NCBI RefSeq assembly: GCF_014199945.1
Contig: NZ_JACHOR010000004.1
Span: 372,001 to 436,000 of the forward strand
Length of the DNA: 64,000 nt
DNA from: Brevundimonas variabilis
GTDB lineage: Bacteria > Pseudomonadota > Alphaproteobacteria > Caulobacterales > Caulobacteraceae
Direction: 5' to 3'
The translations under genes and the position numbers were made by a program. The notes under the pieces are model-generated. The model was not told the origin of the DNA. It saw only the letters and a program-made list of their open reading frames with translations, and did no database searches. This document shows, one piece after another, positions 1 through 64,000 of this stretch (the first letter of the stretch is position 1; each line of letters begins with the position of its first letter).

Positions 1-1
1 C

Positions 2-67
2 GTTTCGGCCGCGGCCCACGCCCAGAGAGCGGTCGCCTGGCTGCAGGCCCTACAGCCTCCGCCCTGA
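2..67 (+). other. possible 3' end of a plus-strand gene cut by the window edge
   Basis: A frame open from the window edge ends in TGA at 65-67 and reads ...AWLQALQPPP. It could be the tail of a gene starting outside the window. It is too short to identify, and nothing else was recognised in the first 104 bases. Confidence 0.2.
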
Positions 68-104
68 GGGCCTCGGTCAGCATGGCGTCGTTGAGCGGCA
101 TGCC

Positions 105-1750
105 TTAGGAGAGCGCCGTCTCGCCCTGGGTGTTTACGTCCGGCGGCGCGGTCAGGGCCTTCGTCAGGGCGTCGATCGCCCCAACGACGCTCTCGAGCAT
201 GACGCGGCCCTGGACCGTCGCGGGCGTCGCCGCCTCGATGGAAAGACGCTCCAGCGCCGAACTCACGTCTGAGCCGAGGTGCGCGTCGGCCAGACGAAGG
301 TCGTAGAGGCCGAACAGCGGACCCATAAGCGCTCTAGCCTGCGGTTCGCCGACACGGCCCGCGGCGAGGCCTTCGAGCGCTTTCAGAGCTTTGACATCGC
401 CCAGAACCTGGCCCCGTGAGACGGCGGCATTGCGAACGGCGGTCACGTCCACCCGCTCGATGAACATCCGCGTGAGATCCTTGGCCAGCGCCAGGAGGCC
501 GTCCGGTTCGGCAGCCCGGAACCGATGCGATCGCGTCAGGAGGGTTTCGACCGATGCATGTGGTCGCAGGAGAGGCGGCCCGAAGGCTTCCCGGAACGTA
601 TCGTCGAGGGACCGTATGACGGCGGGCAGGGCGTGTTCGGGGGCGATGGTGTCGGCGGGGTCCACCATCATTTGCACTTGGAAGAGTTCCGCCGAGACGG
701 GGCCATCGACGGCGACGCTGTGGGCGGCCCAGATGCGTCGCTCCCAAGTCTGGAGGCGACCGACGTCCTTGGCGAAGACATTGATCAGCCCCTTGGCGTT
801 GATGCCGAAATGCAGCGGGGCCTCGGCAGCGCCGAGCACGCCCGTCTCGGCGCTGGCCCAGCGCAGCCTGCTGCCGCGGTGGCGCAGCAGATGGCTGGCC
901 AGACTCGGCTCGAAATACAGCCAGTCGATACCTCGCTGCAGCCGGTCAGGCGGCACGCGGTCGCCTCGCGGGCCGGACGCGAAAGCGATGGGATTGGGTC
1001 AGGATCGCCGCGGACGCGCGGGCTGAAGTCTCCGGGCTCGAACCATTCGGTCCGCCAGAGGGCGCCTGCGATCCGGAACCCCTCGCCGGGCACACCTAGG
1101 TTGCGCTGAGTCGCGATCCGGCCTTCGTGCGTGTCGCGGCCCTTCTCCAGAGCGAAGCCTTCTTCAGGCCAGGAGAAGGTCGGGGCCGACGGCGTCACCA
1201 CGATCCGCTCATGGTAGCTGGAGAGGTAGAGTGTCATGCTACGGGCTGCGAGGTAGTCGGCCAGAAACTCGGCCCGGATTTCAAGGCGAACCGGACGGTC
1301 ATCCTCTCTGATCAGGCGGATGACCTCGACCCATCCTTCTTCCGGCCGGAACCAGGTGTCTCCGTCTCGGGACAGACGGAGAGCCAGCACCACGTCCGAA
1401 TGAAGGTGCCAGACCCCGTCGGCCGCGCCCTCCAGGTCCTGGTCGATGACCAAGTTAATCCCGAGCGGCTCCTCGAACCGGTTGTCCAGGTAGATGTCGG
1501 CTGGATGATAGCCGTCGGTCCAGACGTGAGCCCTGTGCGGCTGCAGGTTGAGATCGCTCCAATCCAGACGGCCGGCATTCTCGCTTTGACCTGCATAGAC
1601 AGCCAGCGTGGCCACGCCCGTAAAAACGCTCGCGGAGATCAGATCCGCCGGCGTGTCGAGATCGACGTCGCTGTTCTCACGCAAGGGGATCCAGGTCCGA
1701 CTCGCGCTGGCCGGGACATCGGCCATCTCGAAATAGGTCTGGTTCAGCAT
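105..1750 (-). pseudogene. unknown protein, frameshifted, HEPN-like motif near C-terminus
   Basis: One protein of about 540 residues appears split between two minus-strand frames. The first half starts at ATG 1750 (MLNQTYFEMADVP) and reads naturally to about position 990 (...RGDPDPI). The natural continuation (AFASGPRGDR...WLYFEPSLASHLL) lies in the next frame and runs to TAA at 105. The second frame is closed upstream by a TGA at 999-1001, so it is not an independent long gene. The C-terminal part has LYDLRLADAHLG, an R-x4-H pattern as in HEPN domains; this resemblance is inference only. The gene follows the 1752-2570 gene by one base, so the two form an operon. It may be a real pseudogene, a programmed frameshift or a sequencing error near the C-rich stretch at 990-998. 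Confidence 0.55.
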
Positions 1751-1751
1751 G

Positions 1752-2570
1752 TCAATTCTCCGCCCCTCGCGCCTGCGTCGTCTCGAACGCCGTGATGGCC
1801 TTTGTCTGCTCGGTAATTAGAGCCTGAAAGGCTTCGAACGCAGCGTAGCAATGGCTGCACTCCACATCGAGCAGGTCCGCGACCTTGTTCAGATCGAGGG
1901 CAGGCGTGCCGCCGATCCCGTACTCGACCCTGCCGGTTTCGGCGTCGGTGCGCCGCGTGACCGTATTGCTCAGTCCCAGGAGGAGGCGGGGCGAAAAGCG
2001 ATGATTGTAGGCGTTGCGGAAGTCGTGCGTCTGGACCTTGAACCGGCTGCCTGCGATCGGTTCGACCTTGAGCTTGAACCGCCGGTAGGTCCTCCAGCCT
2101 TTGCCGAACGGTTCGACATCGTTGAAATATAGGTTCTTCGTCGGAAACTCGTCTTTCCAGTTCCTCAGGTCCTTGGACATGTTCGCTTGGTGGGACAGGT
2201 TGGCGGCCGCAACCGCAAACCTGGATTTGATCGCGTAGGGCGCGGACAACGCCGCGATGCCGAGGATGCCGATGAACTCGTGCGCGACCTCCATCTTGGC
2301 GTCGTCGCCCATGGGCTCGACGACCGCGGCCCAGGCGCGCAATCGGCTCACGTGGTGGGTAAGGTCATTGATGATGTTCGCCAGATCCGTGGCGTAGTCA
2401 TCAAGCATGCTGGAGTAGACCATCCACATGCCGCTGATAGGGTTGGGCAGCGTCCACCAGCGATAGGGCATGAAGCGCTTTTCGACATCTGAAGCGTCCA
2501 GCGCGGAACGGTAGTCGGCATAGACCGCAGCGAGACGGGCGGACCTCTCGAGGCTAAAATCGTCGGCCAT
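1752..2570 (-). CDS. hypothetical protein
   Basis: A 272-residue protein I do not recognise. The start is ATG 2570 (MADDFSLERSARLA) because GGGAGG stands at good spacing before it; a longer reading frame to 2630 has no such site. It is mostly helical and soluble, with no signal peptide or membrane segment. The C-terminal part contains an ECSHCYAAFEAF segment with two cysteines. It stops one base before the next minus-strand gene, so the pair is probably co-transcribed. The position at the edge of the mobilisation region suggests element cargo. No function can be assigned. Confidence 0.7.
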   Translation of the reverse strand: MADDFSLERSARLAAVYADYRSALDASDVEKRFMPYRWWTLPNPISGMWMVYSSMLDDYATDLANIINDLTHHVSRLRAWAAVVEPMGDDAKMEVAHEFIGILGIAALSAPYAIKSRFAVAAANLSHQANMSKDLRNWKDEFPTKNLYFNDVEPFGKGWRTYRRFKLKVEPIAGSRFKVQTHDFRNAYNHRFSPRLLLGLSNTVTRRTDAETGRVEYGIGGTPALDLNKVADLLDVECSHCYAAFEAFQALITEQTKAITAFETTQARGAEN

Positions 2571-2706
2571 CAAGACCTCCCGTTCTGGCGCTGTCGTCAA
2601 TCCACAGTGCCACCATTTAGCCGTGGCCAAGCGGCGGCTGACCAGCGCGCGTCACGAGACTGGAGGCGATCGTTCGATCTTCACAATGCATCGTCAGTCG
2701 ACGACG

Positions 2707-2740
2707 CGCCGCCCTGGCTGGGGCGCCCTTCAGGGCGGCG
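2707..2740. repeat. 10-bp inverted repeat in the oriT region
   Basis: Arms CGCCGCCCTG (2707-2716) and CAGGGCGGCG (2731-2740) are perfectly complementary with a 14-base spacer. They lie about 80 bases from the predicted nic site and upstream of mobC. This is the kind of hairpin found around conjugative origins, though it could also serve as a terminator for leftward transcripts. Confidence 0.5.
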
Positions 2741-2814
2741 GGCGAGCGGCCGGCTTCGGTCGCCGAGGGGAGGGCGGTCAGCACCGAAGGTCTACGGGGC
2801 GAAGGGGGTGACGG

Positions 2815-2835
2815 TCTAGGGCAGGATAGGCTTTG
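2815..2835 (-). other. oriT: predicted oriT nic site (RP4/MOBP type)
   Basis: The minus strand carries CCTATCCTGCCC at 2830-2819, which contains the MOBP nic consensus YATCCTG|Y and, from memory, matches the core of the RP4 nic region. The predicted nick on the minus strand is between 2822 and 2821. It lies 37 bases upstream of mobC and 550 bases upstream of the relaxase, in a 296-base gene-free stretch with an inverted repeat, as expected for an origin of transfer. The exact nick needs experimental proof. Confidence 0.7.
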
Positions 2836-2866
2836 CGCCGGCATTGTCAGACACATCACCTCGCTC

Positions 2867-3385
2867 ATGGACCGCCTCACCGTACGCCTCCCGACCGATC
2901 TGATCCGACGCTTCGACGCCGCAGCGGCCGAGCGGGGCGGTCGGTCGCGTTTCCTGCGTCGACTCATTGAGCGCGCCGCACAGGCCGCCCTTCCAGAGCT
3001 CGCCGCCCCGTCCGTGACCCGGCTCGATTCGAAATTGTCTCTCCGTCTGGCCCCCGACGACATGGCGCTGCTGGAGCTCGAGGCGGCTCGCACGGGCCTG
3101 TCCCGGACCCAATGGACGGTCGCCTTGATCCGACGGCGGCTTCATGAGCGGCCGCAGCTATCGCCGTCCGAAGCCATCGCCTTCATAGGCATCCAGCGCG
3201 AGTTGCGACGCATCGGTGTCAACGTGAACCAGATCGCCAGGGCGCTGAACACCGCCGTTCTCGAGGGCAAGGTGCTCGATCTGGAAGTCGCCCAACTCGG
3301 CGATTTCGCAGTCGAGATCCGCGCTCATCTCGGCGGGGTCCACGACGCCTTCAAGGGCAACCTCCACTATTGGTCGGACCGCTGA
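2867..3385 (+). CDS. mobC: MobC-family relaxosome accessory protein
   Basis: A 172-residue protein that probably binds oriT and helps the relaxase open the DNA at the nic site. The N-terminus (MDRLTVRLPTDLIRRFDAAA) resembles a ribbon-helix-helix DNA-binding fold. The C-terminal half has RELRRIGVNVNQIARALN, the signature of the bacterial mobilisation protein family. ATG 2867 is the natural start. The stop overlaps the relaxase start (TGATG at 3383-3387), so the two are translationally coupled. It stands directly after the predicted nic site. Confidence 0.85.
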   Translation: MDRLTVRLPTDLIRRFDAAAAERGGRSRFLRRLIERAAQAALPELAAPSVTRLDSKLSLRLAPDDMALLELEAARTGLSRTQWTVALIRRRLHERPQLSPSEAIAFIGIQRELRRIGVNVNQIARALNTAVLEGKVLDLEVAQLGDFAVEIRAHLGGVHDAFKGNLHYWSDR

Positions 3386-4404
3386 TGGCGGACTTCGTCC
3401 AGGTTCGTGGGTTCGAGGAAGCGGTGCGTCCGCCCGTCCAACAAAGGCGCGCGCGCCTGACCGATCCGCCAGGGCAGATCGCACAGTCCCGCCCCGACAT
3501 GACCCCCCGCGCGCGGCTCGATCGGATCGCCCGACGCGTGCCGGAGGTGATGGTCAAAATCACTGGGCGGACCCGCGACGGCGGTCACCTCCAAAACCAT
3601 CTCGCCTATATCGGGCGGAACGGAAAACTTCCGCTCGAGGGGCCGGACGGCGAGCGGATTCAGTCCCGAGCCGATGTCGGTAGGCTCGTTGGAGATTGGA
3701 TGGCGGAGGTCGCGGCGGATCCACGTCGTCGCAAGGACAGCGCGGTCAGCCTGTCCATTGTGCTCAGCATGCCACCTGGCACGGACCCGTTCCGCATGCA
3801 CGATGCGTCGCGGGCCTTCGCCAGCCAGATGTTCGGCGACAGCCATCCCTATGTCTTCGCCTTCCACACCGATGAGCGGCATCCCCATGTCCATCTGACG
3901 GTTCAGACCCTTGGCGACGACGGACGCAAGCTCAACCCGCGCAAGGCCGATCTCGAGCAGTGGCGGCAGAGCTTTGCGGCCGCTCTGCGGGATCGCGGGG
4001 TGGAGGCTGAGGCGACGCCGAGGCGGACGCGAGGCATCGTGCGCAAGGCGGAGCTGGGCGTTCTCCGGAGAATTCGGTCTCGCTTCAGCCAGGGCCAAGG
4101 CGAACCGCCCAACGTCGACGTGGCGGCCGTGAGGGAGGCGCTCGACAAGGCCAGACAGACCCCGTGGATCGAGGCGGGTCGAGCGCGACAGGCGGATGTC
4201 CACCGCTATTTCACAGCCCAAGCACTTGCGTTGTCCCGTTCAGATCGGGAGGAGGATCGTGAGTTGGGCGCGGCGCTCGCGGCGTTCGTGAAGGACATGC
4301 CGCCGGTTCGGACTCGCGGGGAGGAGATTTCGGCAAAGATCGACCTTCGTCGGCAACCGCAGGACCACGAAAGACGCACCGGCCAAAAATCGCGCCCACG
4401 CTAA
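3385..4404 (+). CDS. MOBP-type relaxase (VirD2/MobA-like)
   Basis: A 339-residue relaxase expected to cut one strand at oriT, stay attached to the 5' end and pilot it through the type IV channel. The metal-binding motif is clear: HTDERHPHVHLTVQT, the H-x-D-x(4)-H-x-H pattern of HUH relaxases. The N-terminal segment MVKITGRTRDGGHLQNHLAYIG matches the VirD2/MobA region around the catalytic tyrosine. No helicase or primase domain follows, which is usual for compact MOBP enzymes. The start ATG 3385 overlaps the mobC stop. The matching virB/virD4 genes lie 17 kb away, beyond the defence cargo. Confidence 0.85.
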   Translation: MADFVQVRGFEEAVRPPVQQRRARLTDPPGQIAQSRPDMTPRARLDRIARRVPEVMVKITGRTRDGGHLQNHLAYIGRNGKLPLEGPDGERIQSRADVGRLVGDWMAEVAADPRRRKDSAVSLSIVLSMPPGTDPFRMHDASRAFASQMFGDSHPYVFAFHTDERHPHVHLTVQTLGDDGRKLNPRKADLEQWRQSFAAALRDRGVEAEATPRRTRGIVRKAELGVLRRIRSRFSQGQGEPPNVDVAAVREALDKARQTPWIEAGRARQADVHRYFTAQALALSRSDREEDRELGAALAAFVKDMPPVRTRGEEISAKIDLRRQPQDHERRTGQKSRPR

Positions 4405-4623
4405 ACGAAAGTCAGGCGTTTCCGGGCCATGGACGCGCGATAGCGATCATGGCCATTCCGAGCGTCGACAAGCACGCGAAAGCTCCGATTTCAAGTCGTT
4501 GTCAGAGCGGCAGGCGGCGCTAGGTTCTGCACAGAGCGGCCCTAGGCGCATCACTTGCGCTGGCAACGAAGTCCATCGCGCGGAATAGTAGACGACAGAT
4601 CACCCGTGGGCCGATTCGATTCC

Positions 4624-5061
4624 ATGACCGATGACGAGTTCCACGATGCATTTGACCACCTGCGCTCGCGTTTCAGCCATCAGACCAAGCGAGACTTTCT
4701 GGACGAGCTCGAAGCTCTCATAGAGAACCGGTCGGCCTTGAGAGCAATCGTCTCGAAGCGAGGCCGACGGGAACGCTATATGGCCGTCTCCTTCGACCGA
4801 CGATTGAATGATGCGCATTTCTCCTACCAGTACTTTGACATTCTGCTCCGCTCGCTCGGATACCTGTCCGCAGGCGTCTACGGGATCCATAAGCCCGTAA
4901 GTCAGCTGCGTGTCCTGCGCTGGAGCGCCTCCGCCGCTGATCTGGCGGCGGTCCTCAAGGCCGCCGGCGTGGCGTTCTCAGCCCTAGACTACCAGAGCAT
5001 GATGGTGGTCGAGACGCCATGGCTGCCGGCCGGCCACCGCCTGCGCCGCGGCCATTTCTGA
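4624..5061 (+). CDS. hypothetical protein
   Basis: A 145-residue protein beginning MTDDEFHDAFDHLRSRFSHQ. It is not recognised. It looks like a small soluble alpha/beta protein; the C-terminal part (AADLAAVLKAAGVAFSALDY) could form a helix-strand unit. The start ATG 4624 is preferred over an upstream in-frame extension to 4555 that is arginine-rich and looks non-coding. It stands alone between the relaxase and the defence module, with 219 bases before it and 297 after it. Confidence 0.5.
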   Translation: MTDDEFHDAFDHLRSRFSHQTKRDFLDELEALIENRSALRAIVSKRGRRERYMAVSFDRRLNDAHFSYQYFDILLRSLGYLSAGVYGIHKPVSQLRVLRWSASAADLAAVLKAAGVAFSALDYQSMMVVETPWLPAGHRLRRGHF

Positions 5062-5358
5062 CCTCGTTTTTTCCGACAGACGACCGATCTGAATCAACGT
5101 TAAAACAGTCCAGGCGGCCAGAAAGAGTCAGAACTAGTTCTATCGTGGCTGGCGGCACCTAGCGCCTAGAGCGGATCTTTCGAACCGCCGCATTGAGTCA
5201 GAACAGGTCATGCTGGGTCGCGACCACCTATCCCCTCAACGCGTTTTGGGACTGTCCGTTTGAGCGAGATATCTCGGCTCAGAACACACATAAGCTTCGA
5301 CACAACCTTGGCGGCCTCATCGAATTGGGAGAGGTTGCGACAAGCCGGGAGATTTTGA
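5062..5358. promoter_or_regulatory. gene-free stretch upstream of the DGQHR-HNH operon with palindrome and direct repeat
   Basis: This holds no convincing gene. It has a perfect 12-bp palindrome AGAACTAGTTCT at 5130-5141. A 10-bp direct repeat, GAGTCAGAAC, occurs at 5125-5134 (overlapping the palindrome) and 5195-5204, exactly 70 bases apart. The likely promoter and operator of the operon starting at 5359 must lie here. A ribosome binding site, GGGAGA (5347-5352), precedes the GTG start. Confidence 0.4.
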
Positions 5359-7179
5359 GTGATCGAGAAGACCTACGAAGCCGTCCTGGTTCAGGACGGG
5401 CCGGACTCCAAACCCGTCGTGTTGTTCTCGGCGCCTGCGACAGACGTTGAACAATGGATCGGCGTGCCACAACGTCTCATGCTGGGCGATGACGAGACCG
5501 TCGGGTTTCAGCGAACGGTTTCCGACACACGGCGCGAGGCCCTAGCCCAGTTCTTCTCGAATCCGGACAACATAATTCAAAACCCTCTTCTCGGCGCCAT
5601 TCGGGCCGAGCGCGGGATTGAGGTGGAGTTCACCCCGACGAGCGCAGAGACCCCCAACCTCGGGCACATCTCCATCAAGACGTCGAACGAGGAAGAGAAA
5701 TCCCTCAAGACGCTTTTCGGTGAAGTCCGCCAAGCGCTGGAAGCCCGGGAGCTCAAACTTCTTGATCGACCGTTCCCCGTCGACCTTTACCAGTCCCTCG
5801 AGGGCCTAGCGCGCAGCAGCAAACTCGTTCTCGAAACTCAGTGGCAAACGAATGCGAACGCCGCGTCGCTCGACGAAGACAACTCGTTCGACGGGCAGGA
5901 TCCGGATGAAGATGCGGACGCGCAGTTCGACGAGGAGGGCGAAGACGAAACTTCGGACTTGGGGGAGGGCTCCATCCTTGGTGGCGATCTCGCGACAGCC
6001 GTGGAGGATGCGCTCGAACAGACACACATCACCGAGTTTTGGGATCAGCTGAGGGCACGCGAGAAGCTTGCCGAAAATCTTGGCGCGAACTGCCCGACCG
6101 ACGCGCTGCTCGGCTTCACTCGCGAAGTCCTGATTTCTTACCTGCGGCCGATAATCCTGGTGGATGGTCAACATCGGCTGGCGGGCGCGGTGGAGGCCGC
6201 GCTTCGCCGCATCAACCGCGAAGTTGGATTCAATGACGAGGCCGCGGCGCGGCTGGGCGAGGGCGTCCCGCTCGCGGAGGTGCTGGCGCTTCAGAAGGTC
6301 GAGGCGTCGCGACGGCTCCCAATGTCAGTCACGCTCAATCATTCACCTGCAGAGCACGTTTTCCAGTTCGTCGTGGTGAACCAGCGGGCCACGCCGGTGC
6401 CGAAGGCGCTTCTTGGCACGATCGTTTCGACCAGCCTCAATGACCAGGAACTCGACAGCATTAGAAGGCGTCTGGAAAAGGCTAGCATTCCGGTTGAGGG
6501 CTCGCAGGTCGTCGCCGCGCTTACCCGGAACACCGCCAGCCCGTTCTTCGGGCTCGTCGCACGTGGCTTCGATCCCGACAATGCCAGCAAACTGCCTTGG
6601 AGCGTCGTCGGGAGCCTCGCCGAGATGTTCAGGCTGCTCAAGGGTGGGATCTTCTATCACCAGTCTAAACCGGACCATGCGGCCACTTGGGCGAAACTCT
6701 TCCTCCCGCAGAGCCAGGTCATCGACGACTGGAGCGGCAACGGGTTCAAGGACGAACTGGCTTACTGGCGCGATCCGGCGGGACCGTGGCAGCCCATGTT
6801 CGTCGCGTTCTGGATCGCCGTCAGAGATCGTATCGCTAATGTTGAGGACCCAGACTCCGGGAACTACTGGGGTAATCCCCGGACCTCGAACCTGTTCAAC
6901 AAGCCCAGTCTGACAATCCTGCAAACGGACTTCTTCGCCTATCTCGTGACTCTGCAGGCTACGCTGGATACCGTGGACGACGTCAATCGACACGTCGCCC
7001 AGTGGCTCAAGCTTGTTGATTCGAAATACTTCGCCCGAGATTGGAAGCTGGGAGGGGTCAAGAAGGACGCGGTGGGCACGCGGCGGACCTGGGCGGAACT
7101 TTGGTCGACGTACCGTCAGTCGCCCATTCAAGTCCCTCGGGTGGAAGAGTACCGTGCTTTGGGAAAGGGCGTTAGGTGA
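5359..7179 (+). CDS. DGQHR-domain protein (DndB-like, ParB/Srx fold)
   Basis: A 606-residue protein with the DGQHR motif at residues 269-273 (ILVDGQHRLAGAVEAA), followed by FVVVNQRATPVPKALLG, the usual second block of DGQHR proteins. DndB carries the same motif, and the family belongs to the ParB/sulfiredoxin fold. A very acidic stretch (about residues 172-204) separates the N-terminal region from the motif, perhaps a flexible linker or DNA mimic. The GTG start at 5359 has a good ribosome binding site. The stop overlaps the HNH gene start (GTGA), so the two are coupled. It is much larger than DndB (356 residues) and is proposed as a sensor or regulator for the adjacent nuclease; this role is inference. 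Confidence 0.8.
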   Translation: MIEKTYEAVLVQDGPDSKPVVLFSAPATDVEQWIGVPQRLMLGDDETVGFQRTVSDTRREALAQFFSNPDNIIQNPLLGAIRAERGIEVEFTPTSAETPNLGHISIKTSNEEEKSLKTLFGEVRQALEARELKLLDRPFPVDLYQSLEGLARSSKLVLETQWQTNANAASLDEDNSFDGQDPDEDADAQFDEEGEDETSDLGEGSILGGDLATAVEDALEQTHITEFWDQLRAREKLAENLGANCPTDALLGFTREVLISYLRPIILVDGQHRLAGAVEAALRRINREVGFNDEAAARLGEGVPLAEVLALQKVEASRRLPMSVTLNHSPAEHVFQFVVVNQRATPVPKALLGTIVSTSLNDQELDSIRRRLEKASIPVEGSQVVAALTRNTASPFFGLVARGFDPDNASKLPWSVVGSLAEMFRLLKGGIFYHQSKPDHAATWAKLFLPQSQVIDDWSGNGFKDELAYWRDPAGPWQPMFVAFWIAVRDRIANVEDPDSGNYWGNPRTSNLFNKPSLTILQTDFFAYLVTLQATLDTVDDVNRHVAQWLKLVDSKYFARDWKLGGVKKDAVGTRRTWAELWSTYRQSPIQVPRVEEYRALGKGVR

Positions 7180-8138
7180 GCGCGTCTACGACGCTGAAGT
7201 TCGTCAGTGACGCGCCGCACAATGATCCAGGGTTTATCTGGGATCGCGATCGAATCGGCGCCTTTGGCGCGGTGGGCGTTCCGAGCGACGTCCTCGGTCT
7301 TCATGACGGCCTGCTGCGCGGCGACTCATCTGTGCTTTGGTTGCGCTGGTTCCTCGAGGGCTTAGCTTCGCCCGGTGCCTATGTCTCGGATCTGACCAAG
7401 ACTTGGACCGATGTCTACGACCACGTTTTGGCGCGCGTGAAGTCCGTCTACAAAGACGACCTAGACACAGATCGGACCAAACTGACACGGGCGATCACGG
7501 ATCATCTGTTCAGCGAGATCGAACGGCGACGGGCAGCGGGTCGACGCAACGCGTCCCGTTCCGACCGCGTCAGGATGATTCAAAGCCAAAGCCCGCCGCG
7601 ATGCTATCTATGCGGCTTCGCCTTCAGCCAAGAGGCTATCCAGAAGTTTCTCGGCCAGCCGGCGAGTCCCGTGGTGCTTCCGCCGACCCTCGACGTGCTG
7701 CGCCCACGCGGACGCAAGCCGCACGAAGTTAGCATCGAGGTCGAGCATGTCATGCCGGTTACGTCCGGCGGCCAAGCTGGCGACAATCTGCGCTTGGCCT
7801 GCGGATGGTGCAATCGCGCCAAGTCCTCCAAGACGTCGATCTATGATGCGGCCTTCACGTCAAGGAACCCGTCCGGCGGTGCTCCACTCGTTCTGGCGGG
7901 TGAGCTCCAATACGAGCTTCCTGAGCCCTTCTGGGTAGTAAGGATCATCGCAATCCAGCGCCATTGCCAGGCAGATGGCTGTAACGCCACGATCTCGAAC
8001 AGCGAGCTTCGGATCACCCTGAAGGACTTCAGCGGATCGCCGAACCCGACAAACCTTCGTGCAGTCTGTCCCCGGCACGATCCAATTGCCACGGAGCGCT
8101 TCAGAAACAGCGCGCTCGTAAAAGCGATGTGGACTTAA
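7176..8138 (+). CDS. HNH endonuclease
   Basis: A 320-residue predicted nuclease. The HNH core is at residues 143-220: C143-x2-C146, then EVEHVMPVTSGG (E190, H191) and NLRLACGWCNRAKSS with C209, C212 and N213. The cysteines should hold a zinc ion and the histidine-asparagine set a catalytic metal. A second possible zinc site (CQADGCNAT...CPRHD) lies near the C-terminus. The N-terminal 130 residues are helical and unassigned. It starts at GTG 7176 inside the end of the DGQHR gene, so the two proteins are likely made in equal amounts and work together. SspE and GmrSD join a ParB-like domain to an HNH domain in one chain; here they are separate chains. Confidence 0.85.
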   Translation: MSASTTLKFVSDAPHNDPGFIWDRDRIGAFGAVGVPSDVLGLHDGLLRGDSSVLWLRWFLEGLASPGAYVSDLTKTWTDVYDHVLARVKSVYKDDLDTDRTKLTRAITDHLFSEIERRRAAGRRNASRSDRVRMIQSQSPPRCYLCGFAFSQEAIQKFLGQPASPVVLPPTLDVLRPRGRKPHEVSIEVEHVMPVTSGGQAGDNLRLACGWCNRAKSSKTSIYDAAFTSRNPSGGAPLVLAGELQYELPEPFWVVRIIAIQRHCQADGCNATISNSELRITLKDFSGSPNPTNLRAVCPRHDPIATERFRNSALVKAMWT

Positions 8139-8162
8139 CCGGACGCTAACGCCGCGTCTGAC

Positions 8163-9455
8163 CTACACGATCGGCTCTTGTTCTTGTGCGGCGGTCTCGG
8201 CCATTTCCCGGAAGCTGTTCACTTGGTTTGAGATGTCCCTGAGAATCGGCAGGAGCATTGTGGCCTGGGCCTGGAGGGTGTCGGCCTTCAGCTCCTTAAG
8301 GGCTTTGGCGAGGTCCGAGAGCGTTTTGACCGGAGTGTTCTGCTCCTTGTGGGCGCCTTGGGCGATGGCGAGACGCCAGATGGGGATTGCCTCAGACGGC
8401 GCGCTGATCTGGAGCCGGCGGGCGAAGTTGGTGAAACCGGTCTGTGCGTCATAGCGGGCGATCTTCTGCCAAGCCCGGATGTCCTCCGCCTTTTGGAAGA
8501 CGTTTGCGCTCTTGTCGTCTTCCTCGTCGCCGCCGGCGCCGTTTCGGGGTTGCGAGAAGGCCCATTGGAACAGCGCTTCCTCGGCGTCGTCCTTCAGGTT
8601 GAGATCCCGGCTCTCAAACCCGAATTCCTCACGGGCGTGCTTGTGAGCCAGTATGAGATCAAAGAAGTACTGGTCGCCGTCCTTGAAGCGGTTGCCCGCT
8701 TCCTCGACACGCTCGCCATACATCATCTTGAAGTGGCTGAAGGCTGATGCAGCCTGGATCGCGCGGCGGATTTCCTCGGGCTTCATGGGCAGTTGGTGCG
8801 CGACGGTGTTTAGAACATCGTCTTCGAGCGCGAGCGTTTCGTCAGGGCCGTGCTTCTTGCCGAACGCGGCGCGATAGAGCGTCAGGATGTACAGATTGGT
8901 AGCATAGGGCGTCCAGTTTTTGGCCGGAGAGATGTGGCGGACGCCGAGGAGGCGAGGCAGTTTCTCCTTCAACTCGGCGGCGGTGTCGGCGTGGACGGGA
9001 TAGACTCGGACGTTGTTGGTCTGGGCGACCAGGGCCTGGATGGCGTCAACAAGATCGCGCTGACGGCGCAGTTCGTTCGGGGCAAAGCCGCCCTTGGTCA
9101 TACGCTCGAGTTTGGCGAGCTCCTTGGGGAGGCGCAGCCGCACATTGCCGAGCACGGAGATCCGGGTGTTGCCCTCGACTACGACGGCCTTTTTCGAGCC
9201 TGGCGGGCACCAGACGATTATCGGATCGACCGGCGTCCAGCCCTGCTCAATGATCATGCTCTCCAGCGCGCCGGCGTTGTATACCTCGTACACCCGTTTC
9301 ACGAGATCGGGCTGGCGCGCAGGATCCAGCAGCAATGCCGTGTCCTCATAGCCAGGTGCCGGTTCGGGCGAGATGCGGGGGTTATTTGGGTCAAGGAAGA
9401 TGTCCGTAAGGGCCATCTCGGTGGGCGGATTGAAGTCCGAATGCTGCGATGTCAT
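8163..9455 (-). CDS. ParB/Srx-like domain protein
   Basis: A 430-residue protein. The N-terminal portion reads like a ParB-type nucleotide-binding domain: LTDIFLDPNNPRISPEP (about 16-32), SMIIEQGWTPVDPIIV (66-81) and VVVEGNTRISVL (91-102), matching the ParB order of entry strand, L-x-x-S-I-x-x-x-G and E-G-N-R-R. The helical remainder, about 300 residues, is unassigned. Its start overlaps the stop of the helicase gene (ATGA at 9452-9455), so helicase and ParB-like protein form one operon. It converges on the HNH gene with 24 bases between stops. A role as DNA or phosphorothioate sensor is inferred from context. Confidence 0.75.
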   Translation of the reverse strand: MTSQHSDFNPPTEMALTDIFLDPNNPRISPEPAPGYEDTALLLDPARQPDLVKRVYEVYNAGALESMIIEQGWTPVDPIIVWCPPGSKKAVVVEGNTRISVLGNVRLRLPKELAKLERMTKGGFAPNELRRQRDLVDAIQALVAQTNNVRVYPVHADTAAELKEKLPRLLGVRHISPAKNWTPYATNLYILTLYRAAFGKKHGPDETLALEDDVLNTVAHQLPMKPEEIRRAIQAASAFSHFKMMYGERVEEAGNRFKDGDQYFFDLILAHKHAREEFGFESRDLNLKDDAEEALFQWAFSQPRNGAGGDEEDDKSANVFQKAEDIRAWQKIARYDAQTGFTNFARRLQISAPSEAIPIWRLAIAQGAHKEQNTPVKTLSDLAKALKELKADTLQAQATMLLPILRDISNQVNSFREMAETAAQEQEPIV

Positions 9456-11884
9456 GCGACGTCCTTTCGGCGATCGGTAAGTACAAGGAGCTGGCGATCA
9501 CGCCCGGTGTCCGACAAGAGCCGGTCAAGCCGAGAGGCGTGGGCGAAGGGCAGAGGCGGCCAAGGACGGGTGGCCGTAAGACGGGCGTACTCCGCGAGCT
9601 GGGCTGTCGGGTCAAGAGAACGTAGCTCATGACGCATGTCGTTTAGCCAGGCCGTCAGGGCGAGAACGGTCGGCGCGTCCAAGGGGACCGCTTCTGACCC
9701 GCCGAGGGGCAGATCGCTTTTAAGGACCGCGGCGACGTCGTTGCGGTCTGTCAGATAGGCGTTGGCGACGGTTGTTCGGTTGTGACAGTCCACAAGGAAC
9801 GCCTCGAGCGCCGGCGGCAGGTCCAGGCGATGATGGAAGGCTGCGTAGGTGAGCCAACTGGATGCGGAAAGACGACCGCCGGGCCTCCCCGCCTGGGCGG
9901 GTCCGCGCGTGTCGTAGAGTTCTTCGCGCGCCCAGAAGGCGGCGGTCAGAAGTTCGACGAACTGACGCCAGAGCGATCCGGCCCGCGTATCACGCTCCAG
10001 TCCGAGTTCAGGGCCAATGGTGTCCAGATATTCGGTCGGATCCGAGTGTTTGGCGCCGGACAGGCTGAATCGGTTGAACACCTCGCGGAACAGGGCGCTG
10101 TTCGCGGGTGTCTCCACGAAGACCCCCCAACGCGCTTCATCGGCGAACCGTCCCGGATCTCCGAAATAAGGGTGGCCGTAGAAGAGAAGACGCGGCGCCT
10201 CGCCCGGGGCTAGTCCATTCAGTGCTCGCATGGCGACGGCGGCCTGTGGTGCCGCGACACGGTGAGCCTGGAGCAGGCTCTGGACCTTCGCGCGCAGATC
10301 GTCGGGCCCGGCGAAGTCTTCGTCCACCAGGCGGGGCCGGAGATAGTCGTCGATCTCCTGGTAGAGCCAGCGCTGGTCGAACCGGTAAGCCAGGTCCGGG
10401 TTGTCCGCCTGGACGACGAAGGCCTGTCGCTTGCCAGGGGCATATCGCACGCAACGGCCGGCGGCCTGCATCAGCTTGATGACGCTGTTCGTCTCGTAGG
10501 TGATGACGACGGCGTTGATCGCCGGATCATCGAAGCCCTCGAGCAGAAGCTGGGCGGAAATCAGGAGGGCTCGCGGCTTGCCGGCGAACAGGTCCACGAA
10601 ATCCTCGTTTGACACGCCATGGGAGTTGCCGCCCCCGTGGATGAAGCCGACGTCGTCCGCGGTCAGGGAGTGGTCCTTCTCGGCCGACAGGCGGCGTTGG
10701 AAGGCCTCATGGAACCGCATCAGCTGGTCTACCCGATTGACCAGGACGAGGGTCTTGGTGAACCGGTCCATCGTTTCGTTGATCAGCAGATCCACAAGGT
10801 TCGTCAGGTCGGCGTCGGTCCAGTTGAAGGTCTCGACACTGATGGTCTCGAACTGTGGGCGAAGAATCGCGTTGCGCTCCGCCAGCTCGCGATAGGTGAT
10901 GGTGAAGGCGATTTCGTCGATGCCGATCGGCAGCCGGTCGGTGCGAATGGGCGTGGCGGTGAGTAGCAGAACGGGGAAGGCGGCGATTGCCTCGAAGATC
11001 GGTCGATAAGACTTGGCCGCCGCGTGGTGGGCCTCATCAATGACGACCAGAGCCGGACGCGTATCCTCATTGAGAAGATCAGCGATCTCGCCGACCATTA
11101 CGAAGCGGATACGTGTCGCCAGCTTTAGGACATCCGGAGGCAGGCTCGCCGGATCGGCGGCGAGAAGCTTGTTCAGCTCGCGGAACGCCTGGGTTCGCAG
11201 TGTGTGCCGGTGCGTAACCCACACCACGCGCGATGTCGGCGATGGCGCGCGCGCCAAGACTTCAAGGATGATGCGCAACGCTGTGCGGGTCTTGCCGGCG
11301 CCGGTCGGCAGAACCAGGCCGACCTTGCCGCTCGGCCGGCGGCGAAAGGCGTCAAGGCACCGGGCGACGGCTGTGTCCTGGTAGCTCCAGTCCGGGCGCA
11401 GGTCAGAGGTCGCGGAAGGGGAGGAGACGGGGCGATTGCCCAGGACCCGCGTCGAGGTCTTGTGCGGCGCCGGGACCCGTCGCCCCAACGCGGCGGCCAG
11501 AACCGCAACGGGTATGCCGATCGTCCGGGCGATGTCCTCTGGTTCGGCGCCGTCCTGGACGAGCAGCGGCCCCGCCTGCTCGGCTATATTAGCGAATTCG
11601 AAGGCGGTGTCGTCGCGATCCTCAGCCCAGCCACGATGAACGAGGATGGCGGCGGCCTTCTTGACCAGCTCCAGCGTCAGGTCGTTCACCCCCCGCGCAA
11701 CGTCGTCGGACAGCAGGGCCTGGATACGATTGACGTGGATCGGACGGGTGTCGCCCTCGCTGGCCAGAACGTCGTTCAGACGCTTGGCGGTCGCCGTCAC
11801 GCTCCGGTTCTCCAAATAGAACGGGATCAGGAAGCCTTGGACGAGCGCCTGGACGGCCTCGCTGCGTACACTATGACGAGCCAT
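9452..11884 (-). CDS. SF2 DEAH-type helicase/ATPase
   Basis: An 810-residue protein with clear superfamily 2 motifs: Walker A PTGAGKT (193-199), DEAH within VVIDEAHHAAA (283-286), motif III LLLTATP, and motif VI LMQAAGRCVRYAPG. This layout is shared with type I/III restriction helicases and DndH-like translocases. The N-terminal 165 residues are an unassigned helical domain, and the C-terminal 300 residues are also unassigned; no nuclease motif was seen in either. ATG 11884 (MARHSVRSEAVQ) is favoured, but an in-frame ATG at 11938 is possible, and neither has a strong ribosome binding site. Together with the overlapping ParB-like gene it could form the motor and sensor of a restriction complex. 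Confidence 0.85.
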   Translation of the reverse strand: MARHSVRSEAVQALVQGFLIPFYLENRSVTATAKRLNDVLASEGDTRPIHVNRIQALLSDDVARGVNDLTLELVKKAAAILVHRGWAEDRDDTAFEFANIAEQAGPLLVQDGAEPEDIARTIGIPVAVLAAALGRRVPAPHKTSTRVLGNRPVSSPSATSDLRPDWSYQDTAVARCLDAFRRRPSGKVGLVLPTGAGKTRTALRIILEVLARAPSPTSRVVWVTHRHTLRTQAFRELNKLLAADPASLPPDVLKLATRIRFVMVGEIADLLNEDTRPALVVIDEAHHAAAKSYRPIFEAIAAFPVLLLTATPIRTDRLPIGIDEIAFTITYRELAERNAILRPQFETISVETFNWTDADLTNLVDLLINETMDRFTKTLVLVNRVDQLMRFHEAFQRRLSAEKDHSLTADDVGFIHGGGNSHGVSNEDFVDLFAGKPRALLISAQLLLEGFDDPAINAVVITYETNSVIKLMQAAGRCVRYAPGKRQAFVVQADNPDLAYRFDQRWLYQEIDDYLRPRLVDEDFAGPDDLRAKVQSLLQAHRVAAPQAAVAMRALNGLAPGEAPRLLFYGHPYFGDPGRFADEARWGVFVETPANSALFREVFNRFSLSGAKHSDPTEYLDTIGPELGLERDTRAGSLWRQFVELLTAAFWAREELYDTRGPAQAGRPGGRLSASSWLTYAAFHHRLDLPPALEAFLVDCHNRTTVANAYLTDRNDVAAVLKSDLPLGGSEAVPLDAPTVLALTAWLNDMRHELRSLDPTAQLAEYARLTATRPWPPLPFAHASRLDRLLSDTGRDRQLLVLTDRRKDVA

Positions 11885-12020
11885 GAATGATCCATAGTTT
11901 CGGACGAGAAACGGATCAAGCCAAAAATGCGTTTGCATTCGTTAACGGCGCATGGCATGACAGTCGCCGAGAGGACCAAATGCCGGTGTAGCCATGATGC
12001 GGAAGAGCGAGCAGGACCAG

Positions 12021-12060
12021 AAAAACGAAACCCCGCGAGGGCCTGAGGGCTGTCGCGGGG
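12021..12060 (-). terminator. rho-independent terminator, minus strand
   Basis: On the minus strand an 8-bp perfect stem (CCCCGCGA with TCGCGGGG, 12031-12060) has a 14-base loop and is followed by TTTCGTTTTT (12030-12021). It would stop leftward transcripts coming from dndBCDE that run antisense through the Abi gene, and so insulate the helicase-ParB operon from the dnd operon. Confidence 0.75.
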
Positions 12061-12126
12061 CTCTGGGGGTCCGTGACCGTATGCTGTGCAGTGACGATCA
12101 GCGGCTCACGGGAGTCATATAAGCCA

Positions 12127-12780
12127 ATGCTCGCGCCTGTTCAACCGACTCTGTACACCAGTCTGACGCCCGTCATTTCCTCGGGACGTCTCAAGGTTTT
12201 CCTGCGCCATGCCGGTTTCGACCAAGCTCGCGCGCTCAAGCTCTACAAGTGGAATGCCGACTTGGGCGCCGCCTTTCATCTTCCGATCCAGGCGGTGGAG
12301 GTCGGGCTTCGCAACCGCGTCGATCAGGCCCTGCGGACCGTTTATGGCCAGGACTGGTGGAAGGACCCGGTCTTCCGCAAGGACGCGACCGCCAAGGCCC
12401 GCGACGACATCAAGACCGTCAAGAACCGGCTCTACCGCGAGAAGAAGACCATCACGACCGACCGGATCGTGGCCGGGCTCAGCTTCGGCTTCTGGGTAGC
12501 GATGCTCAGCCCGCGCTACAATCCCGCGATCTGGAGCGGCCAGCTGCGCACCGCCTTTGTCGGACTGCCGGTCGGCCGCGTTCGCGGTGACGTCTACGAT
12601 GCGGCGGCCGGCACGGCTTGGCTGCGCAATCGCATTGACCACCACGAACCGATCATCGGCCTCAACCTGACGGCCCGTTATTCGGGCATGATGGAGCTTC
12701 TCGGCTGGGTCTGCCCGATCAAGCTGGCCTGGATTCAGCCGCAGGCCCAAGTGATGCAGGTTCTGCGTCAGGCGCCCTAG
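12127..12780 (+). CDS. Abi-like HEPN protein (abortive infection type)
   Basis: A 217-residue protein resembling the Abi-like (Abi_2/AbiD) family of predicted HEPN ribonucleases. The N-terminus (LYTSLTPVISSGRLKVFLRHAG...ALKLYKWNADLGAAF) and the C-terminal LRNRIDHHEPI fit the family; the R-x4-H motif in RNRIDHHEP is the HEPN active-site pattern. ATG 12127 (MLAPVQPTLYT) is preferred over an extended frame to 12073. It lies on the opposite strand to dndE and their ends overlap by 4 bases (12777-12780). A backup cell-suicide or RNA-cleaving role next to the DNA modification system is plausible but inferred. Confidence 0.75.
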   Translation: MLAPVQPTLYTSLTPVISSGRLKVFLRHAGFDQARALKLYKWNADLGAAFHLPIQAVEVGLRNRVDQALRTVYGQDWWKDPVFRKDATAKARDDIKTVKNRLYREKKTITTDRIVAGLSFGFWVAMLSPRYNPAIWSGQLRTAFVGLPVGRVRGDVYDAAAGTAWLRNRIDHHEPIIGLNLTARYSGMMELLGWVCPIKLAWIQPQAQVMQVLRQAP

Positions 12781-13151
12781 GCCGCCAGGGCGACCAGGTT
12801 GGCGATATCGCGGATCTCTCGATCGCTGGCCAAAGTGGCGATGCCGCGGTGCAGGTGCAGCCGGAACTGCTGGGCCAAGGTGTCGTCGTCGACGGGTAAG
12901 CCGTCTTTCAGACACCGCGTCTTGAGCAGGGCGAGATAGACGTCGGCGTGGCGACCGCCAAAAACCCGCCAAGACATCTCGACGTTGGAGTCCGCCGGAA
13001 TCTTCGACGGCGGGGGGACATGAACGTCAGCTAACGACTGGCAAAAGGCCCAGCGACACAGCACGTTCCAGTGCTCGATGCCGGTGTAGCGTTTCAGCCG
13101 GATCAGCTGTTCACGGGCCTGCATAGACAGGCGGATATGTTCGATCGCCAT
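12777..13151 (-). CDS. dndE: DNA sulfur modification protein DndE
   Basis: A 124-residue protein at the family's usual length. The N-terminus IEHIRLSMQAREQLIRLKRYTGIEHWNVLCRWAF and the C-terminal HLHRGIATLA are typical. DndE binds nicked DNA and is required for putting sulfur into the backbone. It is the last gene of dndBCDE. The ATG overlaps the dndD stop by one base (TGATG). Its end overlaps the convergent Abi-like gene by 4 bases. Confidence 0.93.
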   Translation of the reverse strand: MAIEHIRLSMQAREQLIRLKRYTGIEHWNVLCRWAFCQSLADVHVPPPSKIPADSNVEMSWRVFGGRHADVYLALLKTRCLKDGLPVDDDTLAQQFRLHLHRGIATLASDREIRDIANLVALAA

Positions 13152-15136
13152 CAGGCTGCCTCCGCCGCGAAATAGCCGTCCTCGACCACGGTGCGGGCCT
13201 CGTCTTCATCGTAGCGCAAGCGGTATGTCCGACCCACCGAAGGCTTCAGCGCCTCGTAGTGGTCGCGGGTTATCTCTTCGTCTGTCGACAGCAGCATCAC
13301 CTGGTGGCTGGCGTTCGGGAAATAGTTGGCGACGAGACGGGCGCGATGCTCTGAATCCAGTCGGCCCAAAGGGGTGTCGATGACCATGGGTAGGGGGCGG
13401 CCCGAGGCGCGCCCCAGACCCCAGAGCATAGCGATCGCAAGGAGCTGACGCTCACCGGCTGAGAGCCGTTCAGCCGTGATGATCTCGCCGCGCGGCCCTG
13501 TCAGCTCCAGCATGAAGGTCTGTGGATCGATCCTCAGCCCCCGGACAAGATCGCGCTTGCGCACGAGCTGTTGGAAACTGTCCAGCACCAATTGCTCGAT
13601 CCGGGTGACGTGGCGATGGATCACCGCCTCGCGGAACCGACCCAGGGTGTCGCGGACGCGTCCGGAGTGATTGAGAATGCGACCGATGTCCTCCTGCTCG
13701 AAGTGGGCCCGTGCGGTGACTTCCAGTAATTTGGCCTCGCGATCGCGCAGGCTCTGGATTTCACGCTCGAGCCGCTGTTTTTCCTCTTCAAGGCGTCCAG
13801 CCTCAAAGGCGGCGATCCGATGCTGGTCGCGGGCGGCGTCGCGGGCGCTGATCAGGTCGCCCACCGAAGCCTCAGCCGGGACGGAAGCCAGCAGCCCGCG
13901 CAGGTGTTCGACAGTCTCGCGCATTTGGCGCGTCTGGGTGAGCAGATCGGCGGACTGGCGCGTGGCGGCTTCGAGCTCTTCGCCGGTCGTCAAGGCGTCC
14001 AAAGCCGCCAGACCCGCCGCGTCAAGGTTTAGAACCCGGGGCATGGCCGCGGCGCGGTCAAGCTGTTCGCGCCTGTCCTGGGCGAAGGCTTCCAAGGCTT
14101 TTCGGGCCTCGGACGGCAAGGCCTCCAGAGCGGGGTGGGCAATCAGGGCGGCGTGTTCGTCGGCCATGACCCCGGCCGTCGTTTCGCTGCGGCGGGCGGC
14201 TTCTTCATCGCTGGCGCGTAAAGCCACTTCGCCGAGCAGACCAGAAATCAGCTTGAGGGGCGTTGAGCCGGCGGCCGCGTCCCGCAGGGATCTTCGCAGC
14301 GCCTCAAGCGCGCGTTCGCTGACAGCCAGTTCGGCTTCCAGCCGGGATCGGTCCTGAAACAGAGCTCCGCCCTCTCGCTCATAGCGAGCGTCCAGGAGCT
14401 TGACCTCCTTGACGAGGTTGTCGACCTCGACGGCCTGGCTGGCGCTGGCCTGGTTGACGCGCACCCGGTCTGCGGTGAGGCGGTCTATGTCGGCGCGCAG
14501 GCTAGTCAGGGCCTCGGCTTCCGCCGGCGTCTTGAGATCGCCGCGATGGCGTCGTTCCAGCGCGTTTAGATCGGCGGCCAGGCGTTCGACGATGTCGAGC
14601 CCGAGCAGGTTCTGGATCGCGGTGCGGATCAGCCCAGGCGCCTCGTTCAAGTCCGCGTAGCCCTCGACCTTCTCACCGTCGAACAGAAACAGGGGCGCGA
14701 TGCGGGCGGGCAGAAGGTCTTCCACTTGGGCGCCCCAGTGTTCGGAGGCGGCCTTGTCGAGCTTGCCGTCGCGCAGCACCTGGAACTGTTCACGCGTATT
14801 GTCGCCGTTGCGCCAGGCGCGCGTCAGTCGCCAGCTCTGGGTCTCGCCGTCGATAGTGTAACGGAAAGCCACCTCCACCGAGGCGTCCGATGCGCCGTGC
14901 TGCCGATGCACCGAGCGTCTCAGGTATTCATCGTAGGCGAGGTCCGCGCGGCCGGCGCAATCAGCCCGGGCGCCGTAAAAAGCCAGCTGCAGGGCATCGA
15001 GCAAGGTGGTCTTGCCGCCGCCGTTCAGGCCGCCAAAGAGAATGATGGGTTTGTCTCGGGACATCGGCGTCAAGGTGATGGCCTGACGGCCGCCGTAAAC
15101 GCCGAAATCATGAAGTACCAGTTCGTCGAGGATCAT
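13151..15136 (-). CDS. dndD: DNA sulfur modification protein DndD, SMC-like ATPase
   Basis: A 661-residue ATPase of the Rad50/SMC type. Walker A is GGLNGGGKTTLLDAL near residue 35, the ABC signature is LSAGERQLLAIAML, and Walker B is PMVIDTPLGRLDSEHRARL. Long charged helices in between should form a coiled coil. DndD is thought to nick or remodel DNA for sulfur insertion, working with DndC and DndE. It starts at ATG 15136, overlapping the dndC stop (ATGA), and is coupled to dndE at the other end. Length and motif order match the family. Confidence 0.95.
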   Translation of the reverse strand: MILDELVLHDFGVYGGRQAITLTPMSRDKPIILFGGLNGGGKTTLLDALQLAFYGARADCAGRADLAYDEYLRRSVHRQHGASDASVEVAFRYTIDGETQSWRLTRAWRNGDNTREQFQVLRDGKLDKAASEHWGAQVEDLLPARIAPLFLFDGEKVEGYADLNEAPGLIRTAIQNLLGLDIVERLAADLNALERRHRGDLKTPAEAEALTSLRADIDRLTADRVRVNQASASQAVEVDNLVKEVKLLDARYEREGGALFQDRSRLEAELAVSERALEALRRSLRDAAAGSTPLKLISGLLGEVALRASDEEAARRSETTAGVMADEHAALIAHPALEALPSEARKALEAFAQDRREQLDRAAAMPRVLNLDAAGLAALDALTTGEELEAATRQSADLLTQTRQMRETVEHLRGLLASVPAEASVGDLISARDAARDQHRIAAFEAGRLEEEKQRLEREIQSLRDREAKLLEVTARAHFEQEDIGRILNHSGRVRDTLGRFREAVIHRHVTRIEQLVLDSFQQLVRKRDLVRGLRIDPQTFMLELTGPRGEIITAERLSAGERQLLAIAMLWGLGRASGRPLPMVIDTPLGRLDSEHRARLVANYFPNASHQVMLLSTDEEITRDHYEALKPSVGRTYRLRYDEDEARTVVEDGYFAAEAA

Positions 15137-16689
15137 GCCGACTGCTCCGCCGCGGGATCGAGCGGCGGTTCAGGCGCGAAAGACAGAGCGCCGTCGATCC
15201 CGTCGTCGTCGCGCAGCCCCTCGATGAGGTCGCGTCTGCGGAGCGCCGTCGCCTGCGCTTCGGCCTTGTTTTCATAGGACCCGCGCCGCAGAGAATGTTC
15301 CAGAGCTTTGAACAGCCCCGCCCGACGGGCCATGCTGCTGTGCTGCCGCTCAAGATCCAGAAGTTCTCGCGTCAGTTCGAAATGCAGGACGTCGTCGCCG
15401 CAGAGCTCACGCAAGACGTCGACTTCCTCTCGCCCGAATGCGGCTCCGTCATCCAGGCGTCCATCCGGGAAAGGCACGCCAAGCACTTCCTCGTAGATGC
15501 CGGGCAGACTGTCTTCGATCTCGTGCTTTTCGACGACCCACAGCCGGCGGATTTCGCGAAGCTCGGGCAGGGTGATCAGTTCGATCGTGTCGGAGTGCTC
15601 CGGACCGTTCAGTCGAATATGTCGCTGGGCTTCCAGAACCCGACGCAGCCACGTCTCACGGGCGCTCTGCGCATAGGGACCGTGGACGATGTCGTCGTTG
15701 AACACCTGCAGGCTACCGTTCATTTTGCGGAAGTCACGCAGGTGCTTGTCGTTGCGCTTGCCGTTCTCTCCTCTGACATCCAGCTCGTTGCGCAGCTGCA
15801 GAAGGGGCAGCATCCACTCCTTCTCGACGTCGTTCTGAATCATGGCGGTCATGGACTTGTCCTGCTCGACCATGGTGCAGACCCAGCAGCCGAAACGGCT
15901 GTCGCCACAGCTGGGCGTCGTGGCGTCGATGACGAGCGGGCATTCCCCGTCCGCCGAGGCGCCCTGATACATCGTCAGCAGATCCTTGTTAGGGAAACCC
16001 CAAGGGTTCTTGCGCTGCATCAGGAAGGTCCAGACGTCGTCGTTGGTCCAAGCTTCGATGGGCGAATAGACGTAGGAGTTTGGCAGTTTGCCGTTGGGGC
16101 TAAGCTTGTCCCGCACGCGCTTGCTCTCGTAGCGCTCCATAGCCTTGGATCGGGCATGGCTTTCGGCCTTGCGCGTCCCGAGGACAACAATGGCTTCGCC
16201 GCTAGCCTTGACCACGCGATTGATGAACCGGTTTGATGGATTGATCTTGAGGCGGTCGGTGCACCAGCGAAACTTCGCGCGGGGCGCCGGATAGCCGCGC
16301 CCGATCAGGGTGGTCCAGAAGCTCTCGCTGGGATCCGGCGTCAGCCGGTGAGAGGTGAGGGGCAGCCCGGCGGCCGCGGCTGCCTCGCCCATCCGGTCGA
16401 GGGAACGTCCCACCCAGGCGGCTACGATCGGGTTCTCGACCAAGGTGTCGGTGCTGATTACATAGACTGGCTTGGTCCGTTCGGTCGGCGGCACCTGGGT
16501 CAGGGCCGCCCAGACCAGCTGGAGGGTCGCAGTGGAATCCTTTCCGCCGCTATAGCCCACCACCCAAGGGATGCTGTCGGCGCGGTAGAGTTCGACAATC
16601 TCCTCGACTAGTCCGGCGATCGTCGGCCCGAAGCCAAGAGGCTTGAACGCCGTCGGACGCTCGGACGGATAGATTTTCAGCTGGGTCAT
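15133..16689 (-). CDS. dndC: phosphorothioation sulfurtransferase DndC
   Basis: A 518-residue PAPS-reductase-like enzyme with an ATP pyrophosphatase P-loop SGGKDSTATLQL near residue 48. It also has the cysteine cluster typical of DndC, including TPSCGDSRFGCWVCTMVEQD, which holds a 4Fe-4S cluster. DndC activates the DNA backbone and accepts sulfur from DndA. The start ATG 16689 overlaps the dndB stop by 4 bases. All core residues look intact, so the enzyme should be active. Confidence 0.96.
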   Translation of the reverse strand: MTQLKIYPSERPTAFKPLGFGPTIAGLVEEIVELYRADSIPWVVGYSGGKDSTATLQLVWAALTQVPPTERTKPVYVISTDTLVENPIVAAWVGRSLDRMGEAAAAAGLPLTSHRLTPDPSESFWTTLIGRGYPAPRAKFRWCTDRLKINPSNRFINRVVKASGEAIVVLGTRKAESHARSKAMERYESKRVRDKLSPNGKLPNSYVYSPIEAWTNDDVWTFLMQRKNPWGFPNKDLLTMYQGASADGECPLVIDATTPSCGDSRFGCWVCTMVEQDKSMTAMIQNDVEKEWMLPLLQLRNELDVRGENGKRNDKHLRDFRKMNGSLQVFNDDIVHGPYAQSARETWLRRVLEAQRHIRLNGPEHSDTIELITLPELREIRRLWVVEKHEIEDSLPGIYEEVLGVPFPDGRLDDGAAFGREEVDVLRELCGDDVLHFELTRELLDLERQHSSMARRAGLFKALEHSLRRGSYENKAEAQATALRRRDLIEGLRDDDGIDGALSFAPEPPLDPAAEQSA

Positions 16690-17756
16690 GCGTTCTCGCG
16701 GGCGAGAGCGGTTTCGAACATCTGTTCCTCCGCCGACAGGGGCACGCCAAGGCGCGTCTTGATGGCCGCGGCGGTCAGGAGCACAGCCTGGTGCGACTTG
16801 GTCATCCGGTTCGCGACCACGGCGCGCCCGTCCCAGTCAGAGGCCTCACGGCGCCAGTCCAGACCGTTCAGGCCGTTCAGCGCCGCGAAACTCTCGCCGC
16901 GACGCAGCAGGGTGTTCCCGACGCGCCCCAAGGCGTGAAGCGCCACGCCATGGGCATGGATATGGGTTTCACGAAGCTGTCCTGACGACAGTTCACCCTC
17001 GCGGACCTGCGTCCACTGAGGGAACTGTCCTGCGACATGCTCCCAAAAACCGGCGGCGGTTGTCGCGCGGGCGTCAACGCCATCCAGGTCCACATCCTGC
17101 AACAGCGCGGCGGTGGCGGTGTAGAGGGCGCTCAAAGTGACCAGCGCCTTGGAGCGAGGGGACAGGCTGGACTTCTCCATCTCGACCAACCCGTTGAGAC
17201 CATCAACCTGACCGATCACGAGCTTGGCCACCAAGGCCTGATCATCGCGATGATCGTAGAGGACGCTGAGCGACCGGGATGGGCGAACGCCATACCGGTT
17301 CAGGTCGGCGAACATCTGCTGGCAACGTTCAAGACCGCGGTCGTGGAACAGAACCACCGCAATGGTCTCGTCCGCCAGCGCGGGCGATTCAACCAAGGCG
17401 GACGCGATTGCGGCGCGCCGGTGCTGACCGTCGTTCAGGATGATCCGTGAGTCGTTGAGGTTGACGCGCAGAACACCGTGATGATCATCCCCCGGGTGGG
17501 GAGTGAATGTGGCGTCGCCGTCAATCGAGGCCGTAATGGCCGAAAAAACGTAGGAGGCGGGGTTCTCGACTAGATACCGCACGATTTCAGGCACGCGCCC
17601 CTTGTTGAGCTGGCGCTGGGCGCGCAGCTCTGGCTCAAGGGCCTCGTCGGTGAATGTGAAGATCTTCGGGACGTGCCCCAGCGGGCACATTGAAACATAG
17701 TATTCTCGACCCGCCTGAATGCCCCTGACGGAGGGAAACTCGAGGATGGTTTTCAT
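16686..17756 (-). CDS. dndB: DndB, DGQHR protein regulating phosphorothioation
   Basis: A 356-residue protein with the diagnostic motif RIILNDGQHRRAAIASAL near residue 120. Other conserved blocks are MFADLNRYGVRPSRSL and the N-terminal KTILEFPSVRGIQAGREYYV. DndB is known to influence how often sites are modified and to regulate the operon in some hosts. ATG 17756 fits the family's N-terminus. It is the first gene of dndBCDE and is divergent from dndA across about 80 bases if the GTG start of dndA is correct. Confidence 0.94.
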   Translation of the reverse strand: MKTILEFPSVRGIQAGREYYVSMCPLGHVPKIFTFTDEALEPELRAQRQLNKGRVPEIVRYLVENPASYVFSAITASIDGDATFTPHPGDDHHGVLRVNLNDSRIILNDGQHRRAAIASALVESPALADETIAVVLFHDRGLERCQQMFADLNRYGVRPSRSLSVLYDHRDDQALVAKLVIGQVDGLNGLVEMEKSSLSPRSKALVTLSALYTATAALLQDVDLDGVDARATTAAGFWEHVAGQFPQWTQVREGELSSGQLRETHIHAHGVALHALGRVGNTLLRRGESFAALNGLNGLDWRREASDWDGRAVVANRMTKSHQAVLLTAAAIKTRLGVPLSAEEQMFETALARENA

Positions 17757-17836
17757 CGTCTGTGAACTAGCATATGGACCTGACTCATATATGTATGTTG
17801 CCTGCGGCGAGGTCCGTTTGGCAACAGGCAAAGTTT
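17757..17836. promoter_or_regulatory. dndB/dndA divergent control region
   Basis: The 80 bases between dndB and the likely dndA start carry an AT-rich segment with CATATG and CATATATG palindromes (17771-17798). A 7-bp inverted repeat follows, TGTTGCC near 17802 with GGCAACA near 17820. Both promoters should lie here, and the repeats are possible operator sites. No regulator gene adjoins, so DndB itself or a distant regulator may act. Confidence 0.4.
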
Positions 17837-18991
17837 GTGTTCGAAGAAACAAACATACCACTCTATTTCGACAGCGCGGCGACGACGCGTCCCGACCCTC
17901 GCGTCATGACGCTTGTCATGAGGCTGATGACAGAGGAATACGGCAACGCTGGAAGTCGTACGCACGTCTTCGGGGCTCAGGCGCTCAAGGCGGTGAACCG
18001 GGCTCGCGACCAGGTCGCGAAGGTTGTCGGCGCCACGCCAGACGAAATTGTCTTCACCAGCGGCGCGACCGAGAGCGACAACCTGGCCATTCTGGGCCTG
18101 GCGGACCATGGCGCCGCGACGGGCAGGCGACACGTCGTCTCCAGCGCGATCGAGCACAAGGCGGTGCTCGAGCCTCTTGAGCACCTGCGCAAACAAGGTT
18201 TCGAGATCACGCTCGTGAAACCAGACAGCTCGGGGCATGTGTCCGCAAGCGACGTGCTCGGCGCTGTGCGCCCCGACACCTTCCTTGTCTCCCTTATGCA
18301 CGGCAACAACGAGACAGGCGCGCTTCAGCCGATCACCCAGGTGGCTGACGGTCTCACGGACGAGGGGCCTTATTTTCACGTCGACGCCGCTCAGACATTT
18401 GGGCGCGAGATCGAAGCCCTACGCCATCCCCGCACCGATCTGATCTCGATCAGCGGACACAAGGTCTATGCGCCCAAGGGCGTCGGCGCCCTGGTGATCC
18501 GACGGCGGGGAGGGCGACGCGTTCCGCTCGCGCCGCTCATGTTCGGCGGCGGGCAGGAGCGCGGTCTGCGCCCTGGCACGCAGCCGGTCGCCCTCATCGC
18601 CGGACTCGGACTGGCCAGCGAACTGGCGCTTCGCGAAGCTGATACGCGGCGCGCCAGCTGCATCTCCATTCGCGCCCAGGCCATGAACGCGCTCGCTTCG
18701 CTCAATCCCGTCGTCCTCGGGGGCGGCGAGGGTGAAGTCCTGCCGCATATTCTCAGCCTGGCCGTACCTGGCGTAGATTCAGAAGCGATCATGGTTGCCG
18801 CCAAGGATCTGCTGGCGCTTTCAAACGGGTCGGCGTGCACCTCGTCCAGCTACGAGCCCAGCCACGTCTTGACCGCGATGGGCTTGGGCGAGGATCAGGT
18901 CGCGGGCACCGTAAGGCTATCCTGGAGCCATGACACCGCCATCGCCCCGTGGACCGAGCTTGCGCGGCGTCTTCGAGACCTTCGAGAATAA
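17837..18991 (+). CDS. dndA: cysteine desulfurase DndA
   Basis: A PLP-dependent desulfurase that takes sulfur from cysteine and passes it to DndC. LYFDSAATTRPDPRV starts the family fold. Further motifs are SGATESDNLAILGL, HVDAAQTFG, the PLP lysine in SISGHKVYAPKG, and the catalytic cysteine in SNGSACTSSSYEPSHVL. GTG 17837 gives 384 residues, the normal size. An in-frame ATG at 17774 would give 405 residues but leaves only 17 bases between it and dndB, which is too little for two promoters. dndA divergent from dndBCDE is the layout known from Streptomyces lividans. Confidence 0.9.
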   Translation: MFEETNIPLYFDSAATTRPDPRVMTLVMRLMTEEYGNAGSRTHVFGAQALKAVNRARDQVAKVVGATPDEIVFTSGATESDNLAILGLADHGAATGRRHVVSSAIEHKAVLEPLEHLRKQGFEITLVKPDSSGHVSASDVLGAVRPDTFLVSLMHGNNETGALQPITQVADGLTDEGPYFHVDAAQTFGREIEALRHPRTDLISISGHKVYAPKGVGALVIRRRGGRRVPLAPLMFGGGQERGLRPGTQPVALIAGLGLASELALREADTRRASCISIRAQAMNALASLNPVVLGGGEGEVLPHILSLAVPGVDSEAIMVAAKDLLALSNGSACTSSSYEPSHVLTAMGLGEDQVAGTVRLSWSHDTAIAPWTELARRLRDLRE

Positions 18992-19030
18992 CGTCTGTCA
19001 TTCGCTCCCCGTCAGGGCGCTTCGAACGCT

Positions 19031-19084
19031 GCCGAGCGCGGCTCGGCGTAAAACCCCGGCCCGCACCGGACCGTGTTGGGGTTT
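19031..19084 (+). terminator. hairpins after dndA
   Basis: A perfect 7-bp stem with a 3-base loop (GCCGAGC 19031-19037 with GCTCGGC 19041-19047) begins 40 bases after the dndA stop. A second inverted pair, AAACCCC (19051-19057) and GGGGTTT (19078-19084), follows. There is no clear U-tract, so termination may be partial or the structure may act in the leader of the next gene. Confidence 0.4.
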
Positions 19085-19151
19085 GACGCCCACGCCTCTC
19101 CCGCTCGACGGGCGTCGTCTTGCGCCCGCTTGGGGCGCGAAGGAGGCGACG

Positions 19152-19493
19152 ATGCTCATTCCCGACACCCTCATGACGCAGCTGGTGCAGAACGGCCATG
19201 CCCACCGGGATAATCCCGGATTGGACCCCAGACCTGTCGTCAAACTGTTCACCCCCGACGGCGGCGCCGCCTGGCTCCTCAGCCAGGTCGATCCGGAGGA
19301 CAACGACCTAGCCTATGGCCTTTGCGATCTGGGGCAGGGGACGCCGGAGCTGGGCTATGTCAGCCTGACGGAACTGGCGTCGGTCAAAGGTCCGCTGGGT
19401 CTGGCCATTGAACGCGACTGGTCGTTCAGGGCGGAGTTATCTATCAGCGAATACGCCCGTCGCGCCGTCGCTTTAGGCACCATCCGCGATTGA
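19152..19493 (+). CDS. DUF2958 family protein
   Basis: A 113-residue protein of the DUF2958 family, recognised from KLFTPDGGAAWLLSQVDPED, LAYGLCDLGQGTPELGYVSL and ELASVKGPLGLAIERD. These small proteins are common on conjugative elements and plasmids of alphaproteobacteria; their function is unknown. ATG 19152 has an excellent AGGAGG (19141-19146) before it. No membrane or signal segments are seen. Confidence 0.85.
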   Translation: MLIPDTLMTQLVQNGHAHRDNPGLDPRPVVKLFTPDGGAAWLLSQVDPEDNDLAYGLCDLGQGTPELGYVSLTELASVKGPLGLAIERDWSFRAELSISEYARRAVALGTIRD

Positions 19494-19502
19494 GGCATAG
19501 GG

Positions 19503-19524
19503 CCGCCGCCCTCTGGGGCGGCGG
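19503..19524. terminator. GC hairpin between convergent genes
   Basis: A perfect 9-bp stem (CCGCCGCCC, 19503-19511, with GGGCGGCGG, 19516-19524) with a 4-base loop sits between the stops of DUF2958 (19493) and the GIY-YIG gene (19531). Only a weak T-stretch follows, but the position suits a terminator for one or both strands. Confidence 0.5.
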
Positions 19525-19530
19525 TCAGAT

Positions 19531-20334
19531 TTAGTCGAACCAGGTCTTGACCGACGCGCGCGGCGCCTTAACGAACTCGCCGCCCAAGCTGCGCGCTTCG
19601 CCGTATAGACGGAGCAGAAGCGCTTGCTCAGCGTCGTGCGCCGATTGAGCGTCGGCGAAGGGCTTGACGGCGAGAAGACTCCACCGGAATCCCATGGCGG
19701 GTGGGAAACCTGCGTTCAATTGTCTTAGCCGCCGATGTGGCGCGTTCGAGCGCCCGATCTTCAGCACGTCATCGCCGTCTGGAAGCGCGTCAAAAAGGGG
19801 GGCGACGGCACCCTCGAGGACATGGACGTAGACGACGCAATCGCTGTCTTCGATCACGACGGTGCGTTCCCCGAAGACAGGAGCCGGTCCCCGGGAGGGC
19901 TTATCCTCGGTGTCCGCCGCGTTGGGCGCAATCGGCCCCTCGCGCGCGTTCAGATCTTGCCGCGCCGCTGTGTCGTAGATGGCCAGGCGTAGCGCCTCCG
20001 CCGCCTCAATGACGCGCTCAGGGTCCCCGTCATATCGGATCCAGATCGTTCTCTCGAGTTCAGCGCCACGGACAGTGTCTGGAGCTTCGCCTCGTTCGGA
20101 GGCGCTGAGCTTGAAGACTTTCCGGGAGACGCCGTCCACGTTTCGGAACGTCGGTCCGGCGTCGATCCCTCTCAGCCTTCCATAGAGTTGGAGAAACTGC
20201 GAAAGCTCGATGATTACATCAAGATCCGGCCTAGCGCTCTTGGGTCGAAGCCTCAGATAGGCTTCGAGAGCGAGTAGCGTTTCATCTTCCGTCCAGTCGG
20301 GGTTTCGACGTCTCGGATTGTCGTCTGGCTGCAT
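19531..20334 (-). CDS. GIY-YIG (T5orf172/MUG113) nuclease with McrA-type N-terminal domain
   Basis: A 267-residue two-domain protein. The C-terminal part has VVYVHVLEG (167-175), VLKIGRSNAPHRRLRQLN (190-207), AHDAEQALLLRLYGEARSLGGEFV (232-255): the T5orf172/MUG113 branch of the GIY-YIG superfamily, with the conserved arginine and glutamate present. The N-terminal part NPDWTEDETLLALEAYLRL (11-29) with PTFRNVDGVSRKVFKL (61-76) resembles the front domain of many HNH modification-dependent nucleases (W-x-x-D-E...F-R-N...G-V). The combination suggests a type IV-like restriction enzyme. Next to dnd genes, phosphorothioate or another modification could be the target; that is inference. Confidence 0.75.
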   Translation of the reverse strand: MQPDDNPRRRNPDWTEDETLLALEAYLRLRPKSARPDLDVIIELSQFLQLYGRLRGIDAGPTFRNVDGVSRKVFKLSASERGEAPDTVRGAELERTIWIRYDGDPERVIEAAEALRLAIYDTAARQDLNAREGPIAPNAADTEDKPSRGPAPVFGERTVVIEDSDCVVYVHVLEGAVAPLFDALPDGDDVLKIGRSNAPHRRLRQLNAGFPPAMGFRWSLLAVKPFADAQSAHDAEQALLLRLYGEARSLGGEFVKAPRASVKTWFD

Positions 20335-20840
20335 GTCGAACTCTATGAGCGGCGTTGCGATCGGCCATCCATCAGACGCGTGGTTCCGGTGAAAAATGCA
20401 CCCTGACGGGCGTGACTACGGGCCTTGAGCTGGATTCGTCTTGTCGCTTGCGTCGTTGTGCTAGCCAAGGGACATGGCCGGCACAAAAGCAAGCTGTGCT
20501 CACGTGGATCTGCAGTACGACTGTGAGGTCGGCGCCCGCATCAGGCCTGCGCGTCTGGCGACAAGGATGACCCAGACCCAGTTGGCCAATGCAGCCGATG
20601 TCGCCTTCCTGCAGTTTCAGAATACAAGAAGGGCGCCGATCGCGCGGCGGCTTCTCGCCTTCGTCATGGACCAGAGCGCCACTACGCCAGACGCTACCTT
20701 GCTCTCAAAGACAGCACCCGTGAGGCGGGCATGACCGGCCAGATGTCGAAGCCGAAGCGTGTTGCGGCGAAGAACCTGGCCGTTCCGTGCATCATGGAAA
20801 CGGTCGAGTTCACCTTCAGGGCTCCAAGACTAGACTGAGG
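20335..20840. other. 506-base stretch with only a decayed regulator
   Basis: Apart from the degenerate XRE-like reading frame at 20474-20734, no gene was seen in this stretch. It separates the GIY-YIG gene from the PD-(D/E)XK-like gene, and both of those are on the minus strand. It looks like an insertion or decay scar in the defence cargo. Confidence 0.4.
20474..20734 (+). pseudogene. decayed XRE-family regulator
   Basis: An 86-codon frame holds the start of a typical alphaproteobacterial XRE repressor, VGARIRPARLATRMTQTQLANAADVAFLQFQ. The normal continuation (Q-K-Y-E-x-G-x-N-R-V-S-A-S-x-L) is scrambled and shortened to NTRRAPIARRLLAFVMDQS. The helix-turn-helix recognition region is therefore damaged. 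It is probably a remnant of a former regulator. Confidence 0.5.
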
Positions 20841-21371
20841 TCACAGTTCTACAGCGCGCAGGGCCTCGGTCACATCTGTTACACCGGGCTGGGTCCAGAC
20901 GTCGTCACGCAGGATGAATTTGCTGCTGTTAGTGCGCTTCACATAGGTCGCGCCCGCCCGGATGAGGGCGGCAGGCACCAGGGCGGCGCGGACCACGTCG
21001 AAGTGTTCGTCAAAGACGACGCCGGCCAATACGTCGAAATGGTCGCCCTCCAGGTCCCGAATGGCGCTGAGCTGCCGTGACCCCTTTAGCTGCATGGTCC
21101 TGCGCCCCTTGATCTGATAGCGCAGGCCATTTGCGCAGGTCGCGTCGACGGCCTTCATGGAGTTGTCAGCCTGCGTCCAGCCGAACGCCTTGCAGAACAG
21201 GTGCTCGGCCAGGTCCCCGGTCGGGTTGTTGGCGGTTCGGGTGACGCCGCGATCTCTCAGCATCTGGCTGATGCGGCCGTGCAGGCGCAACAGACTGCGA
21301 ACATCGAGATGATCGAAGTTGAAATCTGTCGATGATGTTCGAGTCGGCGCATGGGGCGGGGTGCTGATCAC
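20841..21371 (-). CDS. PD-(D/E)XK-like nuclease-fold protein
   Basis: A 176-residue protein. The middle holds a candidate restriction-endonuclease-like core: NPTGDLAEHLFCKAFGW (glutamate in a helix), KAVDATCANGLRYQIKGRR (D followed by Q-I-K at the usual spacing), then strand-rich sequence. This fits E...D-(X)n-(E/Q)-x-K of PD-(D/E)XK proteins. The GTG start at 21371 has GGAG at good spacing. No partner gene overlaps. It could be a restriction enzyme or repair-type nuclease; the target is unknown. Confidence 0.65.
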   Translation of the reverse strand: MISTPPHAPTRTSSTDFNFDHLDVRSLLRLHGRISQMLRDRGVTRTANNPTGDLAEHLFCKAFGWTQADNSMKAVDATCANGLRYQIKGRRTMQLKGSRQLSAIRDLEGDHFDVLAGVVFDEHFDVVRAALVPAALIRAGATYVKRTNSSKFILRDDVWTQPGVTDVTEALRAVEL

Positions 21372-21572
21372 AACGCCGCTCCTTTAAGCCCGCATTCTAG
21401 CTGCGGAAGTAACAGAAACGAAATCGCTGCGAATTGCTACCGTGCGCCGTCGCCGTTCTGCCGAGCGCCCGTTTCAGCTGGGCGTTAGCGTCTGCCCCTG
21501 GCGCTTTTCAGTGATCAGTTGGCAGCAACACGGAGGCGAAGTGTACGTGAGCCCATCTAGGGCGGGGCACCT

Positions 21573-22193
21573 TCAGGAACGTCGGTCGCGTGAGCTATCG
21601 CGATCTCGGGTGCGGGCTGGGTTCATCCGGTTGTGCAGGCGTTGGAGGGCGTGCTCCATCAGCCGCGTCCGAGCCGCCGGGTCTTCGATCAAACGTTTGA
21701 CCACGACCGAGGCCGCGCGAAGTCGCTCCTCCACGGCTCGCTGGTCGAGGTGTCGGCTTGACGGAGATCGGGCGACGGACGGTTCGTCGGCCGCCTGACG
21801 ATCACGATCGCGCGGCCGGTAACCCTTGACCTCGAGGCCGAGAGATCGCGCCTGGATCCAGGCCTCGCGACGAAACCCTTCGTCGCCGGACACCCGCACT
21901 TCGGTCCAGCCCCGGTGCTGCGCGATCTTCAGCATGTCGGCGACGGCGTCAGGATAGGACTGCGTCGTCGTCAGTTTGCGGCCCTCGTCCCGAAACATCG
22001 GTTCCGTGGCGCGGTGGTCCCGGTAGAACCGAGCCGGGCGACCCTGGCGGTCGCGTTCGATCAGATAGCGATCAAGGATGGCCTGAGGCGCGTCGCCCCG
22101 GGTACGGGATCGAGCGCCACTCCCCTTGGCCGGTGTCGGCGCCACCGTGTTATCTACGGGCTGTTCTGGCGCTTTGGCGGAGCGTGGGCTCAT
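21573..22193 (-). CDS. LPD7-domain protein of the conjugation operon
   Basis: A 206-residue protein with the LPD7 pattern: RYLIERDRQGRPARFYRDHRATEPMFRDEGRKL followed by MLKIAQHRGWTEVRVSGDEGFRREAWIQARSLGLEVKGYRP. In relaxases and other large mobile-element proteins this domain often accompanies DNA processing. ATG 22193 overlaps the virD4 stop by 4 bases, so it is the last gene of the virB-virD4 operon. The C-terminus is arginine-rich and disordered. It may be an accessory of the coupling protein. Confidence 0.8.
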   Translation of the reverse strand: MSPRSAKAPEQPVDNTVAPTPAKGSGARSRTRGDAPQAILDRYLIERDRQGRPARFYRDHRATEPMFRDEGRKLTTTQSYPDAVADMLKIAQHRGWTEVRVSGDEGFRREAWIQARSLGLEVKGYRPRDRDRQAADEPSVARSPSSRHLDQRAVEERLRAASVVVKRLIEDPAARTRLMEHALQRLHNRMNPARTRDRDSSRDRRS

Positions 22194-24037
22194 CGGTCGT
22201 TGTCCCGATCAGGAGCGGGCACGATGGCGTCTATGATCTGGTCCAGCCAGTCGGCGACTTCGTTCTCGGTGGCGCCGATCTCGGGCGGCGGGCAGCCCTG
22301 TTCGGTGAAGGCCTGAACCAGGGACTCATAGCTCATATCAGTATCCTCTAGCGCAGGGGGCGGTGGGACGGGGGTGGCGGAGGCAAGCTCGGCCGCCACG
22401 GGCCGTCTCGGCGCCGGCCGTTGCCGGCGAGTGAAGATCCGCTCGCGGAAGAACCGGATCTTTACGCCGCGCGCCGGCGGCATTCCGCCCTTGAGGACAA
22501 TCAGGGTCCGGTCAGGAAGCTGCATCAGCTCCTGGGGCATCATCAACGCCCGGCGTTGATCGGATGTCGTTGTGCTTCGCCGGCCGGAACCTAGGCCCAT
22601 GGGACGGCTCTGGCTGCGGGCGTGATAGGTATAGTAGCCCAGCCGTTCGCTCAGCTCTTGGGCCACCTTCAATTCCTTCGGCGCGAAGACGACTTCGATC
22701 CCGCAGTTGGTCAGGATGTCCTCGGTCACATCGGGGCCGTAGAGGGCCCGGAGCTGCGACGGGCTCTGGATCACCGGCAGAAGGCGAATGCCATAGCCGG
22801 CGAGGTAGGAGAAGGCGGCGGCTAGAATTGGCGCGCGGCCGAGCCGGGCGAACTCGTCCAGCAGCACCAGAACGGGGCGATCGTCAGGGCCGGGCAGCCG
22901 GCGGCTGTTCAGATCGACTAGTTGCTGGAAGAGCAGGCTGTAGAGCGGCGCCACCCGCAGCATGTTGTCGGGCGAGGCGCCCAGATAAAGCGACAGCCCA
23001 CCCCGGCGCAGGTCGCGCAAATCGAAGTCGCTGACGGCGGTCGCCGCGTCTACGGCGGGGTTCAGCCACAGCCCCATGCGGCTGGTGATTGTCTGGCGGA
23101 TGGATGCGAAGGTGTTTTCGCTGGAACTGCAGAAGTCTCTCAGGGCCGAGGCGCATCCGTTGGACAGCGGCGCTCCCGCCAGCGCGCGCGCCTTGATCAG
23201 GCCGGGGAACCTCTCCCTCGCATCGCCCTGGGTAAGCTGCCGGAAGATCTCGCCGAGCGAGAAGGGGAGATGAGGCGTTTCCGCAATATAGGCCCCGACC
23301 CCGATAAAGCCAGTCCGGGCGGCTTCCGACCAAAAGGGGTCGGCATGATCGTGGCCAGGGAAGAGCATGACCGCCATGCGCTGGAGCTCGTCCAGGACGG
23401 CGGAGGCCGACGATCGTGTGATGTGGGCCAGCGGGTTGAAGCGCGCGGTTCGGCCGTCCGGGGCGAGGGGGTCGAAGAGGAGAACCGTTTGACCGGCCGC
23501 AGCCCGAAACCCCGCTGTTGCGGCGTGGTTCTCGCGCTTGATGTCGAGGACAACGACCGAGCCCGGCCAGGTCAGGAGATTGGGAATGACGATCCCGACT
23601 CCCTTGCCGGTCCGTGTCGGGGCGTAGAGCATCACATGCTCCGAGCCGCCGGCGATCAGCCATGATCGCCCGCGCCGACCCAGAAGAATGCCGTCGCGCG
23701 CCGCAAGTCCGGCCGCCTTCAGATCGCGCGTAGAGGCCCAGTGCGCCGCGCCATGAAGCGGACGGCGAATGCCCAGCGCAACCGCCGCGACGATGACGAC
23801 GGCGAGGAGAATGCTGATCAGGCCGCCGATCCAAAGCCAGCGCTGAAGGTTGGGGTCGGCGCGGTAATGCCATAGCCAGGCTGGGACCCGGGCGGGGTCG
23901 ACGTCCGGGGACAGGCGCCCGACGCCGGCGAGCGCGATCATCGCGGTCGAGGTTCCGGCCAGAAGCAGCAGGACCAGCAGACCGACAACGACGAGTGTCG
24001 CCCTAGCGGCCGGGTTGGCGTTTTCGAAGCGGGTCAT
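22190..24037 (-). CDS. virD4: type IV coupling protein VirD4/TraG
   Basis: A 615-residue membrane ATPase that links the relaxase-DNA complex to the channel. Two N-terminal membrane segments (about residues 14-36 and 65-88) precede Walker A, YAPTRTGKGVGIVIPNLL, and Walker B, RPVLVLLDEFARLG. The tail (residues 540-615) is proline-rich with an acidic end, a plausible relaxase contact. It starts inside the end of virB11 (35-base overlap). Its stop overlaps the LPD7 gene start. Confidence 0.93.
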   Translation of the reverse strand: MTRFENANPAARATLVVVGLLVLLLLAGTSTAMIALAGVGRLSPDVDPARVPAWLWHYRADPNLQRWLWIGGLISILLAVVIVAAVALGIRRPLHGAAHWASTRDLKAAGLAARDGILLGRRGRSWLIAGGSEHVMLYAPTRTGKGVGIVIPNLLTWPGSVVVLDIKRENHAATAGFRAAAGQTVLLFDPLAPDGRTARFNPLAHITRSSASAVLDELQRMAVMLFPGHDHADPFWSEAARTGFIGVGAYIAETPHLPFSLGEIFRQLTQGDARERFPGLIKARALAGAPLSNGCASALRDFCSSSENTFASIRQTITSRMGLWLNPAVDAATAVSDFDLRDLRRGGLSLYLGASPDNMLRVAPLYSLLFQQLVDLNSRRLPGPDDRPVLVLLDEFARLGRAPILAAAFSYLAGYGIRLLPVIQSPSQLRALYGPDVTEDILTNCGIEVVFAPKELKVAQELSERLGYYTYHARSQSRPMGLGSGRRSTTTSDQRRALMMPQELMQLPDRTLIVLKGGMPPARGVKIRFFRERIFTRRQRPAPRRPVAAELASATPVPPPPALEDTDMSYESLVQAFTEQGCPPPEIGATENEVADWLDQIIDAIVPAPDRDNDR

Positions 24038-25010
24038 GCCAGACCTCCGTCACCCGGAACCGGCCATCGGTCTTGCGCATCTGGACGACGATATCGACCA
24101 GCAGGTGCAGCAGGGCCCGAATGTCTTCCCGCGGCAGATCGCGGCCCCCCTCAGACTCGCGGACCAGCAGCGTCAGTTGCTCAAAGGCCAGGGACGCGCT
24201 GTCGGCGTGGACCGTCGTGATCGAGCCGGGGTGGCCGGAGTTGACGTTGCGAAGATAGAAGAAGGCCGTGCCGTCGCGCAGTTCCTGCAACAGGATGCGG
24301 TCGGGTCGCATCCGGAGCGCGCTCTCCAACAGGGATTTGGCGGTGACCTGCGCGAGGCCCTGGCCCTCCTTGGAATAGGTCAGGTGGACGACGTTGCGGT
24401 GGGGCACGACGAGCTCGCGCGTGTCCTCGATCGTCAGCAGCCTCTCATGGTGGGGGATGGCCTCGACCAGACCCTTGGCGAAGGTGGTCTTGCCGGAGCC
24501 GGTGGCGCCGGAGACGAGGATGTTGCGCCGCGAGACCACGGCCAGTTTGAAGAAGGCCAACCAGTCTCCCGATCTTTTCAGGGCGAGGAGTTCGGCGTCG
24601 ACCGGATTGGCGGACACGTCATCCGCCGCAACGACCGCATCGAACAATCCGCCGGTCGCAAAGGCGTCGAGGCCGAACTGTCGGCGCGAGGGCTTACGGA
24701 TAGTGAGGGACACCGTGCCGGTCGGGGCCGCAGGCGGAAGAACGATCTGGCATCGTTCGTCGCCGGGCAGGGTCGTCGAGCAGATCGGCCGGGCGTCACT
24801 AACGTCCTGTTTGGTGAAAGCGGCAGCGGCGACGGCGAGCGTCCTGAGCCAGGCTTCGGTGAGCAGCGGTTCTTCATGCCAGCGCCAGCGCCCGCCCTGT
24901 TCGATCCCGACCTCGCCGGGGCGGTTGATCACCAGTTCGGTCACGTCGTCTGGCGCGAGCAGGCGTCGCAGCGGCGCGAGGTAGTGTTCCAGGACAGCGC
25001 TGTCGTCCAT
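24003..25010 (-). CDS. virB11: VirB11 secretion ATPase
   Basis: A 335-residue hexameric ATPase at the inner face of the secretion channel. Walker A is NILVSGATGSGKTTFAKGL, followed by the Asp box LLTIEDTRELV, Walker B-like RMRPDRILLQELRDGTAF and the His box NSGHPGSITTVHADSA. The start ATG 25010 overlaps the virB10 stop (TGATG). An apparent upstream extension in this frame is arginine-rich and lies inside virB10, so it is not used. Length matches the family. Confidence 0.95.
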   Translation of the reverse strand: MDDSAVLEHYLAPLRRLLAPDDVTELVINRPGEVGIEQGGRWRWHEEPLLTEAWLRTLAVAAAAFTKQDVSDARPICSTTLPGDERCQIVLPPAAPTGTVSLTIRKPSRRQFGLDAFATGGLFDAVVAADDVSANPVDAELLALKRSGDWLAFFKLAVVSRRNILVSGATGSGKTTFAKGLVEAIPHHERLLTIEDTRELVVPHRNVVHLTYSKEGQGLAQVTAKSLLESALRMRPDRILLQELRDGTAFFYLRNVNSGHPGSITTVHADSASLAFEQLTLLVRESEGGRDLPREDIRALLHLLVDIVVQMRKTDGRFRVTEVWHDPLRKRQPGR

Positions 25011-26164
25011 CACCGCGCGCTCAGCCGATAGACGCCGGCGAAGTTCAGGTCCTGGGCCACGAAAATGGAGACCTCGGCACCCTGGGGTTTGCGCAAGGTC
25101 GCGGGGATGTCGACCGAGTTCTGCAACGCGACGCCGGCCGCGTCGGACGGAAGCCGCGCGGTCTCGCGCACGGCGCCGTCCCGTCCGACGGCGGCGTAGA
25201 GACCGTCGTCCACCAGCGACAGCAGGAGGGCGCCGCCGAACCGGTCCCAGAAATGGGTGTCCACGCGCCCGTCGAAGCCCGCGCGCCCGAGGGCGTCGGC
25301 GGCCGGAGACGCCAGGCCGACGGTGACGCCTGTGGGCGTGACGGCGCGGGTCCACAGGACGAAGAGCCGATTGCGGCCCTGCTGCAGACCGCCCTGGTAT
25401 TCGCCGAGCACCCGGGTGCCGCGCTCCATCAGCACCACGGTTCCGCTCTCCGAATAGACGTCGCGTGGGAGGATGCAACTGACGAACCCCGGGGTCGCGC
25501 TATCCATCGCCGTCTGGAGGATGCAGGGGATGGAGGCGCCCGCCGTCAGCAAGAGGTTGCGATCCCCCAACTGGCCGGCGCGCGCCTCACCGATCGGCGA
25601 TGTCTGGCGCAAGCCGTCGAGCGGCGTGACTCGGGCCTGGATCGGCGCAGAGGTCCCGGGCGCGACGGCCGCAGCGGTCAGGCCGCTGGTCGGCGCGACG
25701 CCGGAGCCCTGGCTGCTGTAGGCGAGGACCGGGGACCGCCTCGCCTCGTCGATCAGGGTCTGGCGCCGTTCGGCTACCGAGGGGCCGTTGGATGATGACG
25801 AGGGCGAGGTCTCGAGCGCCGGCACCTGTTCGTCCGACGACGTCAGGATCGGTGCGTCGGGATCGAGAGACTGATCCGTCAGCAAGGGCGGCTCGGTGTC
25901 ACGGCGTGCCGGTTCGAACGGAACGACCTGCCTGGCCGGTTCGTCCGCCGCCTTCTGGTCATCCCCCTCGCCACGATCCCATGTGGCGAAGAGGAAGACC
26001 GAGCAGCCGAGGCCCAGGGCGGCCAAAGTGACGACCTTGGATCCGCGGCCGCCGAAACGGCCGGCGATGGGCGATATGCCCCGGTCGGTCGTTGGCGGCA
26101 GACCCTGGTCTTCAGAACGGGGTTCCGCTGCGGCGTCATCCTTCGGTTCAGGCGAGGCGGTCAT
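25010..26164 (-). CDS. virB10: VirB10/TrbI channel protein
   Basis: A 384-residue protein spanning inner and outer membranes. After a cytoplasmic tail (1-40) comes one membrane segment (KVVTLAALGLGCSVFLFATW), then a proline- and glutamine-rich periplasmic stretch. The conserved C-terminal TrbI domain follows (ASIPCILQTAMDSATPGFVSC, RGTRVLGEYQGG, FGGALLLSLVDDG). ATG 26164 overlaps the virB9 stop. It transmits energy from VirB4/VirB11/VirD4 to the outer membrane core. Confidence 0.95.
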   Translation of the reverse strand: MTASPEPKDDAAAEPRSEDQGLPPTTDRGISPIAGRFGGRGSKVVTLAALGLGCSVFLFATWDRGEGDDQKAADEPARQVVPFEPARRDTEPPLLTDQSLDPDAPILTSSDEQVPALETSPSSSSNGPSVAERRQTLIDEARRSPVLAYSSQGSGVAPTSGLTAAAVAPGTSAPIQARVTPLDGLRQTSPIGEARAGQLGDRNLLLTAGASIPCILQTAMDSATPGFVSCILPRDVYSESGTVVLMERGTRVLGEYQGGLQQGRNRLFVLWTRAVTPTGVTVGLASPAADALGRAGFDGRVDTHFWDRFGGALLLSLVDDGLYAAVGRDGAVRETARLPSDAAGVALQNSVDIPATLRKPQGAEVSIFVAQDLNFAGVYRLSAR

Positions 26165-26988
26165 GGTTGGGCTCCTTGCGTCACGCTCCGATCCACGATC
26201 GGCGAGGCCGTGCGGGTCCCGGGGGCGACACCGCGCGGGTCGTAGGCTTCGTTGAAGATGCACAGCACCGAAGCGCCGCGGCGCAGCCGCAGTCCCGGGA
26301 CGACCGCGTGGATGACCACGAACTCGCCGCGTACATCGAAGGGGACCAGGCTTTCCTCGCCGTCGGCGGACACAGCGAAGATCGAAGGAAGGGGCTGGTT
26401 CGCCGGGAACCTCAGCACGGTGAAGCGGCCGTTGTCGGTGACCTCGCTGGGCTGCAAGTCCGACGCGCCCTGGACGCTGTAGGTGAGGTTGCGGGGGCCT
26501 GAGAGGGCCGCCTGGTCGAGCGCCAGATCGATCACGCGGTCTTCGATCGCTTCGGCGGCGGCTTCGAGCGACGCCACGGTCGCGGCCTGGAGGTCCGCCG
26601 GGTAGCGGAACCGGATCTGGTAGGCGATGGAGGATCGATCGCGAGCGTCTCGCGCCGCCAGTTCGAACGCATAGTGACGCGTCGCGCTTCCACGTTCGGT
26701 GACCACAAGCAGATTGGTCGCCTGCAGGCGTTCGCGGGGTTTGAGGAAGAGGACGGAACCCTCGGCCGCGACCTCCCAGCTGACGCTGTCACCGATCGCG
26801 ACATGGCGGATGGCTTCGTCCGGACCGAACACGATCTGGGTGGCGGTGCGGAAGGCCCCGGAGATGCGGTAGACGGCACCCGGGGCGTAGTCGACCTCGA
26901 CCATCCGGGCGTCGCGGTCTTCGGCCCAGGCCGGCCCCGACGTCATCATTGCAAGGCCGGTGGCCAGGGCGATCAACAGGATTCTCAT
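26161..26988 (-). CDS. virB9: VirB9/TrbG outer-membrane core protein
   Basis: A 275-residue secreted protein with a signal peptide (MRILLIALATGLAMMTSGPAWA). Conserved VirB9 blocks are YAPGAVYRISGAFRTATQIVFGPDE, SVLFLKPRERLQATNLLVVTE and YAFELAAR near the N-terminus, and FTVLRFPANQPLPSIFAV at the C-terminal domain. With VirB7 and VirB10 it forms the outer ring. ATG 26988 overlaps the virB8 stop, and a longer frame upstream lies in virB8. Confidence 0.95.
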   Translation of the reverse strand: MRILLIALATGLAMMTSGPAWAEDRDARMVEVDYAPGAVYRISGAFRTATQIVFGPDEAIRHVAIGDSVSWEVAAEGSVLFLKPRERLQATNLLVVTERGSATRHYAFELAARDARDRSSIAYQIRFRYPADLQAATVASLEAAAEAIEDRVIDLALDQAALSGPRNLTYSVQGASDLQPSEVTDNGRFTVLRFPANQPLPSIFAVSADGEESLVPFDVRGEFVVIHAVVPGLRLRRGASVLCIFNEAYDPRGVAPGTRTASPIVDRSVTQGAQP

Positions 26989-27668
26989 CGGACCACCTCC
27001 GGATCGGCGCGGTACGAGGTCACCTGGAATCCGAGCGGATTGCGCAGGCGATCCGGCTCCGACATCGGCGCGCGCGTATAGGTGAAGGCGATGGTGGCGA
27101 TCCAATCGCTCTCCACGATCTGCTGAGCCTGACGCACTGTGCGGTGGAAGCGCACATTGGCGACGCCTTCATTGATGAAGCCAATGGCGCGGATCGCGAT
27201 CACGGCCTCGGCCTCAGGCCCGTAGAGGTTCTGGGGACTGGTTGGGTTGGAGCCGCGATAGAGGTCGGCCCAGCGGCGTTGCTCCGTTGCGCCCGACAGG
27301 ATCGAAACCAGGGCGAAGCTTTCCTCGGCGGCTGGGTCGAGATAGCCCTCCCGGGCGCGGACGTACTGGCCGAGGAAGTACTTGCTGACGGCCTCGTCAT
27401 AGGTGGCCGGGCCTTCGGCCGAGGACAGACCCCGCACCACATCGACCGCGCCGGTGGTCTGGTCGACCCTCACGACGAAGGGTTCGGTGGTCTTGAGCGG
27501 GGTCAGCACCGCCACCGCCGCGACGGCGACGACGGTCAGGCTGGCGGCCACAGCCGCCACGGTCCAGGCCAACCGGCGCGATCGTATGGCGGCGCTGAGC
27601 CGGTCCTGATCCCATCGCCGCGCCTCGGCGAAATAGGCCTGCAGATCGGGGGAGGGGACGCCGGTCAT
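26985..27668 (-). CDS. virB8: VirB8 inner-membrane assembly protein
   Basis: A 227-residue protein with a short cytoplasmic tail, one membrane segment (LAWTVAAVAASLTVVAVAAVAVL, about 33-55) and an NTF2-like periplasmic domain. The domain shows the VirB8 pattern: PFVVRVDQTTGAVDVV, DEAVSKYFLGQYVRAREGY and VRFHRTVRQ. ATG 27668 overlaps the stop of the small virB7-like gene. It nucleates assembly of the channel. Confidence 0.94.
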   Translation of the reverse strand: MTGVPSPDLQAYFAEARRWDQDRLSAAIRSRRLAWTVAAVAASLTVVAVAAVAVLTPLKTTEPFVVRVDQTTGAVDVVRGLSSAEGPATYDEAVSKYFLGQYVRAREGYLDPAAEESFALVSILSGATEQRRWADLYRGSNPTSPQNLYGPEAEAVIAIRAIGFINEGVANVRFHRTVRQAQQIVESDWIATIAFTYTRAPMSEPDRLRNPLGFQVTSYRADPEVVR

Positions 27669-27892
27669 GTGCAGCCTCCCTCGCCAGGATCGATGGACGA
27701 AGACGCGTCGGCCGCGGGCGCGGGCGTGTGCGGCGCCGCCGGGGAGAGGATCGAACCGTAGGGATTGGCGGGTCGACGATGGCGGCCGTCGCAGACCGGC
27801 GGATCGGCGGGCCGGAAGGTGGCGCAGGCGAACAGGGCCTGGACCGCCAAGGCGATCGATACGACGCGGGACGATGTTCGAAGAAAGGGCAT
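27665..27892 (-). CDS. virB7: VirB7-like small secreted protein or lipoprotein
   Basis: A 75-residue protein with an N-terminal hydrophobic segment (SSRVVSIALAVQALFACATF). LFAC fits a lipobox with lipidated cysteine near residue 23. A further cysteine (PPVCDG) lies in the mature part, which is proline-rich. Position between virB6 and virB8 and size match VirB7, which anchors VirB9 to the outer membrane. ATG 27892 overlaps the virB6 stop. The identity rests on position and lipobox, not sequence similarity. Confidence 0.65.
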   Translation of the reverse strand: MPFLRTSSRVVSIALAVQALFACATFRPADPPVCDGRHRRPANPYGSILSPAAPHTPAPAADASSSIDPGEGGCT

Positions 27893-28815
27893 CAGCGGGC
27901 TCCTGTGGGACGGATGGATCCGCCGCCGCGCGGCGGTTGACGGCTGGCCTCGAGAGGACCGCGCGCGACGGCGCTGGGGCTGGAGCCCAGGGAGGCGGCG
28001 TTGGCGAAGTCGGCGAGCCCGGCGCTGGCGCCGCCGGCGATGCCGGCCGCGATCGCGGGCGTCTGCAGGAAGAAGATCGCGCCGAGCAAACAGAGGGCGA
28101 TGAAGATCAGGCCGCCTACCATCGGGTCGCCGCCCTCGATCGCGCCCCACTGATCCCGTACCAGCGACAGGACGAGCTGGAAGATGGTGATGATCAGAGC
28201 GAACAGGACCAGATAGTTCACCGCCTGAGACAGCCAGCCGAAGAAGAAGCGCCGCGTCGCGTCGAACAAGGCGCAGGCGATGAAGATGGGCCCGAGGGTG
28301 ACCAGAAGGGCGAGCGCCAGTTTGGCGACGAGAACAACGCCGAAGCCGAGCGCGCAGGCCAGGGCGCCGACGATGAAGACGACCGCGGCGACGATGTAGG
28401 GGGACAGGTCGAAGGCCGAGCCCTCGCTGCCGATCTTCTCTCCGAGATAGCCGGCGTAGGCGAGGAACTGGTCGAAGGCTGCGCCGACATTCGGCGTCTC
28501 CGCGCCGCTGATGGCCCGCGTCAAAAGGTTCGGCAGGTCGCGGAACAGCGGCTCGGTGACGAAGTCCGAATAGGTCGGGGTGGTGGCCAGCACATAGATG
28601 AACAGCAGTTTGATCGCGCGGATCGCGAAATCCATGATGGGTTCGCTGATGGCGCCCCGGAAGATCGCGAAGCCATAGAGGACGATGTAGAGAACCAGGG
28701 CGATGCGTAGCGGGCCTTCGACCTCGGCGATCACCGCGCCCAGCCGGTCCCCGAGAAAGGCGTTCAGCCGCTCGTCGAGGAAGATATAGGCCGGCTCGAA
28801 AACCCGAAACGACAT
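27892..28815 (-). CDS. virB6: VirB6/TrbL polytopic inner-membrane protein
   Basis: A 307-residue protein with about six membrane segments (near 37-55, 85-100, 139-160, 160-180, 195-220, 230-255) and an alanine/glycine-rich C-terminal tail. This is the VirB6 topology. The start ATG 28815 is preceded by an ideal AGGAGG. It forms part of the inner-membrane pore and DNA path. It follows the small lipoprotein gene by 9 bases. Confidence 0.9.
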   Translation of the reverse strand: MSFRVFEPAYIFLDERLNAFLGDRLGAVIAEVEGPLRIALVLYIVLYGFAIFRGAISEPIMDFAIRAIKLLFIYVLATTPTYSDFVTEPLFRDLPNLLTRAISGAETPNVGAAFDQFLAYAGYLGEKIGSEGSAFDLSPYIVAAVVFIVGALACALGFGVVLVAKLALALLVTLGPIFIACALFDATRRFFFGWLSQAVNYLVLFALIITIFQLVLSLVRDQWGAIEGGDPMVGGLIFIALCLLGAIFFLQTPAIAAGIAGGASAGLADFANAASLGSSPSAVARGPLEASRQPPRGGGSIRPTGAR

Positions 28816-28824
28816 GGCGACCTC

Positions 28825-29037
28825 CTAAAAGCCCTGCCGGTAGGCGGCCATGCGGTCAGCGCGGCGAGCTTGGGCGAGCTGGGCATGCGCGGCGCCACAG
28901 CCTTGCCGACGGGCGCCGCGTTCGCAGTCCTCGATAGTCGCCTCGAGGGCGGCGCGATCCAGGCGCGGCTCAGCCCTGGGAGCTTCCGGCTCGCCGCAAC
29001 CCGCGAGCAGGCCCAGCAGGACCAGGGCGGCTTTCAC
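28825..29037 (-). CDS. small lipoprotein, possible entry-exclusion (EexN/TrbK-like)
   Basis: A 70-residue predicted lipoprotein: MKAALVLLGLLAGCGEPEAP with lipobox LLAGC, cysteine at residue 14. The mature part has two more cysteines (EDCERGARRQGCGAAHAQ) and an arginine-rich end. Entry-exclusion lipoproteins of VirB-type systems occur between virB5 and virB6 with similar size and cysteine pattern. If so, it blocks uptake of a second copy of the element. The start overlaps the virB5 stop. Family assignment is inference from position and form. Confidence 0.6.
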   Translation of the reverse strand: MKAALVLLGLLAGCGEPEAPRAEPRLDRAALEATIEDCERGARRQGCGAAHAQLAQARRADRMAAYRQGF

Positions 29038-29738
29038 TGAAAGGCCTGACGGTAGGCGTCCATGCGAGCCGATCGGTCCGCGGCGATCCGCTCCCGCGCC
29101 AGCTGTTCCTCAAGCCGGGCCTCGGCGGCCTGGGTCAGGGCCAGGCCCTGCAGCCGGACCTGTTCGTTCTGGATCAGGGCCTGCTCCGCCGCGAGCCGGG
29201 CGGTCAGGTCCATCACGGCCCGCGCGTTCGGCGCGGTGTCGAGCGCGCGACGGAGCGTCTCCAGGCCTTCAAGACGATCGGTCGCCGCCCGGTCGACGGT
29301 CTCGCCGATCGCCAGATCACGGGCGGTCCGCGCGCCGGTCCGCTCCAGGGCGACGGCGGCGGCGGACGGCGCGGCAGGCGTATAGACGCGGGTCTCGCGG
29401 CGGATAGCGTCGGCCCGCTCCGCCAGTTCGCCGAGCGCCGACAGATCCCCATCGGCGGCCGCGCGGAGCGTCGCCATGTCCGGCAGCGGATTGCGGATCT
29501 CCGGCAGACCCAGCCGCTCGGCGATGGCGTTGACGTTGGACAGGTCGTTGAGGCTGGCGAAGAGTTCTTCGCCCTGCTGGACCTGGGCCTTGAGGCTGTC
29601 GAGCTGTTCGATGGCGGTGCGCGCGTCCTTCACCATCTGGGCGAACGACGTCGGGTCGTAGACAATCTGCTGGGCATGGGCGGGGACGGCGGTCATCGCG
29701 GCCAGCGCGACGGCGATCGGAAGGATGGAGCGTCTCAT
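29034..29738 (-). CDS. virB5: VirB5/TrbJ pilus-tip protein
   Basis: A 234-residue secreted protein with signal peptide MRRSILPIAVALAAMTAVPAHAQ. The mature part begins IVYDPTSFAQMVKDARTAIEQLDSLKAQVQQ, the usual VirB5/TrbJ opening, and is mostly long helices. It is a minor pilus component that helps contact recipients. ATG 29738 overlaps the virB4 stop. The RMDAYRQAFQ C-terminus resembles the end of the neighbouring small lipoprotein (RMAAYRQGF), an odd shared tail. Confidence 0.88.
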   Translation of the reverse strand: MRRSILPIAVALAAMTAVPAHAQQIVYDPTSFAQMVKDARTAIEQLDSLKAQVQQGEELFASLNDLSNVNAIAERLGLPEIRNPLPDMATLRAAADGDLSALGELAERADAIRRETRVYTPAAPSAAAVALERTGARTARDLAIGETVDRAATDRLEGLETLRRALDTAPNARAVMDLTARLAAEQALIQNEQVRLQGLALTQAAEARLEEQLARERIAADRSARMDAYRQAFQ

Positions 29739-32110
29739 GTCAGTCTCCTCTGGGTGTGGAAGGGGCCCCGCCAGTCGGCGTAGTCGTCCCCGGTCTCGGC
29801 TCTCAGCCGGTCAAGAAGGGCGACGGTTTCGGATCGTCCGGACAGGACGGCCAGCGCGTCATCCAGTCCCTTGAGATCAAGCTCGACGACCACGCTGTCG
29901 TGACCCTGCTTGACCAGGAAGCGATGAGACTCCGGCGTCAGCTCGTCCCGGATCAGTCGGAACTCCTCCTCGCTCAGACCGAAGCCTTCGACATAGTCGC
30001 GGGCCTGACCGTGAGCGTTCGGCAGGAAGATCTTGGTCGCGCACTGTTCGAGGATGTTGTGGGCGATCGGCGACCGCAGCGCGTCGGCGGGGGACTGGGT
30101 CCCGAACACCATCAGGGCGTTCTGCTTGCGCCAGGTCTTCAGGCCGTCCTGCGCCAAGTCGGTGAAGGCGGCATCGCCCAGCACCTTCCAGAACTCGTCG
30201 ATGTCGAGGACGAGCCGACGCCCGTCCACCCGCTGGGCGATCCGGTGGAAGAGGTAGAGCATCATCGGCGTGCGGACCTCGGGGTGGTCCAGCACATCGG
30301 TCATGTCGAAGCCGGCGAAGCGGGCGTCGAGCGACAGGGCGTCGTCGTCGCCGTCCAGAGCCCAGCCGAGCGGCCCGCCCCGGATCCAGCGTTCCAGCCG
30401 CGCCCCGACGCCGCCGACGTCCGATTGACCGAGCAGGCTGCGTAGCGCCGAAAGGGACCGTCGTTCACGGGGGAGGGCCTCAAGCGCGGCGACGGCCTCG
30501 TCGATGGCGCGCGCTTCCGGGACCGACAGGCTCTCATTCGGTCGGGCGACCAGGGTCCGCACCAGTCGGCTGAGGAAGGCACGATTGGCGGGTGACGGTT
30601 CCAACGCCTTGAAGGGCGCGAACCCCGTGGGCACGCCGTTGCGCAGGGCCAGATAGGTCCCGCCGCAGGCCCGAACGAAGATCTCTGCGCCTCGGTCCTT
30701 GTCGATGAACAGCTGCTGGGCGTCAAACCGCTCCAACTGCGCCAGCATGAAGTTCTGGACGACCGTCTTACCGGACCCTGAGGGGCCGCAGATGAAGGTG
30801 TGGCCGAGATCGCCGACGTGGAAGTTGAAGTAGAAAGGCGATCCGGCCGTCGTCCGCAGCAGGGCGACCGCAGGCCCCCAATGGTTGCCGGACGGCTTGC
30901 CGACCGGGTAGGCGTGGAAGGGGGAGAGGGCGGCGAAGTTTCGCGACGTGATTGCAGCCGGACGCGTCCGCCGGGCGAAACCGCCTGGAAACTGCGACCA
31001 GAAGGCGGCCTCGAGCCCGAGATCCTCACGGGCCACGACGAGGCCCGAATCCGCCAGATGGGCCCGAGCCTTGGACAGGTGATCGGCCAGGCCAGCGGGC
31101 GTGTCGCCATAGACGAGTACAGACGCCTGGTGTTCTCCGAGCACGAACCGGTTGCTGACGAGGTCGTCTAGCGCATCGGACAGGCCGTCGATCTGGGAGG
31201 CCGCGCGGTCGCGGGCGGAGACCATCTGGTTCTGTTTGCGCTCCATGATCGATCGCCCGGTCGCCTTCGAAAGAAATGCGAAGGACTGGGTCATGACGAA
31301 GCCGAAGGGCGCGCTGAGCAGGGCGTTCCAGAGGCCGGGACGCGTCGTGGTCGGATATTCCTTGATGGCCAGGACGCCCGCGAAACGCGTGTGGTCGACG
31401 TCGCGGATCTCAAGGCTTTCTCGGCCGAAGATAACCCGGACCGTATAGGTCGCCGATCCGAGATGGCCATAGACGATAGGGACCCGGCCCGGACGCCCGG
31501 TCAGGATGAGCCGAACGAGCTCCATCGGTTCGGAGCACCAGATCTCCCGATGCGCGTAGAGGCCGAGGCGGCGAGGCGCATAGCGCCCGAGATACTGCTC
31601 GAGGTCGCGTGCGGCGTCCTCGAGCCGCTTGATCAGTTCAGGGGCGACCTCCGTCTCCCGTCGCCGCGCCGCCCGGAGACGACGCAACATGGTACCGGCG
31701 CGATCGCCAGGATCCCGTCCGGGATGGAGCACCAAGGTGAGGAAGAGGTCGTTGACAAAAAGGCGCCGTCCACCGATGCGGCTCTCGTAAGCCTCTCCCA
31801 GTTCGCGGGCGAACTCCGAACGAAAGCCGCTGACGGGGTCAAGCTGGGCCTCGTGGCGAACGATGTGGTGCCAGATCGCCAGCCGGTCATCTGAGAGGTT
31901 GCGCCAGGCCTGGTTGAGCTTGGTGTGCCAGTCGTTCAGGTCGCGGGGGTCCGCGGTTTCGAAGGCTGCGCCCTCCAGCTGGAAGGCGATCATCAGGGCA
32001 CCGCTGTCGAGCACGACGATGTGGTCCGTGGCGTGGCGCGCATAGGGCAGGCCGGCCAGGGCGTCGCCCTCCTTGCGCAGGTGCGATGGTGTCAGGCGAA
32101 CCTCAGCCAC
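29735..32110 (-). CDS. virB4: VirB4 secretion ATPase
   Basis: A 791-residue ATPase that powers pilus assembly and substrate transfer. Walker A is ICGPSGSGKTVVQNFML (about residue 445) and Walker B is RRLVLDIDEFWKVLGD; the FGTQSPADAL and ATKIFLPNAHG motifs are also present. The N-terminal half matches CagE/TrbE. The start lies at 32110, inside the virB3 end (8-base overlap). Length is normal and the gene appears intact. Confidence 0.95.
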   Translation of the reverse strand: MAEVRLTPSHLRKEGDALAGLPYARHATDHIVVLDSGALMIAFQLEGAAFETADPRDLNDWHTKLNQAWRNLSDDRLAIWHHIVRHEAQLDPVSGFRSEFARELGEAYESRIGGRRLFVNDLFLTLVLHPGRDPGDRAGTMLRRLRAARRRETEVAPELIKRLEDAARDLEQYLGRYAPRRLGLYAHREIWCSEPMELVRLILTGRPGRVPIVYGHLGSATYTVRVIFGRESLEIRDVDHTRFAGVLAIKEYPTTTRPGLWNALLSAPFGFVMTQSFAFLSKATGRSIMERKQNQMVSARDRAASQIDGLSDALDDLVSNRFVLGEHQASVLVYGDTPAGLADHLSKARAHLADSGLVVAREDLGLEAAFWSQFPGGFARRTRPAAITSRNFAALSPFHAYPVGKPSGNHWGPAVALLRTTAGSPFYFNFHVGDLGHTFICGPSGSGKTVVQNFMLAQLERFDAQQLFIDKDRGAEIFVRACGGTYLALRNGVPTGFAPFKALEPSPANRAFLSRLVRTLVARPNESLSVPEARAIDEAVAALEALPRERRSLSALRSLLGQSDVGGVGARLERWIRGGPLGWALDGDDDALSLDARFAGFDMTDVLDHPEVRTPMMLYLFHRIAQRVDGRRLVLDIDEFWKVLGDAAFTDLAQDGLKTWRKQNALMVFGTQSPADALRSPIAHNILEQCATKIFLPNAHGQARDYVEGFGLSEEEFRLIRDELTPESHRFLVKQGHDSVVVELDLKGLDDALAVLSGRSETVALLDRLRAETGDDYADWRGPFHTQRRLT

Positions 32111-32438
32111 GCGCCAGCTCCCGTGCGCAATAGCGACGGACCAGGGGAAGGGGCGTCGCCGAGCTGCCGCCCCACAGGGCGCTGTTGCGCGACCGGCCCT
32201 TGGTGTCGACGAAGACGAGCAGCAGCCGGAAAGCGTTGTGGTCCACGCGACACATTGCGCGGAACACCAGATGGAGGGCCGGGGCGATGAGCAGATAGAG
32301 GAGGCTGCCCCCGACCAGAAAGGCGAGGCCGGAGATCATGACGTTCACGCCCATGGCCTCCATCGGCACGCCCATGATCATCGCCGGGCGGGTGCAGGCG
32401 AGAAACAGGGGATCCTCGATCAGGCGCTCCTCAGCCAA
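32103..32438 (-). CDS. virB3: VirB3 inner-membrane protein
   Basis: A 111-residue protein with RLIEDPLFLACTRPAMIMGVP, the hallmark VirB3 N-terminus. Two membrane segments follow (about 20-40 and 40-60), then a basic cytoplasmic tail. The start codon is TTG (32438), overlapping the preceding small membrane gene by 8 bases. VirB3 partners VirB4 at the membrane. Confidence 0.88.
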   Translation of the reverse strand: MAEERLIEDPLFLACTRPAMIMGVPMEAMGVNVMISGLAFLVGGSLLYLLIAPALHLVFRAMCRVDHNAFRLLLVFVDTKGRSRNSALWGGSSATPLPLVRRYCARELARG

Positions 32439-32616
32439 GGTCCGCTCCGCTGAGAAGGAGGAAGGCTTTGACCAGCGTCAGTCCGATCAGGAGCCCGCCC
32501 AGGCCCTGGGCGAACCGTGTGGGCGAGATCAATTTGACGCCGAGCATCAGGCTCAGGGCCAGGGCCAGGGCCCCGGTAATGCCGCTCACGATCAGACAGT
32601 CGTCGGCCCGGGTCAT
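32431..32616 (-). CDS. small two-segment membrane protein in the virB operon
   Basis: A 61-residue protein (MTRADDCLIVSGITGALALA...) with two hydrophobic stretches and almost no soluble part. It lies between virB2 and virB3, with starts and stops overlapping both, so it is part of the operon and probably made. Size and topology resemble a second pilin-like or VirB3-helper protein. No family is recognised. Confidence 0.65.
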   Translation of the reverse strand: MTRADDCLIVSGITGALALALSLMLGVKLISPTRFAQGLGGLLIGLTLVKAFLLLSGADLG

Positions 32617-32915
32617 CAGGCGCCGCCCGTGATCATGCCGACGATCTCGGCTGCGCCGAAGACCACCACGATGCCGAGGATGACGATGGCGGCCCGCCGC
32701 AGATCGAACAGGCCGAACATCCACAGGATGCCGACCACCACCACAGCGAGGATGGCCAGCAGCCGGGCCGTGTTGCCTGTGAGCATGTCGACGACATTCT
32801 GCAACAGCCCCTCCACATTGGCGGAGGCGAAGGCCGGTTGAACTGACATCAGGGTCGTCGCAACGGCGATCGCGCCCACGGCGCAGGAACGGCGCAGGAT
32901 TGGGTTAAGGGTCAC
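32616..32915 (-). CDS. virB2: VirB2/TrbC pilin
   Basis: A 99-residue major pilin precursor. A long signal sequence (to about AFASA, residue 32) precedes a mature pilin with two membrane segments (LLAILAVVVVGILWMFGLF and AAIVILGIVVVFGAAEIVGM) joined by a short basic loop DLRR, the VirB2 plan. The start is GTG 32915, overlapping the virB1 stop. A much longer upstream frame lies antisense to nothing but inside virB1 and is arginine-rich, so it is rejected. Confidence 0.9.
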   Translation of the reverse strand: MTLNPILRRSCAVGAIAVATTLMSVQPAFASANVEGLLQNVVDMLTGNTARLLAILAVVVVGILWMFGLFDLRRAAIVILGIVVVFGAAEIVGMITGGA

Positions 32916-33559
32916 GGAAGAACGCTCCAGGTTTGGGTGTGCGGGGTGGGGACGAACAGGATGACGGCGCTCACCCGAGCGCGTGCGAACACGTCCCAGT
33001 CCGCGGGCGGGATGCGGGCCGGCGATGCCGAGGCGTCGGGAAGGCTGACTGTCGGGAGGGTACCGGGCGCCGGCGCTGTGATCGGGCGCTCTGCAAACCC
33101 GAGCTGGACGGCCGAGGCTTCGACGCGCGCCACATAGCCGTTGCGAAAGCCCCGCTCGGGATGGCCGGTGTTGTAGCGCGACAGGGCCACCCGCAGGGCG
33201 TGCTGCGGGTCGCTCGACGCAGATTGCGGATCGAAGCCGGCGCGCAGGACCATCCCTGCCGCCGCCAGGTTTTGGCAGGGGTCGAAAGCGTCCTCGACCG
33301 AGAGGCGGAGCCACTCCAGGTTCGCGGAGTTAATCTGTACGAGGCCGAGATCAATGTTGACGCCCGCCGAGATCAGTCGGCGTGCGGTGTTGACGGCTTC
33401 GGCGCGCGTCCTCGGCTGGCGGACAGCCGCGCCGCGATTGACGCCGATCGCCAGTGGGTTGAAGCGGCTCTCCGTATGGGCGATGGCTGCCAGGGTCTGG
33501 GGAGAGACGCCGGGCGCACACTGCGCGGAAAGGGCAAGGACGAGGGTGAGGTCGAGCAC
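32912..33559 (-). CDS. virB1: VirB1 lytic transglycosylase
   Basis: A 215-residue SLT-fold enzyme that opens peptidoglycan for the channel. The catalytic glutamate is in AAIAHTESRFNPLAIGVN. Further motifs are LGLVQINSANLEWL and ALSRYNTGHPERGFRNGYVARV. The start is GTG 33559 (VLDLTLVLALSAQ), giving a weak signal segment. It is the first gene of the virB operon; the promoter should lie between it and the LuxR gene at 33636-33905 or further upstream. Confidence 0.9.
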   Translation of the reverse strand: MLDLTLVLALSAQCAPGVSPQTLAAIAHTESRFNPLAIGVNRGAAVRQPRTRAEAVNTARRLISAGVNIDLGLVQINSANLEWLRLSVEDAFDPCQNLAAAGMVLRAGFDPQSASSDPQHALRVALSRYNTGHPERGFRNGYVARVEASAVQLGFAERPITAPAPGTLPTVSLPDASASPARIPPADWDVFARARVSAVILFVPTPHTQTWSVLP

Positions 33560-33635
33560 GGCGGGGCTCCATTGAGAGCCTCCAGCAGATCGTATCGAGG
33601 CCGCGCGATCGATCCGTCAGGGCCCCACGGAAGAC

Positions 33636-33905
33636 CTACGGGGCGAAAGTGCGCCGTTCGCCAGCGCGGCGGTCGTCGCCGACCAGTCGGGCCACGGCCT
33701 GAACACGGGTTCTGACGCCCAATGTCCGACAGGCGAGCAAGATATGATCATCGACCGTCCGGGCGGACAGGCTGAGCCGACGTCCGATCTCGCGCGACGC
33801 TAGGCCTTGAGCCGCGAGACGCAGGCACTCTGACTGCCGTTCGGACAGGCTCGCCGCGAGGGGAAACCTTTCCCGATCCGGTTGTGGGTTGGTCGACTGG
33901 GTCAT
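33636..33905 (-). CDS. single-domain LuxR-type HTH regulator
   Basis: An 89-residue protein that is nearly all GerE-type helix-turn-helix: ASLSERQSECLRLAAQGLASREIGRRLSLSARTVDDHILLACRTLGVRTRVQAVARLV. No receiver or ligand domain is present. ATG 33905 (MTQSTNPQP) is chosen; a TTG at 33941 is possible. It precedes virB1 on the same strand by 76 bases and is a likely transfer regulator. It resembles the LuxR protein at 45716, so the element carries two such orphan regulators. Confidence 0.85.
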   Translation of the reverse strand: MTQSTNPQPDRERFPLAASLSERQSECLRLAAQGLASREIGRRLSLSARTVDDHILLACRTLGVRTRVQAVARLVGDDRRAGERRTFAP

Positions 33906-33989
33906 GGACTTAAGCCAGACCCGGATCAAAGTTTGCGGCAAGACCGCAAGTCTTACGCAGCGAATCTACGGTGTGAGGCGAGTGGGAGG

Positions 33990-34472
33990 TCAGTCGTCAT
34001 CGTCCACCGAGGGCGTGACCAGCCGACCGATCCGTTCCTCGAGCCAGGCCTTGGCCGCGTCATCGCGTCTCACAGCCTGCAGCCCGAGGTCCTTCATGGT
34101 GCGGGTGAAGGCGTTGATGATCGAGCGAGTGTCGAGCTCCATGATCGCGTGCCCGACCTCTTCGTCGAATTCCTGGGTGACGACCCGCAGCGCGAGCATC
34201 GCCTTGTTGTCCGCGCACCGAACGGCGAACATCGGCGATCCCAGCGCCATACAGTCGATGATGGCGTAGGGATCGCTGTCTGTGGCCTCGGCGAAACGGT
34301 GGATTCGTTCGAGATTGATCTTTCCCTTCCCGGCCTCGAAATGCTCGTACGACCTCTTGGCCATGCCCATGGCGTCAGCCACCTCGGCCGGTTTCATCCG
34401 TCTGTGGAGTCGGATCAGCCGCAGGGCGGCCGCTAGGATCTCGTTCTGAGAGCGGGGGCGATCTCTTTCCAT
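33990..34472 (-). CDS. XRE-family transcriptional regulator
   Basis: A 160-residue protein with an N-terminal helix-turn-helix: ILAAALRLIRLHRRMKPAEVADAMGMAKRSYEHFEAGKGKINLERIHRFAEA. A C-terminal helical domain of about 90 residues is not recognised (FDEEVGHAIMELDTRSIINAF). It starts at ATG 34472 and is divergent from gntR over 261 bases. With the LuxR gene downstream, it probably controls the transfer operon or the neighbouring lasso locus. Confidence 0.85.
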   Translation of the reverse strand: MERDRPRSQNEILAAALRLIRLHRRMKPAEVADAMGMAKRSYEHFEAGKGKINLERIHRFAEATDSDPYAIIDCMALGSPMFAVRCADNKAMLALRVVTQEFDEEVGHAIMELDTRSIINAFTRTMKDLGLQAVRRDDAAKAWLEERIGRLVTPSVDDDD

Positions 34473-34591
34473 CAGCTCGGCTGCCTCGAGTTATGGAGGT
34501 CAACGCGTTTCTCCACGCTTACTCCCGGTGGTTGAAAAATGCGACAGTTCAGCATCAAATGAAAGACGGGAAGCTCACGGTGTCCCTAGTC

Positions 34592-34610
34592 TTGCGCAAA
34601 GTGCGCAAAG
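34592..34610. promoter_or_regulatory. tandem 9-bp repeat between XRE and GntR genes
   Basis: TGCGCAAAG is repeated head to tail at 34593-34601 and 34602-34610, and the 8-mer TTGCGCAA (34592-34599) is itself palindromic. It lies about 120 bases from each of the divergent starts (34472 and 34734). It is a plausible operator for the XRE protein. The rest of the 261-base gap shows nothing. Confidence 0.45.
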
Positions 34611-34733
34611 AACCTGCGGTGATCGTATGAAAACTGTTCGTCGGCTCTTGGCTGCTTATCATTCGCGGGCACCGCGCGGGGTATCGGTAACGCGCGATCG
34701 GCTCACCGGGCATGCGTCGCGTGTCGGCAGCTT

Positions 34734-35333
34734 GTGATGCGCGAGCGTGACCCCTTCGCCGTCGCTCGAACCGCCTTGGCGGCTTACGCCGCAGCCGGGC
34801 GGTTCGGTTGGGGGCATCCGCTCGTCGCCACCAGCCTGGCCAACGAACTCGGTCTCAGCCCAACGCCCGTGCGCGAAGCCCTCGCTCATCTCGCCGGGGA
34901 AGGGATCATCGAGCATCGACCGGGCCGCGGCTATTTTGCGCCGAGCCCGACGGCGGCTGATATCGTTGGTCTATATGAGCTTCACCGTCAGCTTCTGCTC
35001 TGGTCCGCCGCCAGCGGTGTTCGGCCCGACGCGCCACCCATGGAAGCGCCGGCCGACGAAGTCTTGCGGATCGAGAGTGTGTTTGATCAGCTCCCCGACC
35101 GGGGCGGCAACAGCGCGGTGTTCGAAGCCTACCGCCGGGTTCGTCTCCAGCTCAGGCCGATCCGCCGGATCGAAGTCTTGCTGCAGAACGCTGGTTTGGA
35201 CAGCGTTCTCCGGATTGAATGCCTGCGGGGCGAATGGCGGTGGGAAGATTTGGAAGAACTGCTCGACGAGTATCATGAGGGTCGGATCGCTCTGTCTGCT
35301 GCCCTTGAAAAGGTGATGCGCCAATCGACGTGA
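34734..35333 (+). CDS. GntR-family regulator of the lasso peptide locus
   Basis: A 199-residue protein with an N-terminal winged helix: HPLVATSLANELGLSPTPVREALAHLAGEGIIEHRPGRGYF, the GntR signature. The C-terminal helical domain is short, FadR-like. The start is GTG 34734 or ATG 34737. It lies 88 bases upstream of the first precursor gene on the same strand, with a palindrome directly after its stop. It likely represses or activates precursor transcription. Its ligand cannot be predicted. Confidence 0.88.
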   Translation: MMRERDPFAVARTALAAYAAAGRFGWGHPLVATSLANELGLSPTPVREALAHLAGEGIIEHRPGRGYFAPSPTAADIVGLYELHRQLLLWSAASGVRPDAPPMEAPADEVLRIESVFDQLPDRGGNSAVFEAYRRVRLQLRPIRRIEVLLQNAGLDSVLRIECLRGEWRWEDLEELLDEYHEGRIALSAALEKVMRQST

Positions 35334-35339
35334 AGTATA

Positions 35340-35358
35340 TTTCAAATATAGTTTGAAA
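35340..35358. promoter_or_regulatory. palindromic operator upstream of the lasso precursors
   Basis: The perfect inverted repeat TTTCAAA (35340-35346) and TTTGAAA (35352-35358) is separated by TATAG. It sits in an AT-rich island inside a GC-rich region, 7 bases after the gntR stop and 63 bases before the precursor start. Arm length and spacing fit a dimeric regulator such as GntR, and the island also suits a promoter. Confidence 0.6.
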
Positions 35359-35421
35359 ATACGATGGCCACGGCTCTTCCTGTCGTGACCGGTCATTCCG
35401 GCCGGATGAAGGAGGCAAGCC

Positions 35422-35664
35422 ATGCTGAAGACGACGATGTCGAGCCTGATCGCACTGGGCTCTGCGCGGCGTGAAACCCGCGCCATTTCCGATGGGACCC
35501 ACATGGAGCTCATCGGCGGCCAGTTCTACACCAAGGCCGGTGTGGGATCCGAGGTCACGCGCCTGGGCTCCGCCCGGGACGAGACTCGGGCGGTCGAGGA
35601 CGGCAATCGGACCGAGCTCGTGCCCGAACTTCGCTACGCCACGGCGGAAGTCCGCCTCGGCTGA
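35422..35664 (+). CDS. lasso peptide precursor with two leader-core units
   Basis: An 80-residue precursor. LGSARRETRA (12-21) recurs as LGSARDETRA (48-57), 36 residues apart. Each unit ends its leader in T-R, with Thr at the -2 position needed by lasso proteases, and starts the core with Ala. Core 1 runs A21 ISDGTHM E29 and core 2 runs A57 VEDGNRT E65, so both have Glu at core position 9, right for a nine-residue ring. Core 2 is 24 residues and ends the protein. The end of core 1 is uncertain because the second leader follows it in frame. ATG 35422 has GGAGG seven bases before it. Two fused precursors in one chain are unusual. Confidence 0.85.
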   Translation: MLKTTMSSLIALGSARRETRAISDGTHMELIGGQFYTKAGVGSEVTRLGSARDETRAVEDGNRTELVPELRYATAEVRLG

Positions 35665-35720
35665 GCGTTTGGTGGAGCCTCCGGTGCCGCCGGGGGCTCC
35701 GTTCGCCTCGGGAGACAACC

Positions 35721-35864
35721 ATGAGACTTGTGACGTCGAGACTGATTCTCTGCGGCAACATTCGACAGGCGACCCGCGCCAGTGACTTCGGGGACCGGAC
35801 CGAACTGGTCCCGCCCTATGGCTACATCCAGCCGACTGCGCAGCGCGGAGCGTCGCACCGATGA
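35721..35864 (+). CDS. second lasso peptide precursor
   Basis: A 47-residue precursor: leader MRLVTSRLILCGNIRQATR (1-19) with Thr at -2, core starting A20 SDFGDRT E28, then LVPPYGYIQP and a polar tail. Ala1 and Glu9 of the core match both units of the first precursor, as do Gly5 and Leu10. ATG 35721 has GGGAG at good spacing. The stop TGA at 35862-35864 overlaps the start of the B gene (ATGA), so it is translated with the processing enzymes. The 28-residue core is long for a lasso peptide and is probably trimmed. Confidence 0.82.
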   Translation: MRLVTSRLILCGNIRQATRASDFGDRTELVPPYGYIQPTAQRGASHR

Positions 35865-36586
35865 GACCCGCAGCACCGCTGACCGTCATATCCGACGGGG
35901 CCTCGGAACGAGAGCCGGCGATCGCACACGCCGTCCGAACGCCCCGAGACCCGCCGGCGCGGTTTCTCAAAGCCGGCGTGCACGGCGTAGCGGTCGGGGA
36001 AGACCTCGCCTTGATCGACCTCGGCGCCGACGCCTACCTGTGTCTTCCCGGCGGCGCACCGGGGATTGAAGGCGGCGATGGCACCGCTCTTCGTCTGTCC
36101 GGACCGAGCGCGGCCGCCGTCGCGGCAGCGGGGTTGGGGGCCGATCAGGCCAGCCCCACGGTTAGAACGCCGCCGGGCTTGCCGCGCCGGACCGTCATCC
36201 ACGACACGCCCCCCAGTCTCTCGCTCGGCGATGTGCTGCGGGGTTTGGGCGCCGTCTGGGACATTCGTCGCGCACTTCGCGGGGCGGGGCTGCATCCCAT
36301 CCTCGCGGTCGCCCCGGATCATGACGTCGCAGTGAACCGGCACGCAGTCGCCCACGCGGCCCAGGCGTTCTGGCGGCTCGCGCCATGGCTGCCCATGGAG
36401 GGTGAATGCCTGGTCCGCTCGGCAATGCTGATGAGCTACCTGCGCCGCGCCGGGTTATCCGCGGATTGGGTCTTCGGCGTCCGTCTCTGGCCGTTCGCGG
36501 CGCACTGCTGGGTTCAGATCGACGACATATGCCTCAACGACGATATCGAACGGCTCGCGGCCTATACGCCGATCTACTGCCGATGA
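35861..36586 (+). CDS. lasso leader peptidase B (fused RRE-B1 and B2)
   Basis: A 241-residue protein. Residues about 20-90 (PARFLKAGVHGVAVGEDLALIDLGADAYLCLPGG) form the PqqD-like recognition element that grips the leader. Residues about 110-241 form the transglutaminase-like cysteine protease, with Cys in MEGECLVRSAML, His in WPFAAHCWVQIDD and Asp in CLNDDIERL. It cuts the leader after T-R so that the ring can form. Fusion of B1 and B2 is the usual state in proteobacteria. It is coupled to the genes on both sides by ATGA overlaps. Confidence 0.92.
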   Translation: MRPAAPLTVISDGASEREPAIAHAVRTPRDPPARFLKAGVHGVAVGEDLALIDLGADAYLCLPGGAPGIEGGDGTALRLSGPSAAAVAAAGLGADQASPTVRTPPGLPRRTVIHDTPPSLSLGDVLRGLGAVWDIRRALRGAGLHPILAVAPDHDVAVNRHAVAHAAQAFWRLAPWLPMEGECLVRSAMLMSYLRRAGLSADWVFGVRLWPFAAHCWVQIDDICLNDDIERLAAYTPIYCR

Positions 36587-38343
36587 GAGCGTCCACGCCG
36601 GATCGCCGCGGTTATGTTGTCATCGACCAGGATGGCATGGATCGGGATCGCCCGGAGTTCGCCGAAGCCGTCCGCCAGCTCCTCGTCGCGGGGTGGCGCA
36701 AGGCCCTCGACATCAATGGGGTGAGCATCTTCCTTGGGCCGGACTCGCCGCTCAAAGTGACCCAGGTTCATCGGCAACATTTCCTGGTCGGGGACTGGCG
36801 GGGAGGGGACGCCTCTCTCTCGACGTTGATTGCGCAGCACCGTTCTGACACGGCCCTGGCGCATGCGGTGGTGTCTCATGGCTGGGGCCGTTACGTCCTC
36901 GTTTGGCGCGACGACGACTGCGATCTCCGCCTCCTGCGCGATCCCAGCGGCGCGCTTGATTGCATCTGCTGGCGTTATGCATCGGCCTCCATTGCGACCA
37001 GCCAGCCCCCCGAGGCTTTGAACCCCGTCCTGCCGAATGACCTCGCGATCGACTGGACCGTTCTCGGAGAGATCGTCGGCGCAGTGAATCTAGCTTCGGA
37101 TCAACTCGCCTTGACGGGGCTGCATGCGGTCACCCCGGGCAGTCTGGCGCAGCTGGGTGTCGTGGTAACCCAGGAGGCCATCTGGACGCCCGCGCGGTTC
37201 GCGGCGACCGCTCGCGACTGGGACGACCGACCCGAGGCTTTGGTCGCCGTCGTGGATCGCGCCGTTGCGGAGCTGGTTGATGGTCACAGCCGCATCGTCA
37301 CCGAAATCTCCGGCGGCCTGGACTCGGCGATCGTGGCCGCCAGCCTGGTGGCGAACGGCGGGGCTTCGAAGTCCCGGTTCGTGAACTATTTCGACGACCA
37401 GCCGGAAGGCGATGAGCGAGCCTTCGCTCGAGCGGCGGCCCACACGCTCGGCGTAAATCTCGAGGAGGTTCACAAGCCGATCGCGGCCTTGGGCCGCCGA
37501 CAGTTCGATCCGCTCGGTCAGGGCGTTCGCCCTGCGCTCCATGGCATCGACATGGTCTATGACGCCGAGATGGCGGGCCGGGCCCGCAAGGTCCGGGCCA
37601 CGGGCCTGCTCACTGGCCACGGGGGCGACGCCGTCTTCTTCCAGTCGCCCGATCCCCTGGTCGTGGCGGACCGGCTCCGGCGCGAGGGCCTGAGCGGATT
37701 AAACCCGGGCTATGTGGCGTCCGTGGCGCGATGGACCCGGCACTCGGTCTGGACCATCGCCAGACACAGCCTGTTCCCAAAGCCGCGCCCGCCCGCATCA
37801 ACGCGACGCCATCGCTGGGTCGATGGGGCGGAGGCGCTGCCGCCCGCCAAGGCGCGTCAAGTTCTGCAGCTCGCCAACTGCCAGACCTTCTGGAGCGATT
37901 GCCTGCGCGCCCGCTCGGCGACACTTCTGCATCCTCTGCTGACGCAGCCGGTCATGGAACATTGCCTCGCCATCCCCGCGGACCGTCTGACTCTGGGCGC
38001 ACGGGATCGCGGCTTAGCCAGGATCGCCTTTAAAGATAGGTTACCGTCGCTGATCGTTGATCGGCGTGACAAGGGCGATCTCAGTCGGTTCTATGCCTCG
38101 GTCGTGCGGCAGAGCGTGGATGTTGTGACAGAGTTGCTCGTCGGGGGACGGTTGGCGGAAAAGGGCCTGATCAGTACCGACGACTTCGACCAGGCCCTTT
38201 CAGATGCGCGCCTAATCTGGGATCCCGCGACCAACCGCTTCCTGATCCTCGGTGCGATCGAGGTTTGGGCGAGAAGCTGGGAGGCGCGGCTCGATCGCGT
38301 GCGACGGGCCAAGGTAGCGGTTGAGCCACTCGAGAATACGTAG
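36583..38343 (+). CDS. lasso cyclase C (asparagine synthetase-like)
   Basis: A 586-residue ATP-dependent enzyme that adenylates the Glu9 side chain and closes the ring onto Ala1. The PP-loop is EISGGLDSAIVAASL (about residue 243), with FVNYFDDQPEGDERAFARAAA and LLTGHGGDAVFF downstream. The N-terminal glutaminase-like domain lacks the catalytic cysteine, as expected. It starts in the B stop (ATG 36583). The last 132 bases overlap the convergent isopeptidase gene. Confidence 0.94.
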   Translation: MRASTPDRRGYVVIDQDGMDRDRPEFAEAVRQLLVAGWRKALDINGVSIFLGPDSPLKVTQVHRQHFLVGDWRGGDASLSTLIAQHRSDTALAHAVVSHGWGRYVLVWRDDDCDLRLLRDPSGALDCICWRYASASIATSQPPEALNPVLPNDLAIDWTVLGEIVGAVNLASDQLALTGLHAVTPGSLAQLGVVVTQEAIWTPARFAATARDWDDRPEALVAVVDRAVAELVDGHSRIVTEISGGLDSAIVAASLVANGGASKSRFVNYFDDQPEGDERAFARAAAHTLGVNLEEVHKPIAALGRRQFDPLGQGVRPALHGIDMVYDAEMAGRARKVRATGLLTGHGGDAVFFQSPDPLVVADRLRREGLSGLNPGYVASVARWTRHSVWTIARHSLFPKPRPPASTRRHRWVDGAEALPPAKARQVLQLANCQTFWSDCLRARSATLLHPLLTQPVMEHCLAIPADRLTLGARDRGLARIAFKDRLPSLIVDRRDKGDLSRFYASVVRQSVDVVTELLVGGRLAEKGLISTDDFDQALSDARLIWDPATNRFLILGAIEVWARSWEARLDRVRRAKVAVEPLENT

Positions 38344-40704
38344 GTGCAGGTCTCTGATATTGGCGGGACTGACGAACTCATGGCTCTCTCCGAAATAGGT
38401 GACCAGTTCCGCCTCGCGATTCAGCCGATAGAGGGCCCCGAAGATCGACTCGAAGCGCGACCCATCGAAGTCGCTTTCGATAAGCAGGGTCGGCGTGTGA
38501 ATTCGGTCGACTGCATAAAGCGGGCTGCGTTCGACATAACGGCGTGGGTTCGTCCCCAAAGGCACGCCAAGGCCGCCCTGTCCGCCCTCAAGCCAGCCGC
38601 TCTGGATGGACACGCCCGCCTCTCCGCTCAGACGCGAATGAAGGCGGGGTTCGTAAGCTTCGGTGAGGTCCGCGTAGCCATTGGAGGCGATGATCGCTTT
38701 GAAGCGATCGGTCTGCGTCGCGGCGCGAAGGACGCCGTAGCCGCCGAAGCTGTGGCCGATCAAGGCCGCGCGTGCGGCATCGCACCGGTCGGCCGCGCAG
38801 GCTGTCCGGACGATCGACGCGAGTTCCGGACCGAGGTCGTCCAGATCCAAAGAGGGCGAAGCCTGCTCTGGCAAGCTGGGCATGAGCACAGCGTAGCCGG
38901 CGGCGGAGAGGACCGCCGGGTTGATGTGAAGCTGAAGAGAGCCGGGCAGCAACCGCGCCGGCGGGGCCGAGAAGCTCAGACCTGGATAGGCGATCACCGC
39001 CACGGGTGGCGGGCTGGACGTTGCCTCGGCGGGCAGCAGCAACCAGCTGCGCAGCGGCTGCCCCTCCGAACCCCTGTGGTCGATCGGCACGACAGCCCCC
39101 CAACTGCGGCGATCAAGATCGTCATTGATGGACGCCAGTTCGACCACTCCGGTCTGGGTTCGCAGGCGAACCTGCGTCGCGCCGCCCGGTGAGCGGCGGC
39201 GGGCGACGAAGAATGTCGCGTCAGGGCTTGCCGCGACGACGGTCTCATCTGCGGCGAGGGTGCCGAAGCAGTGAGCCGGACCGCTGGACCGCCGCAGACA
39301 GTCCTGCGCGTCCAGCAGGACAGACTGGCCGAGCCGCTCTGGGGCTGGATTCTCCGTGGCCCTCGCGCCGAGGTCGGTCGCCGTGCCGGCATCGACAAGC
39401 CGGCCCTGAAGGTCGGCGGGAGAGGGCGCTCCTCCGAGAGGCGTCAGCCCCGTCCGTCGGCTGACGAAGGTTGCGTCTTCGAAGCGAACCAGGGCTTCGC
39501 CGTCCTCGACCTGCGCTACGATCCGGCGTCGTCCGTCGCGGTCACTTGTTAGCCAGGCCTTCGAGCCGTCGGCCATGCGAACCTGGAAGACGGGGCGATC
39601 GTCGTCCCAGCTGGCACGCGGTATGGGGATCGTCTGGCTATCGCCGTCGATCCACGGCGTGGTTTCGTTCAGGTCGACCGCCCGCGCGGAGCCGCTTCGA
39701 TCAAGGAGCCAGAACTGCCCGGCCTCGAAGCGGTCCCCGGGCCGTCTCGCAAACACGATCAGTCGGTCCGAGCGCGGCGACCAGGCCATCAGGTGCGACG
39801 CGAAATCCTGATCGGGCAGGGGTTCTACGATCGACCCCGTTTCAAGATCGGCCAGGATGATGCGTCGAACCATTTTGGGCGTTCCGGTGAACAACACCGT
39901 GTCGAGGCCGTACTGGATGTCCGGACCGTCGAGCAGGGCCGCTGCCGTCCGCGCGTCGGGCGACAGCGAGACGTCTATGATCGCACCTTCGGTGAGGATG
40001 GTCTCTCGCCCCGTCGTGAGCTCGACGCGAAGGAGCTGAAGCGGTGTGCCCTTGTCACGGTTGTCGCGTGCCGCGCCGCTCGGTGTGGAAATCGACGACG
40101 GCGCATGCCCGGCTTCGGCCCGCCGCCAGAGTTCGGTCTGCATCACGACCGACTGGGCGTAGACCCCGATAATGTAGGGCAGCGCGCCGTTGCGGCGGGC
40201 GACGACCAGGAGTTCGTTTTCCGAGCGCCAGACGACGGTTTCGCCAAAGCGCGCGAGCTCCGGGGAAAGGTCGAGCCAGCGCACCGTACCGGTGGCCAAG
40301 GTTAAGACCCCCATGCTCCAGCCGCTCTCAGAAAGCCGATAGACGACCATCTGCGCGCCGCTCGGTGAAAACGGCCCCGAGACGAAGCCCGCCGAATGAC
40401 CGGGGTCCTCAAGGGTGTGACGAAGGACGCCATCTGTCGCGGAGAACACCTGCAGCCGGCTCAACACCGTCTCGGTGTAGAAGTCGTATTTGTAGGTGCT
40501 CGCGGTGTTCCACGGTGCCTGTCGCTCCAGGACGATCCAGCGGCTGTCCGTTGAGATGCGAACATTGCCTATGCCTTCATGTCCTACCAGGTCGTCGATC
40601 GTGAAGGGGTGGTTTTGGCTGGGTTGGGCCGACGTCTGACATAGGGTCGGGTTCGCTGCGACCAGAAGGGTCGCTGCGGCCGCAAGGCCGAGGATCGGTT
40701 GCAT
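38212..40704 (-). CDS. lasso peptide isopeptidase (prolyl-oligopeptidase fold)
   Basis: An 830-residue secreted protease with signal peptide MQPILGLAAAATLLVAANPTLCQ. A beta-propeller-like N-terminal domain precedes the alpha/beta hydrolase domain. The triad is Ser in ALIGHSFGGYGVL, Asp in LLIESDFDGSRFE and His in GESHEFVSPANI. Homologues such as AtxE2 hydrolyse the isopeptide bond of lasso peptides, turning the knot into a linear chain. ATG 40704 overlaps the receptor's stop. The gene ends inside the cyclase gene (38212-38343 shared). Confidence 0.92.
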   Translation of the reverse strand: MQPILGLAAAATLLVAANPTLCQTSAQPSQNHPFTIDDLVGHEGIGNVRISTDSRWIVLERQAPWNTASTYKYDFYTETVLSRLQVFSATDGVLRHTLEDPGHSAGFVSGPFSPSGAQMVVYRLSESGWSMGVLTLATGTVRWLDLSPELARFGETVVWRSENELLVVARRNGALPYIIGVYAQSVVMQTELWRRAEAGHAPSSISTPSGAARDNRDKGTPLQLLRVELTTGRETILTEGAIIDVSLSPDARTAAALLDGPDIQYGLDTVLFTGTPKMVRRIILADLETGSIVEPLPDQDFASHLMAWSPRSDRLIVFARRPGDRFEAGQFWLLDRSGSARAVDLNETTPWIDGDSQTIPIPRASWDDDRPVFQVRMADGSKAWLTSDRDGRRRIVAQVEDGEALVRFEDATFVSRRTGLTPLGGAPSPADLQGRLVDAGTATDLGARATENPAPERLGQSVLLDAQDCLRRSSGPAHCFGTLAADETVVAASPDATFFVARRRSPGGATQVRLRTQTGVVELASINDDLDRRSWGAVVPIDHRGSEGQPLRSWLLLPAEATSSPPPVAVIAYPGLSFSAPPARLLPGSLQLHINPAVLSAAGYAVLMPSLPEQASPSLDLDDLGPELASIVRTACAADRCDAARAALIGHSFGGYGVLRAATQTDRFKAIIASNGYADLTEAYEPRLHSRLSGEAGVSIQSGWLEGGQGGLGVPLGTNPRRYVERSPLYAVDRIHTPTLLIESDFDGSRFESIFGALYRLNREAELVTYFGESHEFVSPANIRDLHLRILEWLNRYLGPSHAIEPRLPASRPNLDRTEDQEAVGRGIPD

Positions 40705-43658
40705 CACCAGGCCCGTGTCAGCTGGATGGAGATGAAACGCCCGAGGACATTGGTGTTGGCGGCGTCATAGGCGACGCCCTCAGGGGCGTCATAGAAGGGC
40801 GGATCGGTGTCCAGAAGGTTCTGGACGTTCAGCGTCAGCGTCGTTCCTTCGAGCGGTCCGCGCATCGGCGCATATCGAAGCTGGACGTCCGCAGTCGTCC
40901 ATGAGCCAATCGGACGACCCGTAACGTCCGGATAGCCGTCGACGTAGTTGAGAGCCGCCGAAGCGCCCCAGTCGAGACGGATCCAACTCGCCGATGCACG
41001 CGCCCGCAAGGCGACGGGCAGGTTTGGACTATTGATGCCCGACTGAACCGGCGCGGTCGGGGTCGCCTGCGTATCGAACCGGTCCAGATAGGTCAGGTTG
41101 GCGTCGAGATCGAACGCGTGGTCGTCGATGTCGAAGGCGTAGTCTAGATTGGCGTCGATCCCTTCGAGCAGTACGCTGGAGGTGTTCACAAACCGAGCGT
41201 CGACGATGGCCCCGTAGGCCTCGGCTGGAAACAGATCTGCGAGCGCTGTCGTCGGCAGGTCAAGCAACGCCTGCATGTCGGCGCGGTCCTGCGCATTGTT
41301 GATCGGGTCAATGATGCGAACGAAGGCCGACAGGGCGGGATTGGTGAGGGCGGTGGTCAGGGCCGTGAAGGCCGGCTGACCAATCTGGTTGTCGAAATCG
41401 ATCCGGAACAGATTGAGGCCCATGCGAAGGCCGGGGAGGGCCGCCGGTCGATAGTCTCCGCCAAGCGTCCAGCTCTTGGCCTGTTCGGGCTCAAGGTCGG
41501 GATTGCCGCCGTAGAGGATTTCGGCGAGCACCTGCTGCGATCCGCGCGGAAGAAACGTCGGGCTCTGGTCCGCCGTCTCGTTCAGTTCGCGCAGCGCCGG
41601 AGCGCGGAACGACTCGCCGTAGTTGGCGCGCAGCACGAGTTCGGAATAGGGCTGCCACAGGATCCCGATCTTGGGGCTGGTCGTTTGACCGGCGTCCGAA
41701 TAGTCCTCGAACCGCCCTGCGATCGATAACTCAAGCCTCTCGAATCCTGTGCGACGGTTTGCTGCGCTGAAGAGAGGGATCCGGACCTCCGCGAAAGCGG
41801 ACGCGACCTCGCGGTCGAACGCGACGGGAGCACCGACGGACGGCGACACGCCCGAGGTGAAACTCGTGTCCTGACGCTCAAAGGTCTCGCGGCGGAAGGC
41901 GACCCCCGCGGCCAGTTTGGCATCCCCGGCGGGGAGGGTGAACAAAGACCCGTCCGCCAGGGCGTTGATGGATGAAACCGTCGTCTCGCCTACGCCGCGC
42001 GCCCATCCCGAGCCGATGAAGGCCAGGGCGGCAGGCGAGCTGTTCGAGCCGTCGGCGAACGGGTTGAAATACCCGTCGCGGCGTGCGCTGTAGGCGGTGG
42101 CCGGATTGTCGGCGATAGCGCCGAGCGCCTCGCGCAAGAAGGTGGAGTTGAGCTGGTTGCTACTGCCGTTCTCGCCATGTTCCTGCGCATAGGCGGCGTA
42201 GGTGTCCAGCCGCCAGCTACCAGCAAGATCGATCTTTGCGCCGATCGAGGCACCCAGGCTTTCCGCGCGGCCTCCGATCCTCGGATTGCCGAGATCGCGG
42301 CCGAAATTATAGGCGATGATGTGTGATGTCGCGCCTGTCGGGGAGACAAAATAGGGGTTCGTCGAGGTCACGGTGAAGGTCGTCGGAAAGCCTTGGGACA
42401 CCGCCTCGAACTCGCGCAGGCCATAGCGAACATCGGCGTTGACGGAGACGCGGTCGCCGAGGTCCTGATTGAGAACCAGATAGGCGCTATGCCGCGTTTG
42501 CTCCGGCAGTACGTTGAGGCCCTCGCGGTAATTGTAGAGATTGCCCTGACCGGCCAGGAAGTCGCTCGGTTGGAGGCCAATACCATTCTGGCCACGCGGT
42601 ATGGCGTATGTCGGGACGAAGCCGCCGGCGGCGGCGTTAAAGACGACGATGTTGCCGGGATTACTGAAGATGCGTCGTCGATCGGTGCCGCCGAACCGCC
42701 GCAAGTCGGCGTCGTTCGCCCGGTCCCTCTTGGATGCCGCCAGGCGGCTGCGGTCGTTGTATTCATAGGTGCCGAGGATCGAACCTGATGACCACCGTTG
42801 GCCGACGGTGTGCGCAATCTGGACCTCATCGCTCGCCCCATCCGAGGTCGCGCCGTATCGGACCCGCGTCTCGGCGCCGTCGTAGTCATCCCTCAAAATG
42901 ATGTTGACCACGCCGCCAACGGCGTCCGCTCCGTAAAGAGCCGACGCGCCGTCGAGCAGGACGTCGATGCGGGAGACCGCGCTGGTCGGAATGGTGGACA
43001 CATCAGCGAAATCGCCCTTGTTTCCCGTGCCCGCCATGCGTCGGCCGTTGACCAGTACGAGCGTCGCATCGCTGCCCAGACCGCGCAGATTGACACCCGA
43101 GGCGTAGAAGCTGTTGGTCCCCGTCCGGTCGCCGCCGTTGCTCATGGCCGCATCGTTTCCGGTGCCGCCAAAATTCTGGGGCAGGGCGGCGAGGGCTTGG
43201 GCGACCGTTCCGTGGCCCTGCCGGTCAATATCGTCCCGGGTCACGCTAACGACCGGTGATGGGCCGTCAGCGACGCCGCGGATCAAACTGCCGGTGACGA
43301 TGATCTCATCGAGCTCGATCGCTTCGTCGGCGGTCTCGGCCCGCGCGGTCGGATCGAAGACGACGAGGGTGTTCGGGCGCGTTCGGCGTGCGCGCAGTCC
43401 CGTGCCTTGAAGGAGACCCGCGAGCGCCTGATCGGTCCGCAAGGCTCCGCTAACCCCAGGCGACTGACGGCCGACCACCAGGTCGGTGGAATAGAGGATC
43501 TGTTCGCCACTCTGTGCCGCGAATTGGGGCAAGACGGTTTGCAGCGGACCGGCGGGAACGCGGAACTGGATGGCAGGGGTCTGCGCCTGGACGACGACAG
43601 GTGTCGCCGCCGCGAGAGCAAGCGCCCCGAGCGCAGATGAACAGAGACCGAAACGCAT
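40704..43658 (-). CDS. TonB-dependent receptor with STN domain
   Basis: A 984-residue outer-membrane receptor. A signal peptide (MRFGLCSSALGALALAAATPVVVQAQ) is followed by an STN signalling domain (FRVPAGPLQTVLPQFAAQSG...LLQGTGL), the TonB box region (DEIIVTGSLI), a plug (NLRGLGSDATLVLVNGRRMAG) and a barrel ending in aromatic ISIQLTRAW. ATG 43658 is preferred over GTG 43685 because GGGGA precedes it. The STN domain, with FecR and the sigma factor upstream, indicates ligand-induced expression. The ligand is likely the lasso peptide itself or a metal-bound form. Confidence 0.94.
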   Translation of the reverse strand: MRFGLCSSALGALALAAATPVVVQAQTPAIQFRVPAGPLQTVLPQFAAQSGEQILYSTDLVVGRQSPGVSGALRTDQALAGLLQGTGLRARRTRPNTLVVFDPTARAETADEAIELDEIIVTGSLIRGVADGPSPVVSVTRDDIDRQGHGTVAQALAALPQNFGGTGNDAAMSNGGDRTGTNSFYASGVNLRGLGSDATLVLVNGRRMAGTGNKGDFADVSTIPTSAVSRIDVLLDGASALYGADAVGGVVNIILRDDYDGAETRVRYGATSDGASDEVQIAHTVGQRWSSGSILGTYEYNDRSRLAASKRDRANDADLRRFGGTDRRRIFSNPGNIVVFNAAAGGFVPTYAIPRGQNGIGLQPSDFLAGQGNLYNYREGLNVLPEQTRHSAYLVLNQDLGDRVSVNADVRYGLREFEAVSQGFPTTFTVTSTNPYFVSPTGATSHIIAYNFGRDLGNPRIGGRAESLGASIGAKIDLAGSWRLDTYAAYAQEHGENGSSNQLNSTFLREALGAIADNPATAYSARRDGYFNPFADGSNSSPAALAFIGSGWARGVGETTVSSINALADGSLFTLPAGDAKLAAGVAFRRETFERQDTSFTSGVSPSVGAPVAFDREVASAFAEVRIPLFSAANRRTGFERLELSIAGRFEDYSDAGQTTSPKIGILWQPYSELVLRANYGESFRAPALRELNETADQSPTFLPRGSQQVLAEILYGGNPDLEPEQAKSWTLGGDYRPAALPGLRMGLNLFRIDFDNQIGQPAFTALTTALTNPALSAFVRIIDPINNAQDRADMQALLDLPTTALADLFPAEAYGAIVDARFVNTSSVLLEGIDANLDYAFDIDDHAFDLDANLTYLDRFDTQATPTAPVQSGINSPNLPVALRARASASWIRLDWGASAALNYVDGYPDVTGRPIGSWTTADVQLRYAPMRGPLEGTTLTLNVQNLLDTDPPFYDAPEGVAYDAANTNVLGRFISIQLTRAW

Positions 43659-43728
43659 AAAAATCCCCGAAATGGATATCCGCACAGGCGCGGGTCAGGG
43701 AAGAGACGAAGAGGCGCGGCAAAACCCC

Positions 43729-44724
43729 TCAGCGCACGGCCGGATTTTTTGCTGACGCATCACGAAGAACGATCTGTCCGGCAGGCGTCCGCTCGGCAAC
43801 GACGGGATAGAGTTCAGTGAGCGCGGAGACAAAAGCCTCGACATCGCCCGTGTTGAACGCCCCGCTGACGGCAATGCGGGAGATGGCGGGCGCTTCGAGA
43901 ACAACCTTGGTGCGGCTGTAGCGGTTCACCTCGGCGACGGCTGCTTCGACCGTGTCACCGGCGAAAATCAGGCGACCGGATGTCCAACTCGTCTCTGACG
44001 CGACATCCACCGAGCGGACGGCGGGACGAGGCGAGGTCGTGACGATCTGCTGGCCCGGCGTGAGGGACCACCCTTGAGTGACCGCCGAAGGGTCGCTCAC
44101 TTCGACCTTACCCTCGACGAGAGTCACCTGAGCGCCGTCTCCCGCGCGACGTACGTCGAACCGGGTGCCCACCGCGATGACGTCGGTCGCCCCCGCGCTG
44201 ACGACGAACGGGCGAGCAGGATCGCCCTGAACCTCGAAGAAGGCCTGACCACTGGCCAGTTCAACGGCGCGCCGCCCGCGGGTCAGCTTCACGCTGATCC
44301 TGGAGTCGGTGTCCAGCGTGACCCGCGACCCCTCTGCCAGGACCACAACCCGGCGCTCTCCTAAACTCGTCTCATAAGACTGCGGCCGAGCGGACCACAC
44401 GGCGACGCCGACCACGATGGCGGCGATCGTCGCTAAGGCCCCCATGGGAACGAGACTTTTAGCTAAACGACCCTGGGATCGACGCGACGCGTCCGCGCGC
44501 GCGCGCGCGTCTTGCGTCAAGGCGGCGATATCGGCGTCCCCCCTGAGGCTGCCCGCCGTCTCCCACATCGTCTCGATACGCGCAAAAGCCTCGGCATTCT
44601 CGGGTCTGCGGCGCCATTGGCTGAAGGCTGTGACGTCCGAAGCCGCCACCCGCTTCTGGTTAAGGGTCGCGAACCATGAAGCGGCCTCGCGGCGTCTTGC
44701 GTCTAGGTCTTTATCGGCAGTCAT
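43729..44724 (-). CDS. FecR-type anti-sigma regulator
   Basis: A 331-residue inner-membrane protein. An N-terminal DUF4880 part (REAASWFATLNQKRVAASDVTAFSQWRRRPENAEAFARIE) binds the sigma factor. One membrane segment (about 95-115, LVPMGALATIAAIVVGVAVW) precedes the FecR periplasmic domain (GERRVVVLAEGSRVTLDTDSRI, GQAFFEVQGDPARPFVVSAG). ATG 44724 lies ten bases after the sigma gene. It passes the receptor's binding signal to the sigma factor. Confidence 0.93.
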   Translation of the reverse strand: MTADKDLDARRREAASWFATLNQKRVAASDVTAFSQWRRRPENAEAFARIETMWETAGSLRGDADIAALTQDARARADASRRSQGRLAKSLVPMGALATIAAIVVGVAVWSARPQSYETSLGERRVVVLAEGSRVTLDTDSRISVKLTRGRRAVELASGQAFFEVQGDPARPFVVSAGATDVIAVGTRFDVRRAGDGAQVTLVEGKVEVSDPSAVTQGWSLTPGQQIVTTSPRPAVRSVDVASETSWTSGRLIFAGDTVEAAVAEVNRYSRTKVVLEAPAISRIAVSGAFNTGDVEAFVSALTELYPVVAERTPAGQIVLRDASAKNPAVR

Positions 44725-44734
44725 TGTTCGTGCC

Positions 44735-45226
44735 TTAGACGTCCAGTTGCGACATGCAGTGTTCAACAGCCTTGGCCATACGTCGTTCGACTGTAGCCAA
44801 GCTGATCCCGTGAGCCAGAGCAATCTCAGGGTATGTCATACCGTCAAACCTGCTCAAGACGAAGACGTCCCTGTAGAGGGGCGGCATTGTCTGCAAGATC
44901 TGCTTGATATGGAGGCGATCGAAAGGCGCGTCAGCGGCCGTGCCCACAATCGGACGCGCACCTTGCAACGCCCGATCATGCCGTACCAGGCGGCGCCGCT
45001 CATCGCGGACGAGGTTGAGCGCGACCCGGAGCAGCAGCGCCTTGGGATGTCGGATATCCTGAAGGAGATACGGGGCGAGGCGTAGATAAGTCTCCTGCAC
45101 GACGTCGTCGGCCTCGTCGGCACCCACTCGCCCGCGAAGCCGCTTTACCAGCCATCCCGAATAGCGTCGGTAGAGCCCATTGAGGCTCGCCGCTGCGCCC
45201 GGATCCAACTCCTTCACATCGCCCAA
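44735..45226 (-). CDS. ECF sigma factor, FecI-like
   Basis: A sigma factor with region 2 (NGLYRRYSGWLVKRLRGRVGADEADDVVQETYLRLAPYL) and region 4 (LPPLYRDVFVLSRFDGMTYPEIALAHGISLATVERRMAKAVEH in form, with MPP at its start). A TTG at 45226 has GGAGG six bases before it and gives 163 residues; a GTG at 45292 would give 185. It should transcribe the receptor, isopeptidase and perhaps the lasso genes when FecR releases it. It is the first gene of the minus-strand uptake operon. Confidence 0.88.
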   Translation of the reverse strand: MGDVKELDPGAAASLNGLYRRYSGWLVKRLRGRVGADEADDVVQETYLRLAPYLLQDIRHPKALLLRVALNLVRDERRRLVRHDRALQGARPIVGTAADAPFDRLHIKQILQTMPPLYRDVFVLSRFDGMTYPEIALAHGISLATVERRMAKAVEHCMSQLDV

Positions 45227-45715
45227 CGCGACCTCCAGCCGGCTGTAAGAGAGCGGGAATCCGAGAGCGCGTCCACGCCAGTGCGGACGCACGCAAGGAT
45301 GCGCCGCGGTCGATCGCGGACGGACGCCGCGCGTCAGGGCGCGGCCGTAAAGGTTGAGCTTCGCACAGGGGATTCCCGGCCCCTATCGACGCGAACGCCG
45401 ACAGCCGACCATGAATCAAACCGGGTCCGGGCGCAAGGCGGAGGGGTCGGGCGTGGAATCCTCTGCGAAGAGGCCCGCGACTTCAGGGTGAAACGCCGCC
45501 TCCGCCAAAGGCAGGCCCCGGCTCAAGTTCCGCCCCTATATAGCGGCACCCGACGCGAAACAGTTTAGGTGCCCGCAGCCGCTAAAGCAATCGACCCGTG
45601 AAGCGCGACACGCGAGTTGGGCGAAGGAGATTCGCTAAGGCGTTTCCGCAAGTTTGTTGCGAAAACTCCGCAAGGCGATTGCGTTGTTTAAGCTTCGGCG
45701 ACGAGTCACCATGCG
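45227..45715. promoter_or_regulatory. divergent intergenic region with 8-bp direct repeat
   Basis: The 489 bases between the sigma gene and the LuxR gene hold no convincing gene. TCCGCAAG occurs at 45645-45652 and 45667-45674, 22 bases apart (two helix turns), about 45-70 bases before the LuxR start. It is a possible binding site. Sequence near 45540-45715 is less GC-rich than its surroundings and may hold the promoters. Confidence 0.35.
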
Positions 45716-45976
45716 ATGGTCAAGGCAAGTGAAATCATGACCCCAGACCATCAAACGGATGTCGGATCGCAGACCTTCGCACTGAGCCCGAGGGAACTGG
45801 AGTGCCTACTCTGGGTCAGCCGCGGCAAGAGCTCGGGCGATATTGGTGCCATCCTCGGCCTGTCGCCGCGCACGGTCGATAGCTACTTAGAGAAGGTTTG
45901 TGCGAAGCTTCGGGTCAGGACGAGAATCGAGGCTGTCGCGCTTGCCGTGCGGGCAGGAACAATCGAGCCGGATTGA
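45716..45976 (+). CDS. single-domain LuxR-type HTH regulator
   Basis: An 86-residue protein, essentially a GerE helix-turn-helix: FALSPRELECLLWVSRGKSSGDIGAILGLSPRTVDSYLEKVCAKLRVRTRIEAVALAV. No sensory domain is present. It resembles the protein at 33636-33905 in size and layout. ATG 45716 or ATG 45737 may be the start. It may control the adjoining lasso uptake operon or the radical SAM locus; no target can be assigned. Confidence 0.82.
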   Translation: MVKASEIMTPDHQTDVGSQTFALSPRELECLLWVSRGKSSGDIGAILGLSPRTVDSYLEKVCAKLRVRTRIEAVALAVRAGTIEPD

Positions 45977-46056
45977 TGCGGCCGTCACTCGCCGCACGGG
46001 ATTTTGGTCAAGGATCAGATCATGATTTTTTTATCTGAGCAGTGATCAAATCGACG

Positions 46057-46455
46057 ATGCCCGAAAACGTCGTTCAAGCTTTTGCCAGGGAAATCGCATT
46101 TCGCGACGTACGACGGCTTGAGCCGTATCTGGGGGAGCATGTCGCTGCACGCTTCGATATCGCGGGCGACCTCATTGGCAGAAAAGCGTTGCTCGGCTTT
46201 TGGCGTCGGCTGTTTCAAACGTATTCGCTTTTTGAGTTTCATATCCTCAAATGCGTCGTCGAGGATGAACTGGTAATGGCGGAGGGCGTCTACCTCCTGG
46301 CAACCCGCCACGCCGCCGTCCTAGACGTGCGCGCAATCAGTATCTTCGAGGTCGAGCAAGGGATCATCACCCATTGGCGTGACCATGCTGATCTAACGGA
46401 GGTGCCGATGTCCGAGAAAGACCGATGGCGCCGGCTGAGTGGCTCCCGGTGGTAA
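46057..46455 (+). CDS. SnoaL-like (NTF2-fold) protein
   Basis: A 132-residue protein with the SnoaL-like pattern: VVQAFAREIAFRDVRRLEPYLGEHVAARFD at the start, then DLIGRKALLGFWRRLFQTY and ISIFEVEQGIITHWRDHADL. Members are small barrels used as isomerases, hydrolases or binding proteins. ATG 46057 is chosen; GTG 46042 in frame is possible. It follows the LuxR gene by 80 bases on the same strand. Substrate unknown. Confidence 0.65.
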   Translation: MPENVVQAFAREIAFRDVRRLEPYLGEHVAARFDIAGDLIGRKALLGFWRRLFQTYSLFEFHILKCVVEDELVMAEGVYLLATRHAAVLDVRAISIFEVEQGIITHWRDHADLTEVPMSEKDRWRRLSGSRW

Positions 46456-47214
46456 TGGGGAGTCCTGCCAAGAGACGGGTGAGGGGAGGGGGCGGGCCGG
46501 GAACTTCTGTGTGAAGCTCAACGTCTTCACCCGCGATCGCCGCCGACGCAAAACGTCCCCCAGCTCAAGATCGAAGGCTATCCGGTCGAGGCCCGCCGCA
46601 GTTATAGTACCCGGCGCGCGAACCGGCGCAAGGCAACGCTCCCACGGTCGGCAAGTCAGAGGGCTGGGCATAAGTCAAACGACAGCGAGTCGATCGTGAT
46701 CCGATACCCGAACCGAGCGACCTAGCTGTTTCCTCCCCTAGCTGGAGCAACATGAATCCTAACTCTCCGACTTTGGGGTTTTCATGGTCCTCGATCTGCC
46801 GGATCAGCCCGCTGAAGGTCGTGTCCCTGAGCTTGGTCAAGTACCCTTTTGGCGTCTTCAGCCCGGGGATACCGTCGCGACGCGCCAGCATGGCGATGTC
46901 GAGCGGGACGCTGAAATCATCCCTGAGCGTCATCGTGTCGAATTCGTCGTCGAGCAACTGATGATAAGTGAGGTGATACCCCAACAACCCCTCCGGTTGC
47001 ATCGAGCTCAGGAGAGTCACGATCGCCGGGGGTCAGTTCGCCGCCGGATGAAAACGCAGGGCACGTCAGGCCTTGAAAGCACAAAACGGGCGAGCCGCGG
47101 CGGCTGCGGCGGATCACAGGGTTGAAGTTTCATCAAGCGTCGGCAGACGTGCAACTAAAGCGACATGCGGGTCCGTGCAGTATGCACGTCGCTCAGCGGA
47201 TCGGTCTGCTGAGG
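46456..47214. other. 759-base stretch with one doubtful reading frame
   Basis: No well-supported gene is seen here. The only protein-like sequence is the minus-strand frame described at 46565-47002. The stretch separates the SnoaL-like gene from the C39 exporter and looks like a junction between the two RiPP loci. Confidence 0.4.
46565..47002 (-). pseudogene. possible gene or remnant of unknown function
   Basis: A minus-strand frame that looks protein-like in its first 95 codons (MQPEGLLGYHLTYHQLLDDE..., ...LKTPKGYLTKLRDTTFSGLI, ...GELGFMLLQLGEE). It then turns into low-complexity arginine/glycine sequence to the stop at 46565. ATG 47002 or GTG 47020 could start it. The family is not recognised. 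The natural-looking first part with an unnatural end suggests a truncated or frameshifted gene. Confidence 0.35.
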
Positions 47215-49323
47215 TCATGGTGCTGGTCGTTCAACTCGGGCGACAGCACCCTCAGCTACCCTCAGGATGACATCTGCAGCCTCCACCAGGGCCGGGCGGT
47301 GGGCGACAACAACGCGGGTCAGCGCCATATCGGAGACGCTCTGTACGATCCGATGCTCCGTCGCAGGATCAAGGTTGGCTGTGCCTTCATCGAGGAGCAG
47401 GAATTTCGGGTTTCGGTAAAGCGCGCGGGCTAGGAGCACACGCTGGTACTGGCCGGCCGAAAGGGTCGAGCCCATGTCCCCCACCATCGTCTGGTAGGCC
47501 ATCGGCATGTCCATGATCGCTTCGTGAATGTCGGCGAGACGCCCGACCTCGGCTAGTCGGTCCGGATCGACCTCGGCCGCAAAGAAGCTGATGTTCTCCG
47601 CTAACGTACCGGTGAAGAGCTTGTCGTTTTGAAGCACCACCCCAAGGCTTGCACGCCAGTTCCTGAGGGTGCTTCCCTTCAAGGGCCTGCCGTTGACAAA
47701 GATCTCGCCCGAGGTGGGTTCGAGGAGACCGAGCATGAGGCGGGCGAGCGTCGATTTGCCGGTACCGGACGGCCCGACGATTGCGACGAAAGAGCCAGGT
47801 TCGATTGATAGCGAGACCTTCCGGAGAAGCCAGGGATCGGTATCGCCATATCGGAACGAGACATCGACAAGCTCGATCTTCGGGTATGAGGCGACCTCCG
47901 CCGCCTGCTCTGCCGTGGGTGCCGATGCCGGGTCCAGCGGATGGTGGATGATGTCGCCGAGGCGATCCAGATGTAGACGGATAAGACGAAACTGCATCAG
48001 TTGCACGATCAACCGCGCTACGCTCTGGGCGAACGACTGGCGATAGGCGAGGACTGCGGCGAACATGCCGACCGTCAAGTCCCCTGATATCACTCCTGTC
48101 GCCAGAATGTAGATGACCGCGATGAGCTGAAACGCTCCAATGGCGTCGTTGACCGCGGTCATTGCGATCTGCGATCTGCCGACACCGAGATTGGCGTTGA
48201 CTAGCCTCAAATAACGATTGCGCCATTTGGAGAGACGCATGCTCTCCTGGCCGAACATCTTGATGACGTTAGCCGCGCGGATAGATTCCATCAGATGGGA
48301 CTGCTCTTCGGCTGCTGTGGCCAAAGACTGCTCCTGCCCGCTGCGGATAACTGAAGCGAACATCTGGTTGCTGAGAGCAAGAGCCAGCACCGAGCCAGCC
48401 GCGACCAGTCCAATACGCACGTCGTAGGCGAAGAGGACCGCCAACGTGACCAAACCCAGGACGCCATCGAGCAGGGACTGGATCGCTCCATCGGTTATTG
48501 TGGACTGGATCGTCTTGATCGACAGCATCCGAGAGATGATGTCGCCCACGCTTCGACGCTCGAAGTAGTAGGCCGGTAGCGCCATTAGGCGCTCGAAAGT
48601 CCGCCCGACCAAAGAGTAGTTGATGAGGTTGGTGAAGTAGAGTGTGATCCAAGACCGGATGGCCGTAGTTGACAGCGTTACTAGCACCACGAACAGCGAT
48701 GCGAGCGAGAGCGAGAGAACGATATCGCTGTTGCGGGCGATGCTGGATTCGTCGATGATGATCTGCATCAGCAGCGGCGGAAGTAGCGATAGCAACTGGA
48801 TCGCGAGGGAAAGCACGAGAAGTTTCGGAAGAGCCCGACGAAAAATGGAGAAGTCGCCCAATGCCTCAACGAGAGTGACAAGTTTGGTTGATCGCGTTCG
48901 CAGGAAGTCTTCGCGCGGACCGACCTCCAAGGCGACACCAGTGAAATGCCGGGACAGTTCCTCCTTGCTCACGACACGCGCGCCGTTCGCGGGATCGTGG
49001 ATTGTGACGGAAGTCTTTCCGACCGACTTGAGCACAACGAAATGGTTCATGTCCCAATGCAGGACCGCGGGCAGCGCCAGTCGGCCCAATGCATCCAAAT
49101 CCAGACGAACCGGCCTAGCCGACAGATTCATACGGTCTGCAAAATTGATCAGATCCGAAAGCCGCGCACCGGAGAGCGAAACCGAGAACCGCCGCCGAAG
49201 AATGGAGAGATCCGTCTCGTTGCCGTGATACCAGGAAATCATTGCCATACAGGCAAGCCCGCACTCGGCAGCGCCGACTTGGTGGATGACCGGGAGACGG
49301 CCTCGAGTTGGAAACATGTTCAT
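47215..49323 (-). CDS. C39-peptidase ABC exporter for double-glycine RiPP leaders
   Basis: A 702-residue exporter with three parts. The C39 peptidase (1-140) has the catalytic Cys in VGAAECGLACMAMI, His in HWDMNHFVVLKS and Asp in TIHDPANGARV. A six-segment membrane domain (about 165-440) follows. The ATPase has Walker A VGPSGTGKSTLARLM, signature LSAGQYQRVLLARAL, Walker B KFLLLDEGTANLD. It should cut the precursor after its GG motif during export. ATG 49323 lies three bases after the HlyD stop. The gene is the last of the minus-strand export operon. Confidence 0.93.
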   Translation of the reverse strand: MNMFPTRGRLPVIHQVGAAECGLACMAMISWYHGNETDLSILRRRFSVSLSGARLSDLINFADRMNLSARPVRLDLDALGRLALPAVLHWDMNHFVVLKSVGKTSVTIHDPANGARVVSKEELSRHFTGVALEVGPREDFLRTRSTKLVTLVEALGDFSIFRRALPKLLVLSLAIQLLSLLPPLLMQIIIDESSIARNSDIVLSLSLASLFVVLVTLSTTAIRSWITLYFTNLINYSLVGRTFERLMALPAYYFERRSVGDIISRMLSIKTIQSTITDGAIQSLLDGVLGLVTLAVLFAYDVRIGLVAAGSVLALALSNQMFASVIRSGQEQSLATAAEEQSHLMESIRAANVIKMFGQESMRLSKWRNRYLRLVNANLGVGRSQIAMTAVNDAIGAFQLIAVIYILATGVISGDLTVGMFAAVLAYRQSFAQSVARLIVQLMQFRLIRLHLDRLGDIIHHPLDPASAPTAEQAAEVASYPKIELVDVSFRYGDTDPWLLRKVSLSIEPGSFVAIVGPSGTGKSTLARLMLGLLEPTSGEIFVNGRPLKGSTLRNWRASLGVVLQNDKLFTGTLAENISFFAAEVDPDRLAEVGRLADIHEAIMDMPMAYQTMVGDMGSTLSAGQYQRVLLARALYRNPKFLLLDEGTANLDPATEHRIVQSVSDMALTRVVVAHRPALVEAADVILRVAEGAVARVERPAP

Positions 49324-49326
49324 GTC

Positions 49327-50607
49327 CTACTCGGCCCTCTGCTGGGGGCGGAACGACCCCAAGGCCAGCCCAAGAAGCGTCCGCTCTCGCACCAATAACA
49401 GGCCCCGTACGGTCATTCCCGATCGCAGACTCATCGGTCGGTCGTGCGCCGGGCTCGTGATCATCACCGTCACGCGGTATGCTGGCTCCGTTAGAGCAGT
49501 CGGCGTGAGGATGTCGCCGGGGCGTAGGGGTGTCGCCGACAGTCCCACGACGCGTCCCTCAAGCACGCCGAATTCCCTCGAAGGGTAGGCCGCGACCTGC
49601 AGTCGGACTAGGTGCCCCTCCGAAAGTCTCGCGATCTCGGTTTGCCGCGCCAAAAGAATGGCGGTGAACCCTTGGCCATCGCCTTGTATGGTGAAGAGCG
49701 AGCTGCCCGGAACGACCCGATCGCCCGGCGCGACGTTCAACGTCGCCACCCGGCCGGCAATCGTCGCTCGGACGATGGATTCGGTGTCGGATCGACGCCG
49801 GTCCATATCCACTTCGACGTTGGCGATGGACTGTTCGATCGCGCTGCGCTGGGACTGTCTGCGGGCGGTTGCGCTCCGCTGCCTCGCGCGCTGCTCGCTG
49901 CGCAAACTCTCAAGATCGGCAATCGCCTGCTCCCCGGACTCCAGAGCCTGCAGCGCTGCGATGACAGCCTCCTCGCGGCGGCTCAGTTCGGCTCTCGAAC
50001 CGAATCCCCGATCGACAAGGGTGCTAAACTGATCGCGCTGCTCTTCGGTATAGGAGAGCCGCTGGCGCAGGTATTCCACCTGTCGCCTTTGGCTCGTCGT
50101 GTTCCTATCGATCCGCGCGGCAGCCGCACGCGCCTCGTCCGCGTCAGCGGCTTCCTGCGTGTTGACGTCATTCAACTGCGCGAGAAGTCGTGAGCGTTGG
50201 TCGTCGAGGCCCTTCATAAGCACTGGGCCTAGATCGCCGGTCTCATCGACGCTGCGATCGGTGGCGACCGCTATCACGGCCTGCCCTGCCGAGACGCGTG
50301 TCCCTTCGCCTGAGAGGATACGCGCAACCGTGCCGGCGGAGGCGGTTTCGTTTCTGACCTCACCTCCGGCCGGAACCAGCCATCCTTCGAGAGCGAATGT
50401 CTCGGTGAAACGTATGAACGCGGCCGCCAGCAACCCACCGACGAACACGACGACAAGCAAGATCAAATACAGTCGCGCCCCGGGTGGGGAAGCCCCGACC
50501 GCAGGCCCGAACGCGTCAGCTCTGGCGGCTGCGACTTCGGGTCGGAACAGGGGTCCAGCACCTGCTCGCGTGGCCGAGCTATCCTTGCTCTCGGTCGGCT
50601 CGGTCAC
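49327..50607 (-). CDS. HlyD-family membrane fusion protein
   Basis: A 426-residue adaptor linking the exporter to an outer-membrane channel. One membrane segment (LYLILLVVVFVGGLLAAAFI, about 47-66) is followed by a lipoyl-like half (EGWLVPAGGEVRNETASAGTVARIL). A long coiled coil (about 130-285) and a beta-barrel domain (VATLNVAPGDRVVPGSSLFTI) come next. GTG 50607 is the likely start. No TolC gene is nearby, so a chromosomal TolC is probably used. Confidence 0.9.
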   Translation of the reverse strand: MTEPTESKDSSATRAGAGPLFRPEVAAARADAFGPAVGASPPGARLYLILLVVVFVGGLLAAAFIRFTETFALEGWLVPAGGEVRNETASAGTVARILSGEGTRVSAGQAVIAVATDRSVDETGDLGPVLMKGLDDQRSRLLAQLNDVNTQEAADADEARAAAARIDRNTTSQRRQVEYLRQRLSYTEEQRDQFSTLVDRGFGSRAELSRREEAVIAALQALESGEQAIADLESLRSEQRARQRSATARRQSQRSAIEQSIANVEVDMDRRRSDTESIVRATIAGRVATLNVAPGDRVVPGSSLFTIQGDGQGFTAILLARQTEIARLSEGHLVRLQVAAYPSREFGVLEGRVVGLSATPLRPGDILTPTALTEPAYRVTVMITSPAHDRPMSLRSGMTVRGLLLVRERTLLGLALGSFRPQQRAE

Positions 50608-50644
50608 GACGATGTGCTCGCACAGGCGCTACATTGAGCAAGCA

Positions 50645-51115
50645 TCATCCGGCATCGCGCGCCCCGGGAGGCCTCGGCGCGAGCGAAGATTCGCTTGCGA
50701 GAAAGGTGTCGATCAGCCTGATTATCTCCACCGTTTCCGCTGGGTCGAAGCCGACGACCGATTCCGCAACCACGCCGTCATGGACGAACTGCACAGTCGG
50801 ATAGCGTCGAACGCCAGCACGTCGATGATCGGACCGGCGAGACGCATGCCCCTGGCTCAGGTGAGACACACGGAGAGCCGCCTGTGCGGATGGGGGCAGG
50901 TGGTTCGCAAAGATCGATTTGAGGAGATCGCAAGGAGCGCATCTGTCTGTCGTGAAGACAACGACCAGCCGCCCTGACACCGCGTCGGGATAGTCACCGT
51001 TAATGCCTTCGATCAAACCGATCCCCCCCCTGCCTAATGATCGGAACCTCCCGACCTGATGTCTGAAGTTTGCCGGATCGAAAGCTACGTTGGCAAGTTC
51101 AGCACTAAATCTCAA
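50645..51115 (-). CDS. thioredoxin-like protein with CAPC motif
   Basis: A protein of up to 156 residues with a thioredoxin fold: VVVFTTDRCAPCDLLKSIF holds the redox pair C-A-P-C, and GVRRYPTVQFVHDGVVAES the cis-proline loop. It may form or reshuffle the two-cysteine bond of the RiPP core. The start is uncertain: TTG 51115 has no ribosome binding site, and a later TTG follows a run of eight G (51023-51030 on the plus strand as C). No signal peptide is seen. It is the first gene of the export operon and is divergent from the precursor gene. Confidence 0.75.
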   Translation of the reverse strand: MRFSAELANVAFDPANFRHQVGRFRSLGRGGIGLIEGINGDYPDAVSGRLVVVFTTDRCAPCDLLKSIFANHLPPSAQAALRVSHLSQGHASRRSDHRRAGVRRYPTVQFVHDGVVAESVVGFDPAETVEIIRLIDTFLASESSLAPRPPGARDAG

Positions 51116-51183
51116 CCGCCGTTACCACTTGACCGCGCACGATGAATGTGTTCGTTGGACATGGTTTTCACCAGGGGTTTAAG

Positions 51184-51426
51184 ATGGCTGTTTCCAAAAA
51201 TGACTTTCTAAAACTGATTGAATCTTTCAGGTCTGGACGAGACGCTGGCGTCGATGCTGGCCTCCGGATCGACACTCTTTCGCCGGAGCAGGTCGCCCAG
51301 GTGTCGGGCGGCAGCGGTGGCCCCAACTTCCCTGATCGGTCGGGCAGTTGCCCCTATCCGGACGGCTATACTTTCTACGAGTGTATTCACCCGTTTAGCG
51401 ATGCTCCGCAGCAACCAGAAGTCTGA
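51184..51426 (+). CDS. radical SAM-modified RiPP precursor, double-glycine leader
   Basis: An 80-residue precursor. The leader (1-43) has MAVSKNDFLKLIESF and ends LSPEQVAQVSGG, a double-glycine site for the C39 exporter. The core (44-80) carries four aromatic-X-acidic triplets: F49-P-D51, Y58-P-D60, F64-Y-E66 and F71-S-D73. It also has two cysteines, C56 and C67. Such triplets are the substrate pattern of cyclophane-forming (triceptide) maturases, and FYE matches the XYE motif. ATG 51184 is chosen over 51142 because AGGGG (51173-51177) stands before it. The maturase follows at 51531. Confidence 0.88.
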   Translation: MAVSKNDFLKLIESFRSGRDAGVDAGLRIDTLSPEQVAQVSGGSGGPNFPDRSGSCPYPDGYTFYECIHPFSDAPQQPEV

Positions 51427-51454
51427 TGGTGTCCTAAGTTCTTTGTCGGCTATA

Positions 51455-51491
51455 CCATGGCGCCTGCAACACGCGGTTGCGGGCGCCATGG
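51455..51491 (+). terminator. strong hairpin between precursor and maturase genes
   Basis: Arms at 51455-51470 and 51476-51491 pair over 16 bases with one mismatch that becomes a G-U or A-C pair, around a 5-base loop. It lies 29 bases after the precursor stop. There is no U-tract. It probably lowers read-through or protects the precursor message, so that much more precursor than enzyme is made. Confidence 0.65.
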
Positions 51492-51530
51492 TCTTCCTCG
51501 TAAGCCAAGCTGAGCTGAAAGTTTAGGTCC

Positions 51531-52763
51531 GTGGAACTTCGCCTTGCCGATAATGCGTCGTTGGAGATCGTCTACAAGATCCAAGAGACCTGCAATATCG
51601 ATTGCTCCTACTGCTATATGTACAATGTCGGTAACACGCTGTTCAAGAGCGTGCCGCCATCAAGTCCTTTAGATGTGGTCGAGAGCGTCGCGAACTTCAT
51701 TTGCGATGCGTTCGAGGACTGGAATCCGTCCAGAGTCAGTCTGATTATACACGGCGGAGAGCCGATGCTAATGCCGGCCCACCAGTTCGCCGCGCGGATG
51801 GAGTTAATCGGGGCCGTTCTCGACCGTCGCCTCACGCCAGATCAGCGGGACCGTGTCGAATTCTCGATCCAAACTAACGGAACTCTCGTTACCGAGGCGT
51901 GGATCGCGTTGCTAGCGCGCTGGAAGATCCTTGTCGGGATCACCGTTGACGGCCGGGAAGCCGTCCATGACCGGCGTCGTGTCGACAAAAAGGGGCGCGG
52001 GTCCTACCAAGCCACGATCCGCGGTCTTGAACTACTCCGCACTGCCGCGCGCGAGGGCCGCATTTCTAAGCCAGGTGGTCTGTGCGTGATCGATCCGACG
52101 GCGTCTGGGGGTGAGACCTACGATCACCTCGTCAACGATCTTGGCTTCGACAACATAAACTTCCTGTTCCCGTTCATGAACTGGTCCAACTACGCGGAGG
52201 AGGACGTCGAAGGTGCCAGTCGCTTCCTTCTGGACGCACTCGATCGTTGGATGAAAGGCCGAGCAGCGGGGCAAACCGTACATGTCCGCGTCTTTACCGA
52301 CGCACTAAGGGCCATGCATGGGTTCGGGCGCGGGGTCTATCAGCGCACTCCCGGGCAACGAATTGAACTTGGCCATCAGGTGACCATCGTCGAAAGCGAT
52401 GGGACGATCATGCCAGAGGAAAGCCTACGGCCGACATTTGAACATCGGTTCGCCGACCTCCATGTAGCATCCGATCGTGCCCGTGACATCGTGTCTGATC
52501 CGCGATTCGGAGACCTCGTCCGAGCGGATCTCACCCGGTCGACGGAATGCGCGGGGTGCGTTCTGATCGACGTCTGCGAGAGCGGTCATGCGCTGGGGCG
52601 CGTTGGCATGCGCTTCGTAATGGACGGCGACTTTTCAAGAAAGAGCGTATATTGCGGGGCTTACGCCGGTTTGTTCGCTGGTCTGGCTCACTTCATGAGC
52701 CAGTCAGGTGTGGGTGTTGAAGACATTTTGACGGGAGAGCGGCGACATGTCTTCGCTGCCTAG
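51531..52763 (+). CDS. radical SAM/SPASM RiPP maturase
   Basis: A 410-residue enzyme. The radical SAM cluster motif is CNIDCSYCYMY (C17, C21, C24), with LIIHGGEPML and SIQTNGTLV for SAM binding. The C-terminal SPASM-type region carries CAGCVLIDVCESGHALG and the late VYCGAY cysteine, which hold auxiliary clusters. This arrangement is shared with XyeB/GrrM/FxsB-type maturases that install carbon-carbon cross-links on precursor side chains. GTG 51531 is the start. It ends 17 bases inside the TraB-like gene. Confidence 0.92.
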   Translation: MELRLADNASLEIVYKIQETCNIDCSYCYMYNVGNTLFKSVPPSSPLDVVESVANFICDAFEDWNPSRVSLIIHGGEPMLMPAHQFAARMELIGAVLDRRLTPDQRDRVEFSIQTNGTLVTEAWIALLARWKILVGITVDGREAVHDRRRVDKKGRGSYQATIRGLELLRTAAREGRISKPGGLCVIDPTASGGETYDHLVNDLGFDNINFLFPFMNWSNYAEEDVEGASRFLLDALDRWMKGRAAGQTVHVRVFTDALRAMHGFGRGVYQRTPGQRIELGHQVTIVESDGTIMPEESLRPTFEHRFADLHVASDRARDIVSDPRFGDLVRADLTRSTECAGCVLIDVCESGHALGRVGMRFVMDGDFSRKSVYCGAYAGLFAGLAHFMSQSGVGVEDILTGERRHVFAA

Positions 52764-53664
52764 TAACAGGTTGAAGTTCGGCGCGTTGGCCATCGGACTA
52801 GCGATTGTGTCACACTTCGCGTTGCCAGATGAGGCGCGAGCATCTCCAAACGACGCGCAGGTTATTGTGGAGCTTTGCGAGAAAATGGTGCTGGACTCGG
52901 GGGGGTTTGTGGCTGAGGCCGATCAGGCTTGGAACGTTGACCTTGTCTTGCCTAACGGCGGCGCTCTTTACTATATGGGGACTACGCACCCGAGCGATGC
53001 TTCCTCGCTGGAGTATGACGAGATCATTGCCGCTTACAGACGGTTCGATCCGACGGCCGTGTTCTTTGAGGGCTGCTGCGAAGTCCGGACGAAAAGCGAG
53101 GCAGATGCCCGCGCGATTCATGAGACGGCTCTGGTTCAGTTCCTCGCCAAGCTTGACGGCGTCGCGCCGATCTCGCTGGAGCCTTCGGACATCTCTCTGC
53201 GCCTGGCTCTGCTCGCGGAGTATTCGGCGCTGGACGTGCAGTTGTTCTACCTTCTCCGAGATATTGCCCAAGAGCGCGAGCGTCGTGACGCCCAAGGGGA
53301 GGTCCTGCGCCGCCGAGCCCAATGGTATCTCGATAAACTGCTCGACATGCCTGGCCCTCTTCCGGACTGGCCGCTGAAATCGCTGGAAGACGTCGACAAC
53401 GCGGTTCAGGTCCGATGGCCAAGTGCCAGTTGGCAAACCATTCCCCTCAACTGGTTCACGCCGTATGTGAACTCGGATTCGGCTGGTCCGCTGCTCTTCC
53501 ACCAAATCAATCGACTTGAGAACAAGTACAGGAACGCCACCATGTATCGCCACCTGGCATCAGCTGCGTTGCGTGGCGAACGGGTCTTCGCAGCAGTGGG
53601 AAGAAGTCACGTCGCGCTGCAGGCCGACGCCTTACAGTGTGCTTTGGGCAACCAAGTCGGTTGA
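52747..53664 (+). CDS. TraB/GumN-like protein
   Basis: A 305-residue protein with a hydrophobic N-terminal segment (FGALAIGLAIVSHFALPDEARA), a likely signal peptide. The TraB/GumN pattern is GALYYMGTTHPSD (first histidine), AVFFEGCCEV (glutamate) and FAAVGRSHVALQADAL (second histidine), possible metal ligands. Some TraB-family members are proposed metalloproteases. It could process or protect against the peptide in the periplasm. ATG 52747 lies inside the maturase gene, so the two are coupled. The role in this pathway is unknown. Confidence 0.78.
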   Translation: MSSLPSNRLKFGALAIGLAIVSHFALPDEARASPNDAQVIVELCEKMVLDSGGFVAEADQAWNVDLVLPNGGALYYMGTTHPSDASSLEYDEIIAAYRRFDPTAVFFEGCCEVRTKSEADARAIHETALVQFLAKLDGVAPISLEPSDISLRLALLAEYSALDVQLFYLLRDIAQERERRDAQGEVLRRRAQWYLDKLLDMPGPLPDWPLKSLEDVDNAVQVRWPSASWQTIPLNWFTPYVNSDSAGPLLFHQINRLENKYRNATMYRHLASAALRGERVFAAVGRSHVALQADALQCALGNQVG

Positions 53665-54494
53665 TTGCCGCAGAGGGATGCGCGCCCGGCATACCGCTTC
53701 ATCTGCCCGCCGCCGCCTTAGGCGGCGTTTTCCGCTCCCTTGCAGTACGCACCTCTGGCGGTTTGGGATATCGGGACGGTGCGTTCATCGCCGACTTCGC
53801 GAATGCGGAACCATGGTCGTCGGACGCGTACCTCGCGCGGTGTGAGGGCAACGGACCGTTCGCGGCGCTGTTTCCAGTCGATCGCAAGGCCATCGGGGTA
53901 TTGTGTGAACAGGCCGACCTACTGGCGCAAGGGCATACGGAACGCGTAGATCCGAACGTCTGCAGCAACGCTCTGTTGAATGCGCTGCCGGCGCATATCG
54001 CTTCCGCCGACTGCGAGCACGTCGGCTTTGCGCGAAATCCACCAGGATTGCCGACCGTCAGCCGTGCAGGTCGTCACAGTGGAGAATTTCTGGGACTGCA
54101 TCTCGACGACTGGTCCGGTGCCGAGGCCGGGGCGAGGAATTTAGCTCGCGGTCGCGTCTCCGTGAACCTAGGATCCGAGCCCCGTCGCTTTCTGATCTGT
54201 CCTATACCCTTCACCCACATCTACGCCTGGCACATAGCGGCTGGCGGCGCGCCGGATCTGAGGCCCTATTCACGGATCGGTATCGACTATCTTACTGCCC
54301 ATCCCTGGACTGAGATTCTGCTAATGACGGTGCCGCCCGGCTGGGCCTATCTCGCGCCGACTGAAAACGTTCTTCACGATGCGAGCACCGCCGGGATGCT
54401 TTGCGAAGACATCACTTACGTCATCCAGGCTCGGTTTTCGCTCCACGCCGAGGCGGAACGGAGACCGACAGACATGCGGAGAGCAGGCGCGTGA
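53661..54494 (+). CDS. putative 2OG-Fe(II)-type oxygenase or cupin-like tailoring protein
   Basis: A 277-residue protein not firmly recognised. GEFLGLHLDDWSG gives an H-x-D pair as in iron- and 2-oxoglutarate-dependent oxygenases. It is followed by ARGRVSVNLGSEPRRFLICPIPF and THIYAWHIAAGG, a jelly-roll-like run of strands with more histidines. TTG 53661 overlapping the TraB-like stop (TTGA) is one start; GTG 53637 is another. It is the last gene of the precursor operon and overlaps the convergent GT9 gene by 74 bases. Hydroxylation of the peptide is a plausible role (inference). Confidence 0.55.
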   Translation: MIAAEGCAPGIPLHLPAAALGGVFRSLAVRTSGGLGYRDGAFIADFANAEPWSSDAYLARCEGNGPFAALFPVDRKAIGVLCEQADLLAQGHTERVDPNVCSNALLNALPAHIASADCEHVGFARNPPGLPTVSRAGRHSGEFLGLHLDDWSGAEAGARNLARGRVSVNLGSEPRRFLICPIPFTHIYAWHIAAGGAPDLRPYSRIGIDYLTAHPWTEILLMTVPPGWAYLAPTENVLHDASTAGMLCEDITYVIQARFSLHAEAERRPTDMRRAGA

Positions 54495-55338
54495 ACTGAC
54501 CGGTCAGGTCCGTCTCGACAAGCAGATTGACGCGATGAGGGGTGAGGCAGAGGCCGAACCTGTCGTGGTTCGGGTGCCGGAACACTCCCACCGAAGGTAT
54601 TTGCTGCAAATCCGCTAAATGAAGGAAAGACGAGTCGACTCCCGCGAAAAACGTCGCCCCGGCAACAATCTCGCAGGATGCGCCGAAGTCGAACGGCGCA
54701 TGGGCAATCTGAGAGCCCGCACCGCCCAGCGGGCCCCTCAAAGCCGGATCGCGACCAACCACGACCGGATGGAGGTCCGGGCGATGCTCCGACAAGGCGG
54801 ATACCAGCGCCGTCCAGACATCATCGTCGAGCCTCTTTGCCTCTGCAGTGTCCACATGCAGAACATAGTATCCCAGACCTTTTAAACGCCCATCTCTAGG
54901 GAGTTCCACGAGCGGATGGCAGTGATCCGCGAACGCAAGTTCCATATCGATGTTGCGGGCGATCTCGAAATATCGCTGCGTGTAATGCCCAGTCTTCGAG
55001 ACGCTTCGGGAAACTTCCGCGATAAGCCCCGTGGTGAATCCTCGATCGTTGACAGTTGAAATCCATTCAGCCAGAGCGCCTGACGTCCATGACGTGAAGA
55101 CCGCGAGTCGCTCCGGACACCCGGCGCGTTGATCGAGATCCCTCCAGTCGAACTCTAGGCCCGATCTGGGAGCAATCCTGATCCGTCGGTCAAAGCCTGT
55201 GAAGATGTAATCGTAGGCCGGATGATGCGGCAGTATCAGTGTAGCTTCCGGCATTGCGCGCAGCGTGGCGCGCATGCCGGGCAAAGCCATCAAAGCATCG
55301 CCGAAACCATTGGCAAAAAAGATTGCGTCGTTGCTCAT
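54421..55338 (-). CDS. GT9-like (heptosyltransferase-type) glycosyltransferase
   Basis: A 305-residue protein with the two-domain pattern of family 9 glycosyltransferases. The N-terminus is AIFFANGFGDALMALPGMRATLR, with a G-F-G-D loop. The C-terminal sugar-nucleotide site is FFAGVDSSFLHLADLQQIPSVGVFR. It converges on the oxygenase-like gene with a 74-base overlap. It may glycosylate the RiPP or a cell-surface target that gives self-protection. No lipopolysaccharide genes adjoin. ATG 55338 is clear. Confidence 0.75.
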   Translation of the reverse strand: MSNDAIFFANGFGDALMALPGMRATLRAMPEATLILPHHPAYDYIFTGFDRRIRIAPRSGLEFDWRDLDQRAGCPERLAVFTSWTSGALAEWISTVNDRGFTTGLIAEVSRSVSKTGHYTQRYFEIARNIDMELAFADHCHPLVELPRDGRLKGLGYYVLHVDTAEAKRLDDDVWTALVSALSEHRPDLHPVVVGRDPALRGPLGGAGSQIAHAPFDFGASCEIVAGATFFAGVDSSFLHLADLQQIPSVGVFRHPNHDRFGLCLTPHRVNLLVETDLTGQFTRLLSACLSVSVPPRRGAKTEPG

Positions 55339-55902
55339 GGATACAACCTACACGTACAATCAGACATCGCCGTTCTTCTTAAACAAGTGGGGTATGATCG
55401 CTTAGGTTCGGAGTTGCTCTCATTCACATCGCTCCGATAGCGGACCTACAAAAACTTCGCATTGAGGAACTTGTGTTCGGTGCAGGAGTATCCCCAGTCT
55501 CCGTCGGATGGGGTTCAGGGTCATCGGATATTCGCGCCGTCTCTCTCGGGTCGCCGCTTCTGGCAGCTAATGTTTCCACAGAGAGAGCGTGTTCCCCTAT
55601 CCATCCTTTGGCTGTCCAGGATCTGCTACTATAGCTGCCTCGGTATGTGCTGGCCTGGTACGGGTCGACCGCCCAAGGCCCGTCGTCGCGTATATTAAGC
55701 CTCGTCGGATGTAGAGACGATGGCATCAACCCGATCATGGACGCCAGTGGTCCGACCGGCAGTCCGGGGGCGTCGCGAAGCGGCTAGTTTCCGCCCTCCC
55801 GCCCTCCCGGCCTCCCTAAGCGCGCAGGAGATCGCCGAGGCTCGTCCATTCGGGCTTCCGGGTTACTGAAGCACCGAATGGGATAACTCGATCGGCCGCG
55901 CC
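55339..55902. other. 564-base stretch without a supported gene
   Basis: A minus-strand frame at 55424-55738 (NIRDDGPWAVDPYQASTYRG...) has no known pattern and no good start, so it is not called. The sequence is less GC-rich than the chromosome side and probably contains the GT9 promoter near 55340-55420. Short C-rich runs lie at 55790-55820. Confidence 0.35.
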
Positions 55903-56169
55903 TCAAATCGCGGCATGTCGTTCGTCCCGTGGCTTGGCGGCGCGGATCTGACCCTTGGGCCCGCCAGTCGAGTTTTGCAGACCGAGATCGGCCCAAGCTT
56001 CCAGATCGTGCACTGCATAGATCACCCGACCTCCGATCTTTCGGTAGGTCGGTCCAGTTCCGTAGGTGCGGTGTTTTTCTAAGGTTCGCCCTGACAGGCC
56101 CAAAAAGTGGCCTGCTTCGGGCGTCCTCAGAAAGCGAGAGCGTGAAGGGGAGTCAGTTGAGTTTTCCAT
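55903..56169 (-). CDS. AlpA/excisionase-like HTH protein
   Basis: An 88-residue protein with a MerR-like winged helix of the AlpA type: FLRTPEAGHFLGLSGRTLEKHRTYGTGPTYRKIGGRVIYAVHDLEAWAD. Such proteins act as excision factors or regulators of integrases. ATG 56169 (MENSTDSPSR) is preferred; GTG 56179-56181 is possible. It lies 240 bases from the tRNA 3' end, the expected place for a recombination directionality factor at the end of an element. No integrase gene is seen in the window. Confidence 0.85.
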   Translation of the reverse strand: MENSTDSPSRSRFLRTPEAGHFLGLSGRTLEKHRTYGTGPTYRKIGGRVIYAVHDLEAWADLGLQNSTGGPKGQIRAAKPRDERHAAI

Positions 56170-56314
56170 GTGCGCAGCCACCAGAGGTCTCCGTTCCGGA
56201 ACCGAGGGGCGTAAGCTTGAGCGGCGGTGTCATCTGCGACCACTCGCGAACGTACGGTCGTAAGTGTGCGGGGATCGCGATGGCCAGATCGTCCAACGAT
56301 TTCCCGTTAGTCCA

Positions 56315-56347
56315 CCGTCCTAAATACCGTCCTAATCGCCGTCCTAA
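56315..56347. repeat. three 9-bp direct repeats near the attachment site
   Basis: CCGTCCTAA occurs at 56315-56323, 56327-56335 and 56339-56347, a spacing of exactly 12 bases. It lies 63-95 bases from the tRNA-Lys 3' end and upstream of the AlpA-like gene. The pattern suits arm-type sites for an integrase or the excisionase. Confidence 0.65.
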
Positions 56348-56409
56348 AAAAGGCCCGACGCTTGCATTCGCTCAGTATGGCTAAATATGCTGTGATATCA
56401 ATGAAACGA

Positions 56410-56485
<76 letters not shown>

Positions 56486-56651
56486 GACCGATCGTTTCAA
56501 GCACAGGGCATGAGTAATGCGGCCTGCGAGGGGACGGGTCCTAATGGTTATGGCGCGAGAGTGCAAGCATGTGCTTTCGGAATGCGACGGGATGGCGCTA
56601 AGGTCCGGCCGGAATCAGGCCTCCGGACGGGGGCGCGAGGGGAACATCGGC

Positions 56652-58088
56652 ATGGCATTCTGGAACCGTCGGCGATCGATCGAGGCGATCACCAGCTTCG
56701 AGGGCGGCTCCCGGCTGAAGGCGACCATGAGCTGGCCGCATCTGATCGCCCTGGGGGTCGGTGCCATCGTCGGGACCGGGATCTATACCTTGATCGGCGT
56801 GGGAGCGGCCAAGGCCGGACCGGCGGTCATGCTGGCGTTCCTGGTGGCCGGGCTGGTGTGCGTGTTCGCGGCACTGGCCTATGCCGAGCTGGCGACCATG
56901 ATCCCGGCCTCGGGCTCGGCCTATACCTACAGCTATGCCGCCCTGGGCGAGATGCTGGCCTGGGTGATCGGCTGGAGCCTGATCCTGGAGTATTCGCTGG
57001 TCGTGTCGGCCGTGGCCGTGGGCTGGGCCGGTTACTTCAACGGCTTCATGGAGAGTATCGGCTGGGCCCTTCCGGCGGCCCTGACCAGCGGGCCGTTCGG
57101 GACGGACACCCCCGGGATCGTCAACCTGCCCGCTGTCGGGATCGTCGGCGTGGTCGCAGGCATGCTGATGCTGGGCACACGCGAGAGCGCCACGGTCAAT
57201 GCCGTTCTGGTGGTGATCAAGGTCCTGGCGCTGATCGCCTTTGTCGCGATTGCGGCTCCCCATTTCGACCCCGCGAACCTGCAGCCCTTCATGCCGTTCG
57301 GCTTTGGCAAGACCGTCGATTCCAACGGGGTCGAGGTCGGGGTCATGGCTGCAGCGGCCATCATCTTCTTTGCCTTCTATGGCTTCGATGCCGTGTCGAC
57401 AGCGGCCGAGGAGACGCGTAATCCCAAGCGCGACCTGACCATCGGCATCGTGGGCTCGATGGTCGTGTGCATCATCATCTACATGGTCGTCGCTGCCGCA
57501 GCCGTCGGCTCCATGCCGTTCGGGCAGTTCGCTGGTTCGCCCGAGCCCCTGGCCTTCATCGCCCGCACCCTGGGGTCCGAGACCGCAGCGACCATCATCG
57601 CGGGTGCAGCCATCATCGCCCTGCCGACGGTGCTGCTGGCCTTCATGTACGGCCAGAGCCGGATCTTCTTCGTGATGGCGCGGGACGGCATGCTGCCGCG
57701 TGCTCTGGCCAAGGTCAGCGCAAAACGCGGATCGCCGGTGCTGATGACCGGCGTGACGGCCGTGCTGATGGCGGTGGTGGCGGGTCTGTTCAGTCTGGGT
57801 GAACTGGCGGCCCTGGCCAATGCCGGGACGCTGGCGGCCTTCATCGCCGTCGGCGCATCGCTGATCGTGCTGCGCATCCAGCAGCCGAACCGCGAACGGA
57901 TGTTCAAGGCACCGGCCTGGCCGCTGGTCGGGGCCGGGGCGATCCTGGGGTGCATCTATCTGTTCATCAGCTTGCCGGTCTCGACCCAGGTCAATTTCTT
58001 CATCTGGAACGGTGCGGGGCTGGTGATCTATCTGCTGTTCGCGCGCCGCAACACCCGTATCGCCAAGGGCGAGGAGACGGCCGCCTGA
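56652..58088 (+). CDS. APC-family amino acid permease
   Basis: A 478-residue transporter with about twelve membrane segments. The start WPHLIALGVGAIVGTGIYTLIGVGAAKAGPA is the unwound first helix typical of APC permeases (GVGAIVGTGIY). FFAFYGFDAVSTAAEETRNPKRDLTIGI marks helix six and the following loop. It resembles cationic amino acid transporters. ATG 56652 follows AGGGG. The Hpt gene starts in its stop (TGATG). It is chromosomal, outside the element. Confidence 0.92.
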   Translation: MAFWNRRRSIEAITSFEGGSRLKATMSWPHLIALGVGAIVGTGIYTLIGVGAAKAGPAVMLAFLVAGLVCVFAALAYAELATMIPASGSAYTYSYAALGEMLAWVIGWSLILEYSLVVSAVAVGWAGYFNGFMESIGWALPAALTSGPFGTDTPGIVNLPAVGIVGVVAGMLMLGTRESATVNAVLVVIKVLALIAFVAIAAPHFDPANLQPFMPFGFGKTVDSNGVEVGVMAAAAIIFFAFYGFDAVSTAAEETRNPKRDLTIGIVGSMVVCIIIYMVVAAAAVGSMPFGQFAGSPEPLAFIARTLGSETAATIIAGAAIIALPTVLLAFMYGQSRIFFVMARDGMLPRALAKVSAKRGSPVLMTGVTAVLMAVVAGLFSLGELAALANAGTLAAFIAVGASLIVLRIQQPNRERMFKAPAWPLVGAGAILGCIYLFISLPVSTQVNFFIWNGAGLVIYLLFARRNTRIAKGEETAA

Positions 58089-58441
58089 TGGCCCGGTCCG
58101 GCCTGTCGGGGGCGGTCGACTTCAGCGTGCTGGACCGGATGACCGGCGGCGACGACGACGTGTCGGAAGAGGTGCTGGGCCTGTTCGTCGAACAGGCGGC
58201 GATGTGGTCGACCATGCTGGATGCCAGGTTCGAAGGCTGGCGCGACGCCGTCCACACCATCCGCGGCGCGGCCCTGGGCATCGGCGCCCACGCCCTGTCA
58301 GAAGTCTGCGAGGACGCCGAGGTCGCGGATCAGGGGGTGGCGTCGGTCGTGCTGGACCGGGTCCGGTTCTCGCTGGATGAAGCGCTCGCCGATGTTGCGG
58401 CCTGGCGGCATGAGCTGATGCTGCGGAGCCTCCGCCGCTAG
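58088..58441 (+). CDS. Hpt histidine phosphotransfer protein
   Basis: A 117-residue helical bundle. The phosphorylated histidine lies in WRDAVHTIRGAALGIGAHALSEVCEDAE, the Hpt pattern H-x-[IL]-[KR]-G-x-A-x-x-x-G-A. DFSVLDRMTGGDDDVSEEVLGLFVEQA opens the domain. It should relay phosphate between response regulators. Translation is coupled to the permease gene, an odd pairing with no clear functional link. It ends overlapping the convergent chorismate mutase gene by 4 bases. Confidence 0.85.
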   Translation: MARSGLSGAVDFSVLDRMTGGDDDVSEEVLGLFVEQAAMWSTMLDARFEGWRDAVHTIRGAALGIGAHALSEVCEDAEVADQGVASVVLDRVRFSLDEALADVAAWRHELMLRSLRR

Positions 58442-58794
58442 CTGCGCGTGCGGTCGTAGACGCCGAACTCGTGAGCGATGCAGCGGTCGATCAGGGTCCG
58501 CCAGACCGGTTCCGCGATATCGGGTGACAGGTGGTGGGCCTTGGCTGCCGCCAGAACCTTCGTCACCACATCCTCGATCCGGGCATCGTCATGGACGGCG
58601 TCGCGGTCCGGCTTGATGCGGGCTGCGGCGTCCATGTAGCGCTGGCGCTCGGCGATCAGGGCGACGAGGGCACGGTCCAGGGCATCGACGCCCTGACGGA
58701 CCTCAACCATCGACTGGCAGTCCGAAGGATCGACACGGGCGTCGACGGCGACGATAGCGGGCTTGTGCATGGCGCAGGGGTTAGCGTCTGGCAT
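58438..58794 (-). CDS. chorismate mutase, AroQ type
   Basis: A 118-residue enzyme making prephenate from chorismate for aromatic amino acids, or a PchB-like lyase. The motifs fit a type II mutase: LDRALVALIAERQRYMDAAARIKPDRDAV (helix 1), RIEDVVTKVLAAAKAHHLSPDIAEPVWRTLIDRCIAHE (helices 2-3). ATG 58794 is likely, ATG 58770 possible. The IKPDRDAV segment resembles PchB-type proteins. No neighbour in the same pathway is present. Confidence 0.88.
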   Translation of the reverse strand: MPDANPCAMHKPAIVAVDARVDPSDCQSMVEVRQGVDALDRALVALIAERQRYMDAAARIKPDRDAVHDDARIEDVVTKVLAAAKAHHLSPDIAEPVWRTLIDRCIAHEFGVYDRTRS

Positions 58795-58830
58795 CGCCGA
58801 CGCCAACCCCTGCCGGTGTCACGGCCACCC

Positions 58831-61230
58831 TCAGTCGCGGGCGTAGCGGCTGGCGACGGGTTCATAGCGGTCCCAGACCGCGCGGTCGGCCAGCGAGCGC
58901 AGCAGCTTGATGTATTCCGCGTGGGTCCAGGCCAGCGGGGTTGCCGAGTCCGTGCCCTGGCCGAGGGTATAGGCGCGCGGAGTGGCATTGCCGACGCCGT
59001 CCCAGACCTGTTCGGGCAGCAGAAGCCCGTCATTGGCAAACCGCTCCATCCCCCGGACATAGGTCTGCCGGATGGCGGCAAAAGCGGCGTCGTCGGCATT
59101 GGCCCGGGCGGCGCGGGCGATCTCGTAATGACCACGTTCGCCTGTGAAGAAGGGCCAGACCCGGCCGCGCTGGCCCGGAGTCATGCCGCCGACACCATAG
59201 TTCCCGCCGGTCTCCATGTTCTCGCCATAGCCATCATTGCCATAGCGACGCCAGCCGGGCGTGGTGTCGCCCGCCGGGCCAAACTCATAGCGGACGCGGT
59301 ACCGGTCCTCACGGCCCTGATCGTCGTATTCCGGCAAGGTCGCCAGGATGTGCTCATCGTCGGCGGCGCGCACACCGTAGCGGACCAACTCCAGGAAGCC
59401 GCCGTCGATGATCCGGTCCTTGGGTTGGCCCGGCTGGCCGTTGTTGTCGCCCAGAGGCATCTTGTCGTTGGGGTTTTCGCTCGGGGACAGGCGCATGAAA
59501 TAGCGGCCGTCGCCGAACTCCCCGGACGTGGTGAACATCCGGGCCTCGATCTTCGACGCATAGTCATCGGCAGTGGCCTGATAGCGGGCGGCTCCGGCCG
59601 TGTCGCCCGCCGCACGCGCCATGTCGGCAGCCACCGTCAGGCCGGCGATCACGGCGGCGGTGGTGGAGGGCGAGTGGCCGGGCTGTTCTTCCCAGCGCTC
59701 CTGCTGGGTGAAGGGCGGGGTGACGGTGACGTCGTTCCACAACAGGCCGATCTTGCCGCCTGTGACAAGGAAGTCGGCAGCGGGCTTGATCATGGTTGGA
59801 TACAGGGCGTTGAGCTCGGCCCGGGGCAGCCAGCCCATTTCGGCCAGTCGCCAGCCCAGCATCAGCGGCATCGCTGTCTGGTCCAGCTGAACCCCGACCC
59901 ATTCCAGCGTGCCATCGACCTCGGTCTTCTGCAGGAACCAGCCGGTGGCACCTGTGTTGCCCGGCGTCTCGGCATCGACCTGGACCTGGGGCAGGTAACG
60001 GAAGGCCGCCAGCGGCGTCTCCCGGTCGCCCAGCGCCGCCATGGCCATGGCCACCTGGTAGAAGTCGCGCGGCCAGACGGCCTTGTAGCCTGTCGACGGA
60101 TTGGTCGCATCGACCGTGTCGCCCCACGGATTGGACAGGGAGGCGATCAGGGCCCCGGCATAGGTCCGGTCTTCCTGGACCTTGAGCATCAAGGCCGAGG
60201 CATAGGCCAGCTTGCCGCCATCGGTGGACTGGGTCGCGATCCGGGGCAGTTCGGTCAGGGACGCGACATAGTCCTCCCAGCCGACGGCGCTGCCTTCACC
60301 GTTGAAGCGGGCGAGGACGGTGTCCAGTCCGGTCGCCAGGGTGGCGTCGGCGGTGGCCTCGGCCGCAGCTTCGCTGTCGGCAAATCCGATGACGAAGTCG
60401 CGGCTCAGGCTCTGGCCCGCGCGCACGGTCGGCAGGCTGCCCGCCAGCATCAGATTGCCCGTGTCCGTCCCGGTCGAGGCATAAAGGTTGTCGAGGCGGC
60501 CGTCGGCCTTGAGTTCGGTCAGGGCGTCGGAGGCGCCGACGAAGCCGACGCTGGCGGCCTCGAACGCCTGGTCCGGCTTCAGCACCAGATGGGTCGTGCC
60601 TTCGTGGGCGTACAGGCGCTGTGCCGAGGCTTGGCCGAGATCCTTGACCCCTGTATTGGCGATATGCGGCTCCAGCAGCAGGTGCGGGGTCACGTCACCG
60701 CTGAGGGCACGGATGGTGACCCGCACGACCATGGCGTTGCGGTCGGGGTCGGTGAACAGCCGCTTCTCGATCTCGAACCGGCCCTGACGGTCGGTGGTCG
60801 TGACCTTGTAGGCCGGAGACAGGGGACGGCCTTGGGCATCGGTATGCAGATATTCCGTCCGGGCGGTGGTGTCGTCGCCCTCGACGGCCAGACCCGAAGA
60901 CGTCGCAACGGCGAAGCGCAACTGCTTGATCTGGGCTTCATGGATCAGCCCGTACATGGTCTCGGTCAGGACGCCGTCGGCGATCGAGAACCAGACTTTT
61001 GATACGTCGCCGGTCCGGCCGCCCGGGCGGTACTGGCCTTCGACATAGGCCTCATAGGATGCCCCGGCACCGGTCTTGACCGCGCTGACCCATGTCGGCT
61101 GGTCGCCGGGCGCACCCGGCGCCGTGGCCTGGATCAGAGGGACGGGTGTCGCGACATCGGCCGTGCTGGCGCAGGCGGCCATGGTCAGGGCCGAGGCGGC
61201 GGTCAGAAGGCGGGCGGTCAGCTTGATCAT
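58831..61230 (-). CDS. GH15 glucoamylase (glucan 1,4-alpha-glucosidase), lipoprotein
   Basis: A 799-residue enzyme releasing glucose from maltodextrin ends. The signal ends in a lipobox (LTMAACAST, cysteine near 20), so it is probably anchored to a membrane. An N-terminal beta-sandwich (about 40-300) precedes the (alpha/alpha)6 catalytic barrel. Catalytic regions are YKAVWPRDFYQVAM, TQQERWEEQPGHSPS (general acid Glu) and LLPEQVWDGVG (general base Glu). It overlaps the esterase gene by 4 bases. With the MFS transporter and GH97 enzyme it forms a maltose/maltodextrin operon. Confidence 0.93.
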   Translation of the reverse strand: MIKLTARLLTAASALTMAACASTADVATPVPLIQATAPGAPGDQPTWVSAVKTGAGASYEAYVEGQYRPGGRTGDVSKVWFSIADGVLTETMYGLIHEAQIKQLRFAVATSSGLAVEGDDTTARTEYLHTDAQGRPLSPAYKVTTTDRQGRFEIEKRLFTDPDRNAMVVRVTIRALSGDVTPHLLLEPHIANTGVKDLGQASAQRLYAHEGTTHLVLKPDQAFEAASVGFVGASDALTELKADGRLDNLYASTGTDTGNLMLAGSLPTVRAGQSLSRDFVIGFADSEAAAEATADATLATGLDTVLARFNGEGSAVGWEDYVASLTELPRIATQSTDGGKLAYASALMLKVQEDRTYAGALIASLSNPWGDTVDATNPSTGYKAVWPRDFYQVAMAMAALGDRETPLAAFRYLPQVQVDAETPGNTGATGWFLQKTEVDGTLEWVGVQLDQTAMPLMLGWRLAEMGWLPRAELNALYPTMIKPAADFLVTGGKIGLLWNDVTVTPPFTQQERWEEQPGHSPSTTAAVIAGLTVAADMARAAGDTAGAARYQATADDYASKIEARMFTTSGEFGDGRYFMRLSPSENPNDKMPLGDNNGQPGQPKDRIIDGGFLELVRYGVRAADDEHILATLPEYDDQGREDRYRVRYEFGPAGDTTPGWRRYGNDGYGENMETGGNYGVGGMTPGQRGRVWPFFTGERGHYEIARAARANADDAAFAAIRQTYVRGMERFANDGLLLPEQVWDGVGNATPRAYTLGQGTDSATPLAWTHAEYIKLLRSLADRAVWDRYEPVASRYARD

Positions 61231-62174
61231 GAGGCTACTCGGGTCGGGGACAGGAGGAAGGTCAGGGGCACGTCGAGGCGGCTGTTCCAGCTCTTCTCGT
61301 TGTGTTCGGCACCGGGGAAAACCAGCGACTGGAACCGCTCAGGGCCCCAGCCGGCACCGCGCACCGTCTCGTCGATACGGGTCTGGAAGAAGGCATAGAA
61401 CTGATCGAGGGTTTCATCCCCGCGATCGAAATACAGGCGATGGGTCGCGGGGTCCGGCAGGCCGTCGGCGATGACGCGGCTCCAGGTCTGGACGACCGTC
61501 TCGCGCCATTGGGCCAGGGCATCGCCGTCCAGCCGCTCGAGCCGCAGGGGCCAGTGGGTGGAAAGACAGGCCGCGGCCCCGAACACCTGCGGATGCTTCA
61601 TCATGGCATAGAGCGAGATCAGCCCGCCCATGCTTGAGCCCGAGATCATCGTGTCGCTCCGGCCGGGCAGGGTGCGGTAGTCCCGGTCGATGACGGGCTT
61701 GAGCTCATCGACCAGGAACCGCAGATAGCCATCGGACAGGGGCGCGCCGCCATACATGCCCAGCAGGGTCTGGCGGATGTCGTCGGGCAGGGCGGTGATC
61801 AGGTCGGCGGGCACATACTCCCTCAGGCGAAGCGGGGTGTTCCAGACGCCGACCACGATCGGGGCCCGGGCCTGACCATTGGCGATCAGCCGGGTCAGGT
61901 GTTCATCCACGCCCCATTCGCCGAAATTGGCCTTTGCCGGATCGAACAGGTTCTGGCCGTCGTGCATGTAGAGGACGGGGTAACGGTCGGTGCCGGCCTC
62001 GTAGCCGGGCGGCAGCCAGATGGTGACATTGCGCGCCCCGACATGGGCCGAAGCGACGTCCGTCAGCTCGATCAGGCGCCCGGACGCAGGGACGGGCCCG
62101 GGCGGCGTCTGGGCCAGGACCGATCCGGCCAGCGGGGTTGCCGCAAGGGTGGCAAGCAGGGTGCGACGGTTCAC
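61227..62174 (-). CDS. secreted alpha/beta-hydrolase (esterase D-like)
   Basis: A 315-residue hydrolase with signal peptide VNRRTLLATLAATPLAGSVLAQ. VTIWLPPGYEAGTDRYPVLYMHDGQNLF opens the domain, and MISGSSMGGLISLYAM holds the nucleophile serine. HLYFDRGDETLDQFY in form (acid) and PGAEHNEKSW (histidine) complete the triad. GTG 62174 overlaps the MFS stop (GTGA). Within a starch-utilisation operon it may remove acyl groups from glucans; the substrate is not known. Confidence 0.88.
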   Translation of the reverse strand: MNRRTLLATLAATPLAGSVLAQTPPGPVPASGRLIELTDVASAHVGARNVTIWLPPGYEAGTDRYPVLYMHDGQNLFDPAKANFGEWGVDEHLTRLIANGQARAPIVVGVWNTPLRLREYVPADLITALPDDIRQTLLGMYGGAPLSDGYLRFLVDELKPVIDRDYRTLPGRSDTMISGSSMGGLISLYAMMKHPQVFGAAACLSTHWPLRLERLDGDALAQWRETVVQTWSRVIADGLPDPATHRLYFDRGDETLDQFYAFFQTRIDETVRGAGWGPERFQSLVFPGAEHNEKSWNSRLDVPLTFLLSPTRVAS

Positions 62175-63712
62175 GGCCTGACCTCCTTGACCCGCAGCGA
62201 AAAGGCCGCGGCGATGAAGAAGCTGATGCCCCCGACGACCAGGGCCCAGATGGCCTGACCCTCGAACAGGGCGTTCAGCATCAGGCCCAGCAGGGTCGCC
62301 GCCACCAGCTGGGGCACGACGATGAAGATGTTGAAGACGCCCATATAGACGCCCATCTTGCGCCCCGGCACGGCCCCCGAAAGGATGGCGTAGGGCATGG
62401 AGACGATCGAGGCCCAGGCGATGCCGACGCCGATCATGGGCAGCCACAGCAGCTGTGGATCGCGGATAGCGAAGATGCCCAGCAGGCCCAGGCCCCCGAA
62501 GACGAGGGCGATCGCATGGGCCCCCTTCCGGCCCGTCCGACGCGCAAGGACGGGCAGGGTGAAGGCGGCGAGGGCGGCGACGCCGTTGTAGACGCCGAAC
62601 AGGACGCCGACCCAGTCTGCACCCGCATTATAGGCCACCGAGGTCGTGTCGCTGGATCCGAAATGCACCGCGGTCACGGCAGCGGTGGTGTAGATCCACA
62701 TGGCGAACAGGGCGAACCAGCTGAAGAACTGGACCACGGCGAGGCCGCGCATGGTCTCGGGCATGCCGAACATGTCGTCGAGGATTTCGGTCAGGCCGTT
62801 CGACGCCCTGGCCCGGCGCAGGGCACCGACCGCCAACTGCAGCAGGCCGAAGCCGGCGACGAAACCGGCGAGGACATAGAGCTCCTTGCCGATGGCCTTG
62901 CGCCAGTCGGTCGCGTCGGCTGCGAGGCCCGCAGCCTGATCGCGCAGCAGCCAGATGCCGAGGAAGGCGATGGCACCAACCGCGAGCCAGATCAGTCCGC
63001 CGGACATATAGGCGCTGGCAGGCCGCAGGGCCTCAGGCGACGGGTCTGCGGCCGCGCGATGGGTCTCGAAAGCCTCCATCTCGGCGGGGCTGTATTCCTT
63101 CGTCGAGAACACCGTCCAGAGCACGGCGACCAGCATGGCGGCGGCCCCGACATAGAAGCTGATCCGGACGCTGTCGGGCACGATGCCTTCCGGTGCTGTC
63201 GAGGAAACATTCAGGACATTGGACAGGAGCCAGGGCAGGCAGGAGGCGAAGACCGCGCCCGTGCCGATGAAGAAGCTCTGCATCGCATAGCCCGTGGCGC
63301 GCTGTTCCTCGGGCAGGTTGTCCCCGACGAAGGCGCGGAAGGGCTCCATGGTGACATTGATGGCGGCGTCCATGATCCACAGGGTCGCCGCCGCCATCCA
63401 GAGAACCGGGGCATTGGGCATGAAGACCAGGGCCAGCGAGGTCAGGATGGCCCCGACCAGGAAGTAGGGCCGGCGTCGGCCCAGCGGGGTCCAGGTCTTG
63501 TCGCTGAAATAGCCGATCGCCGGCTGGACCAGCAGGCCGGTCAAGGGCGCGGCGATCCACAGGATGGCCAGAGAGTCGACCTCGGCCCCCAGCGTCTGGA
63601 AGATCCGGCTGGTGTTGGCGTTCTGCAGGCCAAAGCCGATCTGGATGCCGAAGAAGCCGACACACATGTTCCAGATGGCAAGCCGGGTCAGCCGGGGGCG
63701 GGTCGTCATCAT
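62171..63712 (-). CDS. MFS sugar transporter (maltose/oligosaccharide type)
   Basis: A 513-residue inner-membrane transporter with about twelve segments. The motif GYFSDKTWTPLGRRRPYFLVGA is the SLC45/GPH-like sugar-proton symporter signature after segment 2. AINVTMEPFRAFVGDNLP is also typical. It should import maltose or maltodextrin into the cytoplasm. ATG 63712 (or 63709) overlaps the GH97 stop. Position between GH97, esterase and GH15 genes supports a maltose role. Confidence 0.92.
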   Translation of the reverse strand: MMTTRPRLTRLAIWNMCVGFFGIQIGFGLQNANTSRIFQTLGAEVDSLAILWIAAPLTGLLVQPAIGYFSDKTWTPLGRRRPYFLVGAILTSLALVFMPNAPVLWMAAATLWIMDAAINVTMEPFRAFVGDNLPEEQRATGYAMQSFFIGTGAVFASCLPWLLSNVLNVSSTAPEGIVPDSVRISFYVGAAAMLVAVLWTVFSTKEYSPAEMEAFETHRAAADPSPEALRPASAYMSGGLIWLAVGAIAFLGIWLLRDQAAGLAADATDWRKAIGKELYVLAGFVAGFGLLQLAVGALRRARASNGLTEILDDMFGMPETMRGLAVVQFFSWFALFAMWIYTTAAVTAVHFGSSDTTSVAYNAGADWVGVLFGVYNGVAALAAFTLPVLARRTGRKGAHAIALVFGGLGLLGIFAIRDPQLLWLPMIGVGIAWASIVSMPYAILSGAVPGRKMGVYMGVFNIFIVVPQLVAATLLGLMLNALFEGQAIWALVVGGISFFIAAAFSLRVKEVRP

Positions 63713-64000
63713 CGGGCGCGTCCCGCCGGCACGAAGCGGATCGCCTGACCGCCACCCGGTGCGAGACGCAGGGTCAGGGTGTCAGCCGCCGTGACGGTCT
63801 GTTTCTCGATCACGATGTCGGTGCGGTCACCCTTCCAGTCGGCATTCGGGCCATCGCGATAGATTTCTGCCGTGTAGCGGACGCCTGGCTCAAGGAAGGT
63901 CAGCGGGGCTGACAGCACGCGCGGGTTCTCGTCGGTGATCGAACCGAGGAACCATTCCCGGGTGCCGCGTTCCTTGCGGACGATGGTGACGAAGTCTCCC
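63709..64000 (-). CDS. GH97 alpha-glucosidase, C-terminal end (partial)
   Basis: The last 96 residues of a gene that begins beyond the right edge. DFVTIVRKERGTREWFLGSI, LTFLEPGVRYTAEIYRDGPN and LRLAPGGGQAIRFVPAG are the C-terminal beta-domain of GH97 glycoside hydrolases. These split alpha-glucosides in the periplasm. It is the first visible gene of the maltose operon and overlaps the MFS start. Confidence 0.88.
   Translation of the reverse strand, partial: GDFVTIVRKERGTREWFLGSITDENPRVLSAPLTFLEPGVRYTAEIYRDGPNADWKGDRTDIVIEKQTVTAADTLTLRLAPGGGQAIRFVPAGRAR

Follow-up and report, generated by a model that had tools for sequence, protein, structure and literature searches.

A probable triceptide-like RiPP locus of Brevundimonas variabilis with a putative oxygenase of an unrecognised family and a GT9-like partner

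What can happen to a peptide after a radical SAM enzyme has closed a cyclophane on it, and which genes would take part? To our knowledge, the fate of the cyclophane after its formation is far less known than the cyclophane-forming maturases themselves. This question is raised by a locus in the window, that is, the whole 64,000-nt stretch of Brevundimonas variabilis DNA analysed here, in which a SPASM maturase is accompanied by an H-x-D protein (referred to as OX) and a GT9-like glycosyltransferase. An open reading frame check of the window recovered all eight genes where the first-pass annotation of this DNA had placed them. They are arranged as follows, and the gap between the two divergent operons presumably holds the promoters of both:

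47215..49323, minus strand: C39 peptidase-containing ABC exporter (PF03412 at 119.8 bits, PF00005, PF00664)
49327..50607, minus strand: HlyD-type membrane-fusion adaptor (PF13437, 5.9e-10; TIGR01843 at 72 bits, below the cut-off of 208.65)
50645..51115, minus strand: thioredoxin-like protein with C-A-P-C (PF00085 at 23.0 bits, just below the cut-off of 23.5)
51116..51183, no strand: intergenic region that separates the divergent exporter and precursor operons, from the gene layout
51184..51426, plus strand: precursor peptide of 80 aa from the ATG at 51184 (database entry P0001), double-glycine leader and core
51531..52763, plus strand: radical SAM/SPASM maturase (profile matches to TIGR04496, NF041707 and TIGR04269)
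52747..53664, plus strand: TraB/Tiki-like protein with hydrophobic N-terminus (motifs GTTH, FFEG, RN and GRSH, in this order)
53637 or 53661 to 54494, plus strand: OX, with H147-x-D149 and H239 (P0079 numbering)
54421..55338, minus strand: GT9-like glycosyltransferase (PF01075 at 20.9 bits), convergent with OX and overlapping it by 74 nt

The whole locus had no match in the plasmid search, and no att site is indicated, since the 3′ end of tRNA-Lys has no repeat of at least 13 nt within the window.

The precursor is divided into a leader, LSPEQVAQVSGG, and a core, SGGPNFPDRSGSCPYPDGYTFYECIHPFSDAPQQPEV. The leader ends in GG and has hydrophobic residues (V, V and L) at −4, −7 and −12, which PMC10885120 underlines in substrates of the C39 type, so that the double-glycine leader proposed in the first-pass annotation holds and, together with the peptidase domain, identifies the exporter as one of the C39 type. 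In the core, four aromatic-x-acidic triplets, FPD (from F49), YPD (Y58), FYE (F64) and FSD (F71), are found along with two cysteines at positions 56 and 67. Four F/Y-x-D/E triplets adjacent to a maturase are what a triceptide precursor would present, and the number exceeds chance in a permutation test covering the 37 core residues and the final glycine of the leader (0.77 expected on average, p = 0.0008). The sole close relative found, P0002 (76% identical), retains both cysteines and three of the triplets (p = 0.009 in the same kind of test), with FDQ in place of FSD; thus all four triplets named earlier are present and above chance here, but only three are conserved. P0002 is assigned to a second, partly seen cluster with a maturase (P0004, 82% identical) and an OX (P0080, 55%), since the longest contig measures 63,595 bases for all three entries. 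A precursor of Caulobacter radicis, from the same maturase clade, resembles that of the window chiefly in the leader (BLASTP E 5e-4 in a single comparison); it has no cysteine, and its triplets are not above chance. We propose that the thioredoxin-like protein serves the two core cysteines; no relative of it occurs in the 16 kb covered at the C. radicis locus, where the precursor is cysteine-free.

The maturase contains CX3CX2C and a C-terminal cysteine set (Cys 21/25/28 and 340/343/349/375), a 3+4 pattern common to XyeB, YhhB and FxsB. These three cyclophane-forming families also supply its best profiles, XyeB (TIGR04496) with 237.6 bits, YhhB (NF041707) with 187.5 and FxsB (TIGR04269) with 161.8, although the respective cut-offs are 450, 445 and 370; GrrM gives 93.2 bits (cut-off 310), and the protein is far under the cut-off of every named family. 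Phylogenetically it belongs to a separate clade (support 1.0; 41 sequences, of which 40 are distinct) adjoining the XyeB, YhhB and FxsB triceptide enzymes. A sequence search of the PDB returned ChlB (95.4 bits), sulfatase maturases and two other radical SAM enzymes. As for the chemistry, PMC11002830 reports that YxdB joins Tyr C3 to the Asp β carbon, and that XncB, OscB and MscB join Trp or Phe to the β carbon of Arg, Asn, Asp or Ser. The earlier suggestion of a cyclophane-type maturase is therefore supported by the three best profiles, with YxdB as a Tyr-x-Asp precedent.

Cyclophane-forming maturases are already known; the oxygenase family tied to them here goes unrecognised in Pfam and NCBIfam, and PHROGs likewise gave no match to OX. 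Its H-x-D...H motif, the metal triad of Fe(II)/2OG oxygenases, is invariant in 15 of 15 and 13 of 13 aligned proteins (two overlapping sets), and an AF2 model of middling quality is similar to 2-oxoglutarate/Fe(II) oxygenases, a tentative pointer to their double-stranded β-helix fold, so we regard OX as a member of an unrecognised family of putative non-heme Fe(II)/2OG-type oxygenases. Among 79 maturase loci, nine contain OX, always on the same strand and downstream of the maturase. The gene lies directly after grrM in Nostoc and also occurs in locus L098; overall, the cyclophane-type maturases that it adjoins are spread over Bacteroidota, Cyanobacteria and the family to which the window belongs, as we take the host names to place them. 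Moreover, on two viral contigs (L133 and L134) OX is fused to a GrrM maturase. Within the window's family, relatives are present in 2 of 388 genomes, its own counted. A single-sequence search with OX over 150 relatives matched only the window, and matches of the profile to the five members from which it was built are trivial.

The GT9-like protein bears a C-terminal GT9 signature, in line with the family assignment made earlier, but its PF01075 score of 20.9 bits remains just under the cut-off of 22; its relative in L080, a Chryseobacterium locus, passes with 29.3 bits. Neither the plasmid searches nor the PDB sequence search, with one meaningless match, added to this. A GT9-like gene is found in 3 of the 79 loci, with OX present in all three, and is the sole significant match in each of those three whole genomes. 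Indeed, across six genomes or records every significant relative adjoins OX, and for this reason the sequences indicate that maturase, OX and GT9-like protein form a recurring cassette. Because both genes recur next to cyclophane-type maturases elsewhere, OX and the GT9-like gene belong to the locus; the pair, part of a set that was unfamiliar to the first-pass annotation, is not unique to it. No report of the cassette was found in the literature searched, which covers the core triceptide work via a review, and an earlier mention is possible. Going further, we tentatively suggest, at somewhat below even confidence, that OX and the GT9-like protein are a mobile tailoring pair that serves varied cyclophane-type maturases in three phyla, hydroxylating and then glycosylating cyclophane peptides. 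If true, the pair would define a glycosylated triceptide class with an unrecognised oxygenase family.

It might be asked whether the maturase instead forms thioether links of the ranthipeptide or sactipeptide type at the two cysteines, the aromatic triplets being incidental. Both cysteines are kept in P0002, and the model of the ranthipeptide maturase PapB matches the enzyme with 86.2 bits (cut-off 340), a score that GrrM, AmcB and DynA come near; the three best cyclophane models, however, reach 1.9 to 2.8 times that score, and since the maturase clade also includes a C. radicis system whose precursor lacks cysteine, thioether chemistry, which the first-pass annotation had named as the outcome that would overturn its proposal, is disfavoured and appears very improbable to us. 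A less remote alternative accepts a cross-linked core and denies that OX is its hydroxylase, taking it for a dehydrogenase, epimerase or cyclase with the 2OG fold, or else for a docking protein. The reaction cannot be read from the fold, as the matches listed for the model include the epimerase SnoN, the carbocyclase SnoK and the halogenase WelO5 (an activity taken from its Pfam title). A purely structural role is argued against by the putative iron ligands, invariant in all 13 aligned proteins, and on balance we find the alternative rather unlikely.

The TraB-like protein invites two further doubts, whether it has the TraB/Tiki fold and, if so, whether it acts in maturation. Its histidine, glutamate, RN and GxxH motifs stand in the order shared with its positional counterpart in C. 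radicis, with H-E and E-H spacings of 27 and 180 residues in the window protein and 27 and 181 in the counterpart, agreeing with the H-E-H arrangement of the Tiki/TraB superfamily; in PMC6254334, Bcr135 has His-85 and Glu-113, a spacing of 28. On the other side, PF01963 gives 14.7 bits against a cut-off of 26.8, the two proteins have no BLASTP similarity (E 0.46), a profile comparison with a true TraB of the same genome yields a probability of 0.7% (at low power, from few sequences), and the AF2 model has a pLDDT of 43, too low to confirm the Tiki α/β fold. No plasmid match and nothing in the PDB sequence search were obtained for these proteins, and the profile built from the two of them trivially found those two. 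The TraB/GumN-like label of the earlier annotation thus survives in motif order and spacing, while score and fold leave it unconfirmed; we judge a different fold unlikely, and regard the protein from its sequence as a putative periplasmic peptidase. Such a peptidase could instead protect the producer, breaking down the peptide in its vicinity and playing no part in maturation; a role of this kind has been proposed for PrgY, which PMC7117660 describes as a peptidase of the membrane believed to degrade the cell's own pheromone once it has been exported. This remains a minority reading, possible and a little less doubtful than a non-hydroxylase OX. Unrelated peptidases of the secreted type are encoded in some XyeB-like loci, either near the maturase or on the exporter side (aspartyl in L110, S9 in L107, M61 in L106; others scanned had none), so a trimming role fits at least as well.

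Our preferred reading, which we hold to be moderately probable, remains a triceptide-like RiPP locus with cross-linking, OX hydroxylation, a possible GT9-like sugar, a disulfide, C39 export and TraB-like trimming. From the observed gene content, clade, motif conservation and co-occurrence, we infer the reactions and their order. Guided by the leader, the maturase would join the aromatic residue of each F/Y-x-D/E triplet to the β carbon of its acidic partner, so that three or four small cyclophanes result, expected at F49PD, Y58PD and F64YE and less certainly at F71SD. OX would next hydroxylate the core, a cyclophane or its immediate neighbour being the most likely site. The recurrence of the two together suggests that the hydroxyl so formed may receive a sugar or a comparable group from the GT9-like enzyme. 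The cysteines, which bracket YPD and FYE, would form a disulfide with help from the thioredoxin-like protein. The C39 exporter would cut after GG and export the peptide together with the HlyD adaptor, and the secreted TraB/Tiki-like protein would trim it or destroy it on the producer's side. The product is thus best read as a triceptide-like peptide with cross-links, probably a disulfide and hydroxylation, and possibly a sugar. The link between the OX family and cyclophane-type maturases comes from shared neighbourhoods in several phyla and from the viral-contig fusion, and the GT9-like enzyme accompanies OX in three lineages; if the pair does hydroxylate and glycosylate cyclophanes, it would offer a searchable handle for a new class of decorated ring peptides and two enzymes for peptide engineering.

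Among known systems, the Xye/Xnc triceptides of X. bovienii are the nearest by profile and share the precursor, the adjoining SPASM maturase, a peptidase gene, HlyD and a C39-type exporter. Unlike them, the window locus adds OX, the GT9-like and the thioredoxin-like protein, has a TraB-like protein in place of the aspartyl protease, falls well below the TIGR04496 cut-off, and carries aromatic-x-acidic motifs, whereas XncB joins Trp or Phe with Arg or Asn (PMC11002830). The Tyr C3-Asp Cβ cyclophane of YxdB is the nearest reported chemistry to YPD, a likeness of chemistry. YhhA/YhhB/YhhC of a Vibrio plasmid likewise pairs a cyclophane maturase with a neighbouring 2OG-Fe(II) oxygenase, but the window maturase misses the NF041707 cut-off, and YhhC matches PF13640 whereas OX does not; hhalign of OX against one YhhC sequence gave a probability of 0.15%, at the low power of a single sequence. 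The window maturase also lies below the GrrM/OscB (TIGR04261) cut-off, and the likeness to that system is in the OX gene following grrM and in the fusion. The TraB-like protein resembles the Tiki/TraB/PrgY/EreA peptidases in H-E-H order and spacing but misses the PF01963 cut-off, and the GT9-like protein shares the signature of glycosyltransferase family 9; across 61 genomes, its own included, matches to it outside the window reach 15.5 bits at most. Eight further maturase loci lie on viral contigs (L135-L142), where the proteins of the window locus matched, in L135, the maturase alone, and a Streptomyces plasmid (H28) carries an OX relative.

The ORF layout bears out the gene positions proposed in the first-pass annotation. 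Two divergent gene groups flank a short gap (51116-51183).

Left of the gap, reverse strand: thioredoxin-like protein, HlyD adaptor and C39 ABC exporter
51184..51426, forward strand: precursor
51531..52763, forward strand: radical SAM maturase
52747..53664, forward strand: TraB-like protein
53637..54494, forward strand: H-x-D protein, putative Fe(II)/2OG-type oxygenase (OX)
54421..55338, reverse strand: GT9-like protein, convergent with OX from the right side and overlapping it by 74 nt

The precursor, of 80 aa with its ATG at 51184, equals database entry P0001. Its leader does end in the double glycine claimed for it; V occupies -4 and -7, and L occupies -12, the positions described for C39 substrates in excerpts of PMC10885120. 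Also as annotated, the core carries four aromatic-x-acidic triplets (FPD 49, YPD 58, FYE 64, FSD 71) and two cysteines (56 and 67); in 100,000 shuffles of the 37 core residues together with the final Gly of the leader, a mean of 0.77 triplets arose by chance (p = 0.0008 for the four present). A search of 5.8 billion proteins, with three candidates scored, returned one relative besides the precursor itself, P0002 (76%), which keeps both cysteines and three triplets, with FDQ replacing FSD. The closest maturase is P0004 (82%) and the closest OX is P0080 (55%), and since the longest contig is 63,595 bases for all three entries, they very probably sit on one contig.

The three best NCBIfam models for the maturase are all cyclophane-forming families, none reaching its cut-off: XyeB (237.6 bits, cut-off 450), YhhB (187.5, cut-off 445) and FxsB (161.8, cut-off 370), followed by anaerobic sulfatase maturase (122.0, cut-off 349.45). 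It shares its cysteine pattern with XyeB, YhhB and FxsB. A FastTree phylogeny of 92 sequences places it, at support 1.0, within a 41-member clade (40 distinct, since one duplicates the Caulobacter radicis protein), whose members come mostly from a protein search listing 74 of 8000 candidates scored. Across overlapping sets of 390 family, 385 class and 398 phylum genomes, with at most four first-look candidates scored per genome, clade-range scores occurred only in the genome of the window (589.5 bits) and in one other, G387 (603.5), the next being 323.5. The basic system is a variant of the triceptide kind, and cyclophane formation on the core is likely.

A locus in C. radicis (L006) shares the layout of the window locus: the genes for a C39 exporter and HlyD point away from a group made up of precursor, maturase and a third gene. 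The maturases are 44% identical, and the precursors are akin chiefly in the leader (BLASTP E 5e-4, single comparison); the C. radicis precursor was absent from the matches of the 5.8-billion-protein search, which, with three candidates scored, was thus not exhaustive. Its core holds YDD, YTD, FNE and YED, which do not exceed chance (4 against 2.5 expected, p = 0.20), and has no cysteine. Thioether links at the cysteines, one of the outcomes by which the annotation said its reading would fall, are on sequence grounds disfavoured for this clade, because a member's precursor contains no Cys. Relatives of the thioredoxin-like protein, OX and the GT9-like protein were not found in the 16 kb covered at the C. 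radicis locus. The joint lack of cysteines and thioredoxin-like gene, a single instance, is consistent with that protein serving a disulfide. A Fic-domain gene follows the TraB-like gene in C. radicis (L006 12103-12852), and a second related maturase locus has a Fic-domain protein after the exporter (L107 2748-3590).

The TraB-like protein of the window has a hydrophobic N-terminus and the motifs GTTH, FFEG, RN and GRSH, in an order identical to that of the C. radicis third gene, with H-to-E and E-to-H spacings of 27/180 and 27/181, respectively. Excerpts of PMC6254334 give His-85 and Glu-113 for Bcr135, an Ere-family member of the Tiki superfamily. BLASTP detected no similarity between the window and C. 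radicis proteins, the Pfam score of the window protein was 14.7 bits (cut-off 26.8), a profile comparison of low power with a true TraB of the same genome gave no match, and the structure model was unusable (pLDDT 43). Nine neighbour proteins at eight XyeB-like loci, chosen by eye with L101, L102, L104, L105 and L011 left out, were scanned. Five had peptidase matches, two of them weak: an aspartyl peptidase directly after xyeB in X. bovienii, S9 and M61 peptidases directly after the maturase in L107 and L106, and weak M61/M1 matches at the exporter end in L100 and L103; the other four (L111, L109 and two of L010) had none. XyeB-like loci may therefore bear some other secreted-type peptidase, and with moderate confidence we read the TraB-like protein as a putative periplasmic peptidase, the chances that it acts as one being evenly balanced.

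The GT9 profile match of the GT9-like protein is just short of cut-off (20.9 against 22). Among 8,710 ORFs taken from 122 sequences, its relatives outside the genome of the window were confined to L080 (Chryseobacterium), L076 and L078 (E about 1e-13), in each of which it adjoins OX downstream of a maturase. In the whole genomes behind these loci it was the sole significant match (E 8e-8, 9e-12 and 9e-12); elsewhere among the six genomes or records covered, the best match had E 0.0626, and across 61 genomes, that of the window included, the best outside the window reached 15.5 bits (E 0.007). As L076 and L078, both Oscillatoria-type, resemble close copies, two independent lineages are counted besides the window. 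Among 79 loci, OX occurs in 9 overall and in all three that carry a GT9-like gene.

Probably, the pathway would begin with leader-guided cyclophanes on F/Y-x-D/E, with precedent in YxdB, for which excerpts of PMC11002830 describe Tyr C3 linked to Asp C-beta. OX, a fairly probable iron oxygenase acting on the peptide, would then oxidise it, and the GT9-like enzyme would transfer a sugar, although glycosylation is put forward tentatively. After export and leader cleavage at GG, a disulfide, which is somewhat favoured, would close around YPD and FYE, and the TraB-like protein would trim or clear the peptide. In the literature, most subscription papers and two core triceptide papers aside, we found no report of the OX family, of its pairing with a GT9-like gene, or of a fused gene on a viral contig.

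Such a fusion lies on viral contig L134 (4296-6474; IMGVR_UViG_3300030098_006389), where a 678-aa protein joins a GrrM/OscB cyclophane maturase to an OX domain. A small W/F-x-N-rich ORF immediately precedes its gene; the neighbours are Sak4-like and DnaD-like phage genes, with weaker endolysin and tail matches, and a matching ORF occurs in viral contig L133. In Kordia, one maturase is followed by a run of four different OX-family genes (L039 11236-14772), perhaps one per site. In the Mucilaginibacter loci L016, L037, L046 and L048, OX neighbours cyclophane-type maturases as well as a large protein. A domain scan of the L016 protein shows Lant_dehydr_N, and its counterparts in the other three look alike by eye; such loci may combine cyclophane with dehydrated-peptide chemistry. 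On a Methylocystis parvus plasmid (L121 5626-6639), an OX relative is surrounded by genes for TonB receptors and iron uptake, and the stretch examined contains no maturase.

A lasso-peptide-type cluster (35861-44823) adjoins the RiPP locus. A Pfam scan identified Transglut_core3, asparagine synthase and S9 peptidase in it, and inspection by eye adds a TonB receptor and a FecR-like regulator. A Dnd phosphorothioation-like set and a VirB/VirD4-like conjugation system, recognised by eye (13151-18991 and 22190-33559), suggest that the RiPP loci are carried on an integrative element. An excisionase-like gene (55903-56485; phrog_66, HTH_17 just under cut-off) lies beside tRNA-Lys, of whose end no repeat was found within the window. 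GC over 46-57 kb is 0.55-0.64, against 0.63-0.69 in the flanks.
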